From: Tabrizicola flagellatus
Lineage (GTDB): Bacteria > Pseudomonadota > Alphaproteobacteria > Rhodobacterales > Rhodobacteraceae
NCBI RefSeq assembly: GCF_008271465.1
Contig: NZ_VMDU01000001.1
Coordinates: 558,001 to 622,000 of the forward strand
Direction: 5' to 3'
Length of the DNA stretch: 64,000 nt
In this document: piece after piece, positions 1 to 64,000 of the stretch
Numbering within the stretch: the first letter of the stretch is position 1
Layout: every line of letters starts with the position of its first letter
Program-made: the position numbers and the translations under genes
Notes under the pieces: model-generated
Told to the model about the DNA's origin: nothing
Database searches by the model: none
What the model saw: the letters and a program-made list of their open reading frames with translations, nothing else

Positions 1-1
1 G

Positions 2-181
2 CGGATCGGCGCCACGATCGGCGCGGTCTACACCATGGACAACATGAAGATCACCGCCGGGATCAACTATACCAAGCTGGGCGACGCCCGTCCCGAGACC
101 GGCACGCCCGACACCGCCCGCGCCTCGATGACCGGGAACTCGGTCGTCGGCGTCGGGATCAAGGTCGGCTGGTCCTTCTGA
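2..181 (+). CDS. Outer-membrane transport protein, FadL/OmpP1/TodX-like, C-terminal fragment
   Basis: The window opens inside this gene, so only the last 59 codons are visible. The fragment alternates polar and hydrophobic residues as in beta-strands, contains a GINYTKLGDARPE turn, and ends VGIKVGWSF with a C-terminal Phe, the usual recognition residue for outer-membrane barrel assembly. The strand pattern and the KLGDA turn resemble the C-terminus of FadL/OMPP1/TodX proteins, which move hydrophobic compounds across the outer membrane. That family call is inference from a short fragment; another 8-14-strand barrel is possible. A strong terminator follows directly. Confidence 0.6.
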   Translation, partial: RIGATIGAVYTMDNMKITAGINYTKLGDARPETGTPDTARASMTGNSVVGVGIKVGWSF

Positions 182-203
182 GCCAGCCCAAGCCATGCGC
201 GAA

Positions 204-229
204 CCCCGCCCCTTCCGGGCGGGGTTTTG
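204..229 (+). terminator. Intrinsic terminator of the outer-membrane protein gene
   Basis: Perfect 8-bp stem CCCCGCCC/GGGCGGGG (204-211 and 217-224) around a 5-nt loop, followed by TTTT. It lies 23 bases behind the stop codon of the upstream gene and separates it from the ATPase gene at 280. Confidence 0.85.
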
Positions 230-279
230 CATTGTGAAGCCGCCGCACGGGCGGTAAGACCGGCGCCGGGGGTGACGCG

Positions 280-1143
280 ATGATCTACCGTTCGGGACAG
301 GACTATCTGGCGGCTCCGCGCAAGCGGATCCTCTTGTTCGGCATGTCGGGGCTGGGAAAGACCCGGCTTTCCAACCTCTTGCGCGACCACGGCGACTGGT
401 TCCACTACTCGGTCGATTACCGGATCGGCACCCGCTACATGGGCGAATACATCGCCGACAACTTCAAGCGCGAAGCGATGAAGGTGCCGCTCCTGCGCGA
501 GCTTCTGATGACCGACAGCGTCTACATCGCCTCGAACATCACCTTCGACAACCTCGCGCCCCTGTCCACCTACCTCGGCAAGCCCGGCGATCCGGCCCGG
601 GGCGGCCTGCCCTTCGCCGAATACATGAAGCGGCAGGATCAGCACCGCCAGGCCGAGATCGCAGCGACGCTGGACACCGCCCGGTTCATGGAGCGCGCCG
701 AGGACATCTACGGCTATCCGCATTTCGTCTGCGACACCTCGGGCTCGATCTGCGAGGTGGTGGAGCCGGACAACCCCGACGACCCGGTGATGCGCCAGCT
801 GGCCGAGACGCTGCTGATGGTCTGGATCAAGGGGTCGGACGCGCATACCGCAGAGCTTGTCCGCCGGTTCGACCGCGCGCCGAAACCGATGTATTACCAG
901 CCGCACTTCCTTCATGCGGCGCGGGAAGAATACCGCGCAACCCATTCGGTTTCCGAGGAAAGCTGCGATCCCGACCATTTCGTGCGCTGGACCTATGCCC
1001 GCGCCCTCGCCCACCGCCAGCCGCGCTATGCCGCCATGGCGCGCTGGGGGGTGACGGTGACGGCCGAAGAGGTGGGCGAAGTGCAAAGCGCCGCCGATTT
1101 CGACCGGCTCATGGCCAAGGCCATCGACCGGGCGGGCCCTTGA
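280..1143 (+). CDS. P-loop ATPase/kinase-like protein of unknown role
   Basis: 287 residues. A Walker A motif GMSGLGKT sits at residues 21-28, right after a short beta-strand (RILLFG), the layout of a small P-loop kinase or ATPase. The rest (for example YGYPHFVCDTSGSICEVV) is a conserved-looking single domain with no membrane segment. I recognise it only as an ATPase-annotated family of Rhodobacterales. The start is ATG 280. metA follows after 51 bases on the same strand, so the two may be co-transcribed, but nothing in the protein shows a link to methionine synthesis. Confidence 0.8.
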   Translation: MIYRSGQDYLAAPRKRILLFGMSGLGKTRLSNLLRDHGDWFHYSVDYRIGTRYMGEYIADNFKREAMKVPLLRELLMTDSVYIASNITFDNLAPLSTYLGKPGDPARGGLPFAEYMKRQDQHRQAEIAATLDTARFMERAEDIYGYPHFVCDTSGSICEVVEPDNPDDPVMRQLAETLLMVWIKGSDAHTAELVRRFDRAPKPMYYQPHFLHAAREEYRATHSVSEESCDPDHFVRWTYARALAHRQPRYAAMARWGVTVTAEEVGEVQSAADFDRLMAKAIDRAGP

Positions 1144-1194
1144 ACTCGCCGCCGAGCGCCTCTAGCTTCCTGCCTTCTTCACCGGAACCAGACC

Positions 1195-2112
1195 ATGCCC
1201 ATCACCCTGCCCGAAACCCTGCCCGCCTTCGACGTGCTGCGGTCCGAGGGCGTCATGGTCATGACCCCCGACCGCGCGGCGCATCAGGATATCCGCCCCC
1301 TGAAGATCGGCCTCCTGAACCTGATGCCGAAGAAGATCCAGACCGAGAACCAGTTCGCCCGGCTGATCGGCGCCACGCCCCTGCAGATCGACCTGCACCT
1401 GATCCGCATGACCAGCCACGAGACGCGGAACACCGCGGCCGAGCACATGGCAACCTTCTACCGCCCCTTCCAGGCGGTGAAGGGCGAAAAGTTCGATGGA
1501 CTCATCATCACCGGCGCGCCGATCGAGCACCTGCCCTTCGAGGAAGTCACCTACTGGGACGAGCTGTGCGAAGTGATGGACTGGACCCAGACCAACGTGC
1601 AGTCCACCTTCGGTGTCTGCTGGGGCGGCATGGCGATGATCTACCATTTCCACGGCGTGCAAAAGCACATGCTGCCGGCCAAGGCCTTCGGATGCTTCCG
1701 CCACCAGAATCTTGCGCCGACTTCCCCCTACCTGCGCGGGTTCTCGGACGATTTCGTCATCCCCGTCAGCCGCTGGACCGAGATGAAGCAGGCCGAGATC
1801 GACGCCGCCCCCGGCCTGAAGACCCTGCTTGGCAGCGACGAGGTCGGCCCCTGCCTGGTCGAGGATGCAGGGCACCGGGCGCTCTACATCTTCAACCACT
1901 TCGAATACGACAGCGATACGCTGAAACAGGAATACGACCGCGACGTGGCCAATGGCACGCCGATCAACGTGCCGGTCAACTACTATCCCGATGACGACCC
2001 GTCGCGCCCGCCGCTGAACCGGTGGAGAAGCCACGCGCATCTTCTATATGGCAACTGGATCAACGAGATCTACCAGTCCACGCCATATGATATCGAAGCG
2101 ATTGGCCGCTAG
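1195..2112 (+). CDS. metA: Homoserine O-acyltransferase MetA, predicted acetyl-CoA-specific
   Basis: 305 residues, full length for MetA, which acylates homoserine in the first committed step of methionine synthesis in the cytoplasm. The glutamine-amidotransferase-like fold shows the nucleophile Cys142 (FGVCWGGMA) and the His235/Glu237 pair (NHFEYD). Residue 111 is Glu ([10 protein letters not shown]). Published work on Bacillus cereus and E. coli MetA ties Glu111 to acetyl-CoA and Gly111 to succinyl-CoA use, so this enzyme should make O-acetylhomoserine despite the usual 'succinyltransferase' label. No SAM-type riboswitch is visible in the short upstream gap. The following hydrolase gene overlaps its 3' end by 26 bases. 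Confidence 0.93.
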
Positions 2113-3022
2113 TTTCCTCATCGCTGCCCTGGGCCTCGCCGGTGTCACCCACTGGCGGGCCGCGGCGCGCGAGGCTGCCGCCGAGGCCGCCTTTCCGCCC
2201 AGCGGACAGTTCGTGACCGTGGATGGCCTGCGGCTGCACTACGAGACGGCCGGCAGCGGCCCCGATCTGGTGCTGATCCACGGCGCCTCGGGGTCCTTGC
2301 GCGACCTGACCTTCGCCCTGCGCGACCGGCTGACCGGCCGCTACCGGGTCACCGTGGTGGACCGGCCCGGCCTGGGCCATTCCGACCCCCTGCCCGAGAC
2401 CAGCCTGCGCGCGCAGGCGCGACACATCAAGGCGGGCCTCGCGCAACTGGGGATCGTCGATCCGGTGGTGCTGGGCCAGAGCTACGGCGGGTCCGTCGCG
2501 CTCGCCTGGGCGCTCGAGGGCGGGCCGCGGGCGCTGGTGCTGGTCGCCAGCCCCTCGATGCCCTGGCCGGGCAAGCTCGACCCCTGGTACCGGGTGACCT
2601 CGACGGCGATCGGCCGGGCGCTGGCGGTGCCGCTGGCCTCGGCCTGGGTACCGGACAGCTATGTGCGGCAGGCGACCGCCGCGGTCTTTGCCCCGGACCC
2701 GGTGCCGCCCGGCTATGACGCCTGGCTGGGCGCGGCGCTGACCCTGCGGCGCGAGACGCTGGCCGCCAACACCGCACAGGTCAACGCGCTGCGCGCCGAG
2801 CTGGTGACGATGGAGCCCCGCTATCCCGCGCTTACCCTGCCGGTGGAACTGGTGCACGGCACCGCCGACACCATCGTGCCGCTCTCCATCCACTCCGGCC
2901 CGGTCTCGGACCTCTTGCCCAACGCGCGCCTGACGGTGATCGAGGGTGCCGGGCACATGCCGCACCATTCCCACCCCGACAGGGTGATCGAGGCCATCGA
3001 CCGCGCCAGCGAAAATTGGTGA
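2087..3022 (+). CDS. Exported or membrane-anchored alpha/beta hydrolase
   Basis: 311 residues from ATG 2087. An upstream in-frame ATG at 2048 would only add a 13-residue non-hydrophobic tail, whereas the chosen start gives a clean N-terminal signal/anchor ([19 protein letters not shown]). The hydrolase fold is clear: HGASGS (oxyanion region), [11 protein letters not shown], nucleophile elbow GQSYGG with Ser132, and a late Asp/His set ([17 protein letters not shown]). The substrate is unknown. It overlaps metA by 26 bases and is probably translated from the same message. Confidence 0.85.
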
Positions 3023-3067
3023 CACTATAAGTTACACTAATTGACAGGCCGCCAATTTGATGTCACA
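3013..3067. promoter_or_regulatory. Candidate operator/promoter region of the tetR-cupin pair
   Basis: The AT-rich 72-base gap before the TetR gene holds nested inverted repeats: AAATTGG (3013-3019) against CCAATTT (3052-3058), and TGACA (3020-3024) against TGTCA (3061-3065). The hexamer ACACTA occurs twice (3023 and 3034). A TTGACA box lies at 3041-3046, without a convincing -10 box at the right distance. TetR proteins usually repress their own promoter, so this is the likely binding region. Only the repeats themselves are observed. Confidence 0.35.
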
Positions 3068-3094
3068 CATGGTGCCATCGAATGAGAGGCGACG

Positions 3095-3694
3095 ATGTCC
3101 GGTTCCCCCCGACCCTACAGATCCGCGCTGCGCGAAGAGCAGGCCAAGGCGACGCGCGAGCGGATCCTGGCGGCGACCATCGAACTCATGCAGGCCGAGG
3201 AAGACGCCTCGATGGACGCCATCGCAAGGGCAGCCGGGGTGGAACGCCGCACCGTCTTTCGCCACTTCGAAACCCGCGAGGCGCTGCTGGCCGAAGCCTT
3301 CCAGTGGCTGAATGACCGGCTGGGCGTCACCATCGCGCCCGGCGACCCGGCGGCGCTGGCCCAGGCGATCCGCGAAGGCTTTGCCCGGATGGACAGCCTG
3401 GAAGGCGCGGTCCGGGCCGGCCTGCACAGCCGGGCGGGCCGCGACATGCGCCTGTCGCAGCTTCCCCGTCGTCGCGCGGCCTTCTCGGCCAGCCTGGCGC
3501 CGGTGACGGCCAACCTGTCCCCGGCCGAAAAGGCTCGGATCGAGGCTCTGGCCCATCTTCTCTACAGCGCCGCCGCCTGGGAGGTGCTGAAGGACTATGG
3601 CGGTCTGACCGGCGCGGAAGCCGGCCAGACCGCCGCCTGGGCGCTGGAACGGCTTCTGTCCGCTGCCGCCAGCCCCGCCAGTGACGCGGACTGA
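3095..3694 (+). CDS. TetR/AcrR family transcriptional regulator
   Basis: 199 residues. The N-terminal helix-turn-helix domain (about residues 20-65: TRERILAATIELMQ, then MDAIARAAGVERRTVFRHFETREALLAEAF) is typical of TetR. The C-terminal ligand-binding domain is all-helical and not diagnostic. The cupin gene begins 22 bases downstream on the same strand, so cupin and regulator probably form one operon, and the cupin is the most likely regulated gene. Confidence 0.92.
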   Translation: MSGSPRPYRSALREEQAKATRERILAATIELMQAEEDASMDAIARAAGVERRTVFRHFETREALLAEAFQWLNDRLGVTIAPGDPAALAQAIREGFARMDSLEGAVRAGLHSRAGRDMRLSQLPRRRAAFSASLAPVTANLSPAEKARIEALAHLLYSAAAWEVLKDYGGLTGAEAGQTAAWALERLLSAAASPASDAD

Positions 3695-3716
3695 TCACCA
3701 CCTGAAGGACATGACC

Positions 3717-4175
3717 ATGACGATCACGATTACCCCGCGCGAGCGGATCGAGACCCATTGGGTGGTCTCCGACCATCTGCGCTTCCTGGGCCAGCTGCCC
3801 GGCACCGCGAACCACCTGATCGAGGTCGAGGCACCTCCCGGTTCGGGCACCCCGCCGCACACCCATGCCTCACCCGAGCTTTTCGCCGTGGTCGAGGGTA
3901 CGCTGACGCTGCGCAGCTTCGGGCCCCAGGGTGTGACGACGGTCCGCCTGAACCCCGGCGAGAGTGCGGCCGTCAGCAGCATGGAGCCGCACAACTACGC
4001 CAACGAGGGCGATGCGCCGGTCCGCTTCCTCGTGATGCTGGACGACAGCATGATCGCCTTCTTCCGCGACATCGGCCGCGACACCCCGCTTGCCCCGGGC
4101 GAAATGCCCGACTTCCCCGCCATTGCCGCCGCCATGGCCCGGCATGGCATCGGCATGGTCACGTCCCCCGGCTGA
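3717..4175 (+). CDS. Cupin-domain protein
   Basis: 152 residues from ATG 3717, chosen because GAAGGA at 3704-3709 sits 7 bases before it; the earlier ATGs at 3681 and 3711 have no usable spacing. A single beta-barrel cupin is evident. Motif 1 is HTHASPELFAVVEGTLTLRS (two His and one Glu as metal ligands) and motif 2 is PGESAAVSSMEPHNYAN. The chemistry is unknown; small cupins of this type act as dioxygenases, isomerases or ligand sensors. It follows a TetR regulator. Confidence 0.85.
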   Translation: MTITITPRERIETHWVVSDHLRFLGQLPGTANHLIEVEAPPGSGTPPHTHASPELFAVVEGTLTLRSFGPQGVTTVRLNPGESAAVSSMEPHNYANEGDAPVRFLVMLDDSMIAFFRDIGRDTPLAPGEMPDFPAIAAAMARHGIGMVTSPG

Positions 4176-4191
4176 TCGGGACCGCTTCCTT

Positions 4192-4223
4192 CTGCCCGGC
4201 AATCCCTCTACTCTGCCGGGCAG
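4192..4223 (+). promoter_or_regulatory. Hairpin immediately before the ppk2 ribosome-binding site
   Basis: A perfect 9-bp stem CTGCCCGGC (4192-4200) / GCCGGGCAG (4215-4223) with a 14-nt loop. Its right arm abuts the GGAGGA ribosome-binding site (4223-4228) of ppk2. It lacks a T-tract, so termination is unlikely; it could shape translation of ppk2 or protect the mRNA 5' end. Function is inferred only. Confidence 0.4.
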
Positions 4224-4235
4224 GAGGACCGACCC

Positions 4236-5105
4236 ATGACCAAGCTTCCCTTCGACGGCGCGATCAGCCGCTATTTCCGCGAAGGCGCGCCGAAAGAGGT
4301 GCGCAAGGCCATCGAGGCGTCGGGGAAGGACGACATCCTGACGCCCTCCTACCCCTACCGGGAGGAGATCAAGGGCAAGGACTACGACCGGCACATGGGC
4401 GCGCTCCAGATCGAGCTGGCGAAGATGCAGGCCGGGATCAAGGCGTCCGGGCAACGGCTGATCGTGGTCTTCGAGGGCCGCGACGCGGCCGGCAAGGGCG
4501 GCACGATCAAGGTCACGACCGAGAATCTCAATCCCCGCCAGGCCTATGTCGTGGCGCTGTCCAAGCCCACGGAACGCGAAAGCCAGCAATGGTATTTCCA
4601 GCGCTATGTGGACTGGTTCCCTGCCCGGGGCGAGATCGCGCTTTATGACCGCAGCTGGTACAACCGGGCCATGATCGAGCATGTCTTCGGCTTCTGCACC
4701 CCCGAGCAGCGCGAGAAGTTCTTCCGCCAGCTGCCCGAGTTCGAGCAGATGATCGTCGAGGAGGGCATCATCCTGCGCAAGATCTGGCTGGAGGTCGGGC
4801 GGGCCGAGCAGCTGAAGCGGTTCCTCGACCGCGAGGGGGATCTTCTGAAGCAGTGGAAGCTGTCCCAGATCGATGTGGACGGGCTGGCGAAGTGGGACGA
4901 TTATTGCAAGGCCATCGACGAGACGATGGAGCGGTCCCATTTCAAGCATGCGCCCTGGACGGTGATCCTGTCCGACGACAAGAAGCGCGCGCGGATCGCG
5001 GCGATCCAGACCATCCTTTCCTCGGTGGACTATGCCGGGAAGGACACGGATGCGATCGGCGAGATCGACGGGAAGATCTGCGGCGGGCCGAAGCTTCGGG
5101 AATGA
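4236..5105 (+). CDS. ppk2: Polyphosphate kinase 2
   Basis: 289 residues, the usual length of a one-domain PPK2. This cytoplasmic enzyme transfers phosphate between polyphosphate and nucleotides, usually making NTP or NDP from polyP. The Walker A loop is [12 protein letters not shown] (residues 79-90), Walker B/active site is LYDRSWYNR (136-144), and the lid carries several Arg residues. SD GGAGGA lies 7 bases upstream. A second TetR gene overlaps its stop by 4 bases (ATGA), so the two are translationally coupled. Confidence 0.93.
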
Positions 5106-5713
5106 AGCGCGGGTATCACCACGGCAACCTGCGGCAGGCGCTGGTCGAGGCGGCGCTGGCGCTGATCGCCGAGAAGGGTCCGCAGGGCTTTACCCTGTCC
5201 GAGGCGGCGAAGGCGGCGGACGTGACGCCGGCGGCGGTCTATCGGCACTTCGCGGGGCGGGACGACCTGCTGGCCGAGGTCGCGCGGCAGGGGTTCGACA
5301 TCTTCGCGGCGCTCTTGGAATACGCCTACGACGGCGGGCGGCCCACGCCCCTTGCCGCCTTCGAGGCGACGGGGCGGGCTTACCTGGCCTTCGCGCGGAA
5401 ATATCCCGGCCACTACCAGGCGATGTTCGAGAGCGGGCTGCAGCCGGGGCAGCATCCGGACCTGGCCCAGGTCGCGGCCAAGGCGCGGGCGACGATGGAC
5501 CGGGCGGCCGAGGGGCTGGTCCGGGGCTTGCCCGAGGCCCGCAGGCCGCCGGCGAGCATGGTCTCGGCCCATGTCTGGGCGGTCAGCCACGGGGTGGTGG
5601 AGCTGTTCCTGCGCGGGAATGGCGGCCCTCAGCCCTGGCCTCCCGAAGACCTCCTGGAGACCGGGATCGGCATCTACCTGCGGGGCCTCGGGCTCTTGTC
5701 ACCGGATCGCTGA
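5102..5713 (+). CDS. TetR/AcrR family transcriptional regulator
   Basis: 203 residues starting at the ATG that overlaps the ppk2 stop (ATGA). The N-terminal HTH is clear ([18 protein letters not shown], then [22 protein letters not shown]). The C-terminal part resembles the TetR_C_33/WHG-type domain ([20 protein letters not shown]). Coupling to ppk2 suggests co-expression; the effector is unknown. An alternative start further upstream would only run antisense-like codons through ppk2. Confidence 0.92.
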
Positions 5714-5720
5714 GCCGATG

Positions 5721-5735
5721 TGTCCACGGTGGACA
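5721..5735. promoter_or_regulatory. 15-bp perfect palindrome TGTCCACGGTGGACA
   Basis: Seven-base arms around a single central base, 8 bases behind the tetR stop and followed by an unusually AT-rich stretch (5743-5766). The symmetry and length are those of a dimeric regulator site. It could be an operator for a TetR-like protein or the first arm of a terminator cluster. Confidence 0.4.
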
Positions 5736-5771
5736 ATCGCCGATTATCGTTTAATATCAATATTTTGCTCG

Positions 5772-5802
5772 CGGACGTCAGGGGTTTCTTAACCCCTGTC
5801 CG
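5772..5802. terminator. Bidirectional hairpin between convergent transcription units
   Basis: An inner stem AGGGGTT/AACCCCT (5780-5786 and 5791-5797, loop TCTT) is capped by an outer CGGAC/GTCCG pairing (5772-5776 and 5798-5802). It lies between the plus-strand ppk2-tetR unit and the minus-strand ABC transporter operon, the position expected for a shared terminator. No long T-run follows on either strand. Confidence 0.5.
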
Positions 5803-5823
5803 AAGGCCCTGACCACCGCTCGT

Positions 5824-5881
5824 CGTTCGACTTCGTCGCTCCTCGCTGCGGGGTCGCACGACGAGGAGACGCAGTCGAACG
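5824..5881. repeat. Large imperfect inverted repeat behind the ABC transporter operon
   Basis: The left arm at 5824-5845 (begins CGTTCGACTTCGTC) and the right arm at 5859-5881 (ends CAGTCGAACG) are near-perfect reverse complements of about 22 bp, differing by one substitution and one extra base, around a 13-nt loop. It ends 11 bases from the stop of the minus-strand ATPase gene. It may be a strong terminator/mRNA stabiliser or a REP/MITE-like element. Confidence 0.6.
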
Positions 5882-5892
5882 AGGAGTTTCTG

Positions 5893-6993
5893 CTAGCGGA
5901 ACAGAACCAGGGCCGAGGGGCTCCAGGCGACGCGGACCTTGTCGCCGACCTCGAGCACCGGGCGGCCGGGCACGTTGCGCATCGACAGTCGCACCTCGAC
6001 ATCCGTGCCGCCGAGATAGACATCGTAATAGGTCATGTCGCCGAAGTAGATCACCTCGTCGATCACCCCGTCCGTCTCGCGCTCGGTCGCCTTCTGGTCG
6101 TCGTAGAGCAGCGTCAGCGTCTCGGGGCGCAGGCCCACCACCGGGCTTTCCCCCTTCGCCGGTGGCGCCATCGAGGCATCGAGCGTCGCCCGGCCCAGCC
6201 CCTTGGCCTCGATCTCGACCGACCCGTTGCTTTCCGAGAGCACGGTCGTGGGGATGAAGTTCATCGTGCCAATGAAATCCGCCACCTTCTTGGAGTTCGG
6301 CCGGCGATACAGCGTCTCGGGATCGGCCAGCTGGGCGATCTCGCCTTCGAACATCACGGCGATGCGGTCGGACATGACCAGCGCCTCTTCCTGGTCATGC
6401 GTCACCAGGATGAAGGTGATCCCCACCTGGCGCTGCAGCTTGATGAGTTCGACCTGCATGTGTTCGCGCATCTTCTTGTCGAGCGCGGACAGAGGTTCGT
6501 CCAGCAGGAGCACCTTGGGCTTCAGGATCAGCGCGCGGGCCAGCGCCACCCGTTGCCGCTGGCCGCCCGACAGAGCATGCGCGGCGCGGTTGCCATAGCC
6601 CTTGAGGCCCACCATCTCGAGCGCCTCGGCCACGGCCTTTGCCTTCTCTTCCTTCGACCGCGGATCCTTGCGCAGGCCGAAGCCCACGTTCTCGGCCACC
6701 GACATGTGCGGGAAGATCGCGTAGGACTGGAACACCATGTTCGTCGGGCGCACGTTGGCGGCCACCCCGGCCATGTCCTTGCCGTCGATCATGATGACGC
6801 CCGAGGAGATGTCCTCGAACCCGGCGATGGTGCGCAGGAGCGTGGTCTTGCCGCAGCCCGAGGGACCGAGCAGCGAGAAGAACTCTCCGGCCTTGATCGT
6901 GCCGTTGATGCCCCGCAGCGCGTGGTAGTCGCCGTAATACTTGTGGACGTCCTTGAACTCGATCATCGTCGGGCGGTCGTCGGAAAAGGTCAC
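5893..6993 (-). CDS. potA: ABC importer ATP-binding protein, spermidine/putrescine type (PotA/PotG-like)
   Basis: 366 residues, the energising subunit of a polyamine-type importer at the inner membrane. It shows Walker A LLGPSGCGKTT, Q-loop (VFQSYAIFPHMSV), signature LSGGQRQRVALARAL, Walker B VLLLDEPLSALD and H-loop VTHDQEEAL. A C-terminal TOBE-type regulatory domain follows (VVGLRPETLTLLYD). The start is GTG 6993: it overlaps the previous stop as GTGA and has GGAGG 6 bases upstream. An internal ATG at 6966 is the alternative. A longer open frame reaching 7647 is only read-through inside the permease gene. Exact substrate (putrescine, spermidine or a relative) cannot be read from the sequence. 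Confidence 0.92.
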   Translation of the reverse strand: MTFSDDRPTMIEFKDVHKYYGDYHALRGINGTIKAGEFFSLLGPSGCGKTTLLRTIAGFEDISSGVIMIDGKDMAGVAANVRPTNMVFQSYAIFPHMSVAENVGFGLRKDPRSKEEKAKAVAEALEMVGLKGYGNRAAHALSGGQRQRVALARALILKPKVLLLDEPLSALDKKMREHMQVELIKLQRQVGITFILVTHDQEEALVMSDRIAVMFEGEIAQLADPETLYRRPNSKKVADFIGTMNFIPTTVLSESNGSVEIEAKGLGRATLDASMAPPAKGESPVVGLRPETLTLLYDDQKATERETDGVIDEVIYFGDMTYYDVYLGGTDVEVRLSMRNVPGRPVLEVGDKVRVAWSPSALVLFR

Positions 6994-7796
6994 AGGAAGC
7001 CTCCGGTATCTTTGCCGCCCGCCTTGGCGATGCCGCGGCGGCGCATGTACTCGGCAAAGCCGAGCAGGATGATCGAGAAACAGACGAGCACCGTCCCCAG
7101 CGCCAGCATCGAGGGCACCTTGGCGGGGAAGCGGAACTGGCCGAAGATGTAGACCGACAGGATCGGCTGACCCGAGCCGAGGAAGTTCGCGATGATGAAT
7201 TCGTCGAACGAGATGGTGAAGCAGATGAGGAAGCTGGCCAGGATCCCCGGCATCACCAGCGGCAGGATGATGAGGCGGAAGGTGGACCACTGGGTCTCGC
7301 CCAGGTCCATCGCCGCCTCTTCCAGCGAGCGGTCGAGCGACTGGAAGGCCGAGGTCAGGATCGCCACGGCGAAGGGCGTGCAGATCAGCACCTGGCCCAT
7401 GATGACGGTCAGCAGCGACAGATTGACGCCGATCGACAGCAGCACGACGAGGAGCGACATGGCCACGATCATCTCGGGCAGGACGAGCGGCAGCATGATC
7501 AGGCCCATGATCGGCGCCTTGCCGGGGAAGCGGTAGCGCACCGAGGCGCGGGCGGCGAAGATGCCGAGGATGGTCGAGAGCGTCGCCACCGACAGCGCGA
7601 TGATGAGGCTGTTCTTGGCCGCGATCCGCAGGTTCTGGTCGTTCCACATCTCGACGAACCAGTCGGTGGTGAAGCCCGAGAGCGGGAAGGACACCACCTT
7701 CGAGGCGTTGAAGGCGAAGATCGGCAACAGGAGGATCGGGCTGTAGAGGAACAGCAGGTAAAGGAAGGTGAAGCCGCGCAGCCAGGGAGCCTTCAT
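6990..7796 (-). CDS. potC: ABC importer permease, PotC/PotI-like
   Basis: 268 residues with about six hydrophobic membrane segments, beginning FTFLYLLFLYSPILLLPIF. The cytoplasmic EAA loop that docks with the ATPase is EEAAMDLGETQWSTFRLIILP. It overlaps both neighbours by 4 bases (ATGA with the upstream permease, GTGA with the ATPase), so the three subunits are translationally coupled. The family takes up polyamines or related cations. Confidence 0.92.
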   Translation of the reverse strand: MKAPWLRGFTFLYLLFLYSPILLLPIFAFNASKVVSFPLSGFTTDWFVEMWNDQNLRIAAKNSLIIALSVATLSTILGIFAARASVRYRFPGKAPIMGLIMLPLVLPEMIVAMSLLVVLLSIGVNLSLLTVIMGQVLICTPFAVAILTSAFQSLDRSLEEAAMDLGETQWSTFRLIILPLVMPGILASFLICFTISFDEFIIANFLGSGQPILSVYIFGQFRFPAKVPSMLALGTVLVCFSIILLGFAEYMRRRGIAKAGGKDTGGFL

Positions 7797-8662
7797 TTCG
7801 AGCCTCCGATGAAGCGGCGGTTCAGCAGCACGAAGACCACGCTGACGATACCGACCATCAGCATCGAGACCACGGCGAAGGCCGAACCCTGCGGGTAGTT
7901 GCGCAGTTTCAGGAGTGCCGTCTCGATGAAGTTGGCGATCATCGGTTCGCGCCCGTCGCCGACGAGTTTCGGGGTGACATAGTCGCCCACCGTGGGGATG
8001 AAGACGATCAGCGCCGCGGCGATCACGCCGGGCATCGACAGGGGCAGCGTGACGCGCAGGAAGGTGACCCAGCGGCTTTCGCCGAGGTCCTGCCCGGCTT
8101 CGAGCAGCGAGCGGTCCACCTTTTCCAGGCTGACGAAGATCGGCAGCACCGCGAAGGGCGCATAAGCATGGGCCAGGACGAAGATGATCGCCGGGATGCC
8201 GTAGCTGGAGAAGTTGAGCTGGCTGTCCATGATGCCCAGCGACATCAGCGTCTTGTCGAGAAGCCCGTCATAGCCGAGGATCACGAACCAGAGGCTGACG
8301 CGGATGATGTAGCTGGTCCAGAACGGGATGGTGATCAGGAACAGCCAGAGGCTCTTGCGGTCTGGCTTGACGTGGAAGCTGACGAAATAGGCCACCGGAT
8401 AGGCCAGCACCACCGTGATGAAGGTGACGGTGAGCGCGACGAGAAGCGACTTCAGCAGGATGTAGCCATAGACCGGCTTGGACCAGAGCTCGGCATAGTT
8501 GTCGAAGGTCAGGGGCAAGGAGACGTTGCCGCGCCCGCCGGTCATCACCGAGTAGATCAGCACCGTCGCCAGCGGCAGGGCGAGGAGCAGGATCACATAG
8601 ATCGCCGTCGGACTGATCAGCTTGAGGCCCGCCCGGGCCTCGGAACGCGGCGTTGTGGCCAT
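7793..8662 (-). CDS. potB: ABC importer permease, PotB/PotH-like
   Basis: 289 residues, first gene of the operon, with about six membrane segments and the EAA loop LLEAGQDLGESRWVTFLRVT. Together with the next two genes it makes the membrane part of a polyamine-type importer. No periplasmic binding protein (PotD/PotF) lies in this window, so that subunit must be encoded elsewhere. A purine-rich SD (GGGGGAAG) precedes ATG 8662. Confidence 0.92.
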   Translation of the reverse strand: MATTPRSEARAGLKLISPTAIYVILLLALPLATVLIYSVMTGGRGNVSLPLTFDNYAELWSKPVYGYILLKSLLVALTVTFITVVLAYPVAYFVSFHVKPDRKSLWLFLITIPFWTSYIIRVSLWFVILGYDGLLDKTLMSLGIMDSQLNFSSYGIPAIIFVLAHAYAPFAVLPIFVSLEKVDRSLLEAGQDLGESRWVTFLRVTLPLSMPGVIAAALIVFIPTVGDYVTPKLVGDGREPMIANFIETALLKLRNYPQGSAFAVVSMLMVGIVSVVFVLLNRRFIGGSK

Positions 8663-8676
8663 GCTTCCCCCTGTCC

Positions 8677-8694
8677 GGCCACGCTTCGGTGGCC
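8677..8694 (-). promoter_or_regulatory. Leader hairpin of the importer operon
   Basis: GGCCAC/GTGGCC with a 6-nt loop, 15 bases upstream of the first permease start codon and therefore in its mRNA leader. No T-tract. It might affect translation initiation; function is inferred only. Confidence 0.3.
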
Positions 8695-8838
8695 TTGTGA
8701 TTTGATCAAACCTAGACCGGATGACCGCGTCTAGGCAAGAGGGCCATCATTTCGCGCTGAAATCAACCCTATCCGGCGCCGAGGTCAACCCCTCACGAGG
8801 GGCGGGACCGGCCGGGCCGCAGGACGCCCGGCCGCGCC

Positions 8839-9099
8839 TCAGGAGGCGACCCGCTCGATCGCGATCGCCCGTTTCTTCAGCTCGTCGTAAAGCGTGGGCA
8901 CCACCCGGATCGAGCCGACCGCGACGCGGAGGGCATCACTGATGCGCGCTTCGGAGGGGTCGTCGGAGGCCACGCGCCAGATCATGCGCCGCGCGACACC
9001 GTCGTCATAGACGATCTCGGTGCTGCCGTGCCGGTTCTTGCGCAAACCAAGGAAATCCGCGCCGCCATGCGGCGCGTGGAAGGTATGTTGAAGTCCCAT
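8839..9099 (-). CDS. Small conserved-looking hypothetical protein
   Basis: 86 residues, no signal peptide or membrane segment, a compact alpha/beta composition (GSTEIVYDDGVARRMIWRVAS, then VVPTLYDELKKRAIAIERVAS). I do not recognise a family. A GC-rich hairpin (8810-8833) lies behind its stop but lacks a T-run. It sits alone between the importer operon and mocR on the same strand. Confidence 0.55.
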   Translation of the reverse strand: MGLQHTFHAPHGGADFLGLRKNRHGSTEIVYDDGVARRMIWRVASDDPSEARISDALRVAVGSIRVVPTLYDELKKRAIAIERVAS

Positions 9100-9219
9100 T
9101 GTTCGGGCTCGCTTTTTATCTGCTCGTGCGCGGAGGGTGCGGCAAGGACGGCCGACCGGTCAATCGGGCATCCGGGCAAATCCGCGTGAGCGAGTCCCTT
9201 TTGCAACAGGTCGGGATTT

Positions 9220-10623
9220 TCAGACCAGGAGGTCCGAGGGCGGACGGGCGAGGAGGTCGGCCAGCGTGCGCATCGCGGTCTCGAAGGCCTCGCGCGGGAC
9301 ACCGGCGGCGATGGCGATGCGCACCGCGTTCGGGGCGCGCCCGTGGACGAGGGCATATTCATCGGCCGAGCGGACCAGCACGCCGCGCGCCTCGGCGGTG
9401 CGCAGGAAGGTCGAGGCGCGCCAGCCCTGCGGCAGACGCAGCCAGACGAAAGGCACGCCCGGCTGCCAGCCGAGGTCGAAGGCCCCGAGGTGATTGACCA
9501 GGATCTGTTGACGGGCGGCGAATTCGGCCTGGACCGCCTCGCGGATGCGCTGCGCGTCGCCGGACCGGAAGAGGTGCAGCATCAGCTCCGCCACCGGGCG
9601 CGACAGCGCAAAGAAACCGTGCTGCGCGGTCAGGCGCCCCGCCTCGCCCATGCCTGCGGGGCATATGACATAGCCGAAGCGCAAGGCGGCGGAGATGGTC
9701 TTGGACACCGAGCCCACCAGCCAGACCCGTTCGGGCGCCAGCGCGCGCAAGGAGGGTATGTCCGAGACCGCGACCGAATAGCAGTCGTCCTCGAGGATCT
9801 GGAGGTCGTAACGCCGCGCGATCTCGGCGATTTCCTGCCTGCGTTTCACGGGCATGCGGCCGGTGGTGGGGTTCTGCGCCTCGGTCGTCAGGCAGAGGAC
9901 CTGGGCACCATGGCGGCGACAGGCCGCCTCGAGCGCCGCCGGGACGATGCCCTCGTCGTCGATCTCGACCGGGACGACCTCGGCGCGCGAGGCGCGGGCG
10001 GCATAGCGGAAGCCCGGATAGGCCAGTTCCTCGATCAGCACCACGGGCCGCTCGCCGCGCAGGCAGCAGTCGAAGATCAGGGAAATCGCGTTCTGCCCGC
10101 CATGGGTCAGCGCCACATCCTCGGGTCCGATCGGGCCGAGGATGCGGTCGCCCATCCAGCCGACGACCTCGGCGCGCAGGGCGGCCTCGCCCATCTGGCT
10201 GGTATAGTCGAGCCAGCCCTGACCCGTCGTCCCCGCCATGTCGAGGAGCGCCCGCCGGAACGCCTCGGCCTGGCCGACCTCGGGCACCTGGGGCGGGCGG
10301 AGATCGACCAGCCCGGTCGCCCCTCCGGTGATCCGCTCGGTGTAGAGCGGCTGGGTCGGCCCCAGCCGCGGCGATTGTGCCGCAACAAAGGTGCCGCGCC
10401 CGACCGTGGCCGCCAGCAGCCCCTCCTGCGTCGCAAGCTGGTAGGCCCGCGCCACGGTTCCCGGCGTCAGGTGCAGCCGCCAGGCCAGATCGCGCACCGT
10501 CGGCAGCTGCGAATTGGCCGGCAAGGCACCGCTGCGGATTGCATCCCGCAGGGCGCGGGACAGGGCCAGATACTTCGGACCGGGAAATTGACTCAGATCT
10601 GGCGCCCAAGTTGTATCAGTCAC
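9220..10623 (-). CDS. MocR/PdxR-type regulator (GntR HTH fused to an aminotransferase-like domain)
   Basis: 467 residues from GTG 10623. This start has AGAGGA 5 bases upstream and gives the usual N-terminus (TDTTWAPDLSQFPGPKYLAL); ATG 10644 has no ribosome-binding site. The N-terminal winged helix (about residues 20-85: SQLPTVRDLAWRLHLTPGTVARAYQLATQEGL, GRGTFV) binds DNA. The large C-terminal fold-type-I aminotransferase domain keeps the PLP Lys region (WLVGSVSKTISAALRFGYV). Members sense PLP, GABA, taurine or similar amino compounds and regulate a divergent target. Here the divergent gene is DUF1127, 91 bases away. Confidence 0.9.
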   Translation of the reverse strand: MTDTTWAPDLSQFPGPKYLALSRALRDAIRSGALPANSQLPTVRDLAWRLHLTPGTVARAYQLATQEGLLAATVGRGTFVAAQSPRLGPTQPLYTERITGGATGLVDLRPPQVPEVGQAEAFRRALLDMAGTTGQGWLDYTSQMGEAALRAEVVGWMGDRILGPIGPEDVALTHGGQNAISLIFDCCLRGERPVVLIEELAYPGFRYAARASRAEVVPVEIDDEGIVPAALEAACRRHGAQVLCLTTEAQNPTTGRMPVKRRQEIAEIARRYDLQILEDDCYSVAVSDIPSLRALAPERVWLVGSVSKTISAALRFGYVICPAGMGEAGRLTAQHGFFALSRPVAELMLHLFRSGDAQRIREAVQAEFAARQQILVNHLGAFDLGWQPGVPFVWLRLPQGWRASTFLRTAEARGVLVRSADEYALVHGRAPNAVRIAIAAGVPREAFETAMRTLADLLARPPSDLLV

Positions 10624-10698
10624 AATAATCCTCTGGCGACTCATTGCGGGGCAAGCGTAGATTGTTCTTACCTCGTTGAGGCTTTTGTATCAATACAA
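10611..10698. promoter_or_regulatory. Divergent mocR/DUF1127 control region with repeated TTGTATC boxes
   Basis: TTGTATCA occurs at 10611-10618 and 10685-10692 as direct repeats, 74 bases apart. The second copy is the left half of a dyad TTGTATCAATACAA (10685-10698). For the DUF1127 gene, a -35-like TTGTTC (10662-10667) and -10-like TTGTAT (10685-10690) are separated by 17 bases, so the dyad would cover the -10 box. MocR proteins typically bind repeated boxes in such gaps. Boxes are observed; MocR binding is inference. Confidence 0.55.
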
Positions 10699-10714
10699 AT
10701 CGGAGGAGGCAGCA

Positions 10715-10918
10715 ATGCCCCAGACCCGGATCCAGACCCTTCCGCTGCGCGCCCCGCGGGGCCTTTTCGCGCGCATCCTGACCGCATTTTCCGCCGCAAC
10801 CGCCCGCCGCCGCGACCGCCAGCGCCTGTCCCACCTCGACGCGCATCTCTTGCGCGATATCGGTCTTGACGCGCAGGACGTCCGCCGCGAGATCGCGAAA
10901 CCCTTCTGGCAGCCCTGA
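10715..10918 (+). CDS. DUF1127 small basic protein
   Basis: 67 residues from ATG 10715 with GGAGGA at 10702-10707. The C-terminal half is the arginine-rich DUF1127 signature (RRRDRQRLSHLDAHLLRDIGLD). In Rhodobacter, DUF1127 proteins such as CcaF1 are stress-induced and affect RNA processing/turnover; that role is known for relatives and only inferred here. It is divergent from a MocR regulator and followed by a strong terminator. Confidence 0.9.
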   Translation: MPQTRIQTLPLRAPRGLFARILTAFSAATARRRDRQRLSHLDAHLLRDIGLDAQDVRREIAKPFWQP

Positions 10919-10960
10919 GTGTCAGTTCCCCGAGCGTCCCGACGCTCTTACCCCTGAACT

Positions 10961-10986
10961 GGGCCGGGTCTTCCCGGCCCTTTTTT
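10961..10986 (+). terminator. Intrinsic terminator of the DUF1127 gene
   Basis: GGGCCGGG (10961-10968) / CCCGGCCC (10973-10980), loop TCTT, followed by TTTTTT. Classic strong Rho-independent terminator. Confidence 0.93.
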
Positions 10987-11082
10987 CATGTCGGAATGCT
11001 CACGCTTGCGTGAAGTTCCGCCTTGCGTCAGGTTGCACGCGTCCAAGAAGGACTCAACCATAACGACAAGGGAACCGCGTTC

Positions 11083-11328
11083 ATGCGTGACTTTTTCATC
11101 CTGGCTCTGGAGAAGCTCATTGCCGTCATCGTCGTGCTGATGATGATTGCCGTCCTGATTTTCGCCGTCATGGCCATGGGAAGCCCAAAGGGTGGCTTCC
11201 TGCAAGGTCTGATGATCCTGGTCATGGGGGGTCTATACGTTATTCTCATGGGCGGGCTGCTGTATCTCTTCCTCGGCATCTACCACAACACCAAGCGCAC
11301 CGCCGAACTTCTGGCCGCAAGGGCCTGA
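11083..11328 (+). CDS. Small two-helix membrane protein
   Basis: 81 residues from ATG 11083, preceded by AAGGGA at about 9 bases. Two long hydrophobic helices (around residues 10-32, LIAVIVVLMMIAVLIFAVMA, and 42-66, LMILVMGGLYVILMGGLLYL) joined by a short GSPKGG loop, with a charged C-terminal tail. Resembles small inner-membrane proteins annotated as hypothetical in Rhodobacterales. No function can be assigned. Confidence 0.7.
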   Translation: MRDFFILALEKLIAVIVVLMMIAVLIFAVMAMGSPKGGFLQGLMILVMGGLYVILMGGLLYLFLGIYHNTKRTAELLAARA

Positions 11329-11337
11329 CCGCAAAGC

Positions 11338-11366
11338 AAAAGGCCCGCCACCGGGGCGGGCCTTTC
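11338..11366. terminator. Bidirectional terminator between the small membrane protein gene and rpsI
   Basis: An 11-bp stem AAAGGCCCGCC (11339-11349) / GGCGGGCCTTT (11355-11365), loop ACCGG. A-rich on one side and T-rich on the other, so it can stop transcription from both strands; it serves the plus-strand gene and the minus-strand rplM-rpsI operon. Confidence 0.9.
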
Positions 11367-11385
11367 GAACCGGAAAGTCGAGGGA

Positions 11386-11868
11386 TCAGCGCTTGGAGAA
11401 CTGGAAGGAACGGCGGGCCTTCGGCTTGCCGTACTTCTTCCGTTCGACGACGCGGCTGTCGCGGGTCAGGAAGCCCGCGGCCTTCAGCGGTGCGCGCAGG
11501 CTGGGTTCGTAAAGCTGCAGCGCCTTCGAGATGCCGTGCTTGACTGCGCCGGCCTGGCCCGAAAGCCCGCCACCGGCGACGGTCGCGTAGACGTCGAACT
11601 GGCCCTCCACGTTTGCCACGGTGAAGGGCTGCTTCAGGATCATCTGCAACACCGGACGGGCGAAGTAGACCGCCATTTCCTTGCCGTTGACCACAACCTT
11701 GCCCGAACCGGGCTTGACCCAGACGCGGGCGACGGCGTCCTTGCGCTTGCCGGTGGCATAGGACCGGCCCAGCTTGTCGCGGACGGGCTGGCGCGGCGCG
11801 GCTTCGACGGCGGCGGGTGCGGACCCCACGGCCGATTTCAGGTCATCGAGAGATTTGATGTCGGCCAT
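11386..11868 (-). CDS. rpsI: 30S ribosomal protein S9
   Basis: 160 residues. The conserved C-terminal S9 core is intact ([33 protein letters not shown]), ending [11 protein letters not shown], the tail that reaches the ribosomal P site. An extra N-terminal segment of about 30 residues is normal in alphaproteobacteria. ATG 11868 is preferred over GTG 11874 because GGAG sits 9 bases before it. The gene follows rplM with 2 bases between, the universal L13-S9 operon. Confidence 0.97.
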
Positions 11869-11870
11869 GA

Positions 11871-12335
11871 TCACGCGCTCCGGGTGTTCTTCGGGTTCAT
11901 GGACTTGACGTCCAGAACGGTCGGCTGCTGCGCCTCGTGCGGGTGCGAGGGGCCGGCATAGACGCGCAGGTTGGTCATCTGCTGACGGCCGAGGCGGTTG
12001 CGGGTGATCATGCGTTCGACCGCCTTGATCACGACGCGCTCGGGATGGGCGCCTTCCAGCACCTGGCGCGCGGTCCGCTGCTTGATGCCGCCCGGATGGC
12101 CGGTGTGCCAGTAATAGACCTTGTCGTTGCGCTTGTTGCCGGTCATCTGCACCTTGTCGGCGTTGATGACGATGACGTTGTCACCCATGTCCATGTGGGG
12201 GGTGAAGGTCGGCTTGTTCTTGCCGCGCAGGATGTTGGCGACGATCGTGGCAAGGCGGCCCAGAACGACGCCCTCGGCGTCGATCAGGATCCACTTCTTC
12301 TCGATGTCCGCCGGGGTAGCGGTGAAGGTTTTCAT
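11871..12335 (-). CDS. rplM: 50S ribosomal protein L13
   Basis: 154 residues, standard L13 length, beginning [20 protein letters not shown]. Core motifs [14 protein letters not shown] and [16 protein letters not shown] are present. The open frame continues upstream to 12452, but only through the leader and promoter region, so ATG 12335 is used. First gene of the rplM-rpsI operon; an L13-controlled leader is plausible (see 12355-12418). Confidence 0.97.
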
Positions 12336-12354
12336 CGTTATTCCCAATGAAGAA

Positions 12355-12418
12355 GGGGGCACCACTGCCCCCGGGATCTCGGATGCGGGCTTATCGCCGA
12401 ACCGGATTGCAGCGTCAA
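12355..12418 (-). promoter_or_regulatory. rplM-rpsI promoter and leader hairpin
   Basis: On the minus strand TTGACG (12418-12413) and GATAAG (12395-12390) form a -35/-10 pair with 17-base spacing. The resulting leader of about 45-50 nt carries a perfect 7-bp hairpin (12355-12361 / 12366-12372, loop of 4) about 20 bases before the rplM start. In E. coli L13 represses its own operon through the leader; a similar role for this hairpin is inference. Confidence 0.6.
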
Positions 12419-12595
12419 GCACCATATGTGACTTTTTTCCGCATGATAACAATCACTTAAAACAAAGGTATCATATTACCCCAATCCGCAAGGACTTGCC
12501 CCTTTCCGAAATACTCTCGCCGAAGGCATCGCGAGCCGGTTGGCCGGAACGGCCAGAGGCGAGATTCGGTCTTGCGCCGCAGGCGCGCGATCCGG

Positions 12596-13384
12596 CTAGC
12601 GCAACTTCGGCGGGCGCGACGGATCCATCCCCGGGGCGGCCGGTGACAGGTTCTGCACCTGGGGCTCCGGCAGGTCGAAGCGCAGGCCGACCTTCGCCAT
12701 CGCCGTCGCCGCGGGCGAGGCGGCAGGGAGGAACACCACGTCCAGCTCGCCCGCCTCGACGCCCGAAAAGACCAGCGCCTCGTTCATCGCCCGCGCCAGC
12801 GCCCCCTCTGCCCCGGTAGCCGCATCGATCAGCGCAAGAAGATGCCCGCGCCGGCCATCGCGGTAGGTCACACCGGCCAGCAGCGCCGCGACCGCAAGCC
12901 CTCCGGCCCGCGCCAGCTTGGCATCCAGCGCCGCGATCACCGTCTCGGGAACTGCGGGGGCGTGGAATTCTTCGGGCAGCGCCTCGACCTCCTCGGGCGC
13001 GTCTTCCAGCGTCTCGGCCAGCCAGTCCATCGCCTCGGCAGGCAGAAGCATCGACGAGGGCGCGACGCCAAGGTTCACCCCCATGCCGATCCCCTGCCCC
13101 TTCAGAAGCCCCGCGATCACCCGTCCCGGCAGCGCCGCGTAAGGCGCGATGCCGCCGGTGAAGGCCGCGAGCCGCTCTTCCCGGTCGAAGACCAGCACGA
13201 CCGGCCCGTCCTCGAGGTCGAAGACCTGCGGCTCCAGCGTCTCGCCCTCGGCCTCTCTCGCCAGCAGCACGACCAGCTCGCCGTCTGCCAGCCTTTCGAA
13301 GAAGCGCAGGCGCAAGGCCTCGTTCTCGGGCTCGGCCGAGACGGCGGCATGGGCGGCATCCAGCAGCGTCACAAGCTCAGTCAT
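12596..13384 (-). CDS. SseB-family protein
   Basis: 262 residues. The N-terminal two thirds match the SseB domain (acidic alpha/beta; FFERLADGELVVLLA, VFDLEDGPVVLVFDREERLAAFTG, YAALPGRVIAGLL). The C-terminal part (AALLAGVTYRDGRRGHLLALIDA) resembles the SseB_C extension. The role in alphaproteobacteria is unknown; the name comes from an enterobacterial enhanced serine-sensitivity phenotype. Its start overlaps the end of the uracil-DNA-glycosylase-like gene by 8 bases, so the two are co-transcribed. Confidence 0.82.
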   Translation of the reverse strand: MTELVTLLDAAHAAVSAEPENEALRLRFFERLADGELVVLLAREAEGETLEPQVFDLEDGPVVLVFDREERLAAFTGGIAPYAALPGRVIAGLLKGQGIGMGVNLGVAPSSMLLPAEAMDWLAETLEDAPEEVEALPEEFHAPAVPETVIAALDAKLARAGGLAVAALLAGVTYRDGRRGHLLALIDAATGAEGALARAMNEALVFSGVEAGELDVVFLPAASPAATAMAKVGLRFDLPEPQVQNLSPAAPGMDPSRPPKLR

Positions 13385-13961
13385 CCATCACCTCCCGCAC
13401 CCCGGCGCGCAGGACCGGCAGGAGGTCGGCCTCGAACCAGGGATTGCGCTTCAGCCACCCCGTATTCCGCCAGGAGGGATGCGGCAAGGGAAAGACGCCC
13501 TGCGCGGCCGGCCCGCGCCAATCCGCAACGGCGGCCGTCACCGGGCGCGGGCCGAGATGCCAGCGGATCGCCGCCCCTCCGACCAGAAGCGTCAGGCGTG
13601 GCGGACCGAGTTCGCCCAGGACCCGCTGCCGCCAGGTGGCGGCACAGAGCGGCGGCGGCGGCAGGTCCGCCCCCTTGCCGTCGTAGCCGGGAAAGCAGAA
13701 GGCCATCGGGACGATGGCGATGCGGGACCGGTCGTAGAACTCGTCCTCGGTCAGCGCCAGCCACTGCCGCAAGCGGTCGCCCGAGGGGTCGGTGAAGGGC
13801 CGTCCGCTGGCATGCACCCGCGCGCCGGGCGCCTGACCGGCGATCAGGATCCGCGCGCCGGGGCGGAACCAGACCACCGGGCGCGGCGCATGGGCGGTCG
13901 CGGTCACGGCGAAGCGGTCGGCACAGCGGCGGCAAGCCAGGATCTCGGCAGAAAGGGTCAT
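13377..13961 (-). CDS. Uracil-DNA-glycosylase superfamily protein
   Basis: 194 residues from ATG 13961 (MTLSAEILACRRCADRF); the open frame extends to 14018 but adds only non-conserved residues. The N-terminal CRRC, the glycosylase loop GQAPGARVHASGRPFTDPSG and the late HPSWRN segment match the UDG-fold family often annotated as uracil-DNA glycosylase in Rhodobacterales. It would remove uracil from DNA or, as in some relatives, have an altered specificity. The catalytic assignment is inferred. Overlaps sseB by 8 bases. Confidence 0.8.
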   Translation of the reverse strand: MTLSAEILACRRCADRFAVTATAHAPRPVVWFRPGARILIAGQAPGARVHASGRPFTDPSGDRLRQWLALTEDEFYDRSRIAIVPMAFCFPGYDGKGADLPPPPLCAATWRQRVLGELGPPRLTLLVGGAAIRWHLGPRPVTAAVADWRGPAAQGVFPLPHPSWRNTGWLKRNPWFEADLLPVLRAGVREVMDD

Positions 13962-14123
13962 GAGGGCAACCTGTGCGTCCGGCGCGCGAGATACAAGGCT
14001 GCGGGTCCCCTGCCCCACCGGAAGGCGCCCTGCCCGGCAATCCCCGCCGATCCGTCGCCCGGGCCATTGCGGGCAGGACCATTCCGGGTCAAATGGTCCG
14101 ACCCTCCAGCCGGACCCTGTCTG

Positions 14124-15353
14124 ATGTATCGTGTCTCCTCCGTCCTGCCCCGTTTCGCGCTTGCGCTACTGGCCGGCGTCATCCTTGCGACGCTCTGGGT
14201 CAATCTGGCGCCGGCAAGCTATTACGACGCGATCGAATGGCGGCTTCTCGATCTGGACCTGCCGCGCTGGATGGCCCCGCTGCCGATCAGCCTGACGCCG
14301 ATGACGCTGGTCTCGGACGGGCTGATGGCCCTGTTCCTGTTCATCGTCGGCAAGGAGCTGTGGGAGGCGCTGGTGGCCGAGCACGGGTCGCTGCGCGGCC
14401 GGCAGGCGGCCCTGCCTGCGGGCATGGTGCTGGGTGGCCTGGCCGGCGCGGCCCTGGTCTGGATCCTGAGCGCAAGCCTGATCGAGACCGCCGAGGAAGC
14501 GGGCTTTGCCACCGGCTGGCAGGTGCCGCTGGGGTCGGATGTGGTGCTGTGCTACCTGGTCGGGCGCGCTGTCTTCGGCCAGGGGCACCCGGCGCTGCAC
14601 CTGCTGCTGCTTCTGGCTGTCGCGACCGACATCCTGGCGCTGCTGGTCCTCGGCCTGTCGCAGCCCCTCGTCTCGCTGAGGCTGGTGTGGCTGGCCCTGC
14701 CGGCCCTTGCCGCGCTGGCGGTCTGGGGGGTTTACGGGCGCGCGCTGCCGGCGGAGGCACCCGAACGGCTGCGCCAGGCCCGCGGCCGCCTTTGGCCCTA
14801 TGTCCTGGCCGGGGTCCTGTCCTGGATCGGCGTGGCCGCCGCCGGCCTGCCGCCGGTGCTGGGCCTCTTGCCGGTGATCCCGGCGATCGCCCATGCCGAC
14901 CGCAGCTTCGGCCCCTTCGCCGAGGCCGAGGAACTGCTGCACGACCCGCTGAACCGGCTGGCCCATGCCCTGTCCTGGCCGCTGACCGCAACCCTTTTCC
15001 TGTTCGGCCTGACGCGCGGCGGCGTCGATCTTGCAGCCTTCGCGCCGACCACGGTGACGACGCTGGCGGCCCTGTGGATCGGCAAGCCCCTGGGCATGCT
15101 GGTGCTCGGCCTCGGAACCATCGCGGTGCTGGGCCTGAAGCTGCCGCCCGGCATCAGCCTGCGCGACATCCTGCGCGTCGTCGTGGTTCTTGCGCCTGGC
15201 TTCACTGTTCCGGTCCTGGCCCTGGACAGCGCGCTGCCGGGGGGAGCGATGCAGGAGGCGGCACGGCTCGGGCTGGCCATCAGCCTTCTGGCCGGCGCGC
15301 TGGCCCTCCTGCTGCCGGCAGGCAGGCGGCCGGGTCGGCGCACGGATGCGTGA
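14124..15353 (+). CDS. NhaA-like Na+/H+ antiporter (divergent)
   Basis: 409 residues, about 11-12 membrane helices. The N-terminus resembles NhaA (YRVSSVLPRFALALLAGVILA; SDGLMALFLFIVGKELWEAL). The helix IV Asp is kept (GSD139) and the helix X Lys region is kept (IGKPLGMLVLG). The helix V pair that is Asp-Asp in E. coli NhaA (163/164) reads Thr168-Asp169 here. Family role is exchange of Na+/Li+ for H+ at the inner membrane; the stoichiometry of this variant is uncertain. The open frame reaches back to 13149 across the glycosylase gene in antisense, so ATG 14124 is taken. Confidence 0.85.
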   Translation: MYRVSSVLPRFALALLAGVILATLWVNLAPASYYDAIEWRLLDLDLPRWMAPLPISLTPMTLVSDGLMALFLFIVGKELWEALVAEHGSLRGRQAALPAGMVLGGLAGAALVWILSASLIETAEEAGFATGWQVPLGSDVVLCYLVGRAVFGQGHPALHLLLLLAVATDILALLVLGLSQPLVSLRLVWLALPALAALAVWGVYGRALPAEAPERLRQARGRLWPYVLAGVLSWIGVAAAGLPPVLGLLPVIPAIAHADRSFGPFAEAEELLHDPLNRLAHALSWPLTATLFLFGLTRGGVDLAAFAPTTVTTLAALWIGKPLGMLVLGLGTIAVLGLKLPPGISLRDILRVVVVLAPGFTVPVLALDSALPGGAMQEAARLGLAISLLAGALALLLPAGRRPGRRTDA

Positions 15354-15483
15354 ACCGGGCGCCATTCCCCGCCGGCAAGCGCCTCTGGCCCGGCCGCGGC
15401 CCTTTTAAGGCCACAAACGCGATGTTAACGATATGGCCGTAGGCAAGAGCGAAGACGTCCGACCCACGGGCGCCGAGGCCGTG

Positions 15484-16137
15484 ATGATCGAGTTCCAAAA
15501 CGTTTCGAAATCCTTCTGGACGGGAACGCAGCGCAAGGTGATCCTTGACCGCGCTTCGTTCCGGGTCGAACTCGGCAACTCGCTTGGCATCCTGGCCGCG
15601 AACGGCACCGGCAAGACCACGATCATCAACATGATGGCGGGCCTGGAAAAACCCGACGAGGGCACGATCCGCAAGACCTCGCGCGTGTCCTTTCCGCTGG
15701 GCTTCATGGGCGGGGTGAACGGCAAGCACTCGGCCAAGGAAAACTGCCGCTACATCGCGCGGCTCTACGGCCTCGACCCCGATTACGTCGAAAGCTTCTG
15801 CCGCTGGGTCTGCGGTCTGGGCGAATATTTCGAGATGCCGCTGTCCACCTATTCCTCGGGCATGCGCTCGCGCTTTTCCTTTTCGCTGCTCTTGGCGATC
15901 GAGTTCGACATCTACCTGATCGACGAGGGCATGCCCGCAACTTCGGATGTCGAGTTCAACCGCAAGGCTGGCAACATCCTCCAGGAAAGGCTGAAGAACT
16001 CCACGGTGGTGATCGTGTCGCACTCGGCCAGGACGCTGGAACGGTTCTGCCGTTCGGCGGCGGTGCTGAAGGACGGCAAGCTGTACCAGTTCGAGACCCT
16101 TGAAGAAGCGAAACGGCTCTATGACTACCAATCCTAA
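15484..16137 (+). CDS. kpsT: Capsule polysaccharide export ATP-binding protein, KpsT/RkpS-like
   Basis: 217 residues, length of KpsT/CtrD, the ATPase of the group-2 capsule ABC exporter. It contains Walker A AANGTGKT (38-45), signature region YSSGMRSRFSFS (123-134), Walker B DIYLIDEG (142-149) and H-loop IVSHSART. The first Walker Gly is replaced by Ala, unusual but in a small side-chain position. ATG 15484 gives the normal MIEFQNVSKSF start and has GAGG 5 bases upstream of the GTGATG; an ATG at 15433 is also in frame. kpsE overlaps its end by 17 bases. No KpsM permease gene is adjacent. Confidence 0.88.
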   Translation: MIEFQNVSKSFWTGTQRKVILDRASFRVELGNSLGILAANGTGKTTIINMMAGLEKPDEGTIRKTSRVSFPLGFMGGVNGKHSAKENCRYIARLYGLDPDYVESFCRWVCGLGEYFEMPLSTYSSGMRSRFSFSLLLAIEFDIYLIDEGMPATSDVEFNRKAGNILQERLKNSTVVIVSHSARTLERFCRSAAVLKDGKLYQFETLEEAKRLYDYQS

Positions 16138-17845
16138 GGCCTCGCGCTATCACATCCGCAGGGTCGAGCGGCCCGTGCCATCCGATGCGGGCACCGGCGA
16201 CGCAGGCGTGTTCGACAACCATGACGACGGATTTGGCAACCTGGACTTCCGTCGCGACGCCGATCGTCCGGCGCCCGCATCGCAGGAAGCCGGCGCCGCG
16301 CCCGGCCCCGCGGAGCCGCTGGCCGCCGGGACGCAGCAGTCTGTCCCGCGCGCCGAGACACCGGAAGAGATCGAGGCCGCCCTGGCGGCAATCGCGGCCG
16401 AGGGGCTGACCGGCCGCCAGTTGCGGCGCGCGCTGGCGATCGCCGAGAAGCACGGCATGAAGCCGACCTCGGAGTTCGACGCGGTCCGCCAGCTGCGCGA
16501 GGCCGGGATCGATCCCTTCTCGCGGGCCTCGCTCTTGCGCGTCGTCAGTTCCAACGGCGAAGCGGCCGGCGGCGGCGCCCGCCCGCCCGGCCCGGACAGC
16601 CGGGCGCTGACCCGGCTTCCGGGCGACCAGGTGCAGCTGCCGAAGAAGGTCAAGCCGATCTCGGTTCCCTCCACCGAGCAGCGCGCCGAGATCAACCAGG
16701 CCGCCGAGATCCTGCGGATGCAGCAGGACATTGCCCGCCGCCGCCGCCGCCGGCTGGCGCTGCTCGGGGCGCGGCTGTTCGCCTTCGTGCTGCTGCCGAC
16801 CTTCCTTGCCGGCTGGTATTTCTATGTGATCGCAACGCCGATCTATTCGGTGCGCACCGAGTTCGTGATCCAGCAGGCCGGTCCGACTTCGTCCGGTGGC
16901 TCTCTGGGCGGGCTGTTTTCGGGCACCGCCTTCGCGACCTCGCAGGATTCGATCGCCGTGCAGGGTTATCTGCAATCGCGCGAGGCGATGACCAGGCTGG
17001 ATGCGGATCTCGGCTTCCGCGCGCATTTCCAGGACGCGCGTTTCGACCCCTTGCAGCGGCTGGCACCGGATGCCTCGCTGGAGGCGGCCTACAAGGTCTA
17101 TCGCAAGTTCCTGAAGATCTCGTTCGACACGACCGAGGGCGTGATCCGGATGGACGTGATGGCGGCCGATCCGCAGATCGCGGCCGATTGGTCGCGCCAG
17201 CTTGTCAGTTACGCCGAAGGTCAGGTCGATCACCTGACGCAACGGTTGCGCGAGGACCAGATGCGCGACGCCCAGGCTGGCTATGATGCGGCGCAGGAGG
17301 CCCTGGTCGCCTCGCAGAAGCGGCTGATCGAGTTGCAGGAGAAGTTCAAGATCCTCTCCACCGACTCCGAGGTCGGGCTGATCGTCGGTCAGATCAGCGG
17401 GCTGGAAAGCCAGCTCACGCAGGAGCGTCTGTCGCTGGCACAGATGGAAGCCAACCCCAATCCGAACCAGGCGCGGATGGAACCGGTCAAGCGCCGGATC
17501 GCCACGCTGGAAAGCGAGGTCGCCGCGCTGCGCGCGAGGCTGACCGAGAACACCGGCGGCGCGACCAGCCTGGCCGAGGTTCAGGGCGAACTGCTCGTGG
17601 CGCAGGCCGACATGCAGACCCGGCAGATGCTGCTGGCCCAGGCGCTGCAGTCGATGGAGACCGCGCGGATCGAGGCCAACCGCCAGGTGCGCTATCTGTC
17701 GCTGTCGGTCAGCCCGATCCCGCCGGACGAACCCGCCTATCCGCGCGCCTTCGAGAACACGCTGGTCACCATGTTGATCCTTCTGGGGATTTACCTCATG
17801 GTCTCGATGACCGCCGCGATCCTGCGGGAACAGGTCTCGTCGTAG
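16121..17845 (+). CDS. kpsE: Capsule export inner-membrane protein, KpsE/RkpR-like
   Basis: 574 residues from ATG 16121, overlapping kpsT by 17 bases. Layout: a long Pro/Ala-rich cytoplasmic N-terminus (1-205), an Arg-rich stop (ARRRRRRL), a first membrane helix (213-236), a large periplasmic part with a coiled coil (about 380-520: RLIELQEKFKIL, QISGLESQLTQERLSLAQME), and a second helix near the C-terminus (TLVTMLILLGIYLMVSMTAA). This is the KpsE/BexC/CtrB polysaccharide co-polymerase plan, which links the inner-membrane exporter to the outer-membrane channel. The N-terminal extension is longer than in E. coli KpsE. Confidence 0.9.
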   Translation: MTTNPKASRYHIRRVERPVPSDAGTGDAGVFDNHDDGFGNLDFRRDADRPAPASQEAGAAPGPAEPLAAGTQQSVPRAETPEEIEAALAAIAAEGLTGRQLRRALAIAEKHGMKPTSEFDAVRQLREAGIDPFSRASLLRVVSSNGEAAGGGARPPGPDSRALTRLPGDQVQLPKKVKPISVPSTEQRAEINQAAEILRMQQDIARRRRRRLALLGARLFAFVLLPTFLAGWYFYVIATPIYSVRTEFVIQQAGPTSSGGSLGGLFSGTAFATSQDSIAVQGYLQSREAMTRLDADLGFRAHFQDARFDPLQRLAPDASLEAAYKVYRKFLKISFDTTEGVIRMDVMAADPQIAADWSRQLVSYAEGQVDHLTQRLREDQMRDAQAGYDAAQEALVASQKRLIELQEKFKILSTDSEVGLIVGQISGLESQLTQERLSLAQMEANPNPNQARMEPVKRRIATLESEVAALRARLTENTGGATSLAEVQGELLVAQADMQTRQMLLAQALQSMETARIEANRQVRYLSLSVSPIPPDEPAYPRAFENTLVTMLILLGIYLMVSMTAAILREQVSS

Positions 17846-17854
17846 GGACAGCGC

Positions 17855-18685
17855 ATGAAGGATGTGACGATCGGCGGGCTGACCGTCGGCAACGACCGCC
17901 CGCTTCTGGTGATCGCGGGGCCCTGCCAGCTGGAAAGCCTGGACCATGCGCAGATGATCGCGGGCCGGATGGCCGAGGCCTGCCGGGCCGCGGGCGCGCA
18001 GTATGTGTTCAAGGCCAGCTATGACAAGGCGAACCGCACCTCGCTGTCGGGCAAGCGCGGGCTGGGCATGGAGGCGGGGCTGAAGATCCTGGCCGCGGTG
18101 CGCGCCATGGGGATGCCGGTCCTGACCGACGTGCATGACGCGGGCCAGGCGCGCGAGGCGGCGGGGGTTGTGGACGTAATCCAGATCCCGGCCTTTCTCT
18201 GCCGCCAGACCGACCTCCTGCTGGCTGCCGGCGAAACCGGAGCCGTGGTCAACATCAAGAAGGGCCAGTTCCTGGCGCCCTGGGACATGGCGAACGTGGC
18301 CGCGAAGGTCGCCTCGACCGGCAACGCGCGCATCCTGCTGACCGAGCGCGGGGTGAGCTTCGGCTACAACACGCTGGTGGCCGACATGCGGTCCCTGCCG
18401 ATCATGGCGCGGACCGGCTGGCCGGTCGTCATGGACGCCACCCATTCGGTGCAGCAGCCGGGCGGCCAGGGCACGTCATCGGGCGGGCAGCGCGAATTCG
18501 CCCCGGTCATGGCGCGCGCCGCCGTGTCGCTGGGCATCGCCGGCGTCTTCATCGAGACGCACGAGGCGCCCGACCGCGCGCCGTCGGACGGTCCGAACAT
18601 GATCCCGCTGCACCAGATGCCGGCGCTGGTCGAAAGCCTGATGGCCTTCGACCGGCTGGCCAAGTCGGACCCGCTGCGGGTCTGA
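17855..18685 (+). CDS. kdsA: 3-deoxy-8-phosphooctulonate (KDO-8-P) synthase
   Basis: 276 residues, full length. It condenses phosphoenolpyruvate with arabinose-5-phosphate to KDO-8-P in the cytoplasm. Motifs seen: VIAGPCQLES, FKASYDKANRTS, PVLTDVHD, NIKKGQFLAPWDM, DATHSVQQPGGQGTSSGGQR. The Cys in AGPC points to the metal-dependent class (Asn in the metal-independent E. coli enzyme). It follows kpsE after 9 bases; group-2 capsules use KDO in their lipid linker, so this copy may serve capsule assembly, lipopolysaccharide, or both. Confidence 0.95.
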   Translation: MKDVTIGGLTVGNDRPLLVIAGPCQLESLDHAQMIAGRMAEACRAAGAQYVFKASYDKANRTSLSGKRGLGMEAGLKILAAVRAMGMPVLTDVHDAGQAREAAGVVDVIQIPAFLCRQTDLLLAAGETGAVVNIKKGQFLAPWDMANVAAKVASTGNARILLTERGVSFGYNTLVADMRSLPIMARTGWPVVMDATHSVQQPGGQGTSSGGQREFAPVMARAAVSLGIAGVFIETHEAPDRAPSDGPNMIPLHQMPALVESLMAFDRLAKSDPLRV

Positions 18686-18762
18686 GTCCGGCGGCCCCCG
18701 CCACGGCCGCATCCTCCACCGGACAAGAGCAGCGCGGAGATCCCCGCGCGGTTGGCGCCCCG

Positions 18763-19012
18763 TCAATCCGCATCGCCCGCGATCTGGGAAAGCACCCGCC
18801 CCCTGCCCCGCAGCCGCATCAGCGCCGGCACGACGAGGAACACCGCCGAGATGCCGAGAAGCGTCGCCGACAGGGGGGTGGAGACGAGGGTCGACCAGTC
18901 GCCCTGTGCGATCGCCAGCGCCCGGCGCAGCTGCTGTTCGGCCATCGGCCCCAGGATCAGCCCCACCACCACCGGCGCGATCGGGTAGCCGTAAAGCCGC
19001 ATGCCATAGCCG
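18763..19012 (-). pseudogene. Remnant of a tripartite tricarboxylate transporter large subunit (TctA), C-terminus only
   Basis: About 80 codons survive: YGMRLYGYPIAPVVVGLILG followed by PMAEQQLRRALAIAQGDW and a final membrane helix. This is the C-terminal end of TctA, which is normally about 500 residues. Upstream of Gly-Tyr-Gly-Met the similarity stops at about 19012, and no further TctA sequence lies before tRNA-Gln. No tctB or tctC is nearby. The gene is dead; the break next to a tRNA suggests an old integration or deletion. Confidence 0.75.
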
Positions 19013-19137
19013 GGTCCCTGGCTTGCACATCGTCGCCGGAAGCGCCCAGACGCCGCGTGCGGCACTGCGACTGGAGCACGGACCGGACGGCAGGGAGCTG
19101 GCGGTGCGCGCGCAACTTCCGGTGCAACAGGGAAGGC

Positions 19138-19212
19138 TGGCTGGGGCGCTAGGATTCGAACCTAGGTATGGCGGTACCAAAAACCGCTGCCTTACCGCTT
19201 GGCGACGCCCCA
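19138..19212 (-). tRNA. tRNA-Gln (anticodon UUG)
   Basis: Read on the minus strand it starts TGGGGCGTCGCCAAGCGG and ends CGCCCCAG plus an encoded CCA (19140-19138). The acceptor stem TGGGGCG/CGCCCCA pairs fully. The anticodon arm GCGGT-TTTTGGT-ACCGC places TTG at positions 34-36. The T-arm CTAGGTTCGAATCCTAG is perfect. Confidence 0.95.
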
Positions 19213-19323
19213 ACCGTGCCGCGGTGTTTAGCGAAGGGTCTTGGGGCGTGCAAGGCCCCGCATCGAATTTTTCCGCCCGCCCTCACGGCTTGCTCGCGAC
19301 GCGGCGCGCGGCTAGGACGGGGC

Positions 19324-20499
19324 ATGGCATGGGACGCGATCATCCTGGGCGCCGGGGCGGCCGGCATGATGGCGGCGATCGAGGCCGGGCGGCGCGGCCG
19401 CAAGGTGCTGGTCATCGACCACGCACGGGCCGCGGGCGAGAAGATCCGCATCTCGGGCGGGGGGCGCTGCAACTTCACCAACCTCGGCATCGCGCCCGAA
19501 CGGTTCCTGTCGCAGAACCCTCGCTTTGCCGTGTCGGCGCTGAAGCGGTTCACGCAATGGGATTTCATCGCCCGGATCGACGCGGCCGGGATTGCCTGGC
19601 ACGAAAAGACCCTGGGGCAGCTCTTCTGCGACGGGCCGGCGACTCAGGTCGTCGCCATGCTGCTGCGCGACATGGAGCGTGCGGGCGTCACGCTGTGGCT
19701 GGACTGCGCGCCGGGCGCCATCCGGCAGGACGACAAGGGATTTGCGCTGGAAACCCCGCGCGGGACGCAGCGAGCGCGGGCGCTGGTCGTGGCCACGGGC
19801 GGCAAGTCGATCCCGAAGATGGGGGCGACGGGCCTGGGCTACCAGATCGCCGGACAGTTCGGCCTGCCGGTGGTCGAGACGCGGCCGGCGCTGGTGCCGC
19901 TGACCTTCGCCGAACAGGAGCTGGCCTGGATGCGGCCCCTGGCCGGGGTATCGGTCGCGGCACGGGTCGCGGCGGGACGGGCGCGGTTCGACGAGGCGGT
20001 GCTGTTCACCCATCGCGGCCTGTCGGGACCGGCGATCCTGCAGGCCTCGTCCTACTGGCGCGAGGGCGACCCGATCCTGGTGGACCTGGCGCCGGGGCAG
20101 GACATGGCGGGGGCCTTGCGCGCGGCGAAGGCGGCGCAGGGCAAGGCGGCGTTGCGCACGGTGCTGGGCCGCTGGCTGCCGGAACGGCTGGCCCGGCATC
20201 TGGAAGAGGCGGCGGGTATCTCCGGGCCGATGGCGGAACTGCCCGGCGCCACGCTCGACCGGATCGCGGCGCAGGTGAACGGCTGGCGGCTGGTGCCGGT
20301 CGGATCGGAGGGCTATCGCACGGCCGAGGTCACGCTGGGCGGGGTGGACACCCGGGCGCTGGACGGGCGCACGATGGAGGCGAAGGGGGTGCCGGGCCTC
20401 TTCTTCATCGGCGAGGTGGTGGATGTCACCGGCTGGCTGGGCGGCTACAACTTCCAGTGGGCCTGGTCGAGCGGCTGGGCCGCGGGACAGGCGCTTTAG
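19324..20499 (+). CDS. HI0933/YhiN-family FAD-dependent oxidoreductase
   Basis: 391 residues from ATG 19324; the frame is open further upstream only through the tRNA. It shows the N-terminal FAD dinucleotide-binding motif IILGAGAAGMMAAIEAGRRG, family motifs EKIRISGGGRCNFTN and LFCDGPATQVV, TGGKSIPKMGATGLGY, and the C-terminal GLFFIGEVVDVTGWLGGYNFQWAWSS. Belongs to the BaiN/HI0933 flavoprotein family (NAD(P)/FAD-dependent); the physiological substrate is unknown for most members. Confidence 0.92.
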   Translation: MAWDAIILGAGAAGMMAAIEAGRRGRKVLVIDHARAAGEKIRISGGGRCNFTNLGIAPERFLSQNPRFAVSALKRFTQWDFIARIDAAGIAWHEKTLGQLFCDGPATQVVAMLLRDMERAGVTLWLDCAPGAIRQDDKGFALETPRGTQRARALVVATGGKSIPKMGATGLGYQIAGQFGLPVVETRPALVPLTFAEQELAWMRPLAGVSVAARVAAGRARFDEAVLFTHRGLSGPAILQASSYWREGDPILVDLAPGQDMAGALRAAKAAQGKAALRTVLGRWLPERLARHLEEAAGISGPMAELPGATLDRIAAQVNGWRLVPVGSEGYRTAEVTLGGVDTRALDGRTMEAKGVPGLFFIGEVVDVTGWLGGYNFQWAWSSGWAAGQAL

Positions 20500-20502
20500 C
20501 CC

Positions 20503-21225
20503 TCAGATCGTGATCCTGGCGAAGCCGTCACGCAGCGCATTGGACCAGGCCTCGGACATGGCGCGGAAGGCAGGGTCGCCGGCCTCGATCCGGCGGGAAT
20601 GCGTCACCCGGCAGGCATCGCGCTCGATCACCGCAAGATCCAGCGGCATGCCGACCGAGAGGTTCGAGCGCAGGGTCGAATCCATCGACAGGAGCACCGC
20701 CTTGGTCGCGTCGGACAGGCTGGTCGTCGGGCGCACCACGCGGTCGAGGATCGGCTTGCCGTACTTGTGCTCGCCGATCTGGAGGAAGGGCGTGTCCTCG
20801 GTCGCCTCGATGAAATTGCCCTCGGGATAGATGAGGAACAGCCGCATCGCCCCGCCCCGGCGCTGGCCGGCGACGATCATCGAGGCCGAAGCGCCCTGCA
20901 TGGCCGAGAGTTTCTGATCGACATCCGCCCGCACCCGCGCCAGCCGGTCGCCGACGATCTCGGCCACCTTCAGCAGCGTGGGCGCCAGCATGATCGAGGT
21001 TTCGGGCGTGGCCTCGGGATCCTCGACCGCCTCGCGCAGCTGGGCGATTGTCGTCTGCGTCACCGACAGGCTGCCTGCGGTCATGATGACGATGACCCGC
21101 TCGCCCGGGTCCTCGAAGGTGAACATCTTGCGGTAGGTCGAGATGTTGTCGAGCCCGGCATTGGTGCGGGTGTCCGACAACAGCACCATGCCGTCGTTCA
21201 GTAGCAGCCCCACGCAATAGGTCAT
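20503..21225 (-). CDS. Anbu, proteasome-related Ntn hydrolase
   Basis: 240 residues. It begins Met-Thr-Tyr, so removal of Met exposes Thr1, the proteasome-type nucleophile. Counting from Thr1, Asp17 (LLSDTRTNAG) and the Lys at 32 (TYRKMF) occupy the classic Asp17/Lys33 places. Anbu is a bacterial relative of HslV and the proteasome beta subunit, shown in other species to form open helical or ring assemblies without a known ATPase partner. It is the last gene of a four-gene operon (ATP-grasp, alpha-E, transglutaminase-like, Anbu), a combination noted by comparative genomics and suggested to build and cut a peptide-like product. Confidence 0.92.
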   Translation of the reverse strand: MTYCVGLLLNDGMVLLSDTRTNAGLDNISTYRKMFTFEDPGERVIVIMTAGSLSVTQTTIAQLREAVEDPEATPETSIMLAPTLLKVAEIVGDRLARVRADVDQKLSAMQGASASMIVAGQRRGGAMRLFLIYPEGNFIEATEDTPFLQIGEHKYGKPILDRVVRPTTSLSDATKAVLLSMDSTLRSNLSVGMPLDLAVIERDACRVTHSRRIEAGDPAFRAMSEAWSNALRDGFARITI

Positions 21226-21255
21226 TCTGGTCCGTTCTCCCCGTCCGCGCCGAGC

Positions 21256-22062
21256 CTATTGGGCCGATTGGAGAACCGCAACCCTCACATCCATCTCCTC
21301 TACCGCCGCCCCACGGGCAACACCGCGGATCGGCGCCGCGTCCTGCGCGTCGAAGCCGGAACCCAACCGGATGTATCGGTCGTCAGGGCAGCAGCGGTTG
21401 GCGGGGTCGAAACCCACCCAGCCGAGTCCAGGGATGTGCAGCTCCGCCCAGGCATGAGCGGCCTCGTGCGGGGTGCCGTCCTCGGTGGCGAAGAGATAGC
21501 CCGAGACATAGCGCGCCGGGACCCCGCGGGCGCGGGCAAGGGCGATCAGCGCATGGGCATGGTCCTGGCAGACGCCTTCGCCGAGGGCCAGAGCCTCGGC
21601 GGCGGTGGTATGCGCATGGGTGACGCCTGGGCGATAGGCGATGGCGTCGGATACGGCCAGCGACAGCGCGTGCGCAAGCGCCAGGCAGTCGGACCCGGAG
21701 GCCGAGGCCGCAAGGGCGGCGAGGGCCACGTCGATCCGGGTAGGAGCGGTCTCGCGCAGGTAGCAGTCCGGGGCCACGCTCTCGCGGTGGCCGCGCAGGA
21801 CGCCGGCCAGGTCCTCGGTCTCGACCGTTCCGCGGACCTGGACGGCCACCTCTTCGACCGGCCCGGCGATGGTCCAGCCCTGCACCACGTCCCCTGCCCC
21901 GTCCCGGTGGCTTGCCCCCCGCACCCCGCCAGTCACCGTCACCTCCCAGTCGATGACCTTCTGTCCGGCGAAGGCGGACGGGGTCAGGCGGTGGCTTTGA
22001 ACGACCGAACGCACGGGGACATCGTAACGATAGCTGGTCAGGTGATCGACGGTCAGGCGCAT
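21256..22062 (-). CDS. Transglutaminase-like cysteine protease of the Anbu operon
   Basis: 268 residues. An N-terminal beta-rich domain (MRLTVDHLTSYRYDVPV) is followed by the papain-like transglutaminase core with Cys165 (GEGVCQDHAH), His203 (EAAHAWAEL) and Asp219 (GFDPAN). Its ATG overlaps the alpha-E stop by one base (TGATG) and Anbu starts 30 bases later. In this context it is predicted to hydrolyse or transfer amide bonds made by the ATP-grasp partner. Confidence 0.92.
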   Translation of the reverse strand: MRLTVDHLTSYRYDVPVRSVVQSHRLTPSAFAGQKVIDWEVTVTGGVRGASHRDGAGDVVQGWTIAGPVEEVAVQVRGTVETEDLAGVLRGHRESVAPDCYLRETAPTRIDVALAALAASASGSDCLALAHALSLAVSDAIAYRPGVTHAHTTAAEALALGEGVCQDHAHALIALARARGVPARYVSGYLFATEDGTPHEAAHAWAELHIPGLGWVGFDPANRCCPDDRYIRLGSGFDAQDAAPIRGVARGAAVEEMDVRVAVLQSAQ

Positions 22063-23012
22063 CAGCGCATCTCTCCGCTGAGGTAGCTGTCATGAATCGC
22101 CGTGGCCAGCGTGGCGGATTCGGTGATGTAGCGGGTCAGGAACTCGTGCAGGCCTTCCTCGAAGATCATGTCGACGGTGGTGCCCTCGATCCCGGCCAGA
22201 AGGGCGCGGGCGCAGTCCTGGGCCCGGGTTTCGCGGCCATAGGCCTTGGCTATGCGGCCGAGGTGGTTGACGAGCCCCGCGGTGCAGGTGGCCAGCGAGC
22301 GGGGCGACTGCGGGTTGCGGATCAGGAAGTCGGCGATCTTGGCCGAAGTCACCTCGCCGCCATAGGCCCAGTGGAAGGCGCGCTGCGCGCCCATCGCGCG
22401 CAGAAGCGTGGACCACTGGTAGTTGTCGAGGCCGGACCCCACGAAATCGACGCGCGGCAGAAGGACGTAGTACTTGACATCCATCAGCCGCGCGGTGTTG
22501 TCGCCGCGTTCGAGATAATAGCCGATGTTGAGGAAGTTGAACCCGTCGTCGCGCAGGAGCGTGGCGTCGATGGCCCCGCGCAGCATGGCGGCGTGGCGCA
22601 TGGTCCAGTCGGTCAGCCGCGACAGTTCCAGCGTCGAGCGTTCGGCCCGTTCCAGCTGGCGCAGCTCCTGGAAGGCGGTGTTCAGCGCGTCCCAGACCTG
22701 GGTCGTGAGCGCGGTGCGGACGATGCGGCCGTTCTCGCGCGCGGCGGTGATGCAGCTGGCCACGGACGAGGGATTGTCGCGGTCGAAGAACAGGAAGCTT
22801 TCGATGTTGCGCTGGACCGGATCGCCGTATTTGGCCGCGAAGGCATGGGCCATGCCGGTGGCCTGCAACAGGCTGTCCCATTCGCTGCGGTAGCCCTGTG
22901 CCGAGGGCAGAAGGCTGATCCGGCTGCCCACCTCCAGAAGCCGCGCGACCGTGTCGGCGCGTTCCATGTAGCGGGCGATCCAGTAGAGGTTGTCTGCGGT
23001 CCGGCTCAGCAT
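22062..23012 (-). CDS. Alpha-E domain protein of the Anbu operon
   Basis: 316 residues from ATG 23012 (MLSRTADNLYWIARYMERAD). The frame is open up to 23108 only through the palindromic repeats, so that extension is rejected. The protein is almost entirely helical, with Glu/Arg-rich repeats (FQELRQLERAERSTLELSR; IGYYLERGDNTARLMDVKYY) diagnostic of the alpha-E family, which always travels with circularly permuted ATP-grasp ligases. Biochemical role unknown; often proposed as a scaffold. Confidence 0.92.
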   Translation of the reverse strand: MLSRTADNLYWIARYMERADTVARLLEVGSRISLLPSAQGYRSEWDSLLQATGMAHAFAAKYGDPVQRNIESFLFFDRDNPSSVASCITAARENGRIVRTALTTQVWDALNTAFQELRQLERAERSTLELSRLTDWTMRHAAMLRGAIDATLLRDDGFNFLNIGYYLERGDNTARLMDVKYYVLLPRVDFVGSGLDNYQWSTLLRAMGAQRAFHWAYGGEVTSAKIADFLIRNPQSPRSLATCTAGLVNHLGRIAKAYGRETRAQDCARALLAGIEGTTVDMIFEEGLHEFLTRYITESATLATAIHDSYLSGEMR

Positions 23013-23026
23013 GTCAGGCCTGTTCC

Positions 23027-23097
23027 CCAGGATCTTTCGTCGAAAGATCCTGGTCCTTGTCTGTGGTGCCGCAAAATTCTTCGGCGAAGAATTTTGC
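23027..23097. repeat. Two perfect palindromes in tandem inside the Anbu operon
   Basis: The first is CCAGGATCTTTCG-T-CGAAAGATCCTGG (arms 23027-23039 and 23041-23053). The second is GCAAAATTCTTCG-G-CGAAGAATTTTGC (arms 23071-23083 and 23085-23097). Each has 13-bp arms and a single central base, and they are 17 bases apart. They fill the only sizeable gap of the operon, between the ATP-grasp and alpha-E genes. They look like REP-type or mRNA-processing elements. Confidence 0.85.
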
Positions 23098-23117
23098 GCT
23101 GTGGTCACGTGGTCCGG

Positions 23118-24542
23118 TCATTCCGCCAGCACCCAGGTATCCTTGACCCCGCCGCCCTGGCTGGAGTTCACCACGAGCGACCCTTCCTTGAGCGCCACCC
23201 GCGTCAAGCCGCCGGGCACCAGTTCGATGCGTTCGCCCACGAGGCAATAGGGGCGCAGATCGACATGGCGCGGGGCCACGCCCTCTTCGACGAAGGTGGG
23301 CACGGTGGACAGCGCCAGCGTCGGCTGGGCGATGTAGTTCGCGGGATCCTCGACCAGTTTCGCCCGGAAGCGTTCGATCTCGTCCTTCGACGCCTTGGGT
23401 CCGACGAGCATGCCATAGCCGCCCGAACCGTGAACCTCCTTCACCACGAGGTCGGGCAAGTTGGCGAGGACGTGTTTCAGATCCTCTTCCCGGCCGCATT
23501 GCCAGGTCGGCACGTTCTGCAGGATCGGCTCTTCGCCGAGGTAGAAGCGCACCATGTCGGGCACATAGGTATAAACCGCCTTGTCATCCGCCACCCCTGC
23601 CCCCGGCGCCGAGCAGATCGAGACGCCGCCAGAGCGGTAGACATCCATCAGGCCGGGAATCCCGAGCATCGAGTCGGGGCGGAAGCACAGCGGGTCGAGG
23701 AAGGCGTCGTCGATGCGGCGATAGATCACGTCCACCCGCTGCGGGCCTTCGGTCGTGCGCATCCAGACGTATTCGCCTTCCACGAACAGGTCCTGCCCCT
23801 CGACCAGTTCCACCCCCATCAGGTCGGCCAGGAGCGAATGTTCGTAATAGGCACTGTTGAAATGGCCGGGGGTGAGGATCACCACCGTCGGCTCGCCCTT
23901 GCACTTGGCCGGTGCGACGCTGGCCAGGGTGCGGCGCAGCTTTTCGGAATAGGTATCCACCGGCTCGATACGGTTCTCGCGGAACAGGTCCGGGAACATC
24001 CGCATCATGATCTCGCGGCTTTCCAGCATGTAGCTGACCCCCGAGGGCGTGCGGCAGTTGTCCTCAAGCACGTAGAACTGGTCGGGGCCGGTGCGGACGA
24101 TATCGACGCCGACGATGTGGGAATAGACGCCCTTGGGTGGCACGAAGCCGACGACGGCCTTCTCGTAGGCCTCGTTGCGATAGACGAGGTGGGCGGGGAT
24201 GCGGCCGGCGCGGATGATCTCGCCGCGACCATAGACATCGACGAGGAAGGCGTTCAGCGCCCGGGCCCGCTGCTTGATCCCGCGCTCCAGCCGCGCCCAT
24301 TCGGTGCCGGAAAAGACGCGCGGGAACATGTCGAAGGGGATCAGACGGTCCGGGTCGCCGCCCTCGCCATAGACCGCGAAGGTAATGCCGATACGGCGGA
24401 ACAGGGCCTCGGCCTCGGCCTGCTTCAGGCTGCGGAGTTCTTCGGGCATCGTCGCCACCCAGTCCTGCAACCGCGCATAGGGTGCCCTGACCTCGGTGCC
24501 CTGGTACATCTCGTTGAACTGGCCCACCACGTCCCCCTGCAC
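23118..24542 (-). CDS. Circularly permuted ATP-grasp ligase of the Anbu operon
   Basis: 474 residues. The circularly permuted ATP-grasp type 2 family is recognised from FAVYGEGGDPDRLIPFDMFP, VLEDNCRTPSGVSYMLESRE, VILTPGHFNSAYYEHSLLAD, VYRRIDDAFLDPL and LVVKEVHGSGGYGMLVGP (ATP-binding Lys/Gly loop). Such enzymes ligate amino or carboxyl groups with ATP, and in these operons are predicted to make a novel peptide. First gene of the operon; a 17-bp dyad and probable promoter lie upstream. GGATACC.. downstream sequences give no further clue. Confidence 0.93.
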   Translation of the reverse strand: MQGDVVGQFNEMYQGTEVRAPYARLQDWVATMPEELRSLKQAEAEALFRRIGITFAVYGEGGDPDRLIPFDMFPRVFSGTEWARLERGIKQRARALNAFLVDVYGRGEIIRAGRIPAHLVYRNEAYEKAVVGFVPPKGVYSHIVGVDIVRTGPDQFYVLEDNCRTPSGVSYMLESREIMMRMFPDLFRENRIEPVDTYSEKLRRTLASVAPAKCKGEPTVVILTPGHFNSAYYEHSLLADLMGVELVEGQDLFVEGEYVWMRTTEGPQRVDVIYRRIDDAFLDPLCFRPDSMLGIPGLMDVYRSGGVSICSAPGAGVADDKAVYTYVPDMVRFYLGEEPILQNVPTWQCGREEDLKHVLANLPDLVVKEVHGSGGYGMLVGPKASKDEIERFRAKLVEDPANYIAQPTLALSTVPTFVEEGVAPRHVDLRPYCLVGERIELVPGGLTRVALKEGSLVVNSSQGGGVKDTWVLAE

Positions 24543-24619
24543 GTCTTGCCCCGACTAGAGCAGAGGCCGCGCGAGGGGAAAAGCATTACCGGAAGGATAG
24601 CGCCCGCAGCATCACCAGT

Positions 24620-24636
24620 TGCACAAGTTTTGTGCA
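24620..24636. promoter_or_regulatory. 17-bp dyad upstream of the Anbu operon
   Basis: TGCACAA-GTT-TTGTGCA, perfect 7-bp arms, about 80 bases before the ATP-grasp start codon and in the 127-base gap behind tmk. On the minus strand TTGTGC could serve as a -35 box with CGCTAT 18 bases on. It is the only strong symmetrical site in the gap and therefore a candidate operator. Confidence 0.5.
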
Positions 24637-24669
24637 CATGATCCACGGGATTCCGGCAGGTTCCGGTGG

Positions 24670-25293
24670 TCAGGGCCGGGGCAGATGCGGGGCCACGGCC
24701 GCCTCGACACGGGCGGCGACGGTCTCGGGGTCGCCGCTTGCATCGATCACACGGAATCGCGCATGGCGGTCAGCCAGGGCCAGGAACCCGGCACGAGCCT
24801 TCTGCTGGAAGGCAAGCCCCATGTCCTCGAAGCGCAATTCGGCGCCGGCGCGGGCCTGGGCACGCGCGAGGCCCAGGGCGGGGTCGATGTCGAACAGGAG
24901 CGTGAGGTCAGGCTCGACCCCGATCATCAGCGCGTGCAGGCGGTCGACCACCCGGGCCAGGTCGCCCCGGGTGATGCCCTGGAAGATCCGGGTGGAATCG
25001 GCGAAGCGGTCGGTGATGACGATCTCGCCCCGCGCCAGTGCGGGACGGATCGTCTTTTCCAGATGGTCGCGCCGCGCGGCGGTGAAGAGCAGGATCTCGG
25101 TTTCCGGCGACCAGCGGTCGGTGGCGCCTTCGAGGACCAGACGGCGGATCTCCTCGGCGCCAGGGCTGCCGCCGGGTTCGCGCGTCAGAGTGACCCTGTG
25201 TCCGCGCTGGCGGAGGGTCTCGGCCAGAAGCCGCCCCTGGGTGGACTTGCCCGAGCCGTCGATGCCTTCCAGAGAAAGGAAGAGCCCCGCCAT
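24670..25293 (-). CDS. tmk: Thymidylate kinase
   Basis: 207 residues. Converts dTMP to dTDP in the cytoplasm. P-loop GIDGSGKS (10-17), DR-type motif region TREPGGSPGAEEIR, lid/substrate motif ITDRFADSTRIFQG. The start abuts the dacC stop with no gap, so both are in one operon with the SPOR gene. In many Rhodobacterales tmk is followed by holB; here the Anbu operon stands in that place. Confidence 0.95.
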   Translation of the reverse strand: MAGLFLSLEGIDGSGKSTQGRLLAETLRQRGHRVTLTREPGGSPGAEEIRRLVLEGATDRWSPETEILLFTAARRDHLEKTIRPALARGEIVITDRFADSTRIFQGITRGDLARVVDRLHALMIGVEPDLTLLFDIDPALGLARAQARAGAELRFEDMGLAFQQKARAGFLALADRHARFRVIDASGDPETVAARVEAAVAPHLPRP

Positions 25294-26448
25294 TCAGCTG
25301 GCCGGCGCCCCGAGATAGCGGGCGTAGAGCGTGCTGGCCGCCGTGGTCAGCCGCCCGAGGAACCCGGCCCTGCCGACATCGGCCTCGGCCACCAGCGGCA
25401 CCTTGCGGTCGGGAAGATCCGGGGCATGGACGATCAGTTCCGCGACCGGCGTCCCTTTGGCGATCGGGGCGATCAACGGGCCGTTGTAGACGACCTCGGC
25501 GGTCAGGCTTTCCTGCACCAGAGCCGGCACCAGAAGGCGGATGTCCTCGGCCGGAACGAGGCCGACAGTCGGGGCCGCGCCCATGTGAACCTCGGCCTCG
25601 GCAACGCGGACGCCGGACTTCACGATGGTCTTTTCCGAGAATTGCCGGAAGGCCCAGCTGACGATACGTTCGGCCTCTTCGGCGCGTGCCTTCTCGCTGG
25701 GCAGGCCGGTGATGGCGAAGATGATGCGCCGTTCGCCCTGCTTTGCCGATCCGACCAGACCGTAGCCGGCCTCCTGCGTGTGCCCGGTCTTCAGCCCGTC
25801 GGCGCCGACGCCAAGTTCCAGCAGGGGGTTCCGGTTGCGGGCATTGGCGGGCGCGCGGTTCTTGTAGTTGAACTCGGTCTCGGCGAAAATCGGATAATAT
25901 TCGGGGAAATCCTCGATCAGCCGCCGGGCCAGGATGCCGAGGTCGCGCATCGACATGCGGTGGTTCGGGTCTGGCCAGCCGCTGGAATTGGCGAAGGTCG
26001 ATGCGGTCATCCCCAGCGCTCTGGCGCGTTCGGTCATCTGCCGGGCGAAGGCCTCTTCGGTGCCGGCAAGCCCTTCGGCCACCACCACACAGGCATCGTT
26101 GCCCGAGTTCACGATCATGCCGTGGATCAGCTCGTTGACGGTCGGGCGGTCGGTTTCCTGCAGGAACATGGTGGAGCCGCCCATGGCCTTGGCGCGCGAC
26201 GAGACCGCGAAGGGCGTGTCCATCGTGACGCGCCCGTCCTTCAGCGCCTCGAACAGCATGTTGATGGTCATCAGCTTGGACATCGAGGCCGGCGGCACGG
26301 GCTGGTCGGCGTTCTTGTCCATCAGCACCGTGCCCGTCGTCATGTCATAGACCCAGGCGGCGGTCGCCGCGGTCTCGAAGGCGCGCGCCGGCAAGGCGGC
26401 AAGCGCAAGGGCAATCAGGGTCAGGACAAGGCGCAGACGGTTCAGCAT
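25294..26448 (-). CDS. D-alanyl-D-alanine carboxypeptidase (PBP5/DacC type)
   Basis: 384 residues. The signal peptide ends at about residue 23 (LALAALPARA-F). The serine penicillin-binding triad is complete: S55-M-S-K58, S115-G-N117, K220-T-G222. A C-terminal PBP5-like beta domain follows (KGTPVAELIVHAPDLPDRKVPLVA). The enzyme trims the terminal D-Ala of peptidoglycan stem peptides in the periplasm. It lies between a SPOR-domain lipoprotein gene and tmk in one operon. Confidence 0.94.
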   Translation of the reverse strand: MLNRLRLVLTLIALALAALPARAFETAATAAWVYDMTTGTVLMDKNADQPVPPASMSKLMTINMLFEALKDGRVTMDTPFAVSSRAKAMGGSTMFLQETDRPTVNELIHGMIVNSGNDACVVVAEGLAGTEEAFARQMTERARALGMTASTFANSSGWPDPNHRMSMRDLGILARRLIEDFPEYYPIFAETEFNYKNRAPANARNRNPLLELGVGADGLKTGHTQEAGYGLVGSAKQGERRIIFAITGLPSEKARAEEAERIVSWAFRQFSEKTIVKSGVRVAEAEVHMGAAPTVGLVPAEDIRLLVPALVQESLTAEVVYNGPLIAPIAKGTPVAELIVHAPDLPDRKVPLVAEADVGRAGFLGRLTTAASTLYARYLGAPAS

Positions 26449-26464
26449 GGCGGGCGGTCCCTGC

Positions 26465-27709
26465 TCACTTAAGGAAATAGGCGTCGGCGAAACCGGCGGC
26501 CTTGATCTTCTTCAGCACGGCCTCGTCACCCTGGACGACCACACCCCAGACCGCCTGACCGCCCATTTCGGATTTTTGCGGCGTCGCGGTCAGGCCGATC
26601 TTGGCCAGAGCCTCGGCCGCACGCCTGGCGTTGTCCTCCTTCGAGAACGAGGCAACCTGGATCGGCCGGACCGGGCCGCCGGCGACCACGGGAGCGGTCG
26701 CCGCATCGGCGGGGGCCGAGGGCTTGGCCGCGGGGGCCGGGGCTTCGCCGACGACCTTGCGCGTGCCGGCCGCTTCTGGCTTGCCGGCCACGACCTCGGG
26801 CTTGCGGGCGTCGAGCGGCGCGGCTTCGATCGGGGCCACGGCCGCCGTCGCGGCGGTGGCCGCCGGCGCGGTGCCGGCCGCCGTCTGGCCACCGGCTGCC
26901 GTCGCGACATCGGCCTCGGCGGCGGAGGCTGCGGCCTTGGCCTCGGCCGCGGCGCGCCTCTTGGCCTCGCGCGCGGCCTTGGCCTCGGCCCGGCGCTCTT
27001 TCCAGGTCTTGCGCTTCGGCGGCTCGTCCACCGCAGCCACGGCGGCACCGGCCGCGGCAGCGCCGGCGACTGTGGCATCCGCCGCGACCTCGCCCGCGGC
27101 AGGCGGCGCAGCGCCCGGCTTCGCTGCGGCCGGAGCCGCGCCAGCCGATTTACCGGCATCGACAGCCGCAAGCGCGGCGGAAGCGATGGCAGCGGCCTCG
27201 GCCGGCTTGGCGTCGCCCGGCTTCGCATCTGCGGTCGGCGGCGCGACCGTGGCAGGTGCCGGCGCAGCCACGGCCTTGACCTCTTCCTTGCGCAATGCGA
27301 CCACCCGGATCTCGGTCGGCTGGCCGGCGAGGATCCCCAGCGCCTCGGCCGCATCGGAGGACAGCTGCAGCCGCGGACCGGGATTCTCCCGCTCGCGCCG
27401 GAACAGCGCCCCGGTGACCGATTGCCCGGTCGCCTGGTTGATGATGAGGGCACGTTCCGGGTTCGTCACCTCGGGTGCCGCGACCCAGATGCCGCCCAGC
27501 GAGGGCCGCCCGTCCCACAGCGCCTTTTCGGTCGCCTGAAAGACCTCGGGCGCCTCGACGTCGCGGGTTGCGGCCTTCTTGCCGCCGGGAGCCGCGGCGA
27601 AGGTCGCCCCGCCCCCTCCGCCGGCATCTGCGCCACCTTCGACGCAGCCTGTGAGCAGACCCGCTGCCGCCAGTCCGATGATCGTGAACCGAAGCCCCGC
27701 TCTTGCCAT
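26465..27709 (-). CDS. SPOR-domain lipoprotein
   Basis: 414 residues. The lipobox LLTGC places the lipidated Cys at residue 22. Residues 50-150 form a conserved N-terminal domain (LWDGRPSLGGIWVAAPEVTNPE; DAAEALGILAGQPTEIRVVAL). The middle (about 155-330) is a low-complexity Ala/Pro-rich spacer. The C-terminal 75 residues are a SPOR peptidoglycan-binding domain (VRPIQVASFSKEDNARRAAE). Such proteins bind denuded glycan at division sites; co-location with a D,D-carboxypeptidase fits a wall-remodelling role. Confidence 0.9.
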   Translation of the reverse strand: MARAGLRFTIIGLAAAGLLTGCVEGGADAGGGGGATFAAAPGGKKAATRDVEAPEVFQATEKALWDGRPSLGGIWVAAPEVTNPERALIINQATGQSVTGALFRRERENPGPRLQLSSDAAEALGILAGQPTEIRVVALRKEEVKAVAAPAPATVAPPTADAKPGDAKPAEAAAIASAALAAVDAGKSAGAAPAAAKPGAAPPAAGEVAADATVAGAAAAGAAVAAVDEPPKRKTWKERRAEAKAAREAKRRAAAEAKAAASAAEADVATAAGGQTAAGTAPAATAATAAVAPIEAAPLDARKPEVVAGKPEAAGTRKVVGEAPAPAAKPSAPADAATAPVVAGGPVRPIQVASFSKEDNARRAAEALAKIGLTATPQKSEMGGQAVWGVVVQGDEAVLKKIKAAGFADAYFLK

Positions 27710-27991
27710 CTTCCGCCCTCAAGTGCGCGCGGTCTGCGCGCCGCGCTTTACCGATGAAGTTTCCCCGTGTCCGGGCGCTTTTGCCCGAGGCTTTTGTCGC
27801 CGGTTTTCACAAGGTCCGCCTGCAATTTGTGGTCAGCATACTGCCTTGCGCAAGCGGTGGGAAGGGCGGAGGCGATCTGCTGCCCTCACGATCAGCGGAA
27901 TTCGCCGCTGGACCGGGCTCCTGTCGGCCTTTCAGAATCGAGCCGCGACGGATATGCCGGCACCACGGCCCGGGCCATCCGCGGGGCGCAA

Positions 27992-28081
27992 GGAAGTGTG
28001 GCCGAGTGGTTTAAGGCTCTGGTCTTGAAAACCAGCGTGGGGGGAACCCCACCGTGGGTTCGAATCCCACCGCTTCCGCCA
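27992..28081 (+). tRNA. tRNA-Ser (anticodon UGA)
   Basis: Starts GGAAGTGTGGCCGAGTGG and ends CCACCGCTTCCG plus an encoded CCA. The anticodon arm CTGGT-CTTGAAA-ACCAG gives TGA. A long variable arm typical of tRNA-Ser (GTGGGGGGAACCCCAC) is present, and the T-arm is GTGGGTTCGAATCCCAC. Its 3' end is the entry point of the accessory region, the usual target of tRNA-directed integrases. Confidence 0.97.
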
Positions 28082-28219
28082 CTTGCCTTCGCGAAAGCGT
28101 TCTCCCCATCCGGCTACGGCCGGATTTTTCCGTTGTTTTCGTGGGTTATGTGGGTTGGGCTGCGCACTGGCCCCGGCGCCAGGCTACCCGAAAGCGGTCT
28201 CTCCGGGCCGATATTCTCC
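28076..28219 (+). repeat. att-like repeat copy A (tRNA-Ser 3' end and following sequence)
   Basis: A 144-base stretch beginning with the last bases of tRNA-Ser (CCGCCACTTGCC) recurs without gaps at 50024-50167. I count about 123 identities out of 144. The strongest blocks are GCGAAAGCGTTCTCCC, CGTTGTTTTCG and GGGCCGATATTCTCC. The stretch after it (28220-28375) has no gene; it precedes the converging end of the type III restriction gene. Confidence 0.85.
28108..28129 (+). terminator. tRNA-Ser terminator
   Basis: ATCCGGC (28108-28114) / GCCGGAT (28119-28125), loop TACG, followed by TTTT. It lies inside repeat copy A; the equivalent hairpin is kept in copy B (50056-50073) although no complete tRNA stands in front of it. 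Confidence 0.85.
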
Positions 28220-28375
28220 GTAGCTCTCGACTGCCCGATTTTAGTGTAGAGCCTGTAAGCCTCAGAAAATAAGAGAACAAATCGAAGGCTGACCTGAACA
28301 CTTCGATGCCAGTGGCGCTATCGGGATGGAACCGGGATCGAACAACTCGGTCGCGCTCTGGCCGGAACACGAGCT

Positions 28376-31171
28376 CTATTCTGCAGGCTCGGCGACGGCA
28401 GCGTGCCTCGTGATGATGTCCTGCACCTCACCAGGCTTGAACGCAACATCCCAAGCCCAGCGTCCGAAACCGCCTGCTGCGTTGATCGCCTTCACCCACT
28501 CGTTCAGCGCGTCTCGCTTGGCCTTGTTCTGAGGACTGTCGGTGCCCTTGATCTCGAGTGCGAGGATCGTGCCGCCAGCGAGACGGAGCAGGAAATCCGG
28601 GACGTATCGCCGTCGGGAGCCCGCCCACATGTAGTAGATCTGAAAGCCCAAGTGATCGTTCTTTGCGTATGATAGAACATCATCGCTCTTCTCGAAGACA
28701 TTGGCCGCGTGGCCTTCCCAGGCAGAATCTCCCACCAGATGGCTGATGTGCGACTTGGTCGTCGGGAAGCACGGCTTGGTCGTGTACCAGGTGCGCATCA
28801 GCCCCGTTGCACCGATCGGGCTTTCCTCGTCGAACACCGGGGTCAGACGTTCCGTGTTCTGCTCGGTCACGTTGCTCAGCACATGCTGGACCACGAGATC
28901 GATGTTGAGCGCGATGAGTATGCGCCGCCTAAGCGGATCGGAGTGAAAGAGCGACGGGATGTCGAGGCGGTCCGAGTTGAGGAACGCCTCGACGATCCTG
29001 ACGAGTTGCGCCGCCAGATACTCGTGGGTGCCGGTGAACCCATGGCTCAGCTCTGCAAACGCCTTCCGCGCAGCCTGGAATACGAGGCGCTGCAGGCGGA
29101 AGCCATCCGGCAGCTTCTCGAGGTCGATCGCGGTGACCTTGCCCATGTCCGTCGCGCCTCCGAGCGCCGGGGCGAGTTCGGCGCTGATCGGTGTGCTGGC
29201 GGGATCGAGCACGAGCGGCTGGACCTTGTTCCAGGCGATGGCGAGCTCCGGTTTGACGACTGTCTCCACGCGCAGCACGTTCGGCCAGCGAATTTCCAGA
29301 TGCCCACGGTCGGGCACCACTTCGATCTGCGTGGTGGGCTTCGGCGGCGGCGGTGCCTCACCACCTTCGCCGGTCTCCGAAATGGAGAGTGGTACGCCGA
29401 ATACGTTGACGTATTCGGGCAGAAACAGGCCGTTCTCGTCAGTGTCATAAGACACGCGGCGCAACCCGCGCCCGACAACTTGTTCGCAGAGCAGCTGGGA
29501 CGTGAAGGCGCGGAGCCCCATGATGTGTGTCACATTCTTTGCGTCCCATCCCTCCGACAGCATCGCCACCGATATGACGTTCTGAAGGTCCTGACCGGCG
29601 GCACCCCTTTTCCCGACGTTGTCCACGATCTCGCGCAGAAGTTCCTCCTTCTTCAGGGAGAGGAACTGCTGGCGGCGGGTTTCGGGAAGGTCTGCCGCGT
29701 CGATGATGGCCTTCAGACGCGCCTCGTAGTCTTTGTCGGATGCTGCGGCCTCCCCGATTTCGGCTTTCTCGAGAACCTTCGAATCGACCCGGAGCGTCCG
29801 CTGTGGCGCGTGCAGCTCGGGCCAGTGTGCATCGCCCTTGTTGAAGTAGTTCTCTATGCGGGCCGCGGTCTCGGTGCGGTTGCAGACGGTGAGCATGACG
29901 GGCGGTGAGTGATGCCCGGCCTCCTGCCAGCGCGCGCGCGTTTCGCGCCAGTCGGCGCCGAGCAGCGTGTAGGCGTCCTGAACCAGCTTCGGCAGCGCCT
30001 CATGCGGCTTGGCATTCGCCCGGTTCAGGTCTTCGGAGACGGATGGATCGCGGTAGATGTGGTAGAGCTTCGACCGGAGCGTCTTGGCGTCCGGGATGGC
30101 ATCGTCGCGGACCACGACCCGCGGCGTCTTCACCAGCCCGGCCTCGATCGCGTCGTTCAGCCCGAAATCCGAGACGATCCAGTCGAACAGCGCCGTGTCG
30201 GTGCTCTTCTTCCCTGTCGGGGCGAAGGGCGTGGCCGAGAGGTCGAAACAGCGCTGGATGCGCCGGGTCTTGTGGATGCGGTCCAGCCCCTCGATCCAGC
30301 GTGTGGCCTCATCGAGGTCGATGCCCTGCTCGGCTGCCGCCTTCTTGCTGATCTTCACCTCGGGCGGCTTGCGATAGGCGTGGTGCGCCTCGTCGTTGAT
30401 GACAATGATGTCCCTGTGCGACGCCAGCTTGCCCAGCACGCGCCGCGTGAAAGCCTCGTCGGACTCGCGCCCCTTCTTGACCACCGAACGGTCCGCTTCC
30501 TTCAGCGGCATCAGCGTGTGCCAGTTCTCGATCAGCACCTCGGCCTGGTTCAGCTTCTGGCGTAGCGCCTCGGACGGGCACAGGTTGAACTCGTCATAGT
30601 AGCTGCCCTCGCTGGGCAGCAGAACCTGCAGCCGCTCCTTCACAGTCAGGCCCGGCGCCACGATGAACACGGCGCGGCTGAAATCCTTGTTTCGCTTCGG
30701 ATAGGTCAGCGCATTCAGCACCTGCCAGGTGATGATCATCGCCATCACCGTGGTCTTGCCCGCCCCCGTCGCCATCTTGTTGCAGAGCCGCTCCCAGTCA
30801 CCGCCGTCGCCGGGGATCGCGATGCCCTGCTTGTAGGCCTCGGCGCCTTCGACCCACCAGATCAGCGTCTCGATGGCCTCGAGCTGGCAGAAGTAGAAGG
30901 GATGCTGCCGCGCCTCGCGGTCGTGCCAGTGCTCCAGGAGCTTGCGGGTGACGATGGTCACGCCGGGCCAGCCGTCCGCGCGCCACTGATCCACGCGGGC
31001 GCGGATCGTGTTCACGAGGTCCAGCACCTCGGTGCGCTTGGTGTTGTTGCGCGCGTCGAAGACCTCGTAGCTCGCCGGCCGGCGCTCGGGCTTGATCTCC
31101 AGCTTGCCGTCCTTGCCCTCGACCCAATGCTGCGCCGGGCAGACGAAGGGCGAATTGATGATGAGGGACAT
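28376..31171 (-). CDS. Type III restriction-modification enzyme, Res (helicase-endonuclease) subunit
   Basis: 931 residues from ATG 31171; the frame is open further upstream only as antisense of mod. Superfamily 2 helicase motifs: Walker A ATGAGKT (134-140), DEAH box VINDEAHHAY, SATPF, and the last motif QVVGRGLRR. The C-terminus holds a PD-(D/E)XK nuclease (VPDFLLRLAGGTILALEIKG). In type III systems Res cuts DNA only in complex with Mod. The adjacent mod gene is truncated and lacks its methyltransferase core, so this Res is probably an orphan. First cargo gene behind tRNA-Ser. Confidence 0.9.
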   Translation of the reverse strand: MSLIINSPFVCPAQHWVEGKDGKLEIKPERRPASYEVFDARNNTKRTEVLDLVNTIRARVDQWRADGWPGVTIVTRKLLEHWHDREARQHPFYFCQLEAIETLIWWVEGAEAYKQGIAIPGDGGDWERLCNKMATGAGKTTVMAMIITWQVLNALTYPKRNKDFSRAVFIVAPGLTVKERLQVLLPSEGSYYDEFNLCPSEALRQKLNQAEVLIENWHTLMPLKEADRSVVKKGRESDEAFTRRVLGKLASHRDIIVINDEAHHAYRKPPEVKISKKAAAEQGIDLDEATRWIEGLDRIHKTRRIQRCFDLSATPFAPTGKKSTDTALFDWIVSDFGLNDAIEAGLVKTPRVVVRDDAIPDAKTLRSKLYHIYRDPSVSEDLNRANAKPHEALPKLVQDAYTLLGADWRETRARWQEAGHHSPPVMLTVCNRTETAARIENYFNKGDAHWPELHAPQRTLRVDSKVLEKAEIGEAAASDKDYEARLKAIIDAADLPETRRQQFLSLKKEELLREIVDNVGKRGAAGQDLQNVISVAMLSEGWDAKNVTHIMGLRAFTSQLLCEQVVGRGLRRVSYDTDENGLFLPEYVNVFGVPLSISETGEGGEAPPPPKPTTQIEVVPDRGHLEIRWPNVLRVETVVKPELAIAWNKVQPLVLDPASTPISAELAPALGGATDMGKVTAIDLEKLPDGFRLQRLVFQAARKAFAELSHGFTGTHEYLAAQLVRIVEAFLNSDRLDIPSLFHSDPLRRRILIALNIDLVVQHVLSNVTEQNTERLTPVFDEESPIGATGLMRTWYTTKPCFPTTKSHISHLVGDSAWEGHAANVFEKSDDVLSYAKNDHLGFQIYYMWAGSRRRYVPDFLLRLAGGTILALEIKGTDSPQNKAKRDALNEWVKAINAAGGFGRWAWDVAFKPGEVQDIITRHAAVAEPAE

Positions 31172-31175
31172 GGGC

Positions 31176-32591
31176 TTATCCCTCCAGCGGCATGATCTTG
31201 AGCGACTCGATCCCGCGGTCGTCCACGATCTTGACCGCGATGCGCCGGTTCTCGCCCGCCTCGAAGGGCAGCGATATGGTACCGTGGAACTGCTCCAGCA
31301 GGTCCTCGTCCAGCTCCGCCCGGACCGTCTTGCGCAGTCGGTTCCAGCCGCCCTTGGCATCCGCCATGGGGAAGAACACCTGGTGCGGCATCAGGGACCG
31401 GTTGTCGTAGTCGGTGTCCAGCGACCACATCGCGATCTGCTTCTTGCCGCCCGAGACCAGATCGCCCTTGCGCGGATCGAAATAGTCGAAGCCGTTGACC
31501 TCGACTTCCCACAATCCGTCCTTGCGCTTGCGCAGCTCCACGTCGGGCTGGCCCATCAGCCAGAAGGACTGGTTCGAGGCGCGCTTCTTCTTCAGATCCT
31601 CGGTCAGCAGGTCGGTGTTCATCTGCGCCTTCAGCAGGGTCACGCCCGGCCAGTTCACCTCGTCGATGTCCTTCGCGGCCTCCGGGTCGAAGGTGAAGGC
31701 GCAGAACAGGACGAATTTCGGCGAGGGGCGCAGGGTCTGCGCCTCGTCCAACGCCAGTTCCACCTGCCGCTGTTCCAGCGCCGCGTGCTCGGGGCCGAAG
31801 CTGACGACCACGCGCTCGCCCGTCTCGGCAAGCGCCCCGCTGGCGTGAAGGTAGCGTAGCCCCGGCAGCGTCTCGAACTCGGCGAAGCGGAGCATCGCGC
31901 CGCCCTTGCCGCGCACGCCGGTCTTCAGGAGTTCGTCGCGCCAGAGCGCCTGGCGGGATGTCTCGCCGGAGCGGGCGACGGTCTCGTCAGCCTCCTTCGG
32001 GGGCATGGTCTCGTCCAGCGACAGGACGGTCGGCGCCGGCACCGCCTCGACCGAGAAGGGCCCGCAGATGCGCAGCTTGGTGCGGTCGATGCGCGGCTTG
32101 TCGTAGAGCGTCTCCTGCTCGGCATGGTCGGCGATGGACTGGTCCATGCGGCGCTGCATCGCCTGCCGGGCGGCGTGGAAGGCGTCGAAGGGCGCTCGGG
32201 CGGCCTCGGGCCAATCCTCGGGCCAGTCGAAGGGCACCTCCCATTCCAGAAGCGCGTTGACCGGCACCGTCTGCCCGGCGGGCAGGGTGACGGTGGCACT
32301 GTCGGGGGCGGCGAAGTCGATCCACTGCCCCTTGCGCCCGCCTTGGGGCGAGAGGTGGCGGACGGGCGCGCCCTTGAGCGCTGCGTTGAGCTCGGCCAGC
32401 GCCGCCGCGATCTTCGGGTGATCCTGGTCGTAGATCGTGTCGATGTCGGGGTTGTTGGCGATGCTTTTCAGCGTGATGTGCGGCACGGTTTCATGGTCGA
32501 AGCCGCCCTTCAGCCCTTCATGGGGATAGCGGAGCGCGTAGTAGTCGAAGCTCGCCGTCATCAGCCGCTGCTTGGCCAGCGTGATCGCCAC
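31176..32591 (-). pseudogene. Type III modification methyltransferase (Mod), C-terminal part only
   Basis: 471 codons remain (TASFDYYALRYPHEGLKGGF, HITLKSIANNPDIDTIYD, ending IKIMPLEG-like). This is the C-terminal half of large Mod proteins that travel with this Res type. The whole N-terminal methyltransferase region is absent: no DPPY/NPPY catalytic motif and no SAM-binding FxGxG motif occur. The reading frame breaks off at about 32591 where phage tail sequence begins. The remaining open frame could be translated from GTG 32591 but cannot methylate. Stop is 4 bases before the res start. Confidence 0.85.
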
Positions 32592-32605
32592 GCGCGAGGT
32601 GTCGC

Positions 32606-33232
32606 ATCCTCGACGGCCGCTGGGACAATGCCGAGGTCGAAGTCTGGCGCGTGAATTGGGCGGACACGGGTCAGCGCGTGCTGATGCGGCGCGGGGCCAT
32701 CGGTCAGATCCGGCGCGGGCGGCTCGCGTTCGTCGCCGAGGTCCGCTCGCTCGCCCACGTCCTCGGCCAGACGGTCGGGCGGACCTTCCAGGCGACCTGC
32801 GACGCCGCGCTCGGCGATGCGCGCTGCGGCGTCGATCTCGAGGACCCGGCCTACAAGGGCACGGGCGCCGTCATCGATCTGCTGCGTGACCGCACCTTCA
32901 CCTCCTCCGGGCTCGGCAGTTTTGAGGCCGGCTGGTTCACCTTCGGCACGCTGGACTGGACGAGCGGCGCGAATGCCGGGCGGCGCACCGAGGTGCTCGG
33001 CCATGACGTCACGGACGGCATCGCATTGCTGACCCTGCTCGAAGCGCCGGTGCGCGCGATCGCCGAGAACGATGCCTTTACCATCCGGGCGGGCTGCGAC
33101 AAGCGGATCGCGACCTGCAGCGCGAAGTTCGCCAACATCGCCAACTTCCGCGGCTTTCCAAATATCCCAGGGCAAGACGCAGTCCTTCGCTACGCCACCA
33201 TGGATGGTGGCCATGAAGGAGCTGTGTTGTGA
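32606..33232 (+). pseudogene. DUF2163 phage/GTA tail protein, 5'-truncated
   Basis: The surviving frame starts ILDGRWDNAEVEVWRVNWAD and continues through GARCGVDL-type Cys motifs (DARCGVDLEDPAY), WTSGANAGRR and AGCDKRIATCSAKFANIANF, all typical of DUF2163 (GTA gp13-like; needed at the tail tip). Relatives are about 290 residues; about 85 N-terminal residues are missing because the gene is cut at the junction with mod. ATG-like starts at 32651 and later exist, but no ribosome-binding site. The 3' end is also altered (see 33185-33348). Confidence 0.82.
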
Positions 33233-33348
33233 CGCACATTCCGGGTCAGGGTGAGGCGGACAGGCAGACAGTCCGGGGGACTGTCTGCCCGCCGAACGGG
33301 CTGCGCTACGCCACCAAGGATGGCGGCCACGAGGGAGGCGTGCTGTGA
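33185..33348 (+). repeat. Duplicated DUF2163 gene end around a perfect palindrome
   Basis: The 3' end of the DUF2163 gene occurs twice. The first copy (33185-33232) encodes LRYATMDGGHEGAVL-stop; the second (33301-33348) encodes LRYATKDGGHEGGVL-stop in another frame. The copies are 116 bases apart. Between them lies GGCAGACAGTCC-GGG-GGACTGTCTGCC (33263-33289), a perfect 12-bp hairpin of REP type. The second copy overlaps the NlpC start as GTGA, the ancestral gene order, so the first copy plus hairpin look inserted. Confidence 0.75.
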
Positions 33349-33779
33349 CCTCCGCCGATCCCACACGCATCATTGCCGTTGCGCGCTCCTGGCTCGGCAC
33401 GCCCTACCACGACCAGGCCAGCCTGCGCGGCGTCGGCTGCGATTGCCTCGGCCTCGCGCGGGGCGTCTGGCGCGAGGTCGTCGGCCCCGAGCCATTCCCG
33501 GTCCCGCCCTACAGCCGCGACTGGGGCGAGACGGGCCCGCGCGAGGTGCTGGCCGAGGGCGCGCGCGCCATGATGATCGAATTGACACCGGGAGCGGCCG
33601 GTCCCGGCGCGCTGGTGCTCTTCCGCATGAAGCCCCGCGCCATCGCCAAGCATGTCGGGATCCTCACCGGGCCCGACAGCTTCCTCCACGCCTACGAGCG
33701 GCTCGGCGTGATCGAGGAACCGCTCACCCGATCCTGGCGACGGCGCATCGCCTTCGCCTTTCTCTTCCCGCAACGCTGA
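33345..33779 (+). CDS. NlpC/P60 cell-wall peptidase of the GTA-like tail module
   Basis: 144 residues from GTG 33345. NlpC/P60 catalytic Cys in VGCDCLGLARGVWRE, His in AIAKHVGILTG and a polar third residue in FLHAYERLG. In gene transfer agents and related phages this protein (gp14 type) sits at the tail tip and opens peptidoglycan during entry. It follows DUF2163 and precedes the TIM-barrel host-specificity protein, exactly the GTA order. Confidence 0.9.
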   Translation: MTSADPTRIIAVARSWLGTPYHDQASLRGVGCDCLGLARGVWREVVGPEPFPVPPYSRDWGETGPREVLAEGARAMMIELTPGAAGPGALVLFRMKPRAIAKHVGILTGPDSFLHAYERLGVIEEPLTRSWRRRIAFAFLFPQR

Positions 33780-33788
33780 AGTCTCGAC

Positions 33789-36700
33789 ATGGCCACTCTC
33801 GTTCTCGGCGCGGCCGGCGCCGCCATTGGCGGCAGCATCGGCGGCGCGATCCTTGGCGTGAGCGCCGCGACCATCGGCGGCTTCATCGGCTCCACCATCG
33901 GCTCGGTCGTCGACAGCTGGATCATCTCGTCGCTGGCGCCGACCCAGCGCATCGAGGGCGCGCGGCTCGACACGCTGCGCATCACCTCGGCCACTGAGGG
34001 CGCGGTCATTCCTCGCCTCTACGGCCGGATGCGCATGGGCGGCAACATCGTCTGGGCGACGGATTTCCGCGAGGAGACGAAGACCACCACGCAGGGCGGC
34101 GGCAAGGGCGGCGGCGGTGGCAAGGTCAAGACGACCGAGTATCTGTACTACGCCTCCTTCGCCGTGGCGCTCTGCGAAGGCGCGATCACCGGGATCGGGC
34201 GCATCTGGGCCGATGGCAAGCCGCTCGACATGACCGGCAACACCTGGCGCTGGTATGCGACGGAGACGATCCGCAAGAGCGCGGGCGCATTCGGCGGCAC
34301 GACCTCGGCCGAGAACCTGAACGCGCTGCCCGACGAGGCCGACATCGTCGTGGCCCTCGATCGGCTGCAGGCCATGGCCTCGGCCGTCGAGAGCGTCAGC
34401 CTCGTCGTCGCCTGGTTCGGCAACGACCTGCATGCAGGCAATTGCACGATCAAGCCGGGCGTGGAGGTTTCGACCAAGGTCACCAGCCTGAAGGTCTGGT
34501 CCGTGAATGGCGTGGCACGGGCCAATGCGCATCTGGTCAGCCGCGATGCCGAGGACCGGCCGGTCTTTGGCGGCACGCCCGCGGATTTCGCAGTGGTGCA
34601 GGCGATCCGCGAGATAAAGGGCCGCGGGCTGCGGGTGACGTTCTATCCCTTCATCCTGATGGACGTGCCGCCCGGCAACAGCCTGCCGAACCCGTATTCC
34701 GATAACGCCGCGGAGGCGGGTCAGCCCGCGTTCCCCTGGCGTGGCCGGATCACCTGTTCGCCTGCGGCAGGCTATGCCGGCAGCGTGGATAAGACCGGTA
34801 CGGCGATGGCGCAGGTCGCCGCGCTGTTCGGCACGGCCACCCCCGCGAGTTTCAGCGTCTCCGGCGAGACCGTCTCCTGGACAGGCGTCGCGGGCGACTG
34901 GGGCTTGCGGCGCATGGTGCTGCACTACGCCCATCTCTGCGCGGCCGCGGGCGGGGTAGACGCCTTCCTGATCGGCACCGAGATGCCGGGGCTGACCACC
35001 ATCCGCTCGGGCGCGGCCACCTATCCGGCCGTGCAGGCCTATCGGGGCCTGCTTGCGGATGTGCGCTCTATCCTCGGGTCCGGCACCATGATCGGCTATG
35101 CGGCCGACTGGTCGGAGTATTTCGGGCACCAGCCGGGCGACGGTTCGGGGGACGTGTTCTTCCATCTCGACCCGCTCTGGGCCGATCCGGAGATCGATTT
35201 CGTCGGCATCGACAACTACATGCCGCTCTCCGACTGGCGCGACGGGTTCGAGCATGCGGATGCGGCCGAGGGCTGGCCCGCGATCTACGACCGCGCCTAC
35301 CTGCAGGGCAACATCGCGGGCGGTGAAGGCTTCGACTGGTTCTATGCCAGCGCGGCCGATCGCACCGGGCAGGTGCGGACCGCGATCACCGACGGTGCTG
35401 CGGCCAAGCCGTGGGTCTTCCGCTACAAGGATCTGCGCGCCTGGTGGTCGAACCCGCACTATGACCGCCCCGGTGGGGTGGAGAGCGCGACGCCGACGGC
35501 GTGGGCGCCGCAGTCCAAGCCGATCTGGTTCACCGAGCTCGGCTGCCCGGCCATCGACCGGGGCACCAACCAGCCGAACGTCTTCTTCGACCCGAAGTCG
35601 TCGGAGAGCTTCACGCCGCATTTCTCGCGGGGATGGCGCGACGATGCGATCCAGCGCGCCTATCTCGAGGCCAGCTACCTCTGGTGGGGTCAGGGCACGA
35701 ACAACCCGACCTCATCCGTCTATGGCGGCCGGATGGTGCATGTGCCCGAATGCGCCGCCTGGACATGGGACGCGCGGCCCTATCCGTTCTTTCCCGCGCT
35801 GACCGACGTCTGGACGGACGGCGCGAACTGGCGGCTGGGGCACTGGCTGACCGGACGGCTGGGTGCGGTCTCGCTGGCCGCCCTCGTGCGCCACCTATGC
35901 CTGCGCGCGGGACTGGCGGAAGACCTCATCGACGTTTCCGGTCTCTGGGGCGCGGTCGAGGGTTATGTGATCGGCGCGTTGGAAAGCCCCCGCGCATCGA
36001 TTTCCACCTTGGCACGGCATTTCGGCTTCGATGCCATCGAGACCGAAGGCGTGATCCGCTTCGTCATGCGCGGGCGGGCATCCAGCCTGACCCTCACGGT
36101 GGATGATCTGGTCTCCACCCGCGAGGGCGAGGCTTTCGAACTGACGCGCGGCCAGGAGACCGAACTGCCGCAGGCGCTGAAGTGGCAGGTTGCGCGGGCG
36201 GACGAGGACTATGACGCCGCGTTGGTCGAGGCACGGCGCGTCACGGTCGACACGACGCGCATCGCCTCCGAGTCCTTCCCGATGGCGATCCCTCCCGAGG
36301 AAGCCGAACGCCGCTGCCGCCGCGCGCTGATGGAGGCCTGGATCGGCCGCGAGAGCGCGACCTTCCGCCTGCCGCCCTCGCGGTTGGCGCTGGACCCAGC
36401 CGATGTAATCCGCCTCGCGCATGATGGCCGGGAGGTCGAGTTCCGGCTCGTCTCGGTCGCCGATGCCGAGGCGCGAGCCATCGAGGCGGTGCGGCAGGAC
36501 CGCGCCGCCTACGATCTGCCGCCCGGCGATCCGCGGCCCGCAAGCCTTGCCAGCCCCGTCGTCTTCGGCACGCCGGAGGTGGTGATGCTGGACCTGCCGC
36601 AGATCAGCGAGGATCAGCCCGCCCATCGCCCTCTGATCGCCGCGCATGCCAGCCCCTGGCCCGGCGAGATCGCGGTGTTCCGCAGCGCCTCGACGGACGG

Positions 36701-37526
36701 CTTCAATCTGCTGACCACGTTCGGCGGTCGGGCCCGGATCGGCACGCTGGCCTTCGACTTCTTTCCCGGGCCAACCTCCCGCTTCGATCTGGGCAACGCG
36801 CTGGTGGTCGATCTCCTGTCCGGAACGCTGGAAAGCGTGACCGACGTCGCACTGTTCGGCCGGGCCAACGCGCTGGCCGTCGAGAGTGCGCCCGGCGTCT
36901 GGGAGATCGTCCAGGCGGGCGCGGCCGAACTGATCGCGCCTGGCCGCTACCGCCTGACCCGTCTCCTGCGTGGCCAGCGTGGAACGGAGCATGCCATCGG
37001 CAACCCGGCCCCGGCTGGCTCGCGGGTCGTGGCGCTGGATGCAACCCTGGCCCCGCTGCCCATCGCCGAGGCCGACCTTGGCCTGCCATGGAACTGGCGG
37101 GTGGGCTCCGCTGCGCGCGCCGTCACCGATGACAGCTACGCCGCGCTGGGGTTCACCCCGACAGGACGCGGCCTTGTCCCGTTCGCCCCGACCCATGTCG
37201 AGCAGCCGTGGCGGACGGCGCGCAGCCCGGGCGATCTGACCATCCGCTGGACACGGCGATCCCGGGCTCTGGTTGCCGATGCCTGGGAACAGGTCGAGGT
37301 GCCGCTGGCCGAGGACCTGGAAAGCTACGACGTGCAGATCCTCGACGGGACGACCGTCAAGCGCACTCTGACCAGCAGCACGACCGCCGTCCTCTACACC
37401 GCCGCCCAGCAAGCCGCCGATTGGGGCGCACCGCTCGGGCCCGGCCAGACGCTGGCGATCCGCATCTTCCAGCTCTCGAACCGCCTCGGCCGCGGCACGC
37501 CTGCGACCGTGACCCTCCAGTTCTGA
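33789..37526 (+). CDS. GTA/phage host-specificity ('megatron') tail protein with TIM-barrel domain
   Basis: 1245 residues. The N-terminus is Gly/Ala-rich ([20 protein letters not shown]) as in GTA gp15. Next comes [19 protein letters not shown] and a conserved tail domain ([39 protein letters not shown]). A glycosidase-like TIM barrel spans about residues 390-700 ([49 protein letters not shown]). The C-terminal half is a tail-component fold ([20 protein letters not shown]). It contacts the host surface. The head, portal and earlier tail genes of a GTA or prophage are absent from the window. Confidence 0.92.
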
Positions 37527-37537
37527 CGGGATTTCCC

Positions 37538-39460
37538 ATGTCCGACACCACGACCCATCTGGGCCTGCCCTATCTTCTGGCGGCGCAGGCGCAGAGGCAT
37601 GTTACCCACAACGAGGCGCTGCGCCTGCTCGATGCCATGGTGCAGCTGTCGGTCCTCGACCGCACGCGGACTGCCCCGCCCGCGAGCCCCGCCGATGGGA
37701 ACCGGCACCTGGTGGCCTCGGGCGCGACCGGCCTCTGGGCCGGGTGGGACCTGAACATCGCCTTCTGGATCGACGGCGCGTGGATCCGGCTGGTGCCGCG
37801 CACCGGCTGGCTCGTGTGGGTCGCGGCCGAGGGGTTGTTTCTCGTCTGGACCGGCAGCGCCTGGGCGGTGGTGGGCGAGCCGCGCGACGTCTCGGACGCC
37901 GTGTTCAGCCTAGTCAACGACGCCGATCCGACGAAGAAGGCCACCTTCTCGCTGGCGGGGATCACAACGGGCACCACGCGCAGCTTCACGTTGCCGAATA
38001 CCTCGTCGGAACTGGCGATCCTCGCAGGGACCCAGACCTTCACCGGCAACAAGACCTTCTCGGGCACGTTGACCGCTTCCGGGACGGTGACGACATCCGG
38101 GGCCACGGCGACCATCGGCACGTCCACCGGGACCGCGACCTACGGCATGGGGACAGGTGCCACGACCACCGGCGTCACCAAGACCGTGAACCTCGGCACC
38201 GGCGGCGCGTCCGGATCGACCACGGTCGTCAACATCGGCTCGGCCACCGCCGGGGCGGGCGGCACCACGGTGGTGAACACGCCCACCGTCACCTTCGCCA
38301 ATACCGTCACGCAGGTCGGCATGCCGCAGGCGAACCTGACCGCGCAACTGCTCGGCCTCGGCGGGGCGACGGCTGACAGCTACAACCGTCTGTCGGTCAA
38401 CACGCCTGCGGTCCTACTGAACAACGCAGGCGCTGGCATCGAGGCGACCGTCAACAAGGCCGTTCCTGCCAATGACGCGGCCTTCGCCTTCAAGACCGGG
38501 TTTTCGGCTCGGGCGCTGATCGGTCTCCTCGGCAATGACGACTTCAGCTTCAAGGTCAGCCCGGACGGGTCGGCCTTCTTCGATGCGATCCGGATCGACC
38601 GCACCAGCGGCCAAATCGAACTTCCGCAGCCGACAGTCCTGCCGGGTCTGACCGCAGCGCCGACCCCGCCGCCCGCGGGCAAGGCCACCCTCTATGCCCG
38701 CAACCGCGCAGGCGCTCCGTGGATCGATGTGATGCGCCCCTCGGGGCGGGATTTCCCTCTGCAGCCGCACTTCGGCGTCAACCGGATCGCGAACTGGGCG
38801 CCCTCGACCGGCACGACGATCACCGGCGAAGGCCTGCCGATCACCTCGGTCGGCACCGTGTCGCACCCGACGCTGGCCGCCACGAACCTCGCGGCCAGCA
38901 TGCGCCGCTGGCGTCTGACCTCGGCGGCCGTCGTGGACTCGGTGGCCGATCAGCGCTCCGCAGGCTGGGCCTGCTGGCGCGGCAACGCGGCGGGCCTCGG
39001 CGGCTGGACCTTCGTGACGCGGATTTCGCTGACGACCCTGCAGGCGACCGGCATGGGGTTCTTCGGTCTCTATGGATCGACCGCCGCGCTGGCGACCACC
39101 CTGACGCTCGCCGCCGTGGTGAACTGCATCGGGATCGGCTTCCAGCGCGGCACCCACGCCAACTGGCAGCTGGCCCGCAACGACGGCACCGGTGCGCCGA
39201 CGCTGACCGACATGGGGGCGAGCTTCGCCATCGCCACCGGCGGTGTGCTGACCCTGTTCATCGCCGCCCCGCCGAACGGATCATCCGTCTGGGTCCGTGT
39301 GGTGGACGAGGTCTCGGGCGCGGTGTTCGAGCAGGAGGTCAGCGCCGACCTGCCCGCCGCGACGCAGTTCCTGTCGCCACGGCTGTTCATGAACACCGGC
39401 GCGACGGCCGCCGCCGTCGCCTACGACTGTGCCGGGGTCTATCTGGAGACGGATTACTGA
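37538..39460 (+). CDS. DUF2793 tail-fibre-like protein
   Basis: 640 residues from ATG 37538. The N-terminal 110 residues are DUF2793 ([32 protein letters not shown]). A Thr/Gly/Ser-rich repetitive beta section follows (about 135-260: [34 protein letters not shown]), as in fibrous tail spikes. The C-terminal domain is beta-rich ([20 protein letters not shown]). Probably a receptor-binding fibre. It closes the prophage remnant; no lysis or integrase gene follows. Confidence 0.85.
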
Positions 39461-39525
39461 TCGGAATAAGGTGAACTGTGTGGCAGCTTGCCGACAAAGC
39501 CACCGAGCCTCAGCACCGTTCGACC

Positions 39526-40158
39526 ATGGACCATCCGCTCCTGACAATACTCGATGCCTCGGCAAGAGGGATTTTCCCGAAGGATGATGGGACCTTCCAT
39601 CTGGTTCCGCCCCTGCCTGACGGGCGCCACGCAGTCGTCTGCTTCACGGGGTGCGCCTACGTCTGCTCGAGCGAGTCTTTCGACCTGCTTGTACAGCTCG
39701 GCTGCAACGGGTTCGGCGGGGCGTTACAGCCGCAGCTGCTCATGCATCTGGCTGGCCCACTCGGCAAGGTTCACGAGATCGATGTCACGTTGGCTGCCCT
39801 CGGTGAAGGGCATGACCCATGCGCCCTGCCGCCAGACTTGGGGGACTCGCTGCACCCGAGGGTCGCCTATGCCCGAAGTCTGCGCCGCGATGTCCGCGTG
39901 CATGGGGATGAGCGCGGTCTGATCACCCTTGCGAAGGGTTTGGCCGGTCGGGACGAGATCAGCATCGAGGTCAGTGACGTGAACTTCGGGAAAGGCGGTG
40001 GGCGCAGCCTGCTGCGGGATGTCCTAGCCGCATGGCCTGAAGGGCAGCCCCTCTTTGCCGCCGTCTCGCCGGGGAATGCACGGTCACTCCGGGCATTTCT
40101 CGCCGCCGGGTTCCGACCGGTCGCGTCCGAAGTGCTGATCGAGCGGGCAAGCGGATAG
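39526..40158 (+). CDS. GNAT-like N-acetyltransferase of actinobacterial type
   Basis: 210 residues from ATG 39526; an upstream start at 39478 adds 16 non-conserved residues. The N-terminus (DGTFHLVPPLPDGRHAVVCFTG) and the end (FAAVSPGNARSLRAFLAAGFRPVASEVLI) match a GNAT-type family I know mainly from Streptomyces and relatives; the end is the acetyl-CoA-binding motif B region. Substrate unknown. It is the first non-phage gene after the tail module and probably came with separate cargo. Confidence 0.7.
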   Translation: MDHPLLTILDASARGIFPKDDGTFHLVPPLPDGRHAVVCFTGCAYVCSSESFDLLVQLGCNGFGGALQPQLLMHLAGPLGKVHEIDVTLAALGEGHDPCALPPDLGDSLHPRVAYARSLRRDVRVHGDERGLITLAKGLAGRDEISIEVSDVNFGKGGGRSLLRDVLAAWPEGQPLFAAVSPGNARSLRAFLAAGFRPVASEVLIERASG

Positions 40159-40372
40159 CCCCACCTGATCTCCAGCGGAAATCGCTGTCAGCGATCACTT
40201 GACTGGAATCGTTGGTCTTCCTATCTTTCGAGTCGGCCGACACAGCCTGCCGCTTGCGCCCTCCGGGTATGGTGAATGTGTCCTCCTCGTGAGCCTGATC
40301 CTCGTTGTCCGGCGAACGGATCGGCAAGGCAAGCACCGGTAAGACCCGTTCGCTCGACCATGAGGGTTCGAC

Positions 40373-41290
40373 ATGCGCACTTTTCGTGACGCAAAGCTTA
40401 TGGCGCGCGCCCTGCGCGCGGAGCTCGCACAGGCGGGCATCGATGTTTCACATTCTCGGGCACTTGAGATCGTTGCGGCGCAGTTCGGCCTGCCGGACTG
40501 GAACGTTCTTGCCGCCCGGATCGGGGAGGCAGGGGGCGCCTCCGGCAGCGGCGCCGCCTTCCAGGGCGCCATTCCCATCCTGCGGATCTTCGATCTCGCC
40601 AAGGCGCGGGAGTTCTACACGGGCTTCCTCGGCCTGAGCGAGGACTGGGAGCACCGCTTCGGGCCAGACTTTCCGGCCTACCTGCAGGTCAGCCGGGCCG
40701 GGCTGATCCTGCACCTGACGGAACACCACGGCGACGCAAGTCCAGGGGGAAATGCCTTCGTCTGGATGCAGGGCCTCGACGCCTTTCACGCCGAGATCAC
40801 CGGGCGCGGGTATGCCTATGCGAAGCCCGGGATCGACACCTGGGATCTCGGGTCTGACGATATGGGTGAGGCCCGGGTTGGCATGCGCGTCATGGAAGTG
40901 ACCGATCCCTTCGGCAACCGCCTGCGCTTTGCCGAACCCCTGCCGGCCAGCCGACGCGACGAGGCAACCCCGGCGGCTGGGGCCGAAAGGCGGGGGGGCG
41001 TTGCGCCGGGAGGCGAGGGGGATCCCGGTCCTGGAACCCTCGCACTTGATCCGGACAAGCTCGGCATTTTCCGCGCAGCCGTCATGGAAGCGCTGGCCGA
41101 AGCGCCGGGCGGCCTTTTCCCTGCCGATCTCGCCGACCGCGTCCGCGAGCGTGTGCCCGAAGCTCTGCAAGGGGGAGGTCTGCGCTGGTGGGTGACGGCT
41201 GCGGGCTTTGACCTCGAAGCGGGCGGCAGCATCGCGCGTCACAGCCATGGGCGAACGCAGATCCTGCAGGCCGCGCCGGGCGCTGTTTGA
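40373..41290 (+). CDS. Glyoxalase/bleomycin-resistance (VOC) protein with DUF6958-like tail
   Basis: 305 residues in three parts. Residues 1-50 (FRDAKLMARALRAELAQAGI, ALEIVAAQFGLPDWNVLAAR) are the helical domain often fused to this glyoxalase subgroup. Residues 65-185 are a VOC domain (IPILRIFDLAKAREFYTGFL; EVTDPFGNRLRF), like bleomycin-binding proteins. Residues 225-305 (LALDPDKLGIFRAAVMEALA) look like a DUF6958-type domain. May bind or modify a toxic small molecule; evidence is by family only. The 214 bases before it (40159-40372) hold no gene I can see. Confidence 0.75.
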   Translation: MRTFRDAKLMARALRAELAQAGIDVSHSRALEIVAAQFGLPDWNVLAARIGEAGGASGSGAAFQGAIPILRIFDLAKAREFYTGFLGLSEDWEHRFGPDFPAYLQVSRAGLILHLTEHHGDASPGGNAFVWMQGLDAFHAEITGRGYAYAKPGIDTWDLGSDDMGEARVGMRVMEVTDPFGNRLRFAEPLPASRRDEATPAAGAERRGGVAPGGEGDPGPGTLALDPDKLGIFRAAVMEALAEAPGGLFPADLADRVRERVPEALQGGGLRWWVTAAGFDLEAGGSIARHSHGRTQILQAAPGAV

Positions 41291-41371
41291 GGCCACTTAG
41301 GCCAGCCCGACGGCCGCGCGTGACGTCCATTGCCGTTCGGGCTGCGCCTTATCCCGAAGGATGAGATTCAC

Positions 41372-42175
41372 ATGACAAATGAATACCCAAGAACAGTCAC
41401 CGCGAACCGGCAGATCCATGCGCCGGCAGACCGCCTCTGGGCGCTCTGGGTCACGCCCTCGCTGAAGCGCAACTGGTGGGGCGTCTCGGAAGGTGGAGAC
41501 CTCTTCGAATGCCTTACCGAACCCTGGACCGGCGGGCGCATCGCCTACGCCATGCGCCCGCGCGGGGCCGAGGGGCCGGTGGAGCGGGTGACTGGCCGGG
41601 TGCTGGCGGCGGACCCTGGCCGCAGGCTCTTGTTCACCTGGTCCTGGGCGGGCGAGGACGCTCCGGCGATGGACACGACCGTCGAGGCGACCTTCGACCC
41701 GCAGTCTCATGGCACCGAGGTCCGGGTCGTCCATGATGGTCAGCCCAATGCAACGGTTTCCGAAATCCACGCGAAGGGTTGGACGGACAAGCTGGCCGAC
41801 CTCGACCGCGCCGCCAGTGCCGAGGCGGCGGGCTGCCTCACACGCCTCTGGGCTGCGCTGGCGGTGCGCGACTGGGATAGCGTGGCGGCATGTCTCGAGG
41901 ACGATCTCACCGTGGACTGGCCACACTCCGGTGAACGGATCACGGGCGCCGCGGCCTTCGTCACGCTCAACCGTGACTACCCCGGAGACTGGCGGATCGG
42001 GCCGGCGCGAGTTTCAGCCTTGTCCGAGGCGCGCGCCGTCGCCGAAGTGCGGGTTGATCTGCCACCGGATGCATGGTCAGTCGCCAGCTTCGCCGAGGCT
42101 CGCGCCGGGCGCATCACGCACCTGACCGAACACTGGACCCGCCACGGTCAGCCCCCAGCCTGGCGCATCGCATGA
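41372..42175 (+). CDS. SRPBCC (AHSA1) domain fused to a SnoaL-like domain
   Basis: 267 residues from ATG 41372, with AAGGATGAG upstream; the frame also opens at 41330. Residues 1-150 are an AHSA1/SRPBCC hydrophobic-ligand fold (TVTANRQIHAPADRLWALWV, WTGGRIAYAMRP, GRRLLFTWSWAGEDAP). Residues 155-267 are an NTF2/SnoaL-like fold (LTRLWAALAVRDWDSVAACL; VASFAEARAGRITHLTEHWT). Such fusions bind or isomerise small hydrophobic compounds. First gene of a string of overlapping genes that runs to 47452. Confidence 0.75.
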   Translation: MTNEYPRTVTANRQIHAPADRLWALWVTPSLKRNWWGVSEGGDLFECLTEPWTGGRIAYAMRPRGAEGPVERVTGRVLAADPGRRLLFTWSWAGEDAPAMDTTVEATFDPQSHGTEVRVVHDGQPNATVSEIHAKGWTDKLADLDRAASAEAAGCLTRLWAALAVRDWDSVAACLEDDLTVDWPHSGERITGAAAFVTLNRDYPGDWRIGPARVSALSEARAVAEVRVDLPPDAWSVASFAEARAGRITHLTEHWTRHGQPPAWRIA

Positions 42176-42186
42176 GGGTGCCGGCC

Positions 42187-42825
42187 ATGAAGCTTCTCAT
42201 CCTCGGCGCGACCGGCACCATTGGCCGCGAACTCGTGCAAGGCGCGCTGGAACGCGGACACGCCGTCACCGCCCAGACCCGCCAGGGCCAGCCCGGCTTT
42301 CCCGCAGGCGTGATGCCCGCCGTCTTCGACCCGGCCAGCACGCCTGACCTCTGCTGTCCTCACCTTCGCGGGCAGGACGCTGTGATCTACGCGCTTGGAT
42401 TCCGCGGTCGCGCGCCGGTCCGCTTCTTCTCGGAAACGACTTGCCGCCTGCTGGCGGCGATGCAGGCCACGGGTGTTCGGCGACTTGTCGCCATCACTGG
42501 GGTCGGCGCCGGAGAGACCAAGGGACACGGTGGTTTCCTTTACGAACACCTCATCTTTCCGTTCTTCACGCAAGCCATCTATGCCGACAAGGACCGCCAG
42601 GAGGATCTGATCCGCGCCAGCGACACAGACTGGACGATCCTGCGCCCGGCCCCCTTCAAGTCCTCGCCGGGGCGGGAACCCTTCCACGTGCTGACGGAGG
42701 TCCGCTCTGGCACACGGCTGGCGCGCGTGACACCGCTCGAGGTCGCGCGCATGGCGCTCGACTGTGCCGAGAAGGGACTTCATCGCGGCGAGGCGGTTTT
42801 CTTCGGGCATGGGGTTGCGGGATGA
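42187..42825 (+). CDS. NAD(P)-binding atypical short-chain dehydrogenase
   Basis: 212 residues from ATG 42187 (GAGGG about 9 bases upstream); ATG 42172, which overlaps the previous stop, adds MRVPA. Rossmann motif LILGATGTIGREL at the N-terminus, RLVAITGVGAGETKG in the middle, and DWTILRPAPFK typical of NAD(P)H-binding NmrA-like/SDR-a5 proteins. Either a reductase or a redox sensor. It overlaps the next gene as ATGA. Confidence 0.82.
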   Translation: MKLLILGATGTIGRELVQGALERGHAVTAQTRQGQPGFPAGVMPAVFDPASTPDLCCPHLRGQDAVIYALGFRGRAPVRFFSETTCRLLAAMQATGVRRLVAITGVGAGETKGHGGFLYEHLIFPFFTQAIYADKDRQEDLIRASDTDWTILRPAPFKSSPGREPFHVLTEVRSGTRLARVTPLEVARMALDCAEKGLHRGEAVFFGHGVAG

Positions 42826-43901
42826 GCGACATTCCCGCGATCCGGCCGGAGCGCCTTCACCTTTCCGGCCTGAACCGCGACATCGGTGCAGCGCTCGCCG
42901 ACCACGCGGCACGGTGTTTCGGCACGACGCCCGATCCCGAGGGCGACGAGACGATCGCGCGAGCCGCTATTCTGGGGAAGGTGGCACCCCATTTACGCGT
43001 GCGCTCCGAGGGCGTTCAGGCGCGGTTTCCGGGCTGCGATCCCTTCAGCCTTCCCTTCCTGATGACAGGCGCGCCTGACCGCCCGCCTGCTGCCTGCTCG
43101 GTGGCATTGCTTCCGGCGCGCGGGGGCAGTGGACCGTGGCTGGTGCGGAACTTCGACTTCGGCTTCCTGTCCGCAGCGGCGCTGTCGGGTGGACCCGCAG
43201 ATGGGGTGCCGATGGTCGCCGCCCCCCATCTTCTGTCCCTTGCGCCGCAGGATGGCGGCCGGGCGACCTGCGGCATCTCGGTCTTTGACCTGTTCGGCGC
43301 ACTGACCTGCGGGATGAACGATGTAGGTCTTGGGGTCGCCCTGCTCCAGCATCTCGGTGGGGCGCGTCTGGACGGTCCGCCCGGGTCCTTCAACGAGGTT
43401 GAGGTGGTTCGGATCATCCTGGAAACCTGCACCACGACTGGAGAGGCCGAGGCCGCGCTTGCAGCCTTGCCCCGGCGGACGGCGTGGTTGCCCTGCCGCT
43501 ACCTTGTCGCCGACGCGCGCGGGAAGGGTTTCGTCTGGTCGCAAACGGTCGGCGCCACGCCGCGCATCGTTCGGGATGCATCGGGCTTCCTCGTTGCGAC
43601 GAACCACGACCCGGAGGATGGCTCTCAGGACCTTGCCGATGCTGGAGCGACGACAAACGACATCGAGTCGTCGATCCAGCGTCTGCGCGCCCTCTGTATG
43701 ATCGGACAGGATGCCGACCCGGAGGAAGCCGCCGCCGCCGCACAGGTTCTCGTCTTCGATCCTGAAGGCAGGCCGATCGGCGGGACGATCTGGAGCGCCA
43801 TCTACGACCTTGGGCGGCGGCGCGTCTCGGTCCGGTTCCTGTCGGGCCGGAGCGGCGACCGCCCCGTCATGGGTCCAGCTGTTGTCGGCAGGGTGCCATG
43901 A
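42822..43901 (+). CDS. C45-type acyltransferase/linear amide C-N hydrolase (Ntn hydrolase)
   Basis: 359 residues. The Ntn nucleophile is most likely Cys92 (PPAACSVALLP), to be exposed by self-cleavage, followed by the family motif WLVRNFDFG (R109) and GVGVALLQ/LGVALLQH-type core. The later ATNHDPEDG region matches the C45/acyl-CoA:6-aminopenicillanate acyltransferase group. Members cleave or form amide bonds of penicillins, N-acyl amino acids or peptides. Nested between an oxidoreductase-like and an MDR gene with 4-base overlaps on both sides. Confidence 0.78.
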   Translation: MSDIPAIRPERLHLSGLNRDIGAALADHAARCFGTTPDPEGDETIARAAILGKVAPHLRVRSEGVQARFPGCDPFSLPFLMTGAPDRPPAACSVALLPARGGSGPWLVRNFDFGFLSAAALSGGPADGVPMVAAPHLLSLAPQDGGRATCGISVFDLFGALTCGMNDVGLGVALLQHLGGARLDGPPGSFNEVEVVRIILETCTTTGEAEAALAALPRRTAWLPCRYLVADARGKGFVWSQTVGATPRIVRDASGFLVATNHDPEDGSQDLADAGATTNDIESSIQRLRALCMIGQDADPEEAAAAAQVLVFDPEGRPIGGTIWSAIYDLGRRRVSVRFLSGRSGDRPVMGPAVVGRVP

Positions 43902-44821
43902 TCGAACTTGTCGCCGACAGACCGGGAGAGCCGCTTGAAATGATCCGGCTGCGCGAGGCGCGGGACATTGCTCTGGCGCCGAACGATGCTCTGCTCAGGC
44001 TGGTCGCTTCGCCAATCAATCCGTCCGATCTGCTGCCAGTTGCCGGTGCCTATCCACATCGGACAAGATTTCCCCACGTTCCCGGCCACGAGGGGGTCTG
44101 GCGCGTCGAGTCGGCGGCCGCCGGCGTGAGTGGCCTCAAAATCGGCCAGCGTGTTGTTGCTTGTGCCGGGCCGGGGGCCTGGGCGACCCGGCGCCGCGCT
44201 GACGCAAACCGCTGCGTGGCAGTTCCCGACGACATCGACGACGAATCTGCGGCGATGGCCGTCGTCAATCCGCTCACGGTTCGTTGCCTCATGGAGCACA
44301 TCGGTCCTATGGCGGGCAAGGCAGTGGCCATTTCCGCGGCGTCCAGTGCGATCGGTCGGATGCTCGTGAGGCACGTGGTTTCGCGCGGAGGTCATCCGCT
44401 ATGCATAACCCGAGAAACGAACTGCGATCCTGACGTGGGAGGTATCGCCTGCTGGAGGGATCCCTCATCAATCCCTGTAGTGGACGTGGCACTCGACTGC
44501 GTCGGGGGGACTGCGGGTGAGCAGTTGCTAAGCAAAGTAGTTCCGGGTGGGGTCTTCGTCCATTTCGGCCTCCTGTCTGGACAACCGATCCGAACAAGAC
44601 CGCCGCAAGGGGTCTCCTTTCGGCTTTTCCACCTCCGCTCGGCGCTGGAAAATCAATCTGGGCACCATCTGTCGAGGCTTATGTCGCCTGTCTGGGATGA
44701 TCTGCGGACAGGGCTTTCCCGCTCCTTCGCTGCCGCGTGCTTTGCGCTTACCGAGTGGCGAAGCGCACTCACGGTAGTGGGTCAGCCGGGTCGTCGCGGG
44801 AAGATTCTGCTGACCGGTTAG
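43898..44821 (+). CDS. Medium-chain (MDR) quinone/enoyl reductase-like protein
   Basis: 307 residues. N-terminal GroES-like domain (LLRLVASPINPSDLLPVAG, PHVPGHEGVWRV) as in trans-2-enoyl-CoA/quinone reductases, then a Rossmann part (VVNPLTVRCLMEHIGPMAGK; AISAASSAIGRMLVRH; DVALDCVGGTAGEQLLSKVV). No structural zinc Cys cluster, so zinc-free. About 20 residues shorter than typical MECR-like enzymes. Starts at the ATGA overlap with the C45 gene. Probably reduces an alpha,beta-unsaturated carbonyl; substrate unknown. Confidence 0.82.
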   Translation: MIELVADRPGEPLEMIRLREARDIALAPNDALLRLVASPINPSDLLPVAGAYPHRTRFPHVPGHEGVWRVESAAAGVSGLKIGQRVVACAGPGAWATRRRADANRCVAVPDDIDDESAAMAVVNPLTVRCLMEHIGPMAGKAVAISAASSAIGRMLVRHVVSRGGHPLCITRETNCDPDVGGIACWRDPSSIPVVDVALDCVGGTAGEQLLSKVVPGGVFVHFGLLSGQPIRTRPPQGVSFRLFHLRSALENQSGHHLSRLMSPVWDDLRTGLSRSFAAACFALTEWRSALTVVGQPGRRGKILLTG

Positions 44822-44834
44822 TGAGGAGTTCGCA

Positions 44835-45542
44835 ATGCGACTTGGAATTGTCCAGTCCACCTCCACCCCTGCCGAAGTGGCGGCCGATGCGGCGGCAGCG
44901 GCGGGCTGGATTGCGATGGCCGCCGTTCGGGGCTGCGAGGCGGTGCTTTTCCCGGAGCTTTTCCTTGGCGGTTATAGCGTCGCCGGATGGCGGTCGCGGG
45001 CTATCGCCCCGGGAGATCCGCGTCTCGCGCCACTGCTGGAGGCAACCGCAGCAGGCGGGCCCGTGGCGCTGGTCGGCGCGACACTTGCCGAGAGCGGGGG
45101 GCCGGCCATCGCCACGCTGGTGATCCGCGACGGTGCCATCGCCGCAATCTACCGCAAGATGCACCTTCACCCGCCCGAGCGCGCCGTCTTTGTCGCCGGG
45201 ACCGAACCCTGCGTTCTCGAGATCGGCGGAATGCGGGTCGGGCTCGCCATCTGCGCCGACACCGGCGTTCCCGAGCATGCTTATGCTTGCGCGCATCTCG
45301 GTGTCCGACTCTACGTCGTCGGCGGCCTGTTCGGAACGGGTCAGGGCCAGCAGGAAATCGCCACGATCCTACCTACTCTAGCCCGGCGCACGCGGCTCTG
45401 GGTCGCGCTTTCTAACCACGTCGGTCCTGCCGATGCATGGATCGGCTGCGGCCGATCGGCGGTCTGGACGCCCGACGGCCGGATCCACAGCGACATACCG
45501 TCAGTAGAACCGCAATTGCTCGTAGTGGAAATCGAGGAGTGA
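44835..45542 (+). CDS. Nitrilase-superfamily carbon-nitrogen hydrolase
   Basis: 235 residues with the full Glu-Lys-Cys triad: E41 (LFPELFLGGY), K108 (YRKMHLHPPE), C140 (GLAICADTGVPE). Somewhat shorter than most amidases of the family (about 260-280), the C-terminal region being compact. Hydrolyses a C-N bond in an amide or carbamoyl compound. GAGGAG stands 6 bases before ATG 44835, only 13 bases behind the reductase gene. Confidence 0.87.
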   Translation: MRLGIVQSTSTPAEVAADAAAAAGWIAMAAVRGCEAVLFPELFLGGYSVAGWRSRAIAPGDPRLAPLLEATAAGGPVALVGATLAESGGPAIATLVIRDGAIAAIYRKMHLHPPERAVFVAGTEPCVLEIGGMRVGLAICADTGVPEHAYACAHLGVRLYVVGGLFGTGQGQQEIATILPTLARRTRLWVALSNHVGPADAWIGCGRSAVWTPDGRIHSDIPSVEPQLLVVEIEE

Positions 45543-45546
45543 CACG

Positions 45547-46026
45547 ATGGGCGCGTTGACCCGCATTGAGATCGTCTTGGCGGACCACGCCATGGAGGCT
45601 GCCCTCCATGCTCTGTCCCTAAGGTCCAAGGCGCATTGGGGCTACGACGCCGAATTCATTGCGCTGGCAGCGCCACACCTGACCCTCAGACCCGAGTGGT
45701 ATGCCTCAGGGCGCGTTTTCGTCGCGCGGATCGACGGTCGGTTGGCAGGGGTCGGTGTGATCCTTCCGCCCGATGCGGACGGCAGGGCCGAACTCGCGCA
45801 TCTGTTCGTCGATCCGCCGTGGATGGCACAAGGAATAGGCCGAGCGATGGTCGCGCATGCGCTCGCCCGCGCAAGGGCCGAGGGTGCACGGCAGGTGAGC
45901 GTTGTCTCCGACCCCGGCGCTCGGCCCTTCTACGAACGGCTGGGCGCCCGTTTCCTGCGTGAAGAGGCGTCCGAGGCTATCCCGGGTCGGATGCTTCCGG
46001 TCCTGGTGTGGAAGGTGTCGCCATGA
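45547..46026 (+). CDS. GNAT-family N-acetyltransferase
   Basis: 159 residues. The core GNAT fold is clear: VFVARIDGRLAGVGVILPP, AELAHLFVDPPWMAQGIGRA (acetyl-CoA-binding motif A, consensus Q/R-x-x-G-x-G/A), and SVVSDPGARPFYERLGARFL (motif B). Acetylates an amine of unknown nature. GAGGAG precedes ATG 45547, 4 bases behind the nitrilase stop, and its end overlaps the next gene as ATGA. Confidence 0.87.
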   Translation: MGALTRIEIVLADHAMEAALHALSLRSKAHWGYDAEFIALAAPHLTLRPEWYASGRVFVARIDGRLAGVGVILPPDADGRAELAHLFVDPPWMAQGIGRAMVAHALARARAEGARQVSVVSDPGARPFYERLGARFLREEASEAIPGRMLPVLVWKVSP

Positions 46027-46508
46027 CGGGCGCGATGGAAGAGTCTCCGGACGTGATGCTTGCGCGGGCCCGCTCGGAACTGGGCCACGTTACGCAGGCC
46101 CATTCACGGCTCTTTGGCCTCGACCGGGCAGACCGGTCCACCGACCTGCAGGCCGGGCGGATTCACTTTTCTGCGGAGGGCTTTCCACCGGCAAGCGCGG
46201 CGATCCAGATCGTTGGCTCCCTGAACCCCGGGGACGGCACCTGGTTGTGGGGCTGGGATCATCCATCGGTGCCCGTTCGCTTGCGCGCTGCTGCCGAGAC
46301 TTGTCGACGCCATGGCGAAACTTGGGCACTGACGGATTGTCAATCCCGCAAGGTCGCCTGCACACCGGCCCGAGCCTGGGACCATACAGCGATCGCGCGA
46401 CGGGTTCACGGTCAGGACGGGGCGTTCTGCGCGGCAGCCGACGCGGACGTCTACCTGACCTATGGCACGGTGACCGTGGCGCCCGTAGCATTGGAGAGTG
46501 GCCCGTGA
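46023..46508 (+). CDS. DUF6882-like protein
   Basis: 161 residues. The central stretch AGRIHFSAEGFPPASAAIQI, VGSLNPGDGTWLWGWDHPSV and later TWALTDCQSRKVACTPARAW follow the DUF6882 pattern of small bacterial proteins with unknown function. No signal peptide or membrane helix. Fully embedded in the operon (ATGA at the start, GTGA at the end), so it is likely made in fixed ratio to its neighbours. Confidence 0.65.
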   Translation: MTGAMEESPDVMLARARSELGHVTQAHSRLFGLDRADRSTDLQAGRIHFSAEGFPPASAAIQIVGSLNPGDGTWLWGWDHPSVPVRLRAAAETCRRHGETWALTDCQSRKVACTPARAWDHTAIARRVHGQDGAFCAAADADVYLTYGTVTVAPVALESGP

Positions 46509-47452
46509 AGTGGGTCATCCGGCTTCTCTTGGCGGGCATCGCCGGCCTCGCCGCCTGGATCGCTGCGGGTATCGCCCTTGACCCGGATCCGCATCCGCCC
46601 TTGCGCATAGTGTCGCCGTCGCTCACGTCCCTGGCGCCCCGCGAAATCCGCTTCAGCTCGGGGGATCTGCGCCTCGCTGGAATGCTGTTTCTCCCCGAAG
46701 CGGGCACGCGGTCGGTGGCCGTCATCATCCACGGCAGCGGGGCCAGCGACCGACAGAGCCCTTGGTATCTTGCATTGACAGCGTTTCTGCTCGACGCAGG
46801 GCATGCGGTTCTGCTGCCCGACAAGCGCGGGTCCGAGAGCTCGGACGGCAACTGGCGCAACGCGTCCTTCGAGGACCTGGCTCAGGACGCCCTCGCCGCC
46901 ATCGAAGCCGCGCGCTTCGAGGTTCCGGGAGCGCCTGTCGGACTGATCGGCGTTTCCCAGGGCGGCTGGATCGCTCCCCTCGCTGCGATGAGGGCGTCCG
47001 ATCTGGCCTATGTGATCAACCTGTCAGGGGCGGCCGTCACCCCATCCGAGCAACTGACGTTCGAGGAGGTGAACACGCTGGCCGGTCTCGGCCTGCCGCG
47101 CCCGTTGGCAAGGTTGCTTGCCCCACTCACCGCCTGGCGGATCCGGACACTTGTCCAGCCGGAACTCTGGTCTCGGATTGCCGATTTCGATCCGGGACCA
47201 CACTGGGCGGGTCTGCGGATACCGGCGCTGATCGTGTGGGGGGCCGAGGATGAGCACGACAATCTGCCTGTCGCCGCGTCCGTGCAGCGCATCCGCGAGG
47301 TGGACAATCCGCTGATCGAGGTGCTCGTCATCCCCGGAGTCGGGCACGATCTGACGGACAGGAAGAGCGGTCGGCTGTCCGCCACGCTGGTTCGCAGCCT
47401 CGCGGAATTCCTGGCCCTCGCAGTTCCCGTCGATCGTGGACGCCATGACTGA
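46505..47452 (+). CDS. Membrane-anchored alpha/beta hydrolase
   Basis: 315 residues from GTG 46505. An N-terminal hydrophobic anchor (WVIRLLLAGIAGLAAWIAAG) is followed by a lysophospholipase/dienelactone-hydrolase-like fold: HGSGASDRQSPW, LLPDKRGSESSDG, nucleophile elbow GVSQGGW with Ser151, IVWGAEDEHDN (acid) and GVGHDL (His). The last gene of the overlapping operon; it may act at the outer face of the inner membrane on the same compound that the intracellular enzymes process. Confidence 0.82.
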   Translation: MKWVIRLLLAGIAGLAAWIAAGIALDPDPHPPLRIVSPSLTSLAPREIRFSSGDLRLAGMLFLPEAGTRSVAVIIHGSGASDRQSPWYLALTAFLLDAGHAVLLPDKRGSESSDGNWRNASFEDLAQDALAAIEAARFEVPGAPVGLIGVSQGGWIAPLAAMRASDLAYVINLSGAAVTPSEQLTFEEVNTLAGLGLPRPLARLLAPLTAWRIRTLVQPELWSRIADFDPGPHWAGLRIPALIVWGAEDEHDNLPVAASVQRIREVDNPLIEVLVIPGVGHDLTDRKSGRLSATLVRSLAEFLALAVPVDRGRHD

Positions 47453-47593
47453 CGACGGTTCTGGGTTTCGTGATGCAAACCGCAGAAACCAAGCCTTTAC
47501 GGCTCGGAGAGTTTGCCCTGCCAATGAGGGATTGCCGGCAGGGCAAGTCCGGAACGAACGGGACCACGCTGGCGGCCGGAACGGTTTTCGCAG

Positions 47594-48496
47594 TTACCCG
47601 TAACGGCGCAGCGGAAGCCTTATCTCCATGACCTGCTGCGCGACCGGGACACCAGAACTCGGGGGAGTAAGGTAGATTTCGTATGCTGGCTGCGGTTCTG
47701 GATCTTCACCACTCTCCGGCAGCCAGTGTCCGTAAAGCCAATCCCATGCACTGGAAATTCCGCTGTAGGCGCCCACATGCCGCAGCACAGCGTAGCGGCC
47801 TGCCGGAAGACGAAGCGTGTCGGCTCCTCGCGGAATTGTTGCCTCAGGGCCGAGTGCTATTGCAGCATGCGCCCGCTGTTGTGCTTCCGGCACTGAGCCG
47901 GGGCTGTCGTAGTACACGCAAATCTCGCCTTGCGCCCCCGCCATCGCCCCCGACTTCTCAAGAAGCTGTCGCAGCTTGGAGAAGGTCTCGGGCAATCTGG
48001 CATATGGTCCGAGGTGAAGCAGGGCCGCGGCGCTGACTTGTCCGATCTCTTTGATTTGTACGTCGTGCATATCGTCCATTCCTTTCTTGTGTGGCAGCAT
48101 AGGCTTTGGAACAATTCTGAGAGTCCTCCAGAACTCGGGTGGTTGTCCGAAAGCCACTCGGAAGGAACGGGAGAAAGCGTCGACATCCCGATATCCGGCC
48201 ATCGCAGCGATTTCCGGCAATCTGCGGTCTGTCAGAGCGACTAATGGAGCAGCGGCGTTCAATCGAAGCCGCTTGACTGTACCCGTGGGGGATTCCCCGA
48301 AATGCGCAGTCCACATACGGTGGAAATGAAAGCGTGACATGCACGCTGTCGTTGCAAGCTCGTCAAGAGAGTGATCTCCGGACAAGTCGGCGAGAATTCG
48401 CGCCATTACCCTTTCAAATCGCGCCAACAAACTGCGCCTCCATGATTCCTTCCCACCCGAGAATAGCGTGCCGCGCACTATGCTCGTCTTGCTCAA
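47594..48496 (-). CDS. AraC-family regulator with GyrI-like effector domain
   Basis: 300 residues. The N-terminal AraC double HTH (about 25-120: FERVMARILADLSGDHSLDE, MSRFHFHRMWTAHFGESPTG, IAAMAGYRDVDAFSRSFRVA) is followed by a GyrI/SOUL-like small-molecule domain (150-300: AGRYAVLRHVGAYSGISSAW, AYEIYLTPPSSGVPV). Relatives such as Rob and BmrR bind hydrophobic drugs. It faces the eight-gene operon tail to tail, 141 bases away, and is its natural candidate regulator. Confidence 0.88.
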   Translation of the reverse strand: MSKTSIVRGTLFSGGKESWRRSLLARFERVMARILADLSGDHSLDELATTACMSRFHFHRMWTAHFGESPTGTVKRLRLNAAAPLVALTDRRLPEIAAMAGYRDVDAFSRSFRVAFGQPPEFWRTLRIVPKPMLPHKKGMDDMHDVQIKEIGQVSAAALLHLGPYARLPETFSKLRQLLEKSGAMAGAQGEICVYYDSPGSVPEAQQRAHAAIALGPEATIPRGADTLRLPAGRYAVLRHVGAYSGISSAWDWLYGHWLPESGEDPEPQPAYEIYLTPPSSGVPVAQQVMEIRLPLRRYG

Positions 48497-48696
48497 CTTG
48501 GCTCTTCATTGAAGGGGTTTCCGTGGGCAGCCCGGCAGTTCTTGCTGTCCATTGGACAAAGCCGCTTACGTCACTGGCGCGGTACTTGTGGAGACCCTGA
48601 TTTTGCGGAGATGGGGTGGATGCCGCTCTCACCCTGACGGCATCGCGATGTGCCATACTCGTGGTGTCGAAGCACAAGCTGAAGGAGAGGGCATCC

Positions 48697-49728
48697 ATGG
48701 AAGAAGTTAGCATCATCGGGGTCGATCTGGCAAAGAACGTGTTCCAGCTGCACGGGGCGGCGGCGGACGGGGCGATCGTGTTCCGCAAGAAGCTGTCGCG
48801 CCTTCAGTTTGCACGGTTCATGGCGGATCATCCTGCCTGCGAGGTGGCGATGGAGGCGTGTCCCAGCGCGCACTATTGGGCGCGGGAATTGTCCGCCTAC
48901 GGGCACAGCGTCCGGCTGATTGCGCCGCATTACGTCAAGCCGTTCATCAAGCGTCAGAAAAACGACGCCGCCGACGCGGAAGCAATTGCGGAGGCGGCCA
49001 CGCGTCCGACCATGCGGTTCGTCGAACCCAAGACCGAAGACCAGCAGGCCCGGGCGGTGGCGTTTCGCGCCCGCGAGCAGATCGTGAAGCAGCGGACCGA
49101 GGCGATCAATGCCCTGCGCGCGCACCGCTATGAATTCGGGCACGTCGCGCCGGAAGGGGTGGGATATATCCCGCGGCTGGCGAAGGTGGTCGATGATCCG
49201 GGTTCGGGCCTGCCTGACCTGGCGCGAGACATCTGCCGCATGGTTCTGGAACAGATCGACCTGTTGACGTCCCGCCTCACCGCAGTTTCGTCAAAGCTCG
49301 CCGCCGCGTCCAGGGCGGCCGCCATGCCCCGGCAGTTACAGACCATGCCGGGTGTCGGTCCGATCACCGCGCTCGCGGTCGAAACCTTCGCGCCGCCGAT
49401 GGAGCAGTTCCGGCGCGGGCGCGATTTCGCCGCCTGGCTCGGGTTGGTACCGCGGCAACATTCTTCTGGCGGAAAACAGAGGCTGGGGAAAACATCGAAG
49501 ATGGGGCAGCGGGACATCCGGCGACTGCTTGTCACCGGCGCGATGGCGGTGGTCCGCTGGGCCCTGCGCCGTGGCGCACCGCAAAATCCTTGGCTTGAGC
49601 GCATGCTGGAACGCAAGCCGCCGATGGTCGCGGCCTTCGCACTGGCCAACAAGATGGCGCGCAGGATCTGGGCGATGCTCACGCGCGGCGAGGACTATCG
49701 CGATCCGGTGATCGCCAGCGCTGCCTGA
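48697..49728 (+). CDS. IS110/IS1111 transposase
   Basis: 343 residues from ATG 48697 (GGAGAGG upstream). The N-terminal RuvC-like DEDD domain shows D10 (IIGVDLAKNVFQLHG), E53 (AMEACPSAHYW), D90 and D93 (RQKNDAADAEAIAEA). The C-terminal Transposase_20 domain shows MPGVGPITALAVETF and the catalytic-Ser region RQHSSGGKQRLGKTSKMG. It looks intact. The enzyme family recombines without conventional transposition and is guided by an RNA encoded in the element's non-coding end. Confidence 0.93.
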   Translation: MEEVSIIGVDLAKNVFQLHGAAADGAIVFRKKLSRLQFARFMADHPACEVAMEACPSAHYWARELSAYGHSVRLIAPHYVKPFIKRQKNDAADAEAIAEAATRPTMRFVEPKTEDQQARAVAFRAREQIVKQRTEAINALRAHRYEFGHVAPEGVGYIPRLAKVVDDPGSGLPDLARDICRMVLEQIDLLTSRLTAVSSKLAAASRAAAMPRQLQTMPGVGPITALAVETFAPPMEQFRRGRDFAAWLGLVPRQHSSGGKQRLGKTSKMGQRDIRRLLVTGAMAVVRWALRRGAPQNPWLERMLERKPPMVAAFALANKMARRIWAMLTRGEDYRDPVIASAA

Positions 49729-49976
49729 TCCGGCAGCAAAACGCGAAAACCGGACCGCAGAGTTGTGAGGAAGGCATGAACCGAATGGGCAAATGATCGA
49801 CATGATCCGGGTTGGGCAATCCAGAAACCTTCTCAGAGCCTCGAGCTCGCTGTTGGAGATTTGGCCCCGGTCCGCGCATCACCATCCCGGCCAGCGGCAT
49901 CTATCAGGCCGCGCTAACAGGCCTGACAAGAGTCCGCACTCGATCACGTGTCTAAGGTTCAGAAATTCCTTGCAAA
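49729..49976 (+). ncRNA. Candidate guide (bridge/seek) RNA region of the IS1111 element
   Basis: 248 non-coding bases between transposase stop and right inverted repeat. In IS1111-group elements the guide RNA is encoded at this side. I see GC-rich self-complementary segments (for example around AGCCTCGAGCTCGCT at 49839 and the GGCCTGA/AGGCC elements at 49905-49925) but could not fold the region. Presence and limits of the RNA are inference. Confidence 0.4.
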
Positions 49977-50023
49977 TGAGAGCGGCATCCACAAGAGAAG
50001 GTTCGACGTCAGGCCCATCCCCT

Positions 50024-50167
50024 CCGCCACTTGCCCTAGCGAAAGCGTTCTCCCGATCCGGCCGCGGCCGGATTTTCTCGTTGTTTTCGAGGGTTATGCA
50101 GGACTGGCTGAGCACTGGCCCCTGCGCCAGGAGGCCCGGAAGCCGTCTCTCAGGGCCGATATTCTCC
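50024..50167 (+). repeat. att-like repeat copy B
   Basis: About 85% identical to 28076-28219 without gaps. It begins CCGCCACTTGCC; the bases before it (GGTTCGA at 50000-50006, then CCCATCCCCTCCG) resemble the T-arm and acceptor end of a tRNA-Ser different from the one at 27992. A terminator-like hairpin ATCCGGCC/GGCCGGAT (50056-50063, 50066-50073) followed by TTT is preserved. No complete tRNA can be built here; the IS ends directly upstream. From 49998 to 50355 there is no gene. Confidence 0.82.
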
Positions 50168-50171
50168 ACAC

Positions 50172-50275
50172 CTGTTGACTGGACGCGCAAAGGTTCAGTT
50201 CACGCAACCTGTTGAAATCGAATGGTTTCGGTCGATGAAAAGCTGTTGACTTCGACGACAGGGGCTACCTGTCGA
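50172..50275 (+). repeat. Four direct repeats CTGT(T/C)GA behind att copy B
   Basis: CTGTTGA starts at 50172, 50209 and 50243, and CTGTCGA at 50269, all in the same orientation and mostly preceded by A/G-C or AC-C. Spacing is 37, 34 and 26 bases. They fill the gap between att copy B and vsr and could be integrase arm sites or regulatory boxes. Confidence 0.4.
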
Positions 50276-50355
50276 GATGGAACGAATATCGAACCTTCGC
50301 CAATGAGGCGAGGCGTTCGGAAGATCAGCCCGGGTTGCTTTCAGCACTACTCCAG

Positions 50356-50823
50356 TCATTCCGTGTGGCGAATGTCGCCTTCGCCGATCTCGATACTGGG
50401 CGCGCCAGTTGCCAGCCATGAGACCAGCGCAGAGCAGGTCGCAGTGACCTGGTTCGGCTTTCGCAACGCGCATTCCCATACTGTCGCCACGCGCCACCCA
50501 TCTGCAATCAGCGCCTCGCATGCCGCACGATCGCGCCTGACATTCGCGGCGAACTTCTCTGCCCAGAACTCGGGGCGGGTCGCGGGCGTGGTCGCGTAAC
50601 GGCAGCCTTCGTGACGGTGCCAGAAGCAGCCATGCACGAAGATGACGGCCCGGTGCTTCGCGAGGATCATATCCGGCCGACCGGGGACACCCTTTCCATG
50701 CAGCCGATACCGGAAGCCGCGCGCGTGCAAGGCGCGCCTCAGCACCATTTCCGGCTTCGTATCCTTGCCCCGTATCCCGGACATCATCCGCGAGCGGGTC
50801 TGTCTGTCGACGATGTCCGCCAT
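50356..50823 (-). CDS. vsr: Very-short-patch repair endonuclease Vsr
   Basis: 155 residues from ATG 50823 (MADIVDRQTRSRMMSGIRGK); upstream codons to 50997 are antisense of the methyltransferase gene. Vsr nicks DNA at T:G mismatches that arise by deamination of 5-methylcytosine. Visible features are the metal-binding Asp51 (PGRPDMIL), the aromatic/His block HGCFWHRHEGC (64-74) with zinc ligands, and WECAL (116-120). Divergent from the C5-methyltransferase gene, the usual partner. Confidence 0.95.
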   Translation of the reverse strand: MADIVDRQTRSRMMSGIRGKDTKPEMVLRRALHARGFRYRLHGKGVPGRPDMILAKHRAVIFVHGCFWHRHEGCRYATTPATRPEFWAEKFAANVRRDRAACEALIADGWRVATVWECALRKPNQVTATCSALVSWLATGAPSIEIGEGDIRHTE

Positions 50824-50890
50824 TTGCCTCCTGGCCTCTGCGTCCGGACCTGGTATACAGCTTGTAATCCGAATTCGAGAGGCCCCTGAT
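50824..50890. promoter_or_regulatory. Divergent vsr/dcm control region
   Basis: Only 67 bases separate vsr from the proposed methyltransferase start. A TATACA box (50854-50859, in CTGGTATACAGCTTG) and TAATCC nearby are the only AT-rich elements, and GAGAGG (50877-50882) precedes the TTG start. Promoter boxes cannot be fixed with confidence. Confidence 0.35.
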
Positions 50891-52531
50891 TTGCCAGCCA
50901 CTTTCGGCATCGTCGATCTGTTTGCCGGCCCTGGCGGGCTGGGCGAGGGCTTTTCGTCCCTCGATGTCGGCGGCCACGCGCCGTTCCGGATCGGCATCTC
51001 GGTCGAGAAGGAGGCCTCGGCGCATCGTACGCTGACGTTGCGCGCCTTTCTGCGGGCGTATCAGGCGCGTCTCGGGGCGTTGCCGAAGGCCTTCATCGAC
51101 TTCCACGCCGGACTGATCCCGGAGCCCGACTGGAGCGAGGTGGATGCGGCGGCGTGGCAGCATGCGACGGCGGAGGCGCAATGCCTCGAACTCGGGACGG
51201 AGCCGGCTGCCGCCGCCATCGATCATGCCATCGGTGCGCTGCGCCGGGATTTCGACGACACCATCCTGATCGGCGGCCCGCCCTGCCAGGCCTATTCGCT
51301 TGTCGGGCGCGCTCGGGCGAAGGGGAAGGTCGGATACGTCCCCGAGGAGGACGAGAGGCACTATCTCTTCCGCGAGTACATCCGCGTGCTCGACCGCCTG
51401 CGCCCCGTCGCCTTCGTCATGGAAAACGTCAAGGGCATGCTGTCCTCGACGGTCGAAAGCCGCCTCGTCTTCGAGATGCTGATGGAAGACCTCGCCTCGC
51501 TCGGCACCGGGCGGGGGCATCACTACGAGATGCGGGCGATCCGGGTGGCGGACGGCAGGGCCAGTCTGCAGGAGGCCGCACAGTCTTCGGATTTCATCGT
51601 CCGCGCCGAGGAATGGGGGGTGCCGCAGCGGCGTCACCGGGTGATCATCGTCGGCATCCGCTCAGATCTGGCGGACAGGGCCACCGGGACGAGTGTACCG
51701 GTTTCCGGGGTGACACGGACTGTCGATGACGCCATCGGCATGATGCCGGACCTGCGCAGCGGCCTGAGCCGAGGTCGCGATGACCCGGCGAGCTGGCGGC
51801 GAGAGGTCGTCGAGGCCGCCCGGTTGCTGGCAGGCATCCACCGGGGCAAGGAAGACGGGCCGCTGCGCGACGCCTTTTTCGCCGTTGCGACGGGCCTGAA
51901 GGATGGACAGCTGGCACCCCGTCTATCGGCATGGCGCCCCGAGGGCTACGGCACGTCGAACGACGAACTCCTCGCCTGGCTGGAGCGCCCTGCGTTGCGC
52001 GGTTTCGCCCAGCACGAGACACGCGGGCACATGCCCTCGGACCTCGGGCGCTATCTGTTCGCAGCCGTCTTCAGCGCGGTACGCGGTTACAGCCCCAAGG
52101 CCGCCGATTTCCCGCTGTCGCTCAGCCCCGACCACCGCAACTGGCACAGCGGCGTCTTCAACGACCGCTTCCGGGTCCAGCTCGCCGGCGAGCCATCGAC
52201 CACGGTCACGAGCCACATATCGAAGGACGGCCACTACTTCATCCACCCCGATCCCATGCAGTGCCGCAGCCTGACCGTGCGCGAGGCGGCGCGCCTGCAG
52301 ACCTTCCCGGACGACTACCTGTTCCTCGGGAACCGGACGCAGCAGTACGTGCAGGTTGGCAATGCAGTGCCGCCCTACCTCGCCCGCCAGATCGCCCAGC
52401 TTCTCTTGCGCGGCCTTTCCGGACCGCCGTCTTGCGAACCGCCAGGGACCGAAGCCTCCGAAATGGCTGCTCGCAGACGCGAGATTTCTTCGGCCAGGAC
52501 GCCCGCGTCCGAGAGCTTGCCGAGGAGATAG
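50891..52531 (+). CDS. C5-cytosine-specific DNA methyltransferase
   Basis: 546 residues from TTG 50891, which gives a standard beginning (ATFGIVDLFAGPGGLGEGF) with GAGAGG 8 bases upstream; ATG 50813 is an alternative that would overlap vsr. Motif I FAGPGG (11-16), motif IV with catalytic Cys132 (IGGPPCQAYS), motif VI MENVKG (177-182), motif VIII QRRHRVIIVG, motif X VQVGNAVPPYLARQI. The spacer between I and IV is long (about 110 residues), as in methyltransferases of Z1-type loci. The last 50 codons run antisense to the next gene. Protects or marks DNA for the adjacent system. Confidence 0.92.
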   Translation: MPATFGIVDLFAGPGGLGEGFSSLDVGGHAPFRIGISVEKEASAHRTLTLRAFLRAYQARLGALPKAFIDFHAGLIPEPDWSEVDAAAWQHATAEAQCLELGTEPAAAAIDHAIGALRRDFDDTILIGGPPCQAYSLVGRARAKGKVGYVPEEDERHYLFREYIRVLDRLRPVAFVMENVKGMLSSTVESRLVFEMLMEDLASLGTGRGHHYEMRAIRVADGRASLQEAAQSSDFIVRAEEWGVPQRRHRVIIVGIRSDLADRATGTSVPVSGVTRTVDDAIGMMPDLRSGLSRGRDDPASWRREVVEAARLLAGIHRGKEDGPLRDAFFAVATGLKDGQLAPRLSAWRPEGYGTSNDELLAWLERPALRGFAQHETRGHMPSDLGRYLFAAVFSAVRGYSPKAADFPLSLSPDHRNWHSGVFNDRFRVQLAGEPSTTVTSHISKDGHYFIHPDPMQCRSLTVREAARLQTFPDDYLFLGNRTQQYVQVGNAVPPYLARQIAQLLLRGLSGPPSCEPPGTEASEMAARRREISSARTPASESLPRR

Positions 52532-53529
52532 TCGAGAGCGTTACGTTCTCCCCGGTCAAGAGTAGCGTGGCCTTCCTGAAGGGTTTCGAGCGCGGATTGC
52601 GACTTCGGTGAAAGCCAACCGCGCTTCCCGGATTCCTGCCTCACTTTCCGGGCAGCATCCGCCATGCTCGACCCCGACATCGAGAGCTCGGCCTCAAGTA
52701 CCTCAACCTGTTTGCCGTCTTCCGATCGCCTGCCAGGTGCGGCGTCGGGGCTGTCCAGGATCCCCGACGTTCCGCCTCGAGTGGGGGCGGACTGATCGGG
52801 CACGCCGAAAACCCCGTCGAGGAAACTGGCGAGATCGCCCCGCGGCAGGTCCGCAAGGGACCTGATCTCGTTGCGGACCCGGATGCGGAGGATCGCGCGA
52901 CGCATGATGTCCTCCATGGCCCCCTTGCCATGATGGCGCGCAGCGCGGAGCCATGCCTCTGCTACGGCAAGGGCAAGAACGTGATCGCCCCCGATGCTCG
53001 GTCGCTCGGTAATCTGCACGAGGGCATCCTCGGTCAGCGCCTCCAGCAATCCCCAGCGCTCGGGATGCCCCGGCCCCCGGTCGAGTGCACGACCACGCAT
53101 CCAGAGCCTCTGGAAGGTATTGCGCACACCCCCGGCGTAGCGCTCTGTCGAGCTGCCGAAGCGCCAGTAGGTGATGTCCGGGGCCATGACAGCGGCAACG
53201 AACGCCCAGACATCATCCCGGAGGGCCTCGCCGGTAGTGAAGAGGTCGGATCGAGCAAGCCAGGCGGCGGCATCGGCATCGAAGCCGGCATGGGACTGCC
53301 GGGCGTCTTGCTGTCCAAACCCATGTTTCCGGGCAATTGCGACGAGGTCCTGCCGCACGGATGCAAGGTACGCCGCAGGGACGGGTGCGCCGCCGGTTGC
53401 GGCAAAGCGTACCTGATCAGGAAGATCATCGGGGCGAAAGCCCGCCCAAGCGGACGGGCCATGCTCGAGAAACCTGCGAACGATGACGTCGCAGGCCGGA
53501 CCGGGCAGTCTTGGAAGCAGAAACGTCAT
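52375..53529 (-). CDS. Unassigned protein of the Z1 defence operon (384 aa)
   Basis: From ATG 53529, overlapping the previous stop as ATGA. The N-terminal 190 residues are helix-rich with a conserved-looking block (DVWAFVAAVMAPDITYWRFG; VRNTFQRLWMRGRALDRGPG; WGLLEALTEDALVQITERPS), then AVAEAWLRAARHHGKGAMED. The C-terminal third is a charged, probably coiled or disordered stretch (LRAAISEASVPGG, ending RAR). It may belong to the DUF6339 group, but I cannot confirm that. Its last 157 bases overlap the end of the methyltransferase gene tail to tail. Confidence 0.75.
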   Translation of the reverse strand: MTFLLPRLPGPACDVIVRRFLEHGPSAWAGFRPDDLPDQVRFAATGGAPVPAAYLASVRQDLVAIARKHGFGQQDARQSHAGFDADAAAWLARSDLFTTGEALRDDVWAFVAAVMAPDITYWRFGSSTERYAGGVRNTFQRLWMRGRALDRGPGHPERWGLLEALTEDALVQITERPSIGGDHVLALAVAEAWLRAARHHGKGAMEDIMRRAILRIRVRNEIRSLADLPRGDLASFLDGVFGVPDQSAPTRGGTSGILDSPDAAPGRRSEDGKQVEVLEAELSMSGSSMADAARKVRQESGKRGWLSPKSQSALETLQEGHATLDRGERNALDYLLGKLSDAGVLAEEISRLRAAISEASVPGGSQDGGPERPRKRSWAIWRAR

Positions 53530-54434
53530 TCCGGAACTCCCGGCTCCGCGAGCGCAAGCATGGTTGAGCGGAAGACGCCGGGACGGCTTTCGAGGACAGA
53601 GCGGATGAAGGAAGCGTCCTTGCCAGGCCACGCCTTGCGCAGCCACGTTGCGGCTTGGGCGCCGAGCGACCTCGGCTCCGACGCATCCATCATCGTCTCG
53701 GCTTCGGGGTCGGCAAGAAACCGCTCGCAGATCTGACTCATGACGTCGCCAAGCAGGAACTGGATCGTGACCGGGTCCTCGTCCTCGATCCGCTGAAGGG
53801 TCTCGCCGGACTTCGCATTGAGGTAAAGACGTACCGCTCCGTGGAAATCGCGCGTCCAGTCCCCCGGCGACCAGTGCAGGTGCCACGGCGCAGCACCCGC
53901 AATTCCACCACCGAGCATCTGCGCGAGGTCTACCGTCTCTATGGGGAAGCGGGGCTCCTCACCCTCGAGCCTGACCCGAATAGTCTCCGACCAGAGCCGG
54001 TCACCGGGATGGACGGGTGACAGCGCCGAGGTCTCTGCGGGGGCATTCGCCAAATGGAATTCCGTCTGCAGGTCGAGGATCATCGAAAGCCGGCGGCCCT
54101 CGATGGTCTGCTCGAACTCCCATGAGGTCTCTCCCGAACGAAGCTCCCGACGCGTGCGGGAAAGGACCTGGCGGGGTAGCCTGCCCTGACCCGTCCCTAT
54201 CCTCACCGAGGCCGCCACAACGAGCTGATGGACCGGGATCCCGAGATCGGACGCTGCACGTTCGGGATCCAGGTGCAACGTCCTTCGAATTCGGATGTCG
54301 CTCGCGCTGTCCCAGTGGGGAAGGAACTCGCCCGCGGCGGACCATTCGACGCCGTCAAGGGAAATCTCCCACGCCGAGGCTTCCACGGCCGCCTCGGTCA
54401 GCGTGAGGAACGGGAATGCAACCCGACGATTCAT
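53526..54434 (-). CDS. Unassigned protein of the Z1 defence operon (302 aa)
   Basis: From ATG 54434 (MNRRVAFPFLTLTEAAVEAS), overlapping the ATPase stop as ATGA. Beta-rich N-terminal half (ASDIRIRRTLHLDPERAASD, LVVAASVRIGTGQGRLPRQV, SWEFEQTIEGRRLSMILDLQ) and a helical C-terminal half (VTIQFLLGDVMSQICERFLA; ATWLRKAWPGKDASFIRSVL). No nuclease, helicase or ATPase motif is visible. I do not recognise the family. Its fixed place between the GHKL ATPase and the 384-aa protein implies a structural or targeting role in the same complex. Confidence 0.78.
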   Translation of the reverse strand: MNRRVAFPFLTLTEAAVEASAWEISLDGVEWSAAGEFLPHWDSASDIRIRRTLHLDPERAASDLGIPVHQLVVAASVRIGTGQGRLPRQVLSRTRRELRSGETSWEFEQTIEGRRLSMILDLQTEFHLANAPAETSALSPVHPGDRLWSETIRVRLEGEEPRFPIETVDLAQMLGGGIAGAAPWHLHWSPGDWTRDFHGAVRLYLNAKSGETLQRIEDEDPVTIQFLLGDVMSQICERFLADPEAETMMDASEPRSLGAQAATWLRKAWPGKDASFIRSVLESRPGVFRSTMLALAEPGVPE

Positions 54435-56284
54435 GTTCCGACCTCCGGAATGACATCCGCATCGGCCGTCACCGCGCAATCATCCGGCACACGGACACGG
54501 ATCTCGAACCGTCCTTCCCGGCCGCCAAGGTCAATGGTGTCGCCAGCGGTTTCTGCCTTTCCGTCCAGCCACCTGACGGAAAGAACTTCAGGCCTGCCGA
54601 CGGTGTCGTCGACTGGTCCAAGCGTCGCGCCTTCCACTGCCACGGAGGCTGAAGCAATCAGCTTCGCGCCACTTCGCCGCGCGTCCTGCGTCACCTCCGT
54701 GAGGAAGACGGCAATACGCACGGCATCGCCAGCCTCGAGGCGCTCGAACACGGGACGACTTGCCCGCGCCCTCGAGGGTCGCCCGCCTCCTGAACCACCC
54801 GAACTGCGACGCCGCCCTGCGCCGTCGCCCCCGACGTTTTCGAGCACAGCCCCAAGGCGCCCGGCAAGGCGCGCAAGCGGTGGACCGGATCCGTCCCCCG
54901 GCCTTCGCGAGATCGGCTCCATGCCCATCTCGGAGGCGATTTCCTTCAGGCGCTTCAGCGCTATGTTGACGTAGCGCTTTTCGTTGCCTTTCGGCAGGTT
55001 GTCGGGAACCCAGTCATCATGGGCAGGCGGTTCGGAATCCGCAAAGGCCTGCTCTACCTCATCCTCGTCGCTGGCGATGAACACGCCTGCCCATTCCAGC
55101 CGCGCGTCGGGGAGCGGATTGCCCTCGAGATACTTCACGACGAGCTCAACGGGCCGCATCAGCGCAATGTGGTGCATCTGCTCGGGGACAAGCCGGACGT
55201 CCTCGTCCGCAGTCAGGTAGCGTCTCGGCGACCGCAGGCCCTTCTCGATGGCGAGCGTGCCGAGGATCTTCTGTGGCCTCTGGGACTCGATCCGCCGAAC
55301 ATTGTTTCCCATGCGGGCCCGCGCCGCGGTCATTGCCTTGCACAACAGATCGAATGGGGCGAATTCCTCTGGCGCCGGAACGAGCAGTTCCCGATCCTCG
55401 ACCATCACACTGCAGGCAAAGCGGTGCTTCGCCGGGGCGTCGCGCATCATCCGCGGCCAGAAATTCCAGAGCAGCGTCTCGACGATCCGGTTTCCGGTTG
55501 CCGTCAGATCGTCCTCGTCGGTCTGGAAGCCGAGGATCATGATCGTGGTCCCCGATCTGCCCGGGCCGCGTTCCGGCAGACCGAGTTGACCGGCCAGCGC
55601 CGAGGCGGTATCACCCGTTGCCGGATCGGCGATCCCGTCCGCCGGATCCCTGACGCCCCACCAGTGACGGCCTGTGAAGCGCCTCCTCATCCCGTTCTCC
55701 GGCTTTTCGAAGGAGCGGCCGACATGGCATGCCATCAGGCGCCGCCCCTCCGGACCGGCTCCGTCGGGCAGCGTGTCGACGATGATCGTGCTGCACGCGC
55801 TGGCACGATACAGGGCGACCTTGCCGAAGCCGTAGGTGCCGCCCCCCTGCTCGGTGTCCCGAGCTGTGCCGATGTTGCGAAGGAAGTCGATGAAGTTGGT
55901 CTGTTCGGTTCCTACCGGGATCCGGTCCGACCGCGTTGGGCCGCCAAGCCCCACGGTGCCGAAGTCGCAGATCTCGAGTACGACCGCACTTTCGGCCTCG
56001 AGGAGGCCTGAGATCGTGGCGGACGAACGCGGTTCCTCCGGAATCTCGGCAAGGACGATGCTCCGAAGGATTTCGCGCTGGGTGTCCGAGAGAGTCCGCA
56101 GCCTGATCAGGATCTCGGGCCCGACGCCCGGTCGCGCGGCGTCGGCAATGTTCTGGACAGATTCCCGGATGACCGTCTGCAACGGATCGAGCGTTGGTGC
56201 ACCGAGCAGACGGCGGAAGTTCTCGCCGATGTTTCCGGTCGAACCGTAAGGTTCGGAATGGAGCTCGAGCGGGCTCAAGGTCAT
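54431..56284 (-). CDS. GHKL (MORC/MutL-like) ATPase of the Z1 defence operon
   Basis: 617 residues from ATG 56284. The Bergerat ATP-binding fold is near the N-terminus: N-box E41-x3-N45-x2-D48 (RESVQNIADA), D107-F-G-T (EICDFGTVGLGG), and the glycine lid GGGTYGFGKVALY (147-159). A transducer-like middle region (LRNIGTARDTEQ upstream, then RFACSVMVEDRELLVPAP) precedes a basic linker (GRRRSSGGSGGGRPSRARAS) and a beta-sandwich-like C-terminus. Prokaryotic MORC-like ATPases with Z1 helicases and methylases were described by Iyer, Abhiman and Aravind (2008). Overlaps both neighbours by 4 bases. Confidence 0.87.
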   Translation of the reverse strand: MTLSPLELHSEPYGSTGNIGENFRRLLGAPTLDPLQTVIRESVQNIADAARPGVGPEILIRLRTLSDTQREILRSIVLAEIPEEPRSSATISGLLEAESAVVLEICDFGTVGLGGPTRSDRIPVGTEQTNFIDFLRNIGTARDTEQGGGTYGFGKVALYRASACSTIIVDTLPDGAGPEGRRLMACHVGRSFEKPENGMRRRFTGRHWWGVRDPADGIADPATGDTASALAGQLGLPERGPGRSGTTIMILGFQTDEDDLTATGNRIVETLLWNFWPRMMRDAPAKHRFACSVMVEDRELLVPAPEEFAPFDLLCKAMTAARARMGNNVRRIESQRPQKILGTLAIEKGLRSPRRYLTADEDVRLVPEQMHHIALMRPVELVVKYLEGNPLPDARLEWAGVFIASDEDEVEQAFADSEPPAHDDWVPDNLPKGNEKRYVNIALKRLKEIASEMGMEPISRRPGDGSGPPLARLAGRLGAVLENVGGDGAGRRRSSGGSGGGRPSRARASRPVFERLEAGDAVRIAVFLTEVTQDARRSGAKLIASASVAVEGATLGPVDDTVGRPEVLSVRWLDGKAETAGDTIDLGGREGRFEIRVRVPDDCAVTADADVIPEVGT

Positions 56285-57294
56285 CCGGACAATTCCTGAA
56301 GGAGTGAGGCGAATTCCGCCGGCGGGCATTCTGCGTCGGTAGCATGCCCGAGATCGATCCTGTAGGTCGCATCAACAATACCTGCAGGGATCCTTCCGCC
56401 GACAAAGCTCGAAGGCACGATCCGGGGAAGACCTGGGCCGACACGATAGAGGCGTTCTGCCTCCGCCCTGAATGCGAAACGGTTCCATGCGGCGTCATGC
56501 ACATCCGTGCAGCCGACGGCCGCGAGCAGCGCCCGCAGTCCCGCAGGGTCGTCGGCGCGCAGCAAGGCCCTGTCTCCGAGAGAAGCCACGGTGAGAAGGC
56601 CGCCCTCGACCGCCTCGAGGACCAGATGCGCAAGGTGCAGAGATCCGCCCGCAGGCGGTTCCAGCTGATCGATGCCGTTGATGGTGACTTCGTTGGCCCC
56701 AGCGCCGAGCGATGCCTTGACCTCCAGCGAGACGTCTCTGGCCCGGAAGTCGTGCCGGTCTCCCGCCGGTCCGCGCCAGCAGCGCCAGGCCGAAGGCGAA
56801 ATGTCGAGGAGCCGGTTCAACACGACCAGCTCGGCCACGAGGCCGACAACCCGCGGTCTGTCGATCTCTCTCCCTGCTGGCGGGACGAGAAGTTCGCGGA
56901 AGTCATCGAGCGCACCAGCCACAGCCGCGACCCCGTCCTTCCGGTCGGCTAGACGGCGGACGATGTCATCCACGACCTCGCCGAACACGGCTTCGAGATC
57001 CGGCGACGTGCAGATGACATCGAGAAACCGGATCGCGCGTTGCCCATTCGTGAGAGTCGTTAAGCCGATCTTCAAGGCACTGCCCGTCTCGAGAGCACTG
57101 ATCGTCTCGCCCGCCGCAAGCGGCACCAGCAGCCGCGCCTCCCCGCCGGAACCGACGGCCAGCCGGACAGGCCCCGCCTTCGTCGTTGCGCGAAGAGGCA
57201 ACGAGGGGATGCCGAGACCTTCTCCGTCGATGTGCCCTGCCCGAAGGACATTCCAGCGTCCCTGCGCCGGGCTCTCCTGCTTGGGTCTAGACAC
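56281..57294 (-). CDS. PD-(D/E)XK motif protein (DUF4420-like) of the Z1 defence operon
   Basis: 337 residues from GTG 57294, with GGAGG 6 bases upstream; it overlaps the Z1 stop by 8 bases. The nuclease core is visible: E155 (VVGLVAELVVLNRLLD), D182 (DRHDFRARD), E191-V-K193 (SLEVKASLG). The arrangement E - D - ExK fits DUF4420 nucleases found beside Z1 helicases. Predicted to cut DNA that lacks the methyltransferase mark. The frame is open upstream only through antisense of the Z1 gene. Confidence 0.87.
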   Translation of the reverse strand: MSRPKQESPAQGRWNVLRAGHIDGEGLGIPSLPLRATTKAGPVRLAVGSGGEARLLVPLAAGETISALETGSALKIGLTTLTNGQRAIRFLDVICTSPDLEAVFGEVVDDIVRRLADRKDGVAAVAGALDDFRELLVPPAGREIDRPRVVGLVAELVVLNRLLDISPSAWRCWRGPAGDRHDFRARDVSLEVKASLGAGANEVTINGIDQLEPPAGGSLHLAHLVLEAVEGGLLTVASLGDRALLRADDPAGLRALLAAVGCTDVHDAAWNRFAFRAEAERLYRVGPGLPRIVPSSFVGGRIPAGIVDATYRIDLGHATDAECPPAEFASLLQELSG

Positions 57295-59920
57295 CTGCTG
57301 CCTCCGTCTGCGCGGCCTCCTCCTCCTCGATCGCAGCGACTTCCTCGGCCGACAGCGGCTGCAGCTCCACCGAGACGAAGTTCCCGCCCTCCGTGACCGA
57401 TCCGGGGAAGACGATCCCGATGCCGAGCACGTCATGCACGGCATCGAGCGGCACTCTCGCCTTGCTCTCGCGCTCGGGGCGCGAGTCCCGCGCGATGGGA
57501 TAGAGCAGGAGAAGCGGAACCTGTCCCACCGCGTCCAACCTCGCCGCCTTGAGTTCCTCCCAGCTTCCGTTGCCTCCGACATCGCCGGCACAGTCGAAAA
57601 CCACATCGCGTCTCGACATGAGCGCCTTGATGTCCGCGATTCCGTTCGTGTCATTCAACCTTGCGCGGTTGACCGTCCTGACGGAACCGATCGTGCCGAG
57701 AGGAGCATCGGATTCGCGACCGCGGCCGGACTCGACGATACCGATGTTCCATGATGAAAGGCGCGGATCCGGCCCGTCGATGAACGGTACCAGCATGGCC
57801 GGCAGCAGGTCCGCTTGGGAGGACTCGACGGAATAGGCCTCGAGGAATCTGCGGACGGACGACCTCGGCACGTTGCGCCAGAGCTTGCGCTCCCCTGCGT
57901 CCCGATCACGCAGGCCAAGCGCCTCGATACGGCTGACAAGTTCGCTGCCTGCTGCCCAGTTTCTTTCGAGCAGTCCAGCGTCAGTGTGAGCGAAACGGAA
58001 CGTCTGGCGATGGGTTCCCCAATAGCTGACAGCACAGCGCCTCGCGCCGCGCATCTTGTTTGCCGCCGTGATCGCCATGCCGGGAATTGCCCTGATCCGG
58101 ACCGCCAGGTCCATCGGCGTGAGGTCGCGGAGCCGATACTGCTCGATGTCCTCCCTGATTTCCTGCTCGACGGAGGCAAGTGCCCTGAACCTCAGCTTCA
58201 GGCCGCGCGGCATCCAGATCCGCGGAAGATCCTCGTAGCCGGGCCGATAGCCGAACCAGCGTCCCATCTGGAGGAGCGTGTCGTACTGGTTTGCCGTCCG
58301 CAGGAAATAGCTGACCATCAGGCCTTCGAGGGTCAGGCCCCGAGCGAGGATGGAGCCGCCGACCACGATGTAGGTCTTCGGCCCGCCGGAATAATCGATC
58401 CTGTCGTCGCTTGCGCCGTTCTCGACCGGGAACTCGATGCCTTCGAGCACTTCCGGCAGATACTGGAAGACATCTTCCAGTGTGACCGGCCTGGCATCAG
58501 TTAGGTCGTCCGGCACGCGTCCCTGTTCTTCGTCCCAGACCCGACCGAGCCGGGATCCGATGTCCGATGCCGGATCGACAAGATCCTTGCTGTGCACGTC
58601 GACCCAGCCCTCGATCAGCGCCGCAACCCGCTCGTGCGCACGAACGTAGGCGGATGTGTGCACAAGCATCGTCATGTGCTGGTCCCCATGTCCGCGGGCG
58701 CGCCGAGCGGCGCAGCACGCCAGGAAGTAGAGGATTGCGGCCTCGAGACTCGGCGTCATGGCAGGCTGGAAGGCGTCGCGCTCTTGCCTGCTGCGCGGCT
58801 GCAGCCCCGCCTCGTCCTCATCCGGCACGTCGCGGATCATGTCGAGCCCTTCCTCGTCGGGCCGCACGTCCTCCGGGTCGACCGGCGTCTTCCCGAACAG
58901 ACGCTCGGTGCCGAAGTACCGATCTGGTTTCGGCAGTGCCGTGATGAAGTCCCGTGGATAGAGGTCGTCGAGCTCCTGGCCGTCGACACGATAGGGGTTG
59001 ATCAGCACATTCGCGAAGGGCGTGGCAGTGTAGCCGACGTAGGTGACGGCCGGGAGAAGGCCGAGAAGTTCCCGGATGCGATGGTTGATGGCCGTCATGT
59101 CGAGCTCGCCCCGCGCCGAGTTCACGCTTGCCTGGTCGCATTCGTCGTCGATCACCAGAACCCGGAGCTGCTGCAACACGGCCGGCAATGTCTCCCGGAT
59201 GGCCTTGCGCAATTCCCCCAGGGGCGAAACGTTCTTCTTGATGACGGCCAGCTGCGCCTTGTCGGAATGGGAGAGGAAACCGCCCTGAGGCGGTGCCCGG
59301 AAATCCCTGTCCACCTCGTTCGACGTGAGCACCTGCCAGTTAAGCGGATTGCGCCGAACGAGGTCGGAATACAATCTGAGCTGGGTCTGATGGCGCAGCT
59401 TGTTCGTCAGACCGGCGAGGACGATCACGGTGTCGTAGCCTGAATCTAGTGCCTTGGCGATGACGGCCGTCATGTTCGCAGTCTTGCCCGACTGGACGTG
59501 GCCGACGACCAGTCCGCGGCAGGAGAACTGGCCCCTCGCCGGATCCCGCGGGTTCTCGAGAAGTGAGACCACCTCGTTCGAGGCGTCATCAATGCCGCCC
59601 ACGTCGTCCTCGTGCCACTTCTTCTCGTTGAGAAGGAAGGACTTCACGGCAGGCCAGTGCAGGTCCGTCGGTCTCGGGCCTAAGTACCATTCCGGCCGTT
59701 TCCTGATCACCGAGTGGCTGTGGAGAATCTCGATCTGTTCGAACTCGCGGGCAACGATGGCGGCCGCTTCGTCGATTTCAGCACACAGATGAGCCGCAAG
59801 CCCGGGGGAGAGGAGGTCGAGTTCTGCGCGAACGGCAGCAACCGCGCTTTCGAGATTGCCATGCCGAGGCAGCGCCTGGCGAATTCGTTCAACCAATCCA
59901 TCAACCTGAGGCCCCGGCAC
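57287..59920 (-). CDS. Z1-domain superfamily 2 helicase-like protein
   Basis: 877 residues from GTG 59920 (GGGAGGG 4-5 bases upstream), first gene of the operon. Walker A GHVQSGKT (140-147), Walker B VLVIDDECDQAS, motif III GYTATPFANVL, and the Z1 hallmark block VGGSILARGLTLEGLMVSYF followed by LLQMGRWFGYRPGYEDLPRI. Z1 proteins are endonuclease-linked helicases found in restriction-like loci with methylases and MORC-like ATPases. It would translocate on DNA and recruit or drive the PD-(D/E)XK nuclease. Confidence 0.92.
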   Translation of the reverse strand: MPGPQVDGLVERIRQALPRHGNLESAVAAVRAELDLLSPGLAAHLCAEIDEAAAIVAREFEQIEILHSHSVIRKRPEWYLGPRPTDLHWPAVKSFLLNEKKWHEDDVGGIDDASNEVVSLLENPRDPARGQFSCRGLVVGHVQSGKTANMTAVIAKALDSGYDTVIVLAGLTNKLRHQTQLRLYSDLVRRNPLNWQVLTSNEVDRDFRAPPQGGFLSHSDKAQLAVIKKNVSPLGELRKAIRETLPAVLQQLRVLVIDDECDQASVNSARGELDMTAINHRIRELLGLLPAVTYVGYTATPFANVLINPYRVDGQELDDLYPRDFITALPKPDRYFGTERLFGKTPVDPEDVRPDEEGLDMIRDVPDEDEAGLQPRSRQERDAFQPAMTPSLEAAILYFLACCAARRARGHGDQHMTMLVHTSAYVRAHERVAALIEGWVDVHSKDLVDPASDIGSRLGRVWDEEQGRVPDDLTDARPVTLEDVFQYLPEVLEGIEFPVENGASDDRIDYSGGPKTYIVVGGSILARGLTLEGLMVSYFLRTANQYDTLLQMGRWFGYRPGYEDLPRIWMPRGLKLRFRALASVEQEIREDIEQYRLRDLTPMDLAVRIRAIPGMAITAANKMRGARRCAVSYWGTHRQTFRFAHTDAGLLERNWAAGSELVSRIEALGLRDRDAGERKLWRNVPRSSVRRFLEAYSVESSQADLLPAMLVPFIDGPDPRLSSWNIGIVESGRGRESDAPLGTIGSVRTVNRARLNDTNGIADIKALMSRRDVVFDCAGDVGGNGSWEELKAARLDAVGQVPLLLLYPIARDSRPERESKARVPLDAVHDVLGIGIVFPGSVTEGGNFVSVELQPLSAEEVAAIEEEEAAQTEAAGV

Positions 59921-60033
59921 AATGCCCTCCCGACTGTAACGCTGGCAATCTCCAGAAGAACTGGATCAAGCCCAAGCAATCACGCGATGATTTCGGGATC
60001 AAGACGAGCATTGGACTGGAAGTGCCGAAAATG

Positions 60034-60408
60034 TCAGAAAGACTTCCGCTGGCTCTCCCACTCCTCCGGGAACCCGTTCATCAGCCGGGCCAAGGTCACC
60101 CCCGGTCCCTGCCTGCTGTCGAGGATCGCCGCCACCATGTCGGGTGCGAGCAGCGTCAGGCGCATGACGCGTGTGAGGTAGGAGGGCGCGATGCCCTCTC
60201 GCTCGGCAAGCTCGGCGATGGTGGCGAAGTCGCCGGCTTCCAGCATACGCTTCCAGCGGAAGGCGCGCGCAAGGGCCTTGACGAGGGCGTCGTCGGGCCG
60301 CCGCGGGGCCTGCGCGCCGTCGGGGAGGGCGATTACCTTCCGCCCGCCGCGCCGGACGATGCGGAACGGGACATGGAGCGTCATGGTTTCGGCTGCGGGG
60401 CAGGTCAT
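60034..60408 (-). CDS. Small HTH protein of the serine-recombinase module
   Basis: 124 residues from ATG 60408 (GGAG 7 bases upstream), overlapping the recombinase stop as ATGA. Central helix-turn-helix-like stretch (FATIAELAEREGIAPSYLTR, then VMRLTLLAPDMVAAILDSRQ) preceded by KALARAFRWKRMLEAGD. This protein regularly follows large serine recombinases in alphaproteobacterial elements and may be an accessory DNA-binding factor. Function unproven. Confidence 0.75.
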   Translation of the reverse strand: MTCPAAETMTLHVPFRIVRRGGRKVIALPDGAQAPRRPDDALVKALARAFRWKRMLEAGDFATIAELAEREGIAPSYLTRVMRLTLLAPDMVAAILDSRQGPGVTLARLMNGFPEEWESQRKSF

Positions 60409-61730
60409 GCGGCTACTCCGATCCCGCCGGCCAGCATCTCGCGAGCGAGGCTACTGAGTCCGTCGACGCGGAGCCTAACGTTGAGCCCATCCGTGCCGAT
60501 GTCCACCCGCTCGACCAGCAGCGCCACGATTCGTGCCTGCTCGGCGGGGAACAGTTCGTCCCACAGTGGATCCAGCTGCTGGAGGGCCGAATGGGCGTCT
60601 GTTTCGGTCATTCCGGCGGCATGGGCGCGCGCCGCCTTCCACGTCCCGGCCACGATCTCCGGCTGGCGGAACACGGCGCGCAGCTGGTCAATGACCGCGG
60701 CCTCGATCTCCCCCGCTGGCACGCGGCCGATGGGGCAGGATCCAGCGCCATGCTTCAGCACTGTCTGGCTGACATAGTAGCGGTACAACCGCCCACCCTT
60801 GCGCGTATGCGTCGGCGAGAAGGCCGCGCCACCCGGGCCGAACAGCAGCCCCTTCAGCAGTGCGGGCGTCTCAGCGCGGGTGCGCGCGGCACGCTTGCGC
60901 GGGCTCTCCTGCAGGATGGCGTGGACGCTGTCCCACGTCTCGCGGTCGATGATGGCGTCGTGCTCGCCGGGGTAGCTGTCGCCCTTGTGCACCGCCTCGC
61001 CGATGTAGGCGCGGTTGCTCAGCATCCGGTAGATGTATTTCTTGTCGATCCGGTTGCCGCGCGGCGTCTGAATGCCGCGTTTCGCGATCTCTCTCGCCAG
61101 CTCCGTGCCCGACCCGATCTCGAGGAAGTGGGCGAAGATCCAGCGGACGTGCGCGGCGGCTTCCTCGTCCACCAGCAGTTTGCGGTTTTCCACCCGGTAG
61201 CCGTAGGGCGGCACGCCCCCCATCCACATACCCTTCTTCCGGCTGGCGGCGACCTTGTCGCGGATGCGCTCGGCCGTCACCTCGCGCTCGAACTGGGCGA
61301 AGGACAGCAGGATGTTCAGCGTCAGCCGCCCCATCGACGTGGTCGTGTTGAACGACTGCGTGACCGAGACAAAGGTCACGTCGTTGCGGTCGAACACCTC
61401 CACCAGCTTGGCGAAGTCGGCGAGCGAGCGGCTGAGACGGTCGATCTTGTAGACCACGACCACATCGACTAGCCCGTCCTCAATGTCGGCCATCAGACGC
61501 TTGAGGCCGGGGCGTTCCAGCGTGCCGCCGGAGATGCCGCCGTCGTCGTACTGATCGCGGACCAGCACCCAGCCCTCGGAGCGCTGGCTGGCGATGTAGG
61601 CCTCGCATGCCTCCCGCTGGGCGTGGAGGCTGTTGAATTCCTGCTCCAGCCCCTCCTCGGAGGATTTGCGGGTGTACACCACGCAGCGCAGCTTGGGGAC
61701 GACCTTCGATTTTTCGGGTGGCTTCGTCAT
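60405..61730 (-). CDS. Large serine recombinase (resolvase/invertase family integrase)
   Basis: 441 residues. The N-terminal resolvase domain contains the catalytic Ser in VVYTRKSSEEGLEQEFNSL and the Arg cluster DRLSRSLADFAKL. A Recombinase domain follows (GGVPPYGYRVENRKLLVDEE, RIDKKYIYRMLSNRAYIGEA). The zinc-ribbon region (LLKGLLFGPGGAAFSPTHTR) lacks the usual Cys pairs. Such enzymes integrate or excise elements at short att sites. It overlaps DUF2924 and the small HTH gene by 4 bases each, and is the only integrase-type enzyme in the window. Confidence 0.93.
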   Translation of the reverse strand: MTKPPEKSKVVPKLRCVVYTRKSSEEGLEQEFNSLHAQREACEAYIASQRSEGWVLVRDQYDDGGISGGTLERPGLKRLMADIEDGLVDVVVVYKIDRLSRSLADFAKLVEVFDRNDVTFVSVTQSFNTTTSMGRLTLNILLSFAQFEREVTAERIRDKVAASRKKGMWMGGVPPYGYRVENRKLLVDEEAAAHVRWIFAHFLEIGSGTELAREIAKRGIQTPRGNRIDKKYIYRMLSNRAYIGEAVHKGDSYPGEHDAIIDRETWDSVHAILQESPRKRAARTRAETPALLKGLLFGPGGAAFSPTHTRKGGRLYRYYVSQTVLKHGAGSCPIGRVPAGEIEAAVIDQLRAVFRQPEIVAGTWKAARAHAAGMTETDAHSALQQLDPLWDELFPAEQARIVALLVERVDIGTDGLNVRLRVDGLSSLAREMLAGGIGVAA

Positions 61731-62182
61731 CTCCGCCCCCTGTGGTTCTTAAGGCCGAAGAAGACCCACCCGTTCCAGCGCGTGCCGGTGATGGCGCGGG
61801 CGATGGCAGACAGCGACTTGTAGGGCCGCCCCTGCCATTCGAACCCGTCGGTGGTGACGGTGACGATCTGCTCGACGCCCTGCCATTCTCGCAGCAGCCG
61901 CGTGCCGGTGATCGGGCGGTCACGATCGGCGCGCATTCCGCGCTTCTTCCTGTCGCCGCCGTCCAGTTCCTCGCCGAGTCGTTCCAGCCGCCGGATCGTC
62001 TCGGGCTTCAGCCCGCCATACGCGAGTTCCTGAATGCGGTAGGCTAGGCGGGATTCAAGGTAGCGCCGGTTGAACGGCGGCGGTTCGCTGTCGAACAGGT
62101 CGCGCCACTGCTTCTTCAGGTCTGGTGTCGGGGTCGTCTTCAGCGCGGCCAGGCGCGCGGGGATGGGGTCGTGCGTCGTCAT
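61727..62182 (-). CDS. DUF2924 protein of the serine-recombinase module
   Basis: 151 residues from ATG 62182 (MTTHDPIPARLAALKTTPTP). DUF2924 is recognised from LKKQWRDLFDSEPPPFNRRY and LESRLAYRIQELAYGGLKPE, then GTRLLREWQGVEQIVTV and WQGRPYKSLSAIARAITG. It nearly always stands upstream of a large serine recombinase in phages and islands; role unknown. 4-base overlaps with genes on both sides. Confidence 0.87.
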   Translation of the reverse strand: MTTHDPIPARLAALKTTPTPDLKKQWRDLFDSEPPPFNRRYLESRLAYRIQELAYGGLKPETIRRLERLGEELDGGDRKKRGMRADRDRPITGTRLLREWQGVEQIVTVTTDGFEWQGRPYKSLSAIARAITGTRWNGWVFFGLKNHRGRR

Positions 62183-62382
62183 GCGGTCTCCGTTGGGTTC
62201 GGGGTTGCATGACGGCATTGGTCGGCCGGATAGTGTAGGCAACGTTCTCCAGTATCGTCAGATACTTCCCGCCCATCCCGCATCCGCAACCGAACCAGCC
62301 CGAGCGCCAGCAGGCCGCACAACTCGGCGCGGCGTTCTGCGGGCGTCATCTGGTCCGGCGGGAGAGGATTAGGGCGTTTCAT
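62179..62382 (-). CDS. Small protein heading the serine-recombinase module
   Basis: 67 residues: QMTPAERRAELCGLLALGLV and RLRMRDGREVSD, a pattern seen in small proteins at the head of recombinase/DUF2924 modules. Overlaps DUF2924 as ATGA. No function known. From 62383 to 62571 I see no gene; the divergent start of the next gene implies promoters there. Confidence 0.6.
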   Translation of the reverse strand: MKRPNPLPPDQMTPAERRAELCGLLALGLVRLRMRDGREVSDDTGERCLHYPADQCRHATPNPTETA

Positions 62383-62571
62383 GTCTTGGTAGCCGTGATC
62401 GGTGGTGCTTACCGATCAAAAGCCACTAGGCCGTCGAGGACGGGACATCTCAGAGGAACGAAATGTAGAAATGCGAACGGGGCGAGAACATCATGACTTG
62501 CCGATCACGGATTTGTCCATGATTATCGCAGGTTGAATCAATTAAGAGCAGTAGTTCATCGAGGTAAGTTC

Positions 62572-63453
62572 ATGGCGCGCAAAGCATCCCCGATCGGTCC
62601 GCATGTTCACTGCCTGATCGAGGATGCCCGCGTTGATCTTGCGAGAGCGGTCCTCGCGGTAAGGGAGGGCGAGAACGAGCCCGATTTCGGCCTTCCTGCC
62701 GAGCTTCCCGACCTGGCAGATGAAGAGGCGGTGAATGAGTTTCGGCAAGGCCTGCTTCAGACCTTGTCGGAGTACGACCCGGACGAGTTGCGGCCCGCAG
62801 AGCAGCGATCCCGTCGCGTCCTTGCGTTGGCAGAAGGCAAGGGCATCGACTCCCTCACGGCCATCACGGAACAGCAACTCACCGACGAGCAAGCGCTCAA
62901 ATTCGATCGGCAACCCGATCCGCTCTGCAAGAGCATCTGGGCCTTCCTGAACGCCCGCCAGACATTCGAGGATGCCGAGAGTTTCCATTTCGCTAGGAAG
63001 TTCAGAGACTACGGCAAGTTGTACGATGCCTTCGAAGTGGAACTCGAAAAGGCGGTCAACCTCAACTCGGGGGCAATCGACGAGATCGCTCTCGCCGGGA
63101 AGATCACGAAGGTTCTTCAGCTCAAGACGGCCTGCACAGTCAAGGCGCTCGATCTGCCAGCCACACCCGCGCATCCCGCGTCGATCATGCTGATAGTTCG
63201 CCATGGCGGGCCGCTGTCAAGCGTCCATGACCACCGGAACGACGGGCGCCGCGGGACGATCTATTATCGTCCGCCGAACGAGGCGACGCTCATCTACACA
63301 GAAGCACCATCTTGCCACGGAAGTCGGGCAGGATGCCCCCGTGGTGCAGGGCGCGGAACGCCTCGATCTGACTTTCACGCCAGCCCATCGCATAGCGGAA
63401 CCCGTCGCCTTCAGCGGTGCCGCGCTGCATTTCGGCCATGTGATCGGGGCTGA
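62572..63453 (+). pseudogene. Unknown protein, 3'-truncated at the island edge
   Basis: From ATG 62572 (ARKASPIGPHVHCLIEDARV). About 242 residues look genuine up to RPPNEATLIYT near 63297. Acidic, helical N-terminal part and a beta-rich end (IMLIVRHGGPLSSVHDHRND, GTIYYRPP). The remaining 52 codons to the stop at 63453 are antisense of a serine-hydrolase gene, so the natural C-terminus has been lost. Divergent from the recombinase module. I do not recognise the family. Confidence 0.65.
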
Positions 63454-64000
63454 GCAGCCTTCCGCCTGCCCAGGCGCCGTCGCCCAGCTGGAAGCGCAGG
63501 AAGCGCGCCATGTCGGCGGCGGTCGAGATGACGCCCGCCGTGGCCAGGCGCCCCGGCTCCTCGGGCAAGGGCGCGGCAAAGGGGAACCCGAACCAGTAGC
63601 GATGGCCGGGGGCAAAGCGGCCCTCCCTGTCATCGGCCGCCGTCACCAGCGTGTCGGACAGGCCGAGGGGCCCGAGGACCGTCTCGGACAGCACGCTTGC
63701 GAAGGGGGCGCCCGTCGCGACCTCCAGCATCCGGGCCGCGACAAGGTAGTTCGGGCTGGAATAGATGTGCTTTTCGCCCGGTTCCGCAGCGGGCTCAGCT
63801 TTGGCGAGCGCAGCTACGTGGTCGGCCAGCGGCGCGTCGAGCGCGGCGCGCGGGGCAGTGCGCGGCAGCCCGCTTGTCTGAGCCAGAAGTTGGCGCAGAG
63901 TGATGGGCGCCGCCGCCTGCGGATCAGACAGCGCGAAATCGAGCAGGACCGACTGCACCGGCGCATCGAGCGAAAGCTGCCCCGCCTCGACCGCCCGCAT
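63290..64000 (-). pseudogene. Serine beta-lactamase-like hydrolase, truncated at its 3' end and cut by the window edge
   Basis: 236 codons visible; the gene starts beyond 64000. Class C beta-lactamase/PBP4-type family: LRQLLAQTSGLPR, the YSN-type motif YSSPNYLVAARMLE, and a late HHGGILPDF that corresponds to the H/K-T-G box. After KMVLL the frame ends CR-stop, where relatives continue for roughly 70-100 residues; this is the junction with the island at about 63300. The SxxK motif would lie outside the window. Probably inactive. Confidence 0.75.

What the first reader, a model, noticed from the sequence alone, without database searches (positions are those of the whole stretch)
50356..59920. 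Vsr / C5-methyltransferase / Z1 / PD-(D/E)XK / GHKL ATPase locus as one defence system
Five minus-strand genes overlap by 4-8 bases (Z1 helicase, PD-(D/E)XK, MORC-like GHKL ATPase, two unknowns), with a converging methyltransferase and divergent vsr. Z1, MORC-like ATPases and methylases were linked computationally (Iyer, Abhiman and Aravind, 2008), but I know of no mechanism for the complete set. It would combine methyl-marking, an ATP-driven clamp, a helicase and a nuclease.
Basis: partly seen in the sequence, partly recalled or inferred. Interest (0 to 1): 0.75.

Follow-up and report, generated by a model that had tools for sequence, protein, structure and literature searches.

The report
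Seven-gene methylation-guided phage restriction cassette
A bacterium carries a tightly packed set of seven genes that probably marks its own DNA with methyl groups and destroys unmarked invading DNA; such a set was predicted before from sequence, I found no test of it, and its marking part turns up beside other defence machines too.

Summary
In detail: seven intact genes (vsr, C5-methyltransferase M, Z1 helicase Z, DUF4420 nuclease P, GHKL ATPase G, an unnamed protein U, DUF6339 protein D) lie at 50356-59920; junctions Z-P-G-U-D overlap by 8, 4, 4 and 4 nt. In 80 genome loci picked by G, U is in 79, Z and P in 78, D in 77, M in 72, vsr in 63; 75 have all five core genes, always in this order. 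Key catalytic residues are conserved and all seven genes show purifying selection. The reading is partly right. It is not Mza proper (no sigma factor or AIPR, scores far below cut-offs), and G has the paraMORC2 ExxxH motif (80 of 80), not the MORC motif (0 of 80). The set fits "Type I" of a putative system in print (Miller 2022). New here: G-U-D-like triads, matching parts of PADLOC candidate PDC-M33, also occur without Z and P; related M/vsr pairs accompany this system, two such triads, and a Mza-type operon (M 76% identical). Best explanation: M marks self, Z-P-G-U-D restricts unmarked DNA using ATP, vsr repairs deaminated marks. No experiment. New member of a predicted kind.

The parts
50356..50823 (-). 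vsr: T:G mismatch endonuclease, 155 aa
   Evidence: PF03852 5.8e-29; TIGR00632 137 bits, cut-off 98; aligns with E. coli Vsr 1cw0 2.2e-34; Asp51 and His69 conserved 61/62
50824..50890 (.). 67-nt divergent gap between vsr and methyltransferase starts (probable promoter region)
   Evidence: start codons and upstream bases; gaps of similar size in L005 and L006 by match ends; no promoter test made
50891..52531 (+). C5-cytosine DNA methyltransferase (class A), about 546 aa (TTG start; ATG 50813 is the alternative)
   Evidence: PF00145 3.3e-42; best PADLOC hit DrmMII 6.4e-78; PCQ 55/56, ENV 56/56
52375..53529 (-). D: DUF6339 family protein, 384 aa; all-helical residues 1-240, low-confidence tail from about 246 that runs into the methyltransferase 3' end
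   Evidence: PF19866 in 39 of 61 family members, best 3.4e-9, the window protein itself not hit; label on homologues; AF2 model
53526..54434 (-). U: uncharacterised protein, 302 aa; Ig-like beta-sandwich (about 12-158) plus helical C-terminal part
   Evidence: AF2 pLDDT 93.5; generic Ig-like matches, best Z 9.1; present in 79 of 80 loci
54431..56284 (-). G: GHKL ATPase of paraMORC2 type, 617 aa; N-box RESVQNIADA, DFGTVGLGG, GGGTYGFGK, EPPAHDDW at 418
   Evidence: E41, N45, D48 78/80; D107, G112, G152, G154, K155 79/80; G147 75/80; E418/H422 80/80, MORC motif 0/80; PADLOC PDC-M33A 4.8e-13
56281..57294 (-). P: DUF4420 PD-(D/E)XK nuclease, 337 aa; E155, D182, E191-x-K193
   Evidence: PF14390 1.5e-41; the four residues 78/78; MzaD 41 bits, cut-off 420
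57287..59920 (-). Z: helicase-like ATPase with Z1 domain, 877 aa; G145-K146-T147, D258-D259-E260, QMGRWFG 551-557
   Evidence: PF10593 5.6e-65; GKT and DDE 72/74, QMGRWFG 73/74; MzaC 355 bits, cut-off 1500
60034..60408 (-). small protein, possibly HTH/ParB-like, in the shared mobile block
   Evidence: TIGR00180 6e-4, below its cut-off; inside the shared DNA block
60405..61730 (-). large serine recombinase (mobility, not part of the defence unit)
   Evidence: PF00239 8.1e-40, PF07508 1.6e-16; inside the shared block
61727..62242 (-). DUF2924 protein, in the shared mobile block
   Evidence: PF11149 4.9e-52; block ends near 62383
50014..50181 (.). copy of a tRNA-Ser 3' end and its trailer at the vsr-side edge of the mobile block (possible attachment end)
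   Evidence: 83% identical to 28066-28233, tRNA-Ser at 27992-28081; a tRNA-Ser gene lies at or near this end in 5 of 9 close loci

Best explanation
An ATP-dependent, methylation-guided restriction system in modules. (1) M methylates cytosine in a short site and so marks host DNA; vsr cuts T:G mismatches left when 5-methylcytosine deaminates, so the mark is not mutated away. (2) The paraMORC2-type ATPase G with U and D forms an ATP-gated DNA clamp that tells unmarked from marked DNA. (3) Once licensed, the Z1 motor translocates and the DUF4420 nuclease P cuts the unmarked DNA. Shown by computation: the seven-gene unit, its conservation, conserved catalytic residues, purifying selection, sharing of modules. 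Inferred: that the mark protects, that G-U-D is the sensor/clamp and Z-P the effector, and that phage or plasmid DNA is restricted. The recognition site is unknown; CCWGG is a guess from EcoRII-type neighbours.
For: In 80 loci Z 78, P 78, U 79, D 77, M 72, vsr 63. Of 47 loci with at least 4 kb on both sides, M is in 46 and vsr in 42; M is upstream in 26 and downstream in 44 of 70 loci; M and vsr are within 2 kb in 62 of 63 (which mends): the partner is kept while its place is not. No other family of ORFs of 120 aa or more recurs in over 9 of 80 loci. Catalytic residues kept, dN/dS 0.09-0.39 for all seven. Dokdonella (gammaproteobacterium by title) shares only 50380-59933, essentially the seven genes. 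Z1 precedent: CglI/NgoAVII pair a C5-methylase with a nuclease and a DEAD-Z1 ATPase whose hydrolysis is required for cleavage; with CglI the ATPase needs unmethylated sites, with NgoAVII less strictly (PMC4267653 abstract and passages; PMC5737866 abstract). GHKL precedent: VcSduA needs both its GHKL ATPase and its PD-(D/E)XK residue (PMC12137116 passages). A Mza-type operon in G444 has beside it an M 76% and a vsr 70% identical to the window's. In Halomicrobium an HhH-GPD glycosylase gene follows Dcm, as expected if that place serves mark repair.
Against: No experiment. M was swapped for an unrelated class (25% identity) between L023 and L026, whose Z, P, G, U, D are 71-84% identical, so the core may not read the site, or both classes methylate the same site. 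L086 has the whole core and no M within 6 kb on one side and 8 kb on the other. G gives two or more ORF hits in one direction in L018, L032, L063 and L083, which may be decay or sequencing error. G-U-D-like triads elsewhere have no recognised nuclease. No convincing PDB relative by sequence of Z, P, G, U or D; D has no fold match at E <= 0.001.
Confidence: 0.6

Rival explanations
1. Two independent neighbours: a Dcm/Vsr-type modification pair and a separate five-gene defence system that does not read the methyl mark.
For: M/vsr class swapped while the core stayed; L086 core without M nearby; related M/vsr pairs also sit beside other systems.
Against: M in 46 of 47 well-flanked loci despite changing place and strand; the unit is shared as one DNA block between named genera; M/vsr of the same class recurs with a Mza-type operon and with two triads.
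Confidence: 0.17
2. Type IV-like logic: the core attacks modified phage DNA, and M belongs to a companion system.
For: Five of seven class B loci have an EcoRII-like restriction gene that could itself account for M (Pfam tested in L023 only).
Against: The 60 class A loci show no such gene in the same comparison; a methyl-specific nuclease beside a methylase would endanger the host (inference).
Confidence: 0.08
3. Abortive infection: activation by phage leads Z-P to degrade host as well as phage DNA, with M setting the threshold.
For: [quoted passage not shown]
Against: No AIPR in the own genome; no further gene recurs in over 9 of 80 loci.
Confidence: 0.08
4. MORC-like silencing: G-U-D clamps and compacts unmarked DNA, blocking its expression, and Z-P only finishes the job.
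For: Eight G-U-D-like triads occur without Z1 or DUF4420 nearby, 6 of 8 with a C5-methylase and 5 of 8 with vsr; 6 of 8 genomes lack both Z1 and DUF4420 entirely.
Against: Homology of the middle proteins to U is weak (hhalign 2.6e-4, probability 42; 2e-4, probability 47) and those of L107/L108 do not match the other middles (probability under 1); four of the eight ATPases lack the EPxxH motif; an unrecognised nuclease in U or D is not excluded.
Confidence: 0.07

Closest known systems
Putative system 'Type I' of Miller, Stern and Burstein 2022 (PMC9523054; the section on it read in full)
   Same: Z1 protein, PD-(D/E)XK protein and C5-methyltransferase as core, three further genes, association with DNA repair endonucleases, wide spread in bacteria.
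   Different: The text I read does not name the three further genes and gives no mechanism or test. Identity with this locus is my inference.
Third operon type (SFII helicase with the Z1-like C-terminal domain + RE-fold nuclease + MORC/paraMORC, often DCM and Vsr) of Iyer, Abhiman and Aravind 2008 (PMC2292703; parts 1 and 2 of 4 read)
   Same: Z, P, GHKL, M, Vsr; looping by the ATPase proposed.
   Different: U and D are not described in the parts read.
Mza (mzaABCDE; Gao 2020, not held; described)
   Same: Z1 (MzaC 355 bits) and DUF4420 (MzaD 41 bits); related M/vsr pair beside a Mza-type operon in G444.
   Different: No sigma factor, AIPR or HATPase_c_3-type ATPase; instead paraMORC2-type ATPase, U and DUF6339.
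PADLOC candidate PDC-M33
   Same: Model A hits the GHKL, model B the middle protein of L112, model C the DUF6339 protein of some loci.
   Different: Models B and C do not hit the window's U and D; no single locus that I scanned was hit by all three; here Z1 and DUF4420 are added.
CglI / NgoAVII restriction systems
   Same: C5-methylase with a DEAD-Z1 ATPase and a nuclease; ATP-dependent cleavage.
   Different: PLD/B3 nuclease instead of DUF4420; three genes only.

Membership tests
Mza (mzaABCDE) | Z1 protein MzaC at the NCBIfam equivalog cut-off | tested here: not met
   355 bits against 1500; PADLOC MzaC 2.9e-82 shows kinship only
Mza (mzaABCDE) | DUF4420 protein MzaD at cut-off | tested here: not met
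   41 bits against 420
Mza (mzaABCDE) | AIPR protein MzaE | tested here: not met
   no PF10592 match in the own genome; present in the Mza-type operon L116, 7.2e-91
Mza (mzaABCDE) | sigma-factor MzaA and MutL-like MzaB | tested here: not met
   no Mza A or B model and no sigma-70 family hit among the locus proteins; a sigma-2-like match of D, Z 5.2 over 61-64 residues, is no better than common chance
MORC proper | GhXhhpXXRhl motif in the S5 domain (Iyer 2008) | tested here: not met
   pattern in 0 of 80 homologues and not in the window
paraMORC2 | strongly conserved ExxxH in the C-terminal part of the S5 domain (Iyer 2008) | tested here: met
   E418 and H422 in 80 of 80, the only E-H pair at that spacing over 90%; that it lies in the S5 domain was not modelled
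paraMORC2 | conserved GHKL ATP-binding motifs | tested here: met
   E41, N45 78/80; D107, G112, G152, G154, K155 79/80; G147 75/80
Miller 2022 Type I | Z1 + PD-(D/E)XK + C5-methyltransferase + three more genes, near a DNA repair endonuclease | tested here: met
Miller 2022 Type I | the three additional genes are the same families | not testable with these tools
   not named in the main text; no look-up of supplements was allowed
PDC-M33 (PADLOC) | subunits A, B and C all hit | tested here: not met
   A hit 4.8e-13; no B or C hit for the window proteins; kinship only by profile comparison
CglI-type restriction system | PLD/B3 restriction subunit | tested here: not met
   no such family among the locus proteins
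Restriction-modification by function | unmodified DNA is cut and the methylated site is spared | not testable with these tools
   needs experiment

The most novel reading that the evidence does not exclude
The G-U-D triad (paraMORC-type ATPase, Ig-like protein, DUF6339 protein) is a self-contained, methylation-directed DNA clamp that silences or compacts unmarked foreign DNA without a nuclease, a prokaryotic counterpart of eukaryotic MORC silencing; the window's cassette is this clamp with a Z1/DUF4420 cutter added, and one exchangeable methylase/Vsr pair supplies the self-mark to this system, to Mza-type operons and to the clamp alone.
Probability: 0.17. Interest if true: 0.85.

Novelty: new member of a known kind. 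Interest (0 to 1): 0.5.

Why it matters
The kind is predicted, and I found no test of it. The modular comparison gives a way to find out what bacterial MORC-like ATPases do: related methylase/Vsr pairs occur with a nuclease-bearing system, with a Mza-type operon, and with triads that have no recognised nuclease, so single-module deletions can separate sensing, clamping and cutting. It would also bear on how eukaryotic MORC proteins act on methyl marks.

Tried and rejected
Mza proper: rejected on cut-offs and missing genes. MORC proper: rejected on motif. DUF6339 as a sigma-like DNA reader: Z 5.2 over 61-64 residues only. U as an AGS-C/Pycsar-like sensor: Z 8.0, tied with many unrelated Ig-like domains. 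DUF4420 as the specificity subunit tracking M: its identity does not follow M in pairs such as window-L019 and window-L022 (by eye, no statistic). Virus-borne copies: 39 pattern matches in viral contigs, none a relative. Viral structure library for D: nothing at E <= 0.001. PDB by sequence at E <= 1: G and P none, Z one at 0.85, D one at 0.053, U four at 0.26-0.31, none convincing. Direct repeats of 11 nt or more between the two ends of the mobile block: none in 7 loci. Literature: (open-access library, capped listings); none of the papers listed was seen to test the full set. PDC-M33 is not named in the main text of PMC12988326.

Mended: one search took the weakest instead of the best hit where a locus had several; one search repeats it with the best hit (48, 47, 43 and 61 of 62 became 47, 46, 42 and 62 of 63). 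Rows dropped: motif counts used only hits covering at least half the profile (M 56, Z 74, vsr 62); identity tables used at least 60% coverage; near-duplicates were removed before folding (U 75 to 58, D 77 to 61 sequences, then the window added and one left out in each). L056 and L064 among the 80 loci are the same contigs as the profile seeds L006 and L005, so they match by construction.
Full report
Observation. The window holds seven open genes at 50356-59920. From the start codons the overlaps are Z1/DUF4420 8 nt, DUF4420/GHKL 4, GHKL/U 4, U/DUF6339 4; the methyltransferase converges (157 nt overlap with the end of the DUF6339 gene) and vsr is divergent. Pfam names Vsr, C5-methylase, DUF4420 and Z1. 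The GHKL protein has no Pfam hit at 0.001 but has the N-box, G1 and G2 motifs. Two proteins had no family in the window. One is a DUF6339 protein: homologues are labelled so in annotated plasmids, and 39 of 61 family members hit PF19866 at E <= 1, best 3.4e-9, the window protein not. The other, here U, remains unnamed.

Is it one unit? A scan of 84,980 species-level genomes with a six-sequence GHKL profile confirmed 319 relatives; the best 80 became loci. Profiles for the seven families found GHKL in 80 (by selection), U 79, Z1 78, DUF4420 78, DUF6339 77, methyltransferase 72 and vsr 63 of the 80. Two of the 80 are the same contigs as profile seeds. All five core genes are in 75 of 80 and in the same order and strand in all 75, while the M/vsr pair lies on either side and either strand. 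Of 47 loci with 4 kb or more on each side, 46 have M and 42 have vsr; M and vsr are within 2 kb of each other in 62 of 63 loci that have both. The exception without M is L086; L030, L066, L073 and L079 lack vsr. No other family of ORFs of 120 aa or more recurs in over 9 of the 80 loci. Record titles include alpha- and gammaproteobacteria, cyanobacteria, Nitrospinota, Rhodothermales, Acidobacteria, Phycisphaerales and Luteolibacter. In draws of genomes, own genome included, U was in 3 of 289 of the class and the GHKL profile in 11 of 398 of the phylum, 3 of them strongly. No relative was found in viral contigs.

Is it functional? In G, E41, N45 and D48 are kept in 78 of 80 and D107, G112, G152, G154 and K155 in 79 of 80, G147 in 75; the four DUF4420 residues E155, D182, E191, K193 in 78 of 78; Z1 GKT and DDE in 72 of 74; M PCQ in 55 and ENV in 56 of 56; Vsr D51 and H69 in 61 of 62. 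The window has all of them. dN/dS between the window and five loci is 0.09-0.39 in all seven genes; the two highest GHKL values come from L018 and L032, where the G gene gives two ORFs and the comparison is unsafe (also L063 and L083 give more than one G hit).

Mobility. DNA of 91-96% identity extends from about 49995-50446 to 61927-62383 in Gemmobacter, Chelatococcus, Paracoccus kondratievae, Chelativorans and Rubellimicrobium thermophilum (in Gemmobacter up to the contig end); it includes a small HTH-like gene, a serine recombinase and a DUF2924 gene (families). In Dokdonella only 50380-59933, essentially the seven genes, is shared (76%). In 5 of 9 close loci a tRNA-Ser gene lies at or near the vsr-side end, and the window keeps a copy of a tRNA-Ser 3' end and trailer at 50014-50181. 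No direct repeat of the two ends was found.

What the parts are. G has EPPxHD with E418 and H422 in 80 of 80 homologues and the MORC-specific pattern in 0 of 80; Iyer 2008 gives ExxxH as the paraMORC2 mark. U is predicted with high confidence (pLDDT 93.5) as an Ig-like beta-sandwich followed by helices; its matches are generic. D is all-helical, residues 1-240 in blocks of pLDDT 95 or more but one of 88, without a clear fold match; its tail from about 246 is poorly predicted. I saw no known catalytic site in either, so an adaptor or sensor role is my inference.

Modules. G-U-D-like triads also occur without Z1 and DUF4420 beside them. In haloarchaeal plasmids the triad is related to the window's by profile comparison (G 1.7e-22; U 5.2e-6, probability 86; D 1.6e-5, probability 79) and lies near a Dcm; in Halomicrobium an HhH-GPD glycosylase gene follows Dcm where vsr might stand. 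Eight weaker GHKL cousins in the phylum all have a middle and a third gene in the same places; a C5-methylase is nearby in 6 of 8 and vsr in 5 of 8; in L111 an N6/N4 methylase lies near instead. Third proteins match D (5.2e-6, 5.6e-6 and, haloarchaeal, 2.6e-5); middle proteins match U weakly (2.6e-4, probability 42; 2e-4, probability 47; haloarchaeal 4.3e-6, probability 87); crosswise comparisons give probability 0.08-1.4; but the middles of L107/L108 do not match the other middles (0.2-0.3; all). The EPxxH motif is in 4 of 8 cousins and 4 of 4 haloarchaeal ATPases, and absent from L109, L110, L111 and L114, so those four may be another paraMORC family. PADLOC's PDC-M33 models hit these places: A the GHKL of every locus scanned, B the middle protein of L112, C some DUF6339 proteins; no scanned locus was hit by all three. 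Six of the eight genomes have no Z1 and no DUF4420 match at all. The two that do, G444 and G334, carry them at other loci. The G444 locus has, by domain content, a full Mza-type operon: sigma factor, HATPase_c_3 ATPase, Z1, DUF4420 and AIPR (not scored against the Mza models), and beside it an M 76% and a vsr 70% identical to the window's; that M is 88% identical to the one of window-type locus L081. In L109 and L110, M of 52% and 49% identity accompanies triads without Z1. So related M/vsr pairs serve three settings. Conversely the pair can be replaced: L023 and L026 have cores 71-84% identical but M only 25%. Of 67 loci with enough of M, 60 fall with the window in class A and 7 in class B at 35% linkage; five of the seven class B loci have an EcoRII-like restriction gene (Pfam tested in L023 only). 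Against the window, the region between motifs VIII and IX is 37% identical or more in 56 of 60 class A loci and 12-21% in class B. If the core reads the mark, both classes should protect the same site; EcoRII's CCWGG (recalled) is then the first guess. If not, the core does not read the site itself. This is open.

Mechanism. The best-tested Z1 relatives that I found, CglI and NgoAVII, pair a C5-methylase, a nuclease and a DEAD-Z1 ATPase; hydrolysis is required for cutting, and the CglI ATPase needs unmethylated sites, NgoAVII less strictly (PMC4267653 abstract, passages and one section), with translocation proposed (PMC5737866 abstract). VcSduA shows that a GHKL ATPase and a PD-(D/E)XK nuclease can both be needed in one phage defence protein (PMC12137116 passages). 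By analogy: M marks, vsr maintains the mark, G-U-D clamps and checks DNA, Z moves, P cuts. All steps after the gene content are inference.

Prior art. Iyer 2008 linked the Z1-type helicase, RE-fold nuclease, MORC/paraMORC, DCM and Vsr. Miller 2022 predicted a defence system whose Type I has Z1, PD-(D/E)XK, C5-methylase and three more genes, associated with DNA repair endonucleases. A Corynebacterium island with Z1, EcoRII, Dcm, DUF4420 and three unclassified genes was noted in 2017 (PMC5379612 passages). I saw no experiment on the full set in the searches listed under Tried and rejected; Gao 2020 could not be opened.

Noticed in passing
L116:1-10534 (G444, same family as the window's genome): Mza-type operon by domain content (sigma factor, HATPase_c_3 ATPase, Z1, DUF4420, AIPR) with a methyltransferase 76% and a Vsr 70% identical to the window's.
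   Followed up: yes
window 50014-50181 and 27992-28233: Copy of a tRNA-Ser 3' end and trailer at the cassette edge; four further similar stretches in the own genome, one at a tRNA-Ser(GGA), two near contig ends.
   Followed up: partly
L010, L011, L092 (haloarchaeal plasmids): Two G-U-D-like triads near one Dcm; in Halomicrobium an HhH-GPD glycosylase gene follows Dcm, and a gene labelled DrmE lies about 10 kb from one triad.
   Followed up: partly
L023, L035, L038, L059, L079: EcoRII-like restriction gene near the class B methyltransferase and the five-gene core.
   Followed up: partly
L018, L032, L063, L083, GHKL gene: More than one GHKL ORF hit in a row; sequencing error or decay not told apart.
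   Followed up: no
L086:12802-15791: The only well-flanked core without a methyltransferase has a PADLOC PDC-M01 A/B-like pair directly after the core.
   Followed up: no
L109:10145-11938: A reverse transcriptase gene (RVT_1 2.7e-19) beside a triad without Z1.
   Followed up: no
L111:13837-15183: An N6/N4 methylase with a ParB_N domain near a triad that has no C5-methylase.
   Followed up: no
window 52375-52796: The tail of the DUF6339 gene overlaps the methyltransferase 3' end; DNA identity breaks here in four of nine close loci.
   Followed up: no
window 48616-49728: IS110-like transposase beside the cassette (named by eye, no family search run).
   Followed up: no
window 33789-37526: 1245-aa ORF that resembles a gene transfer agent or phage tail host-specificity protein (by eye, not searched).
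   Followed up: no
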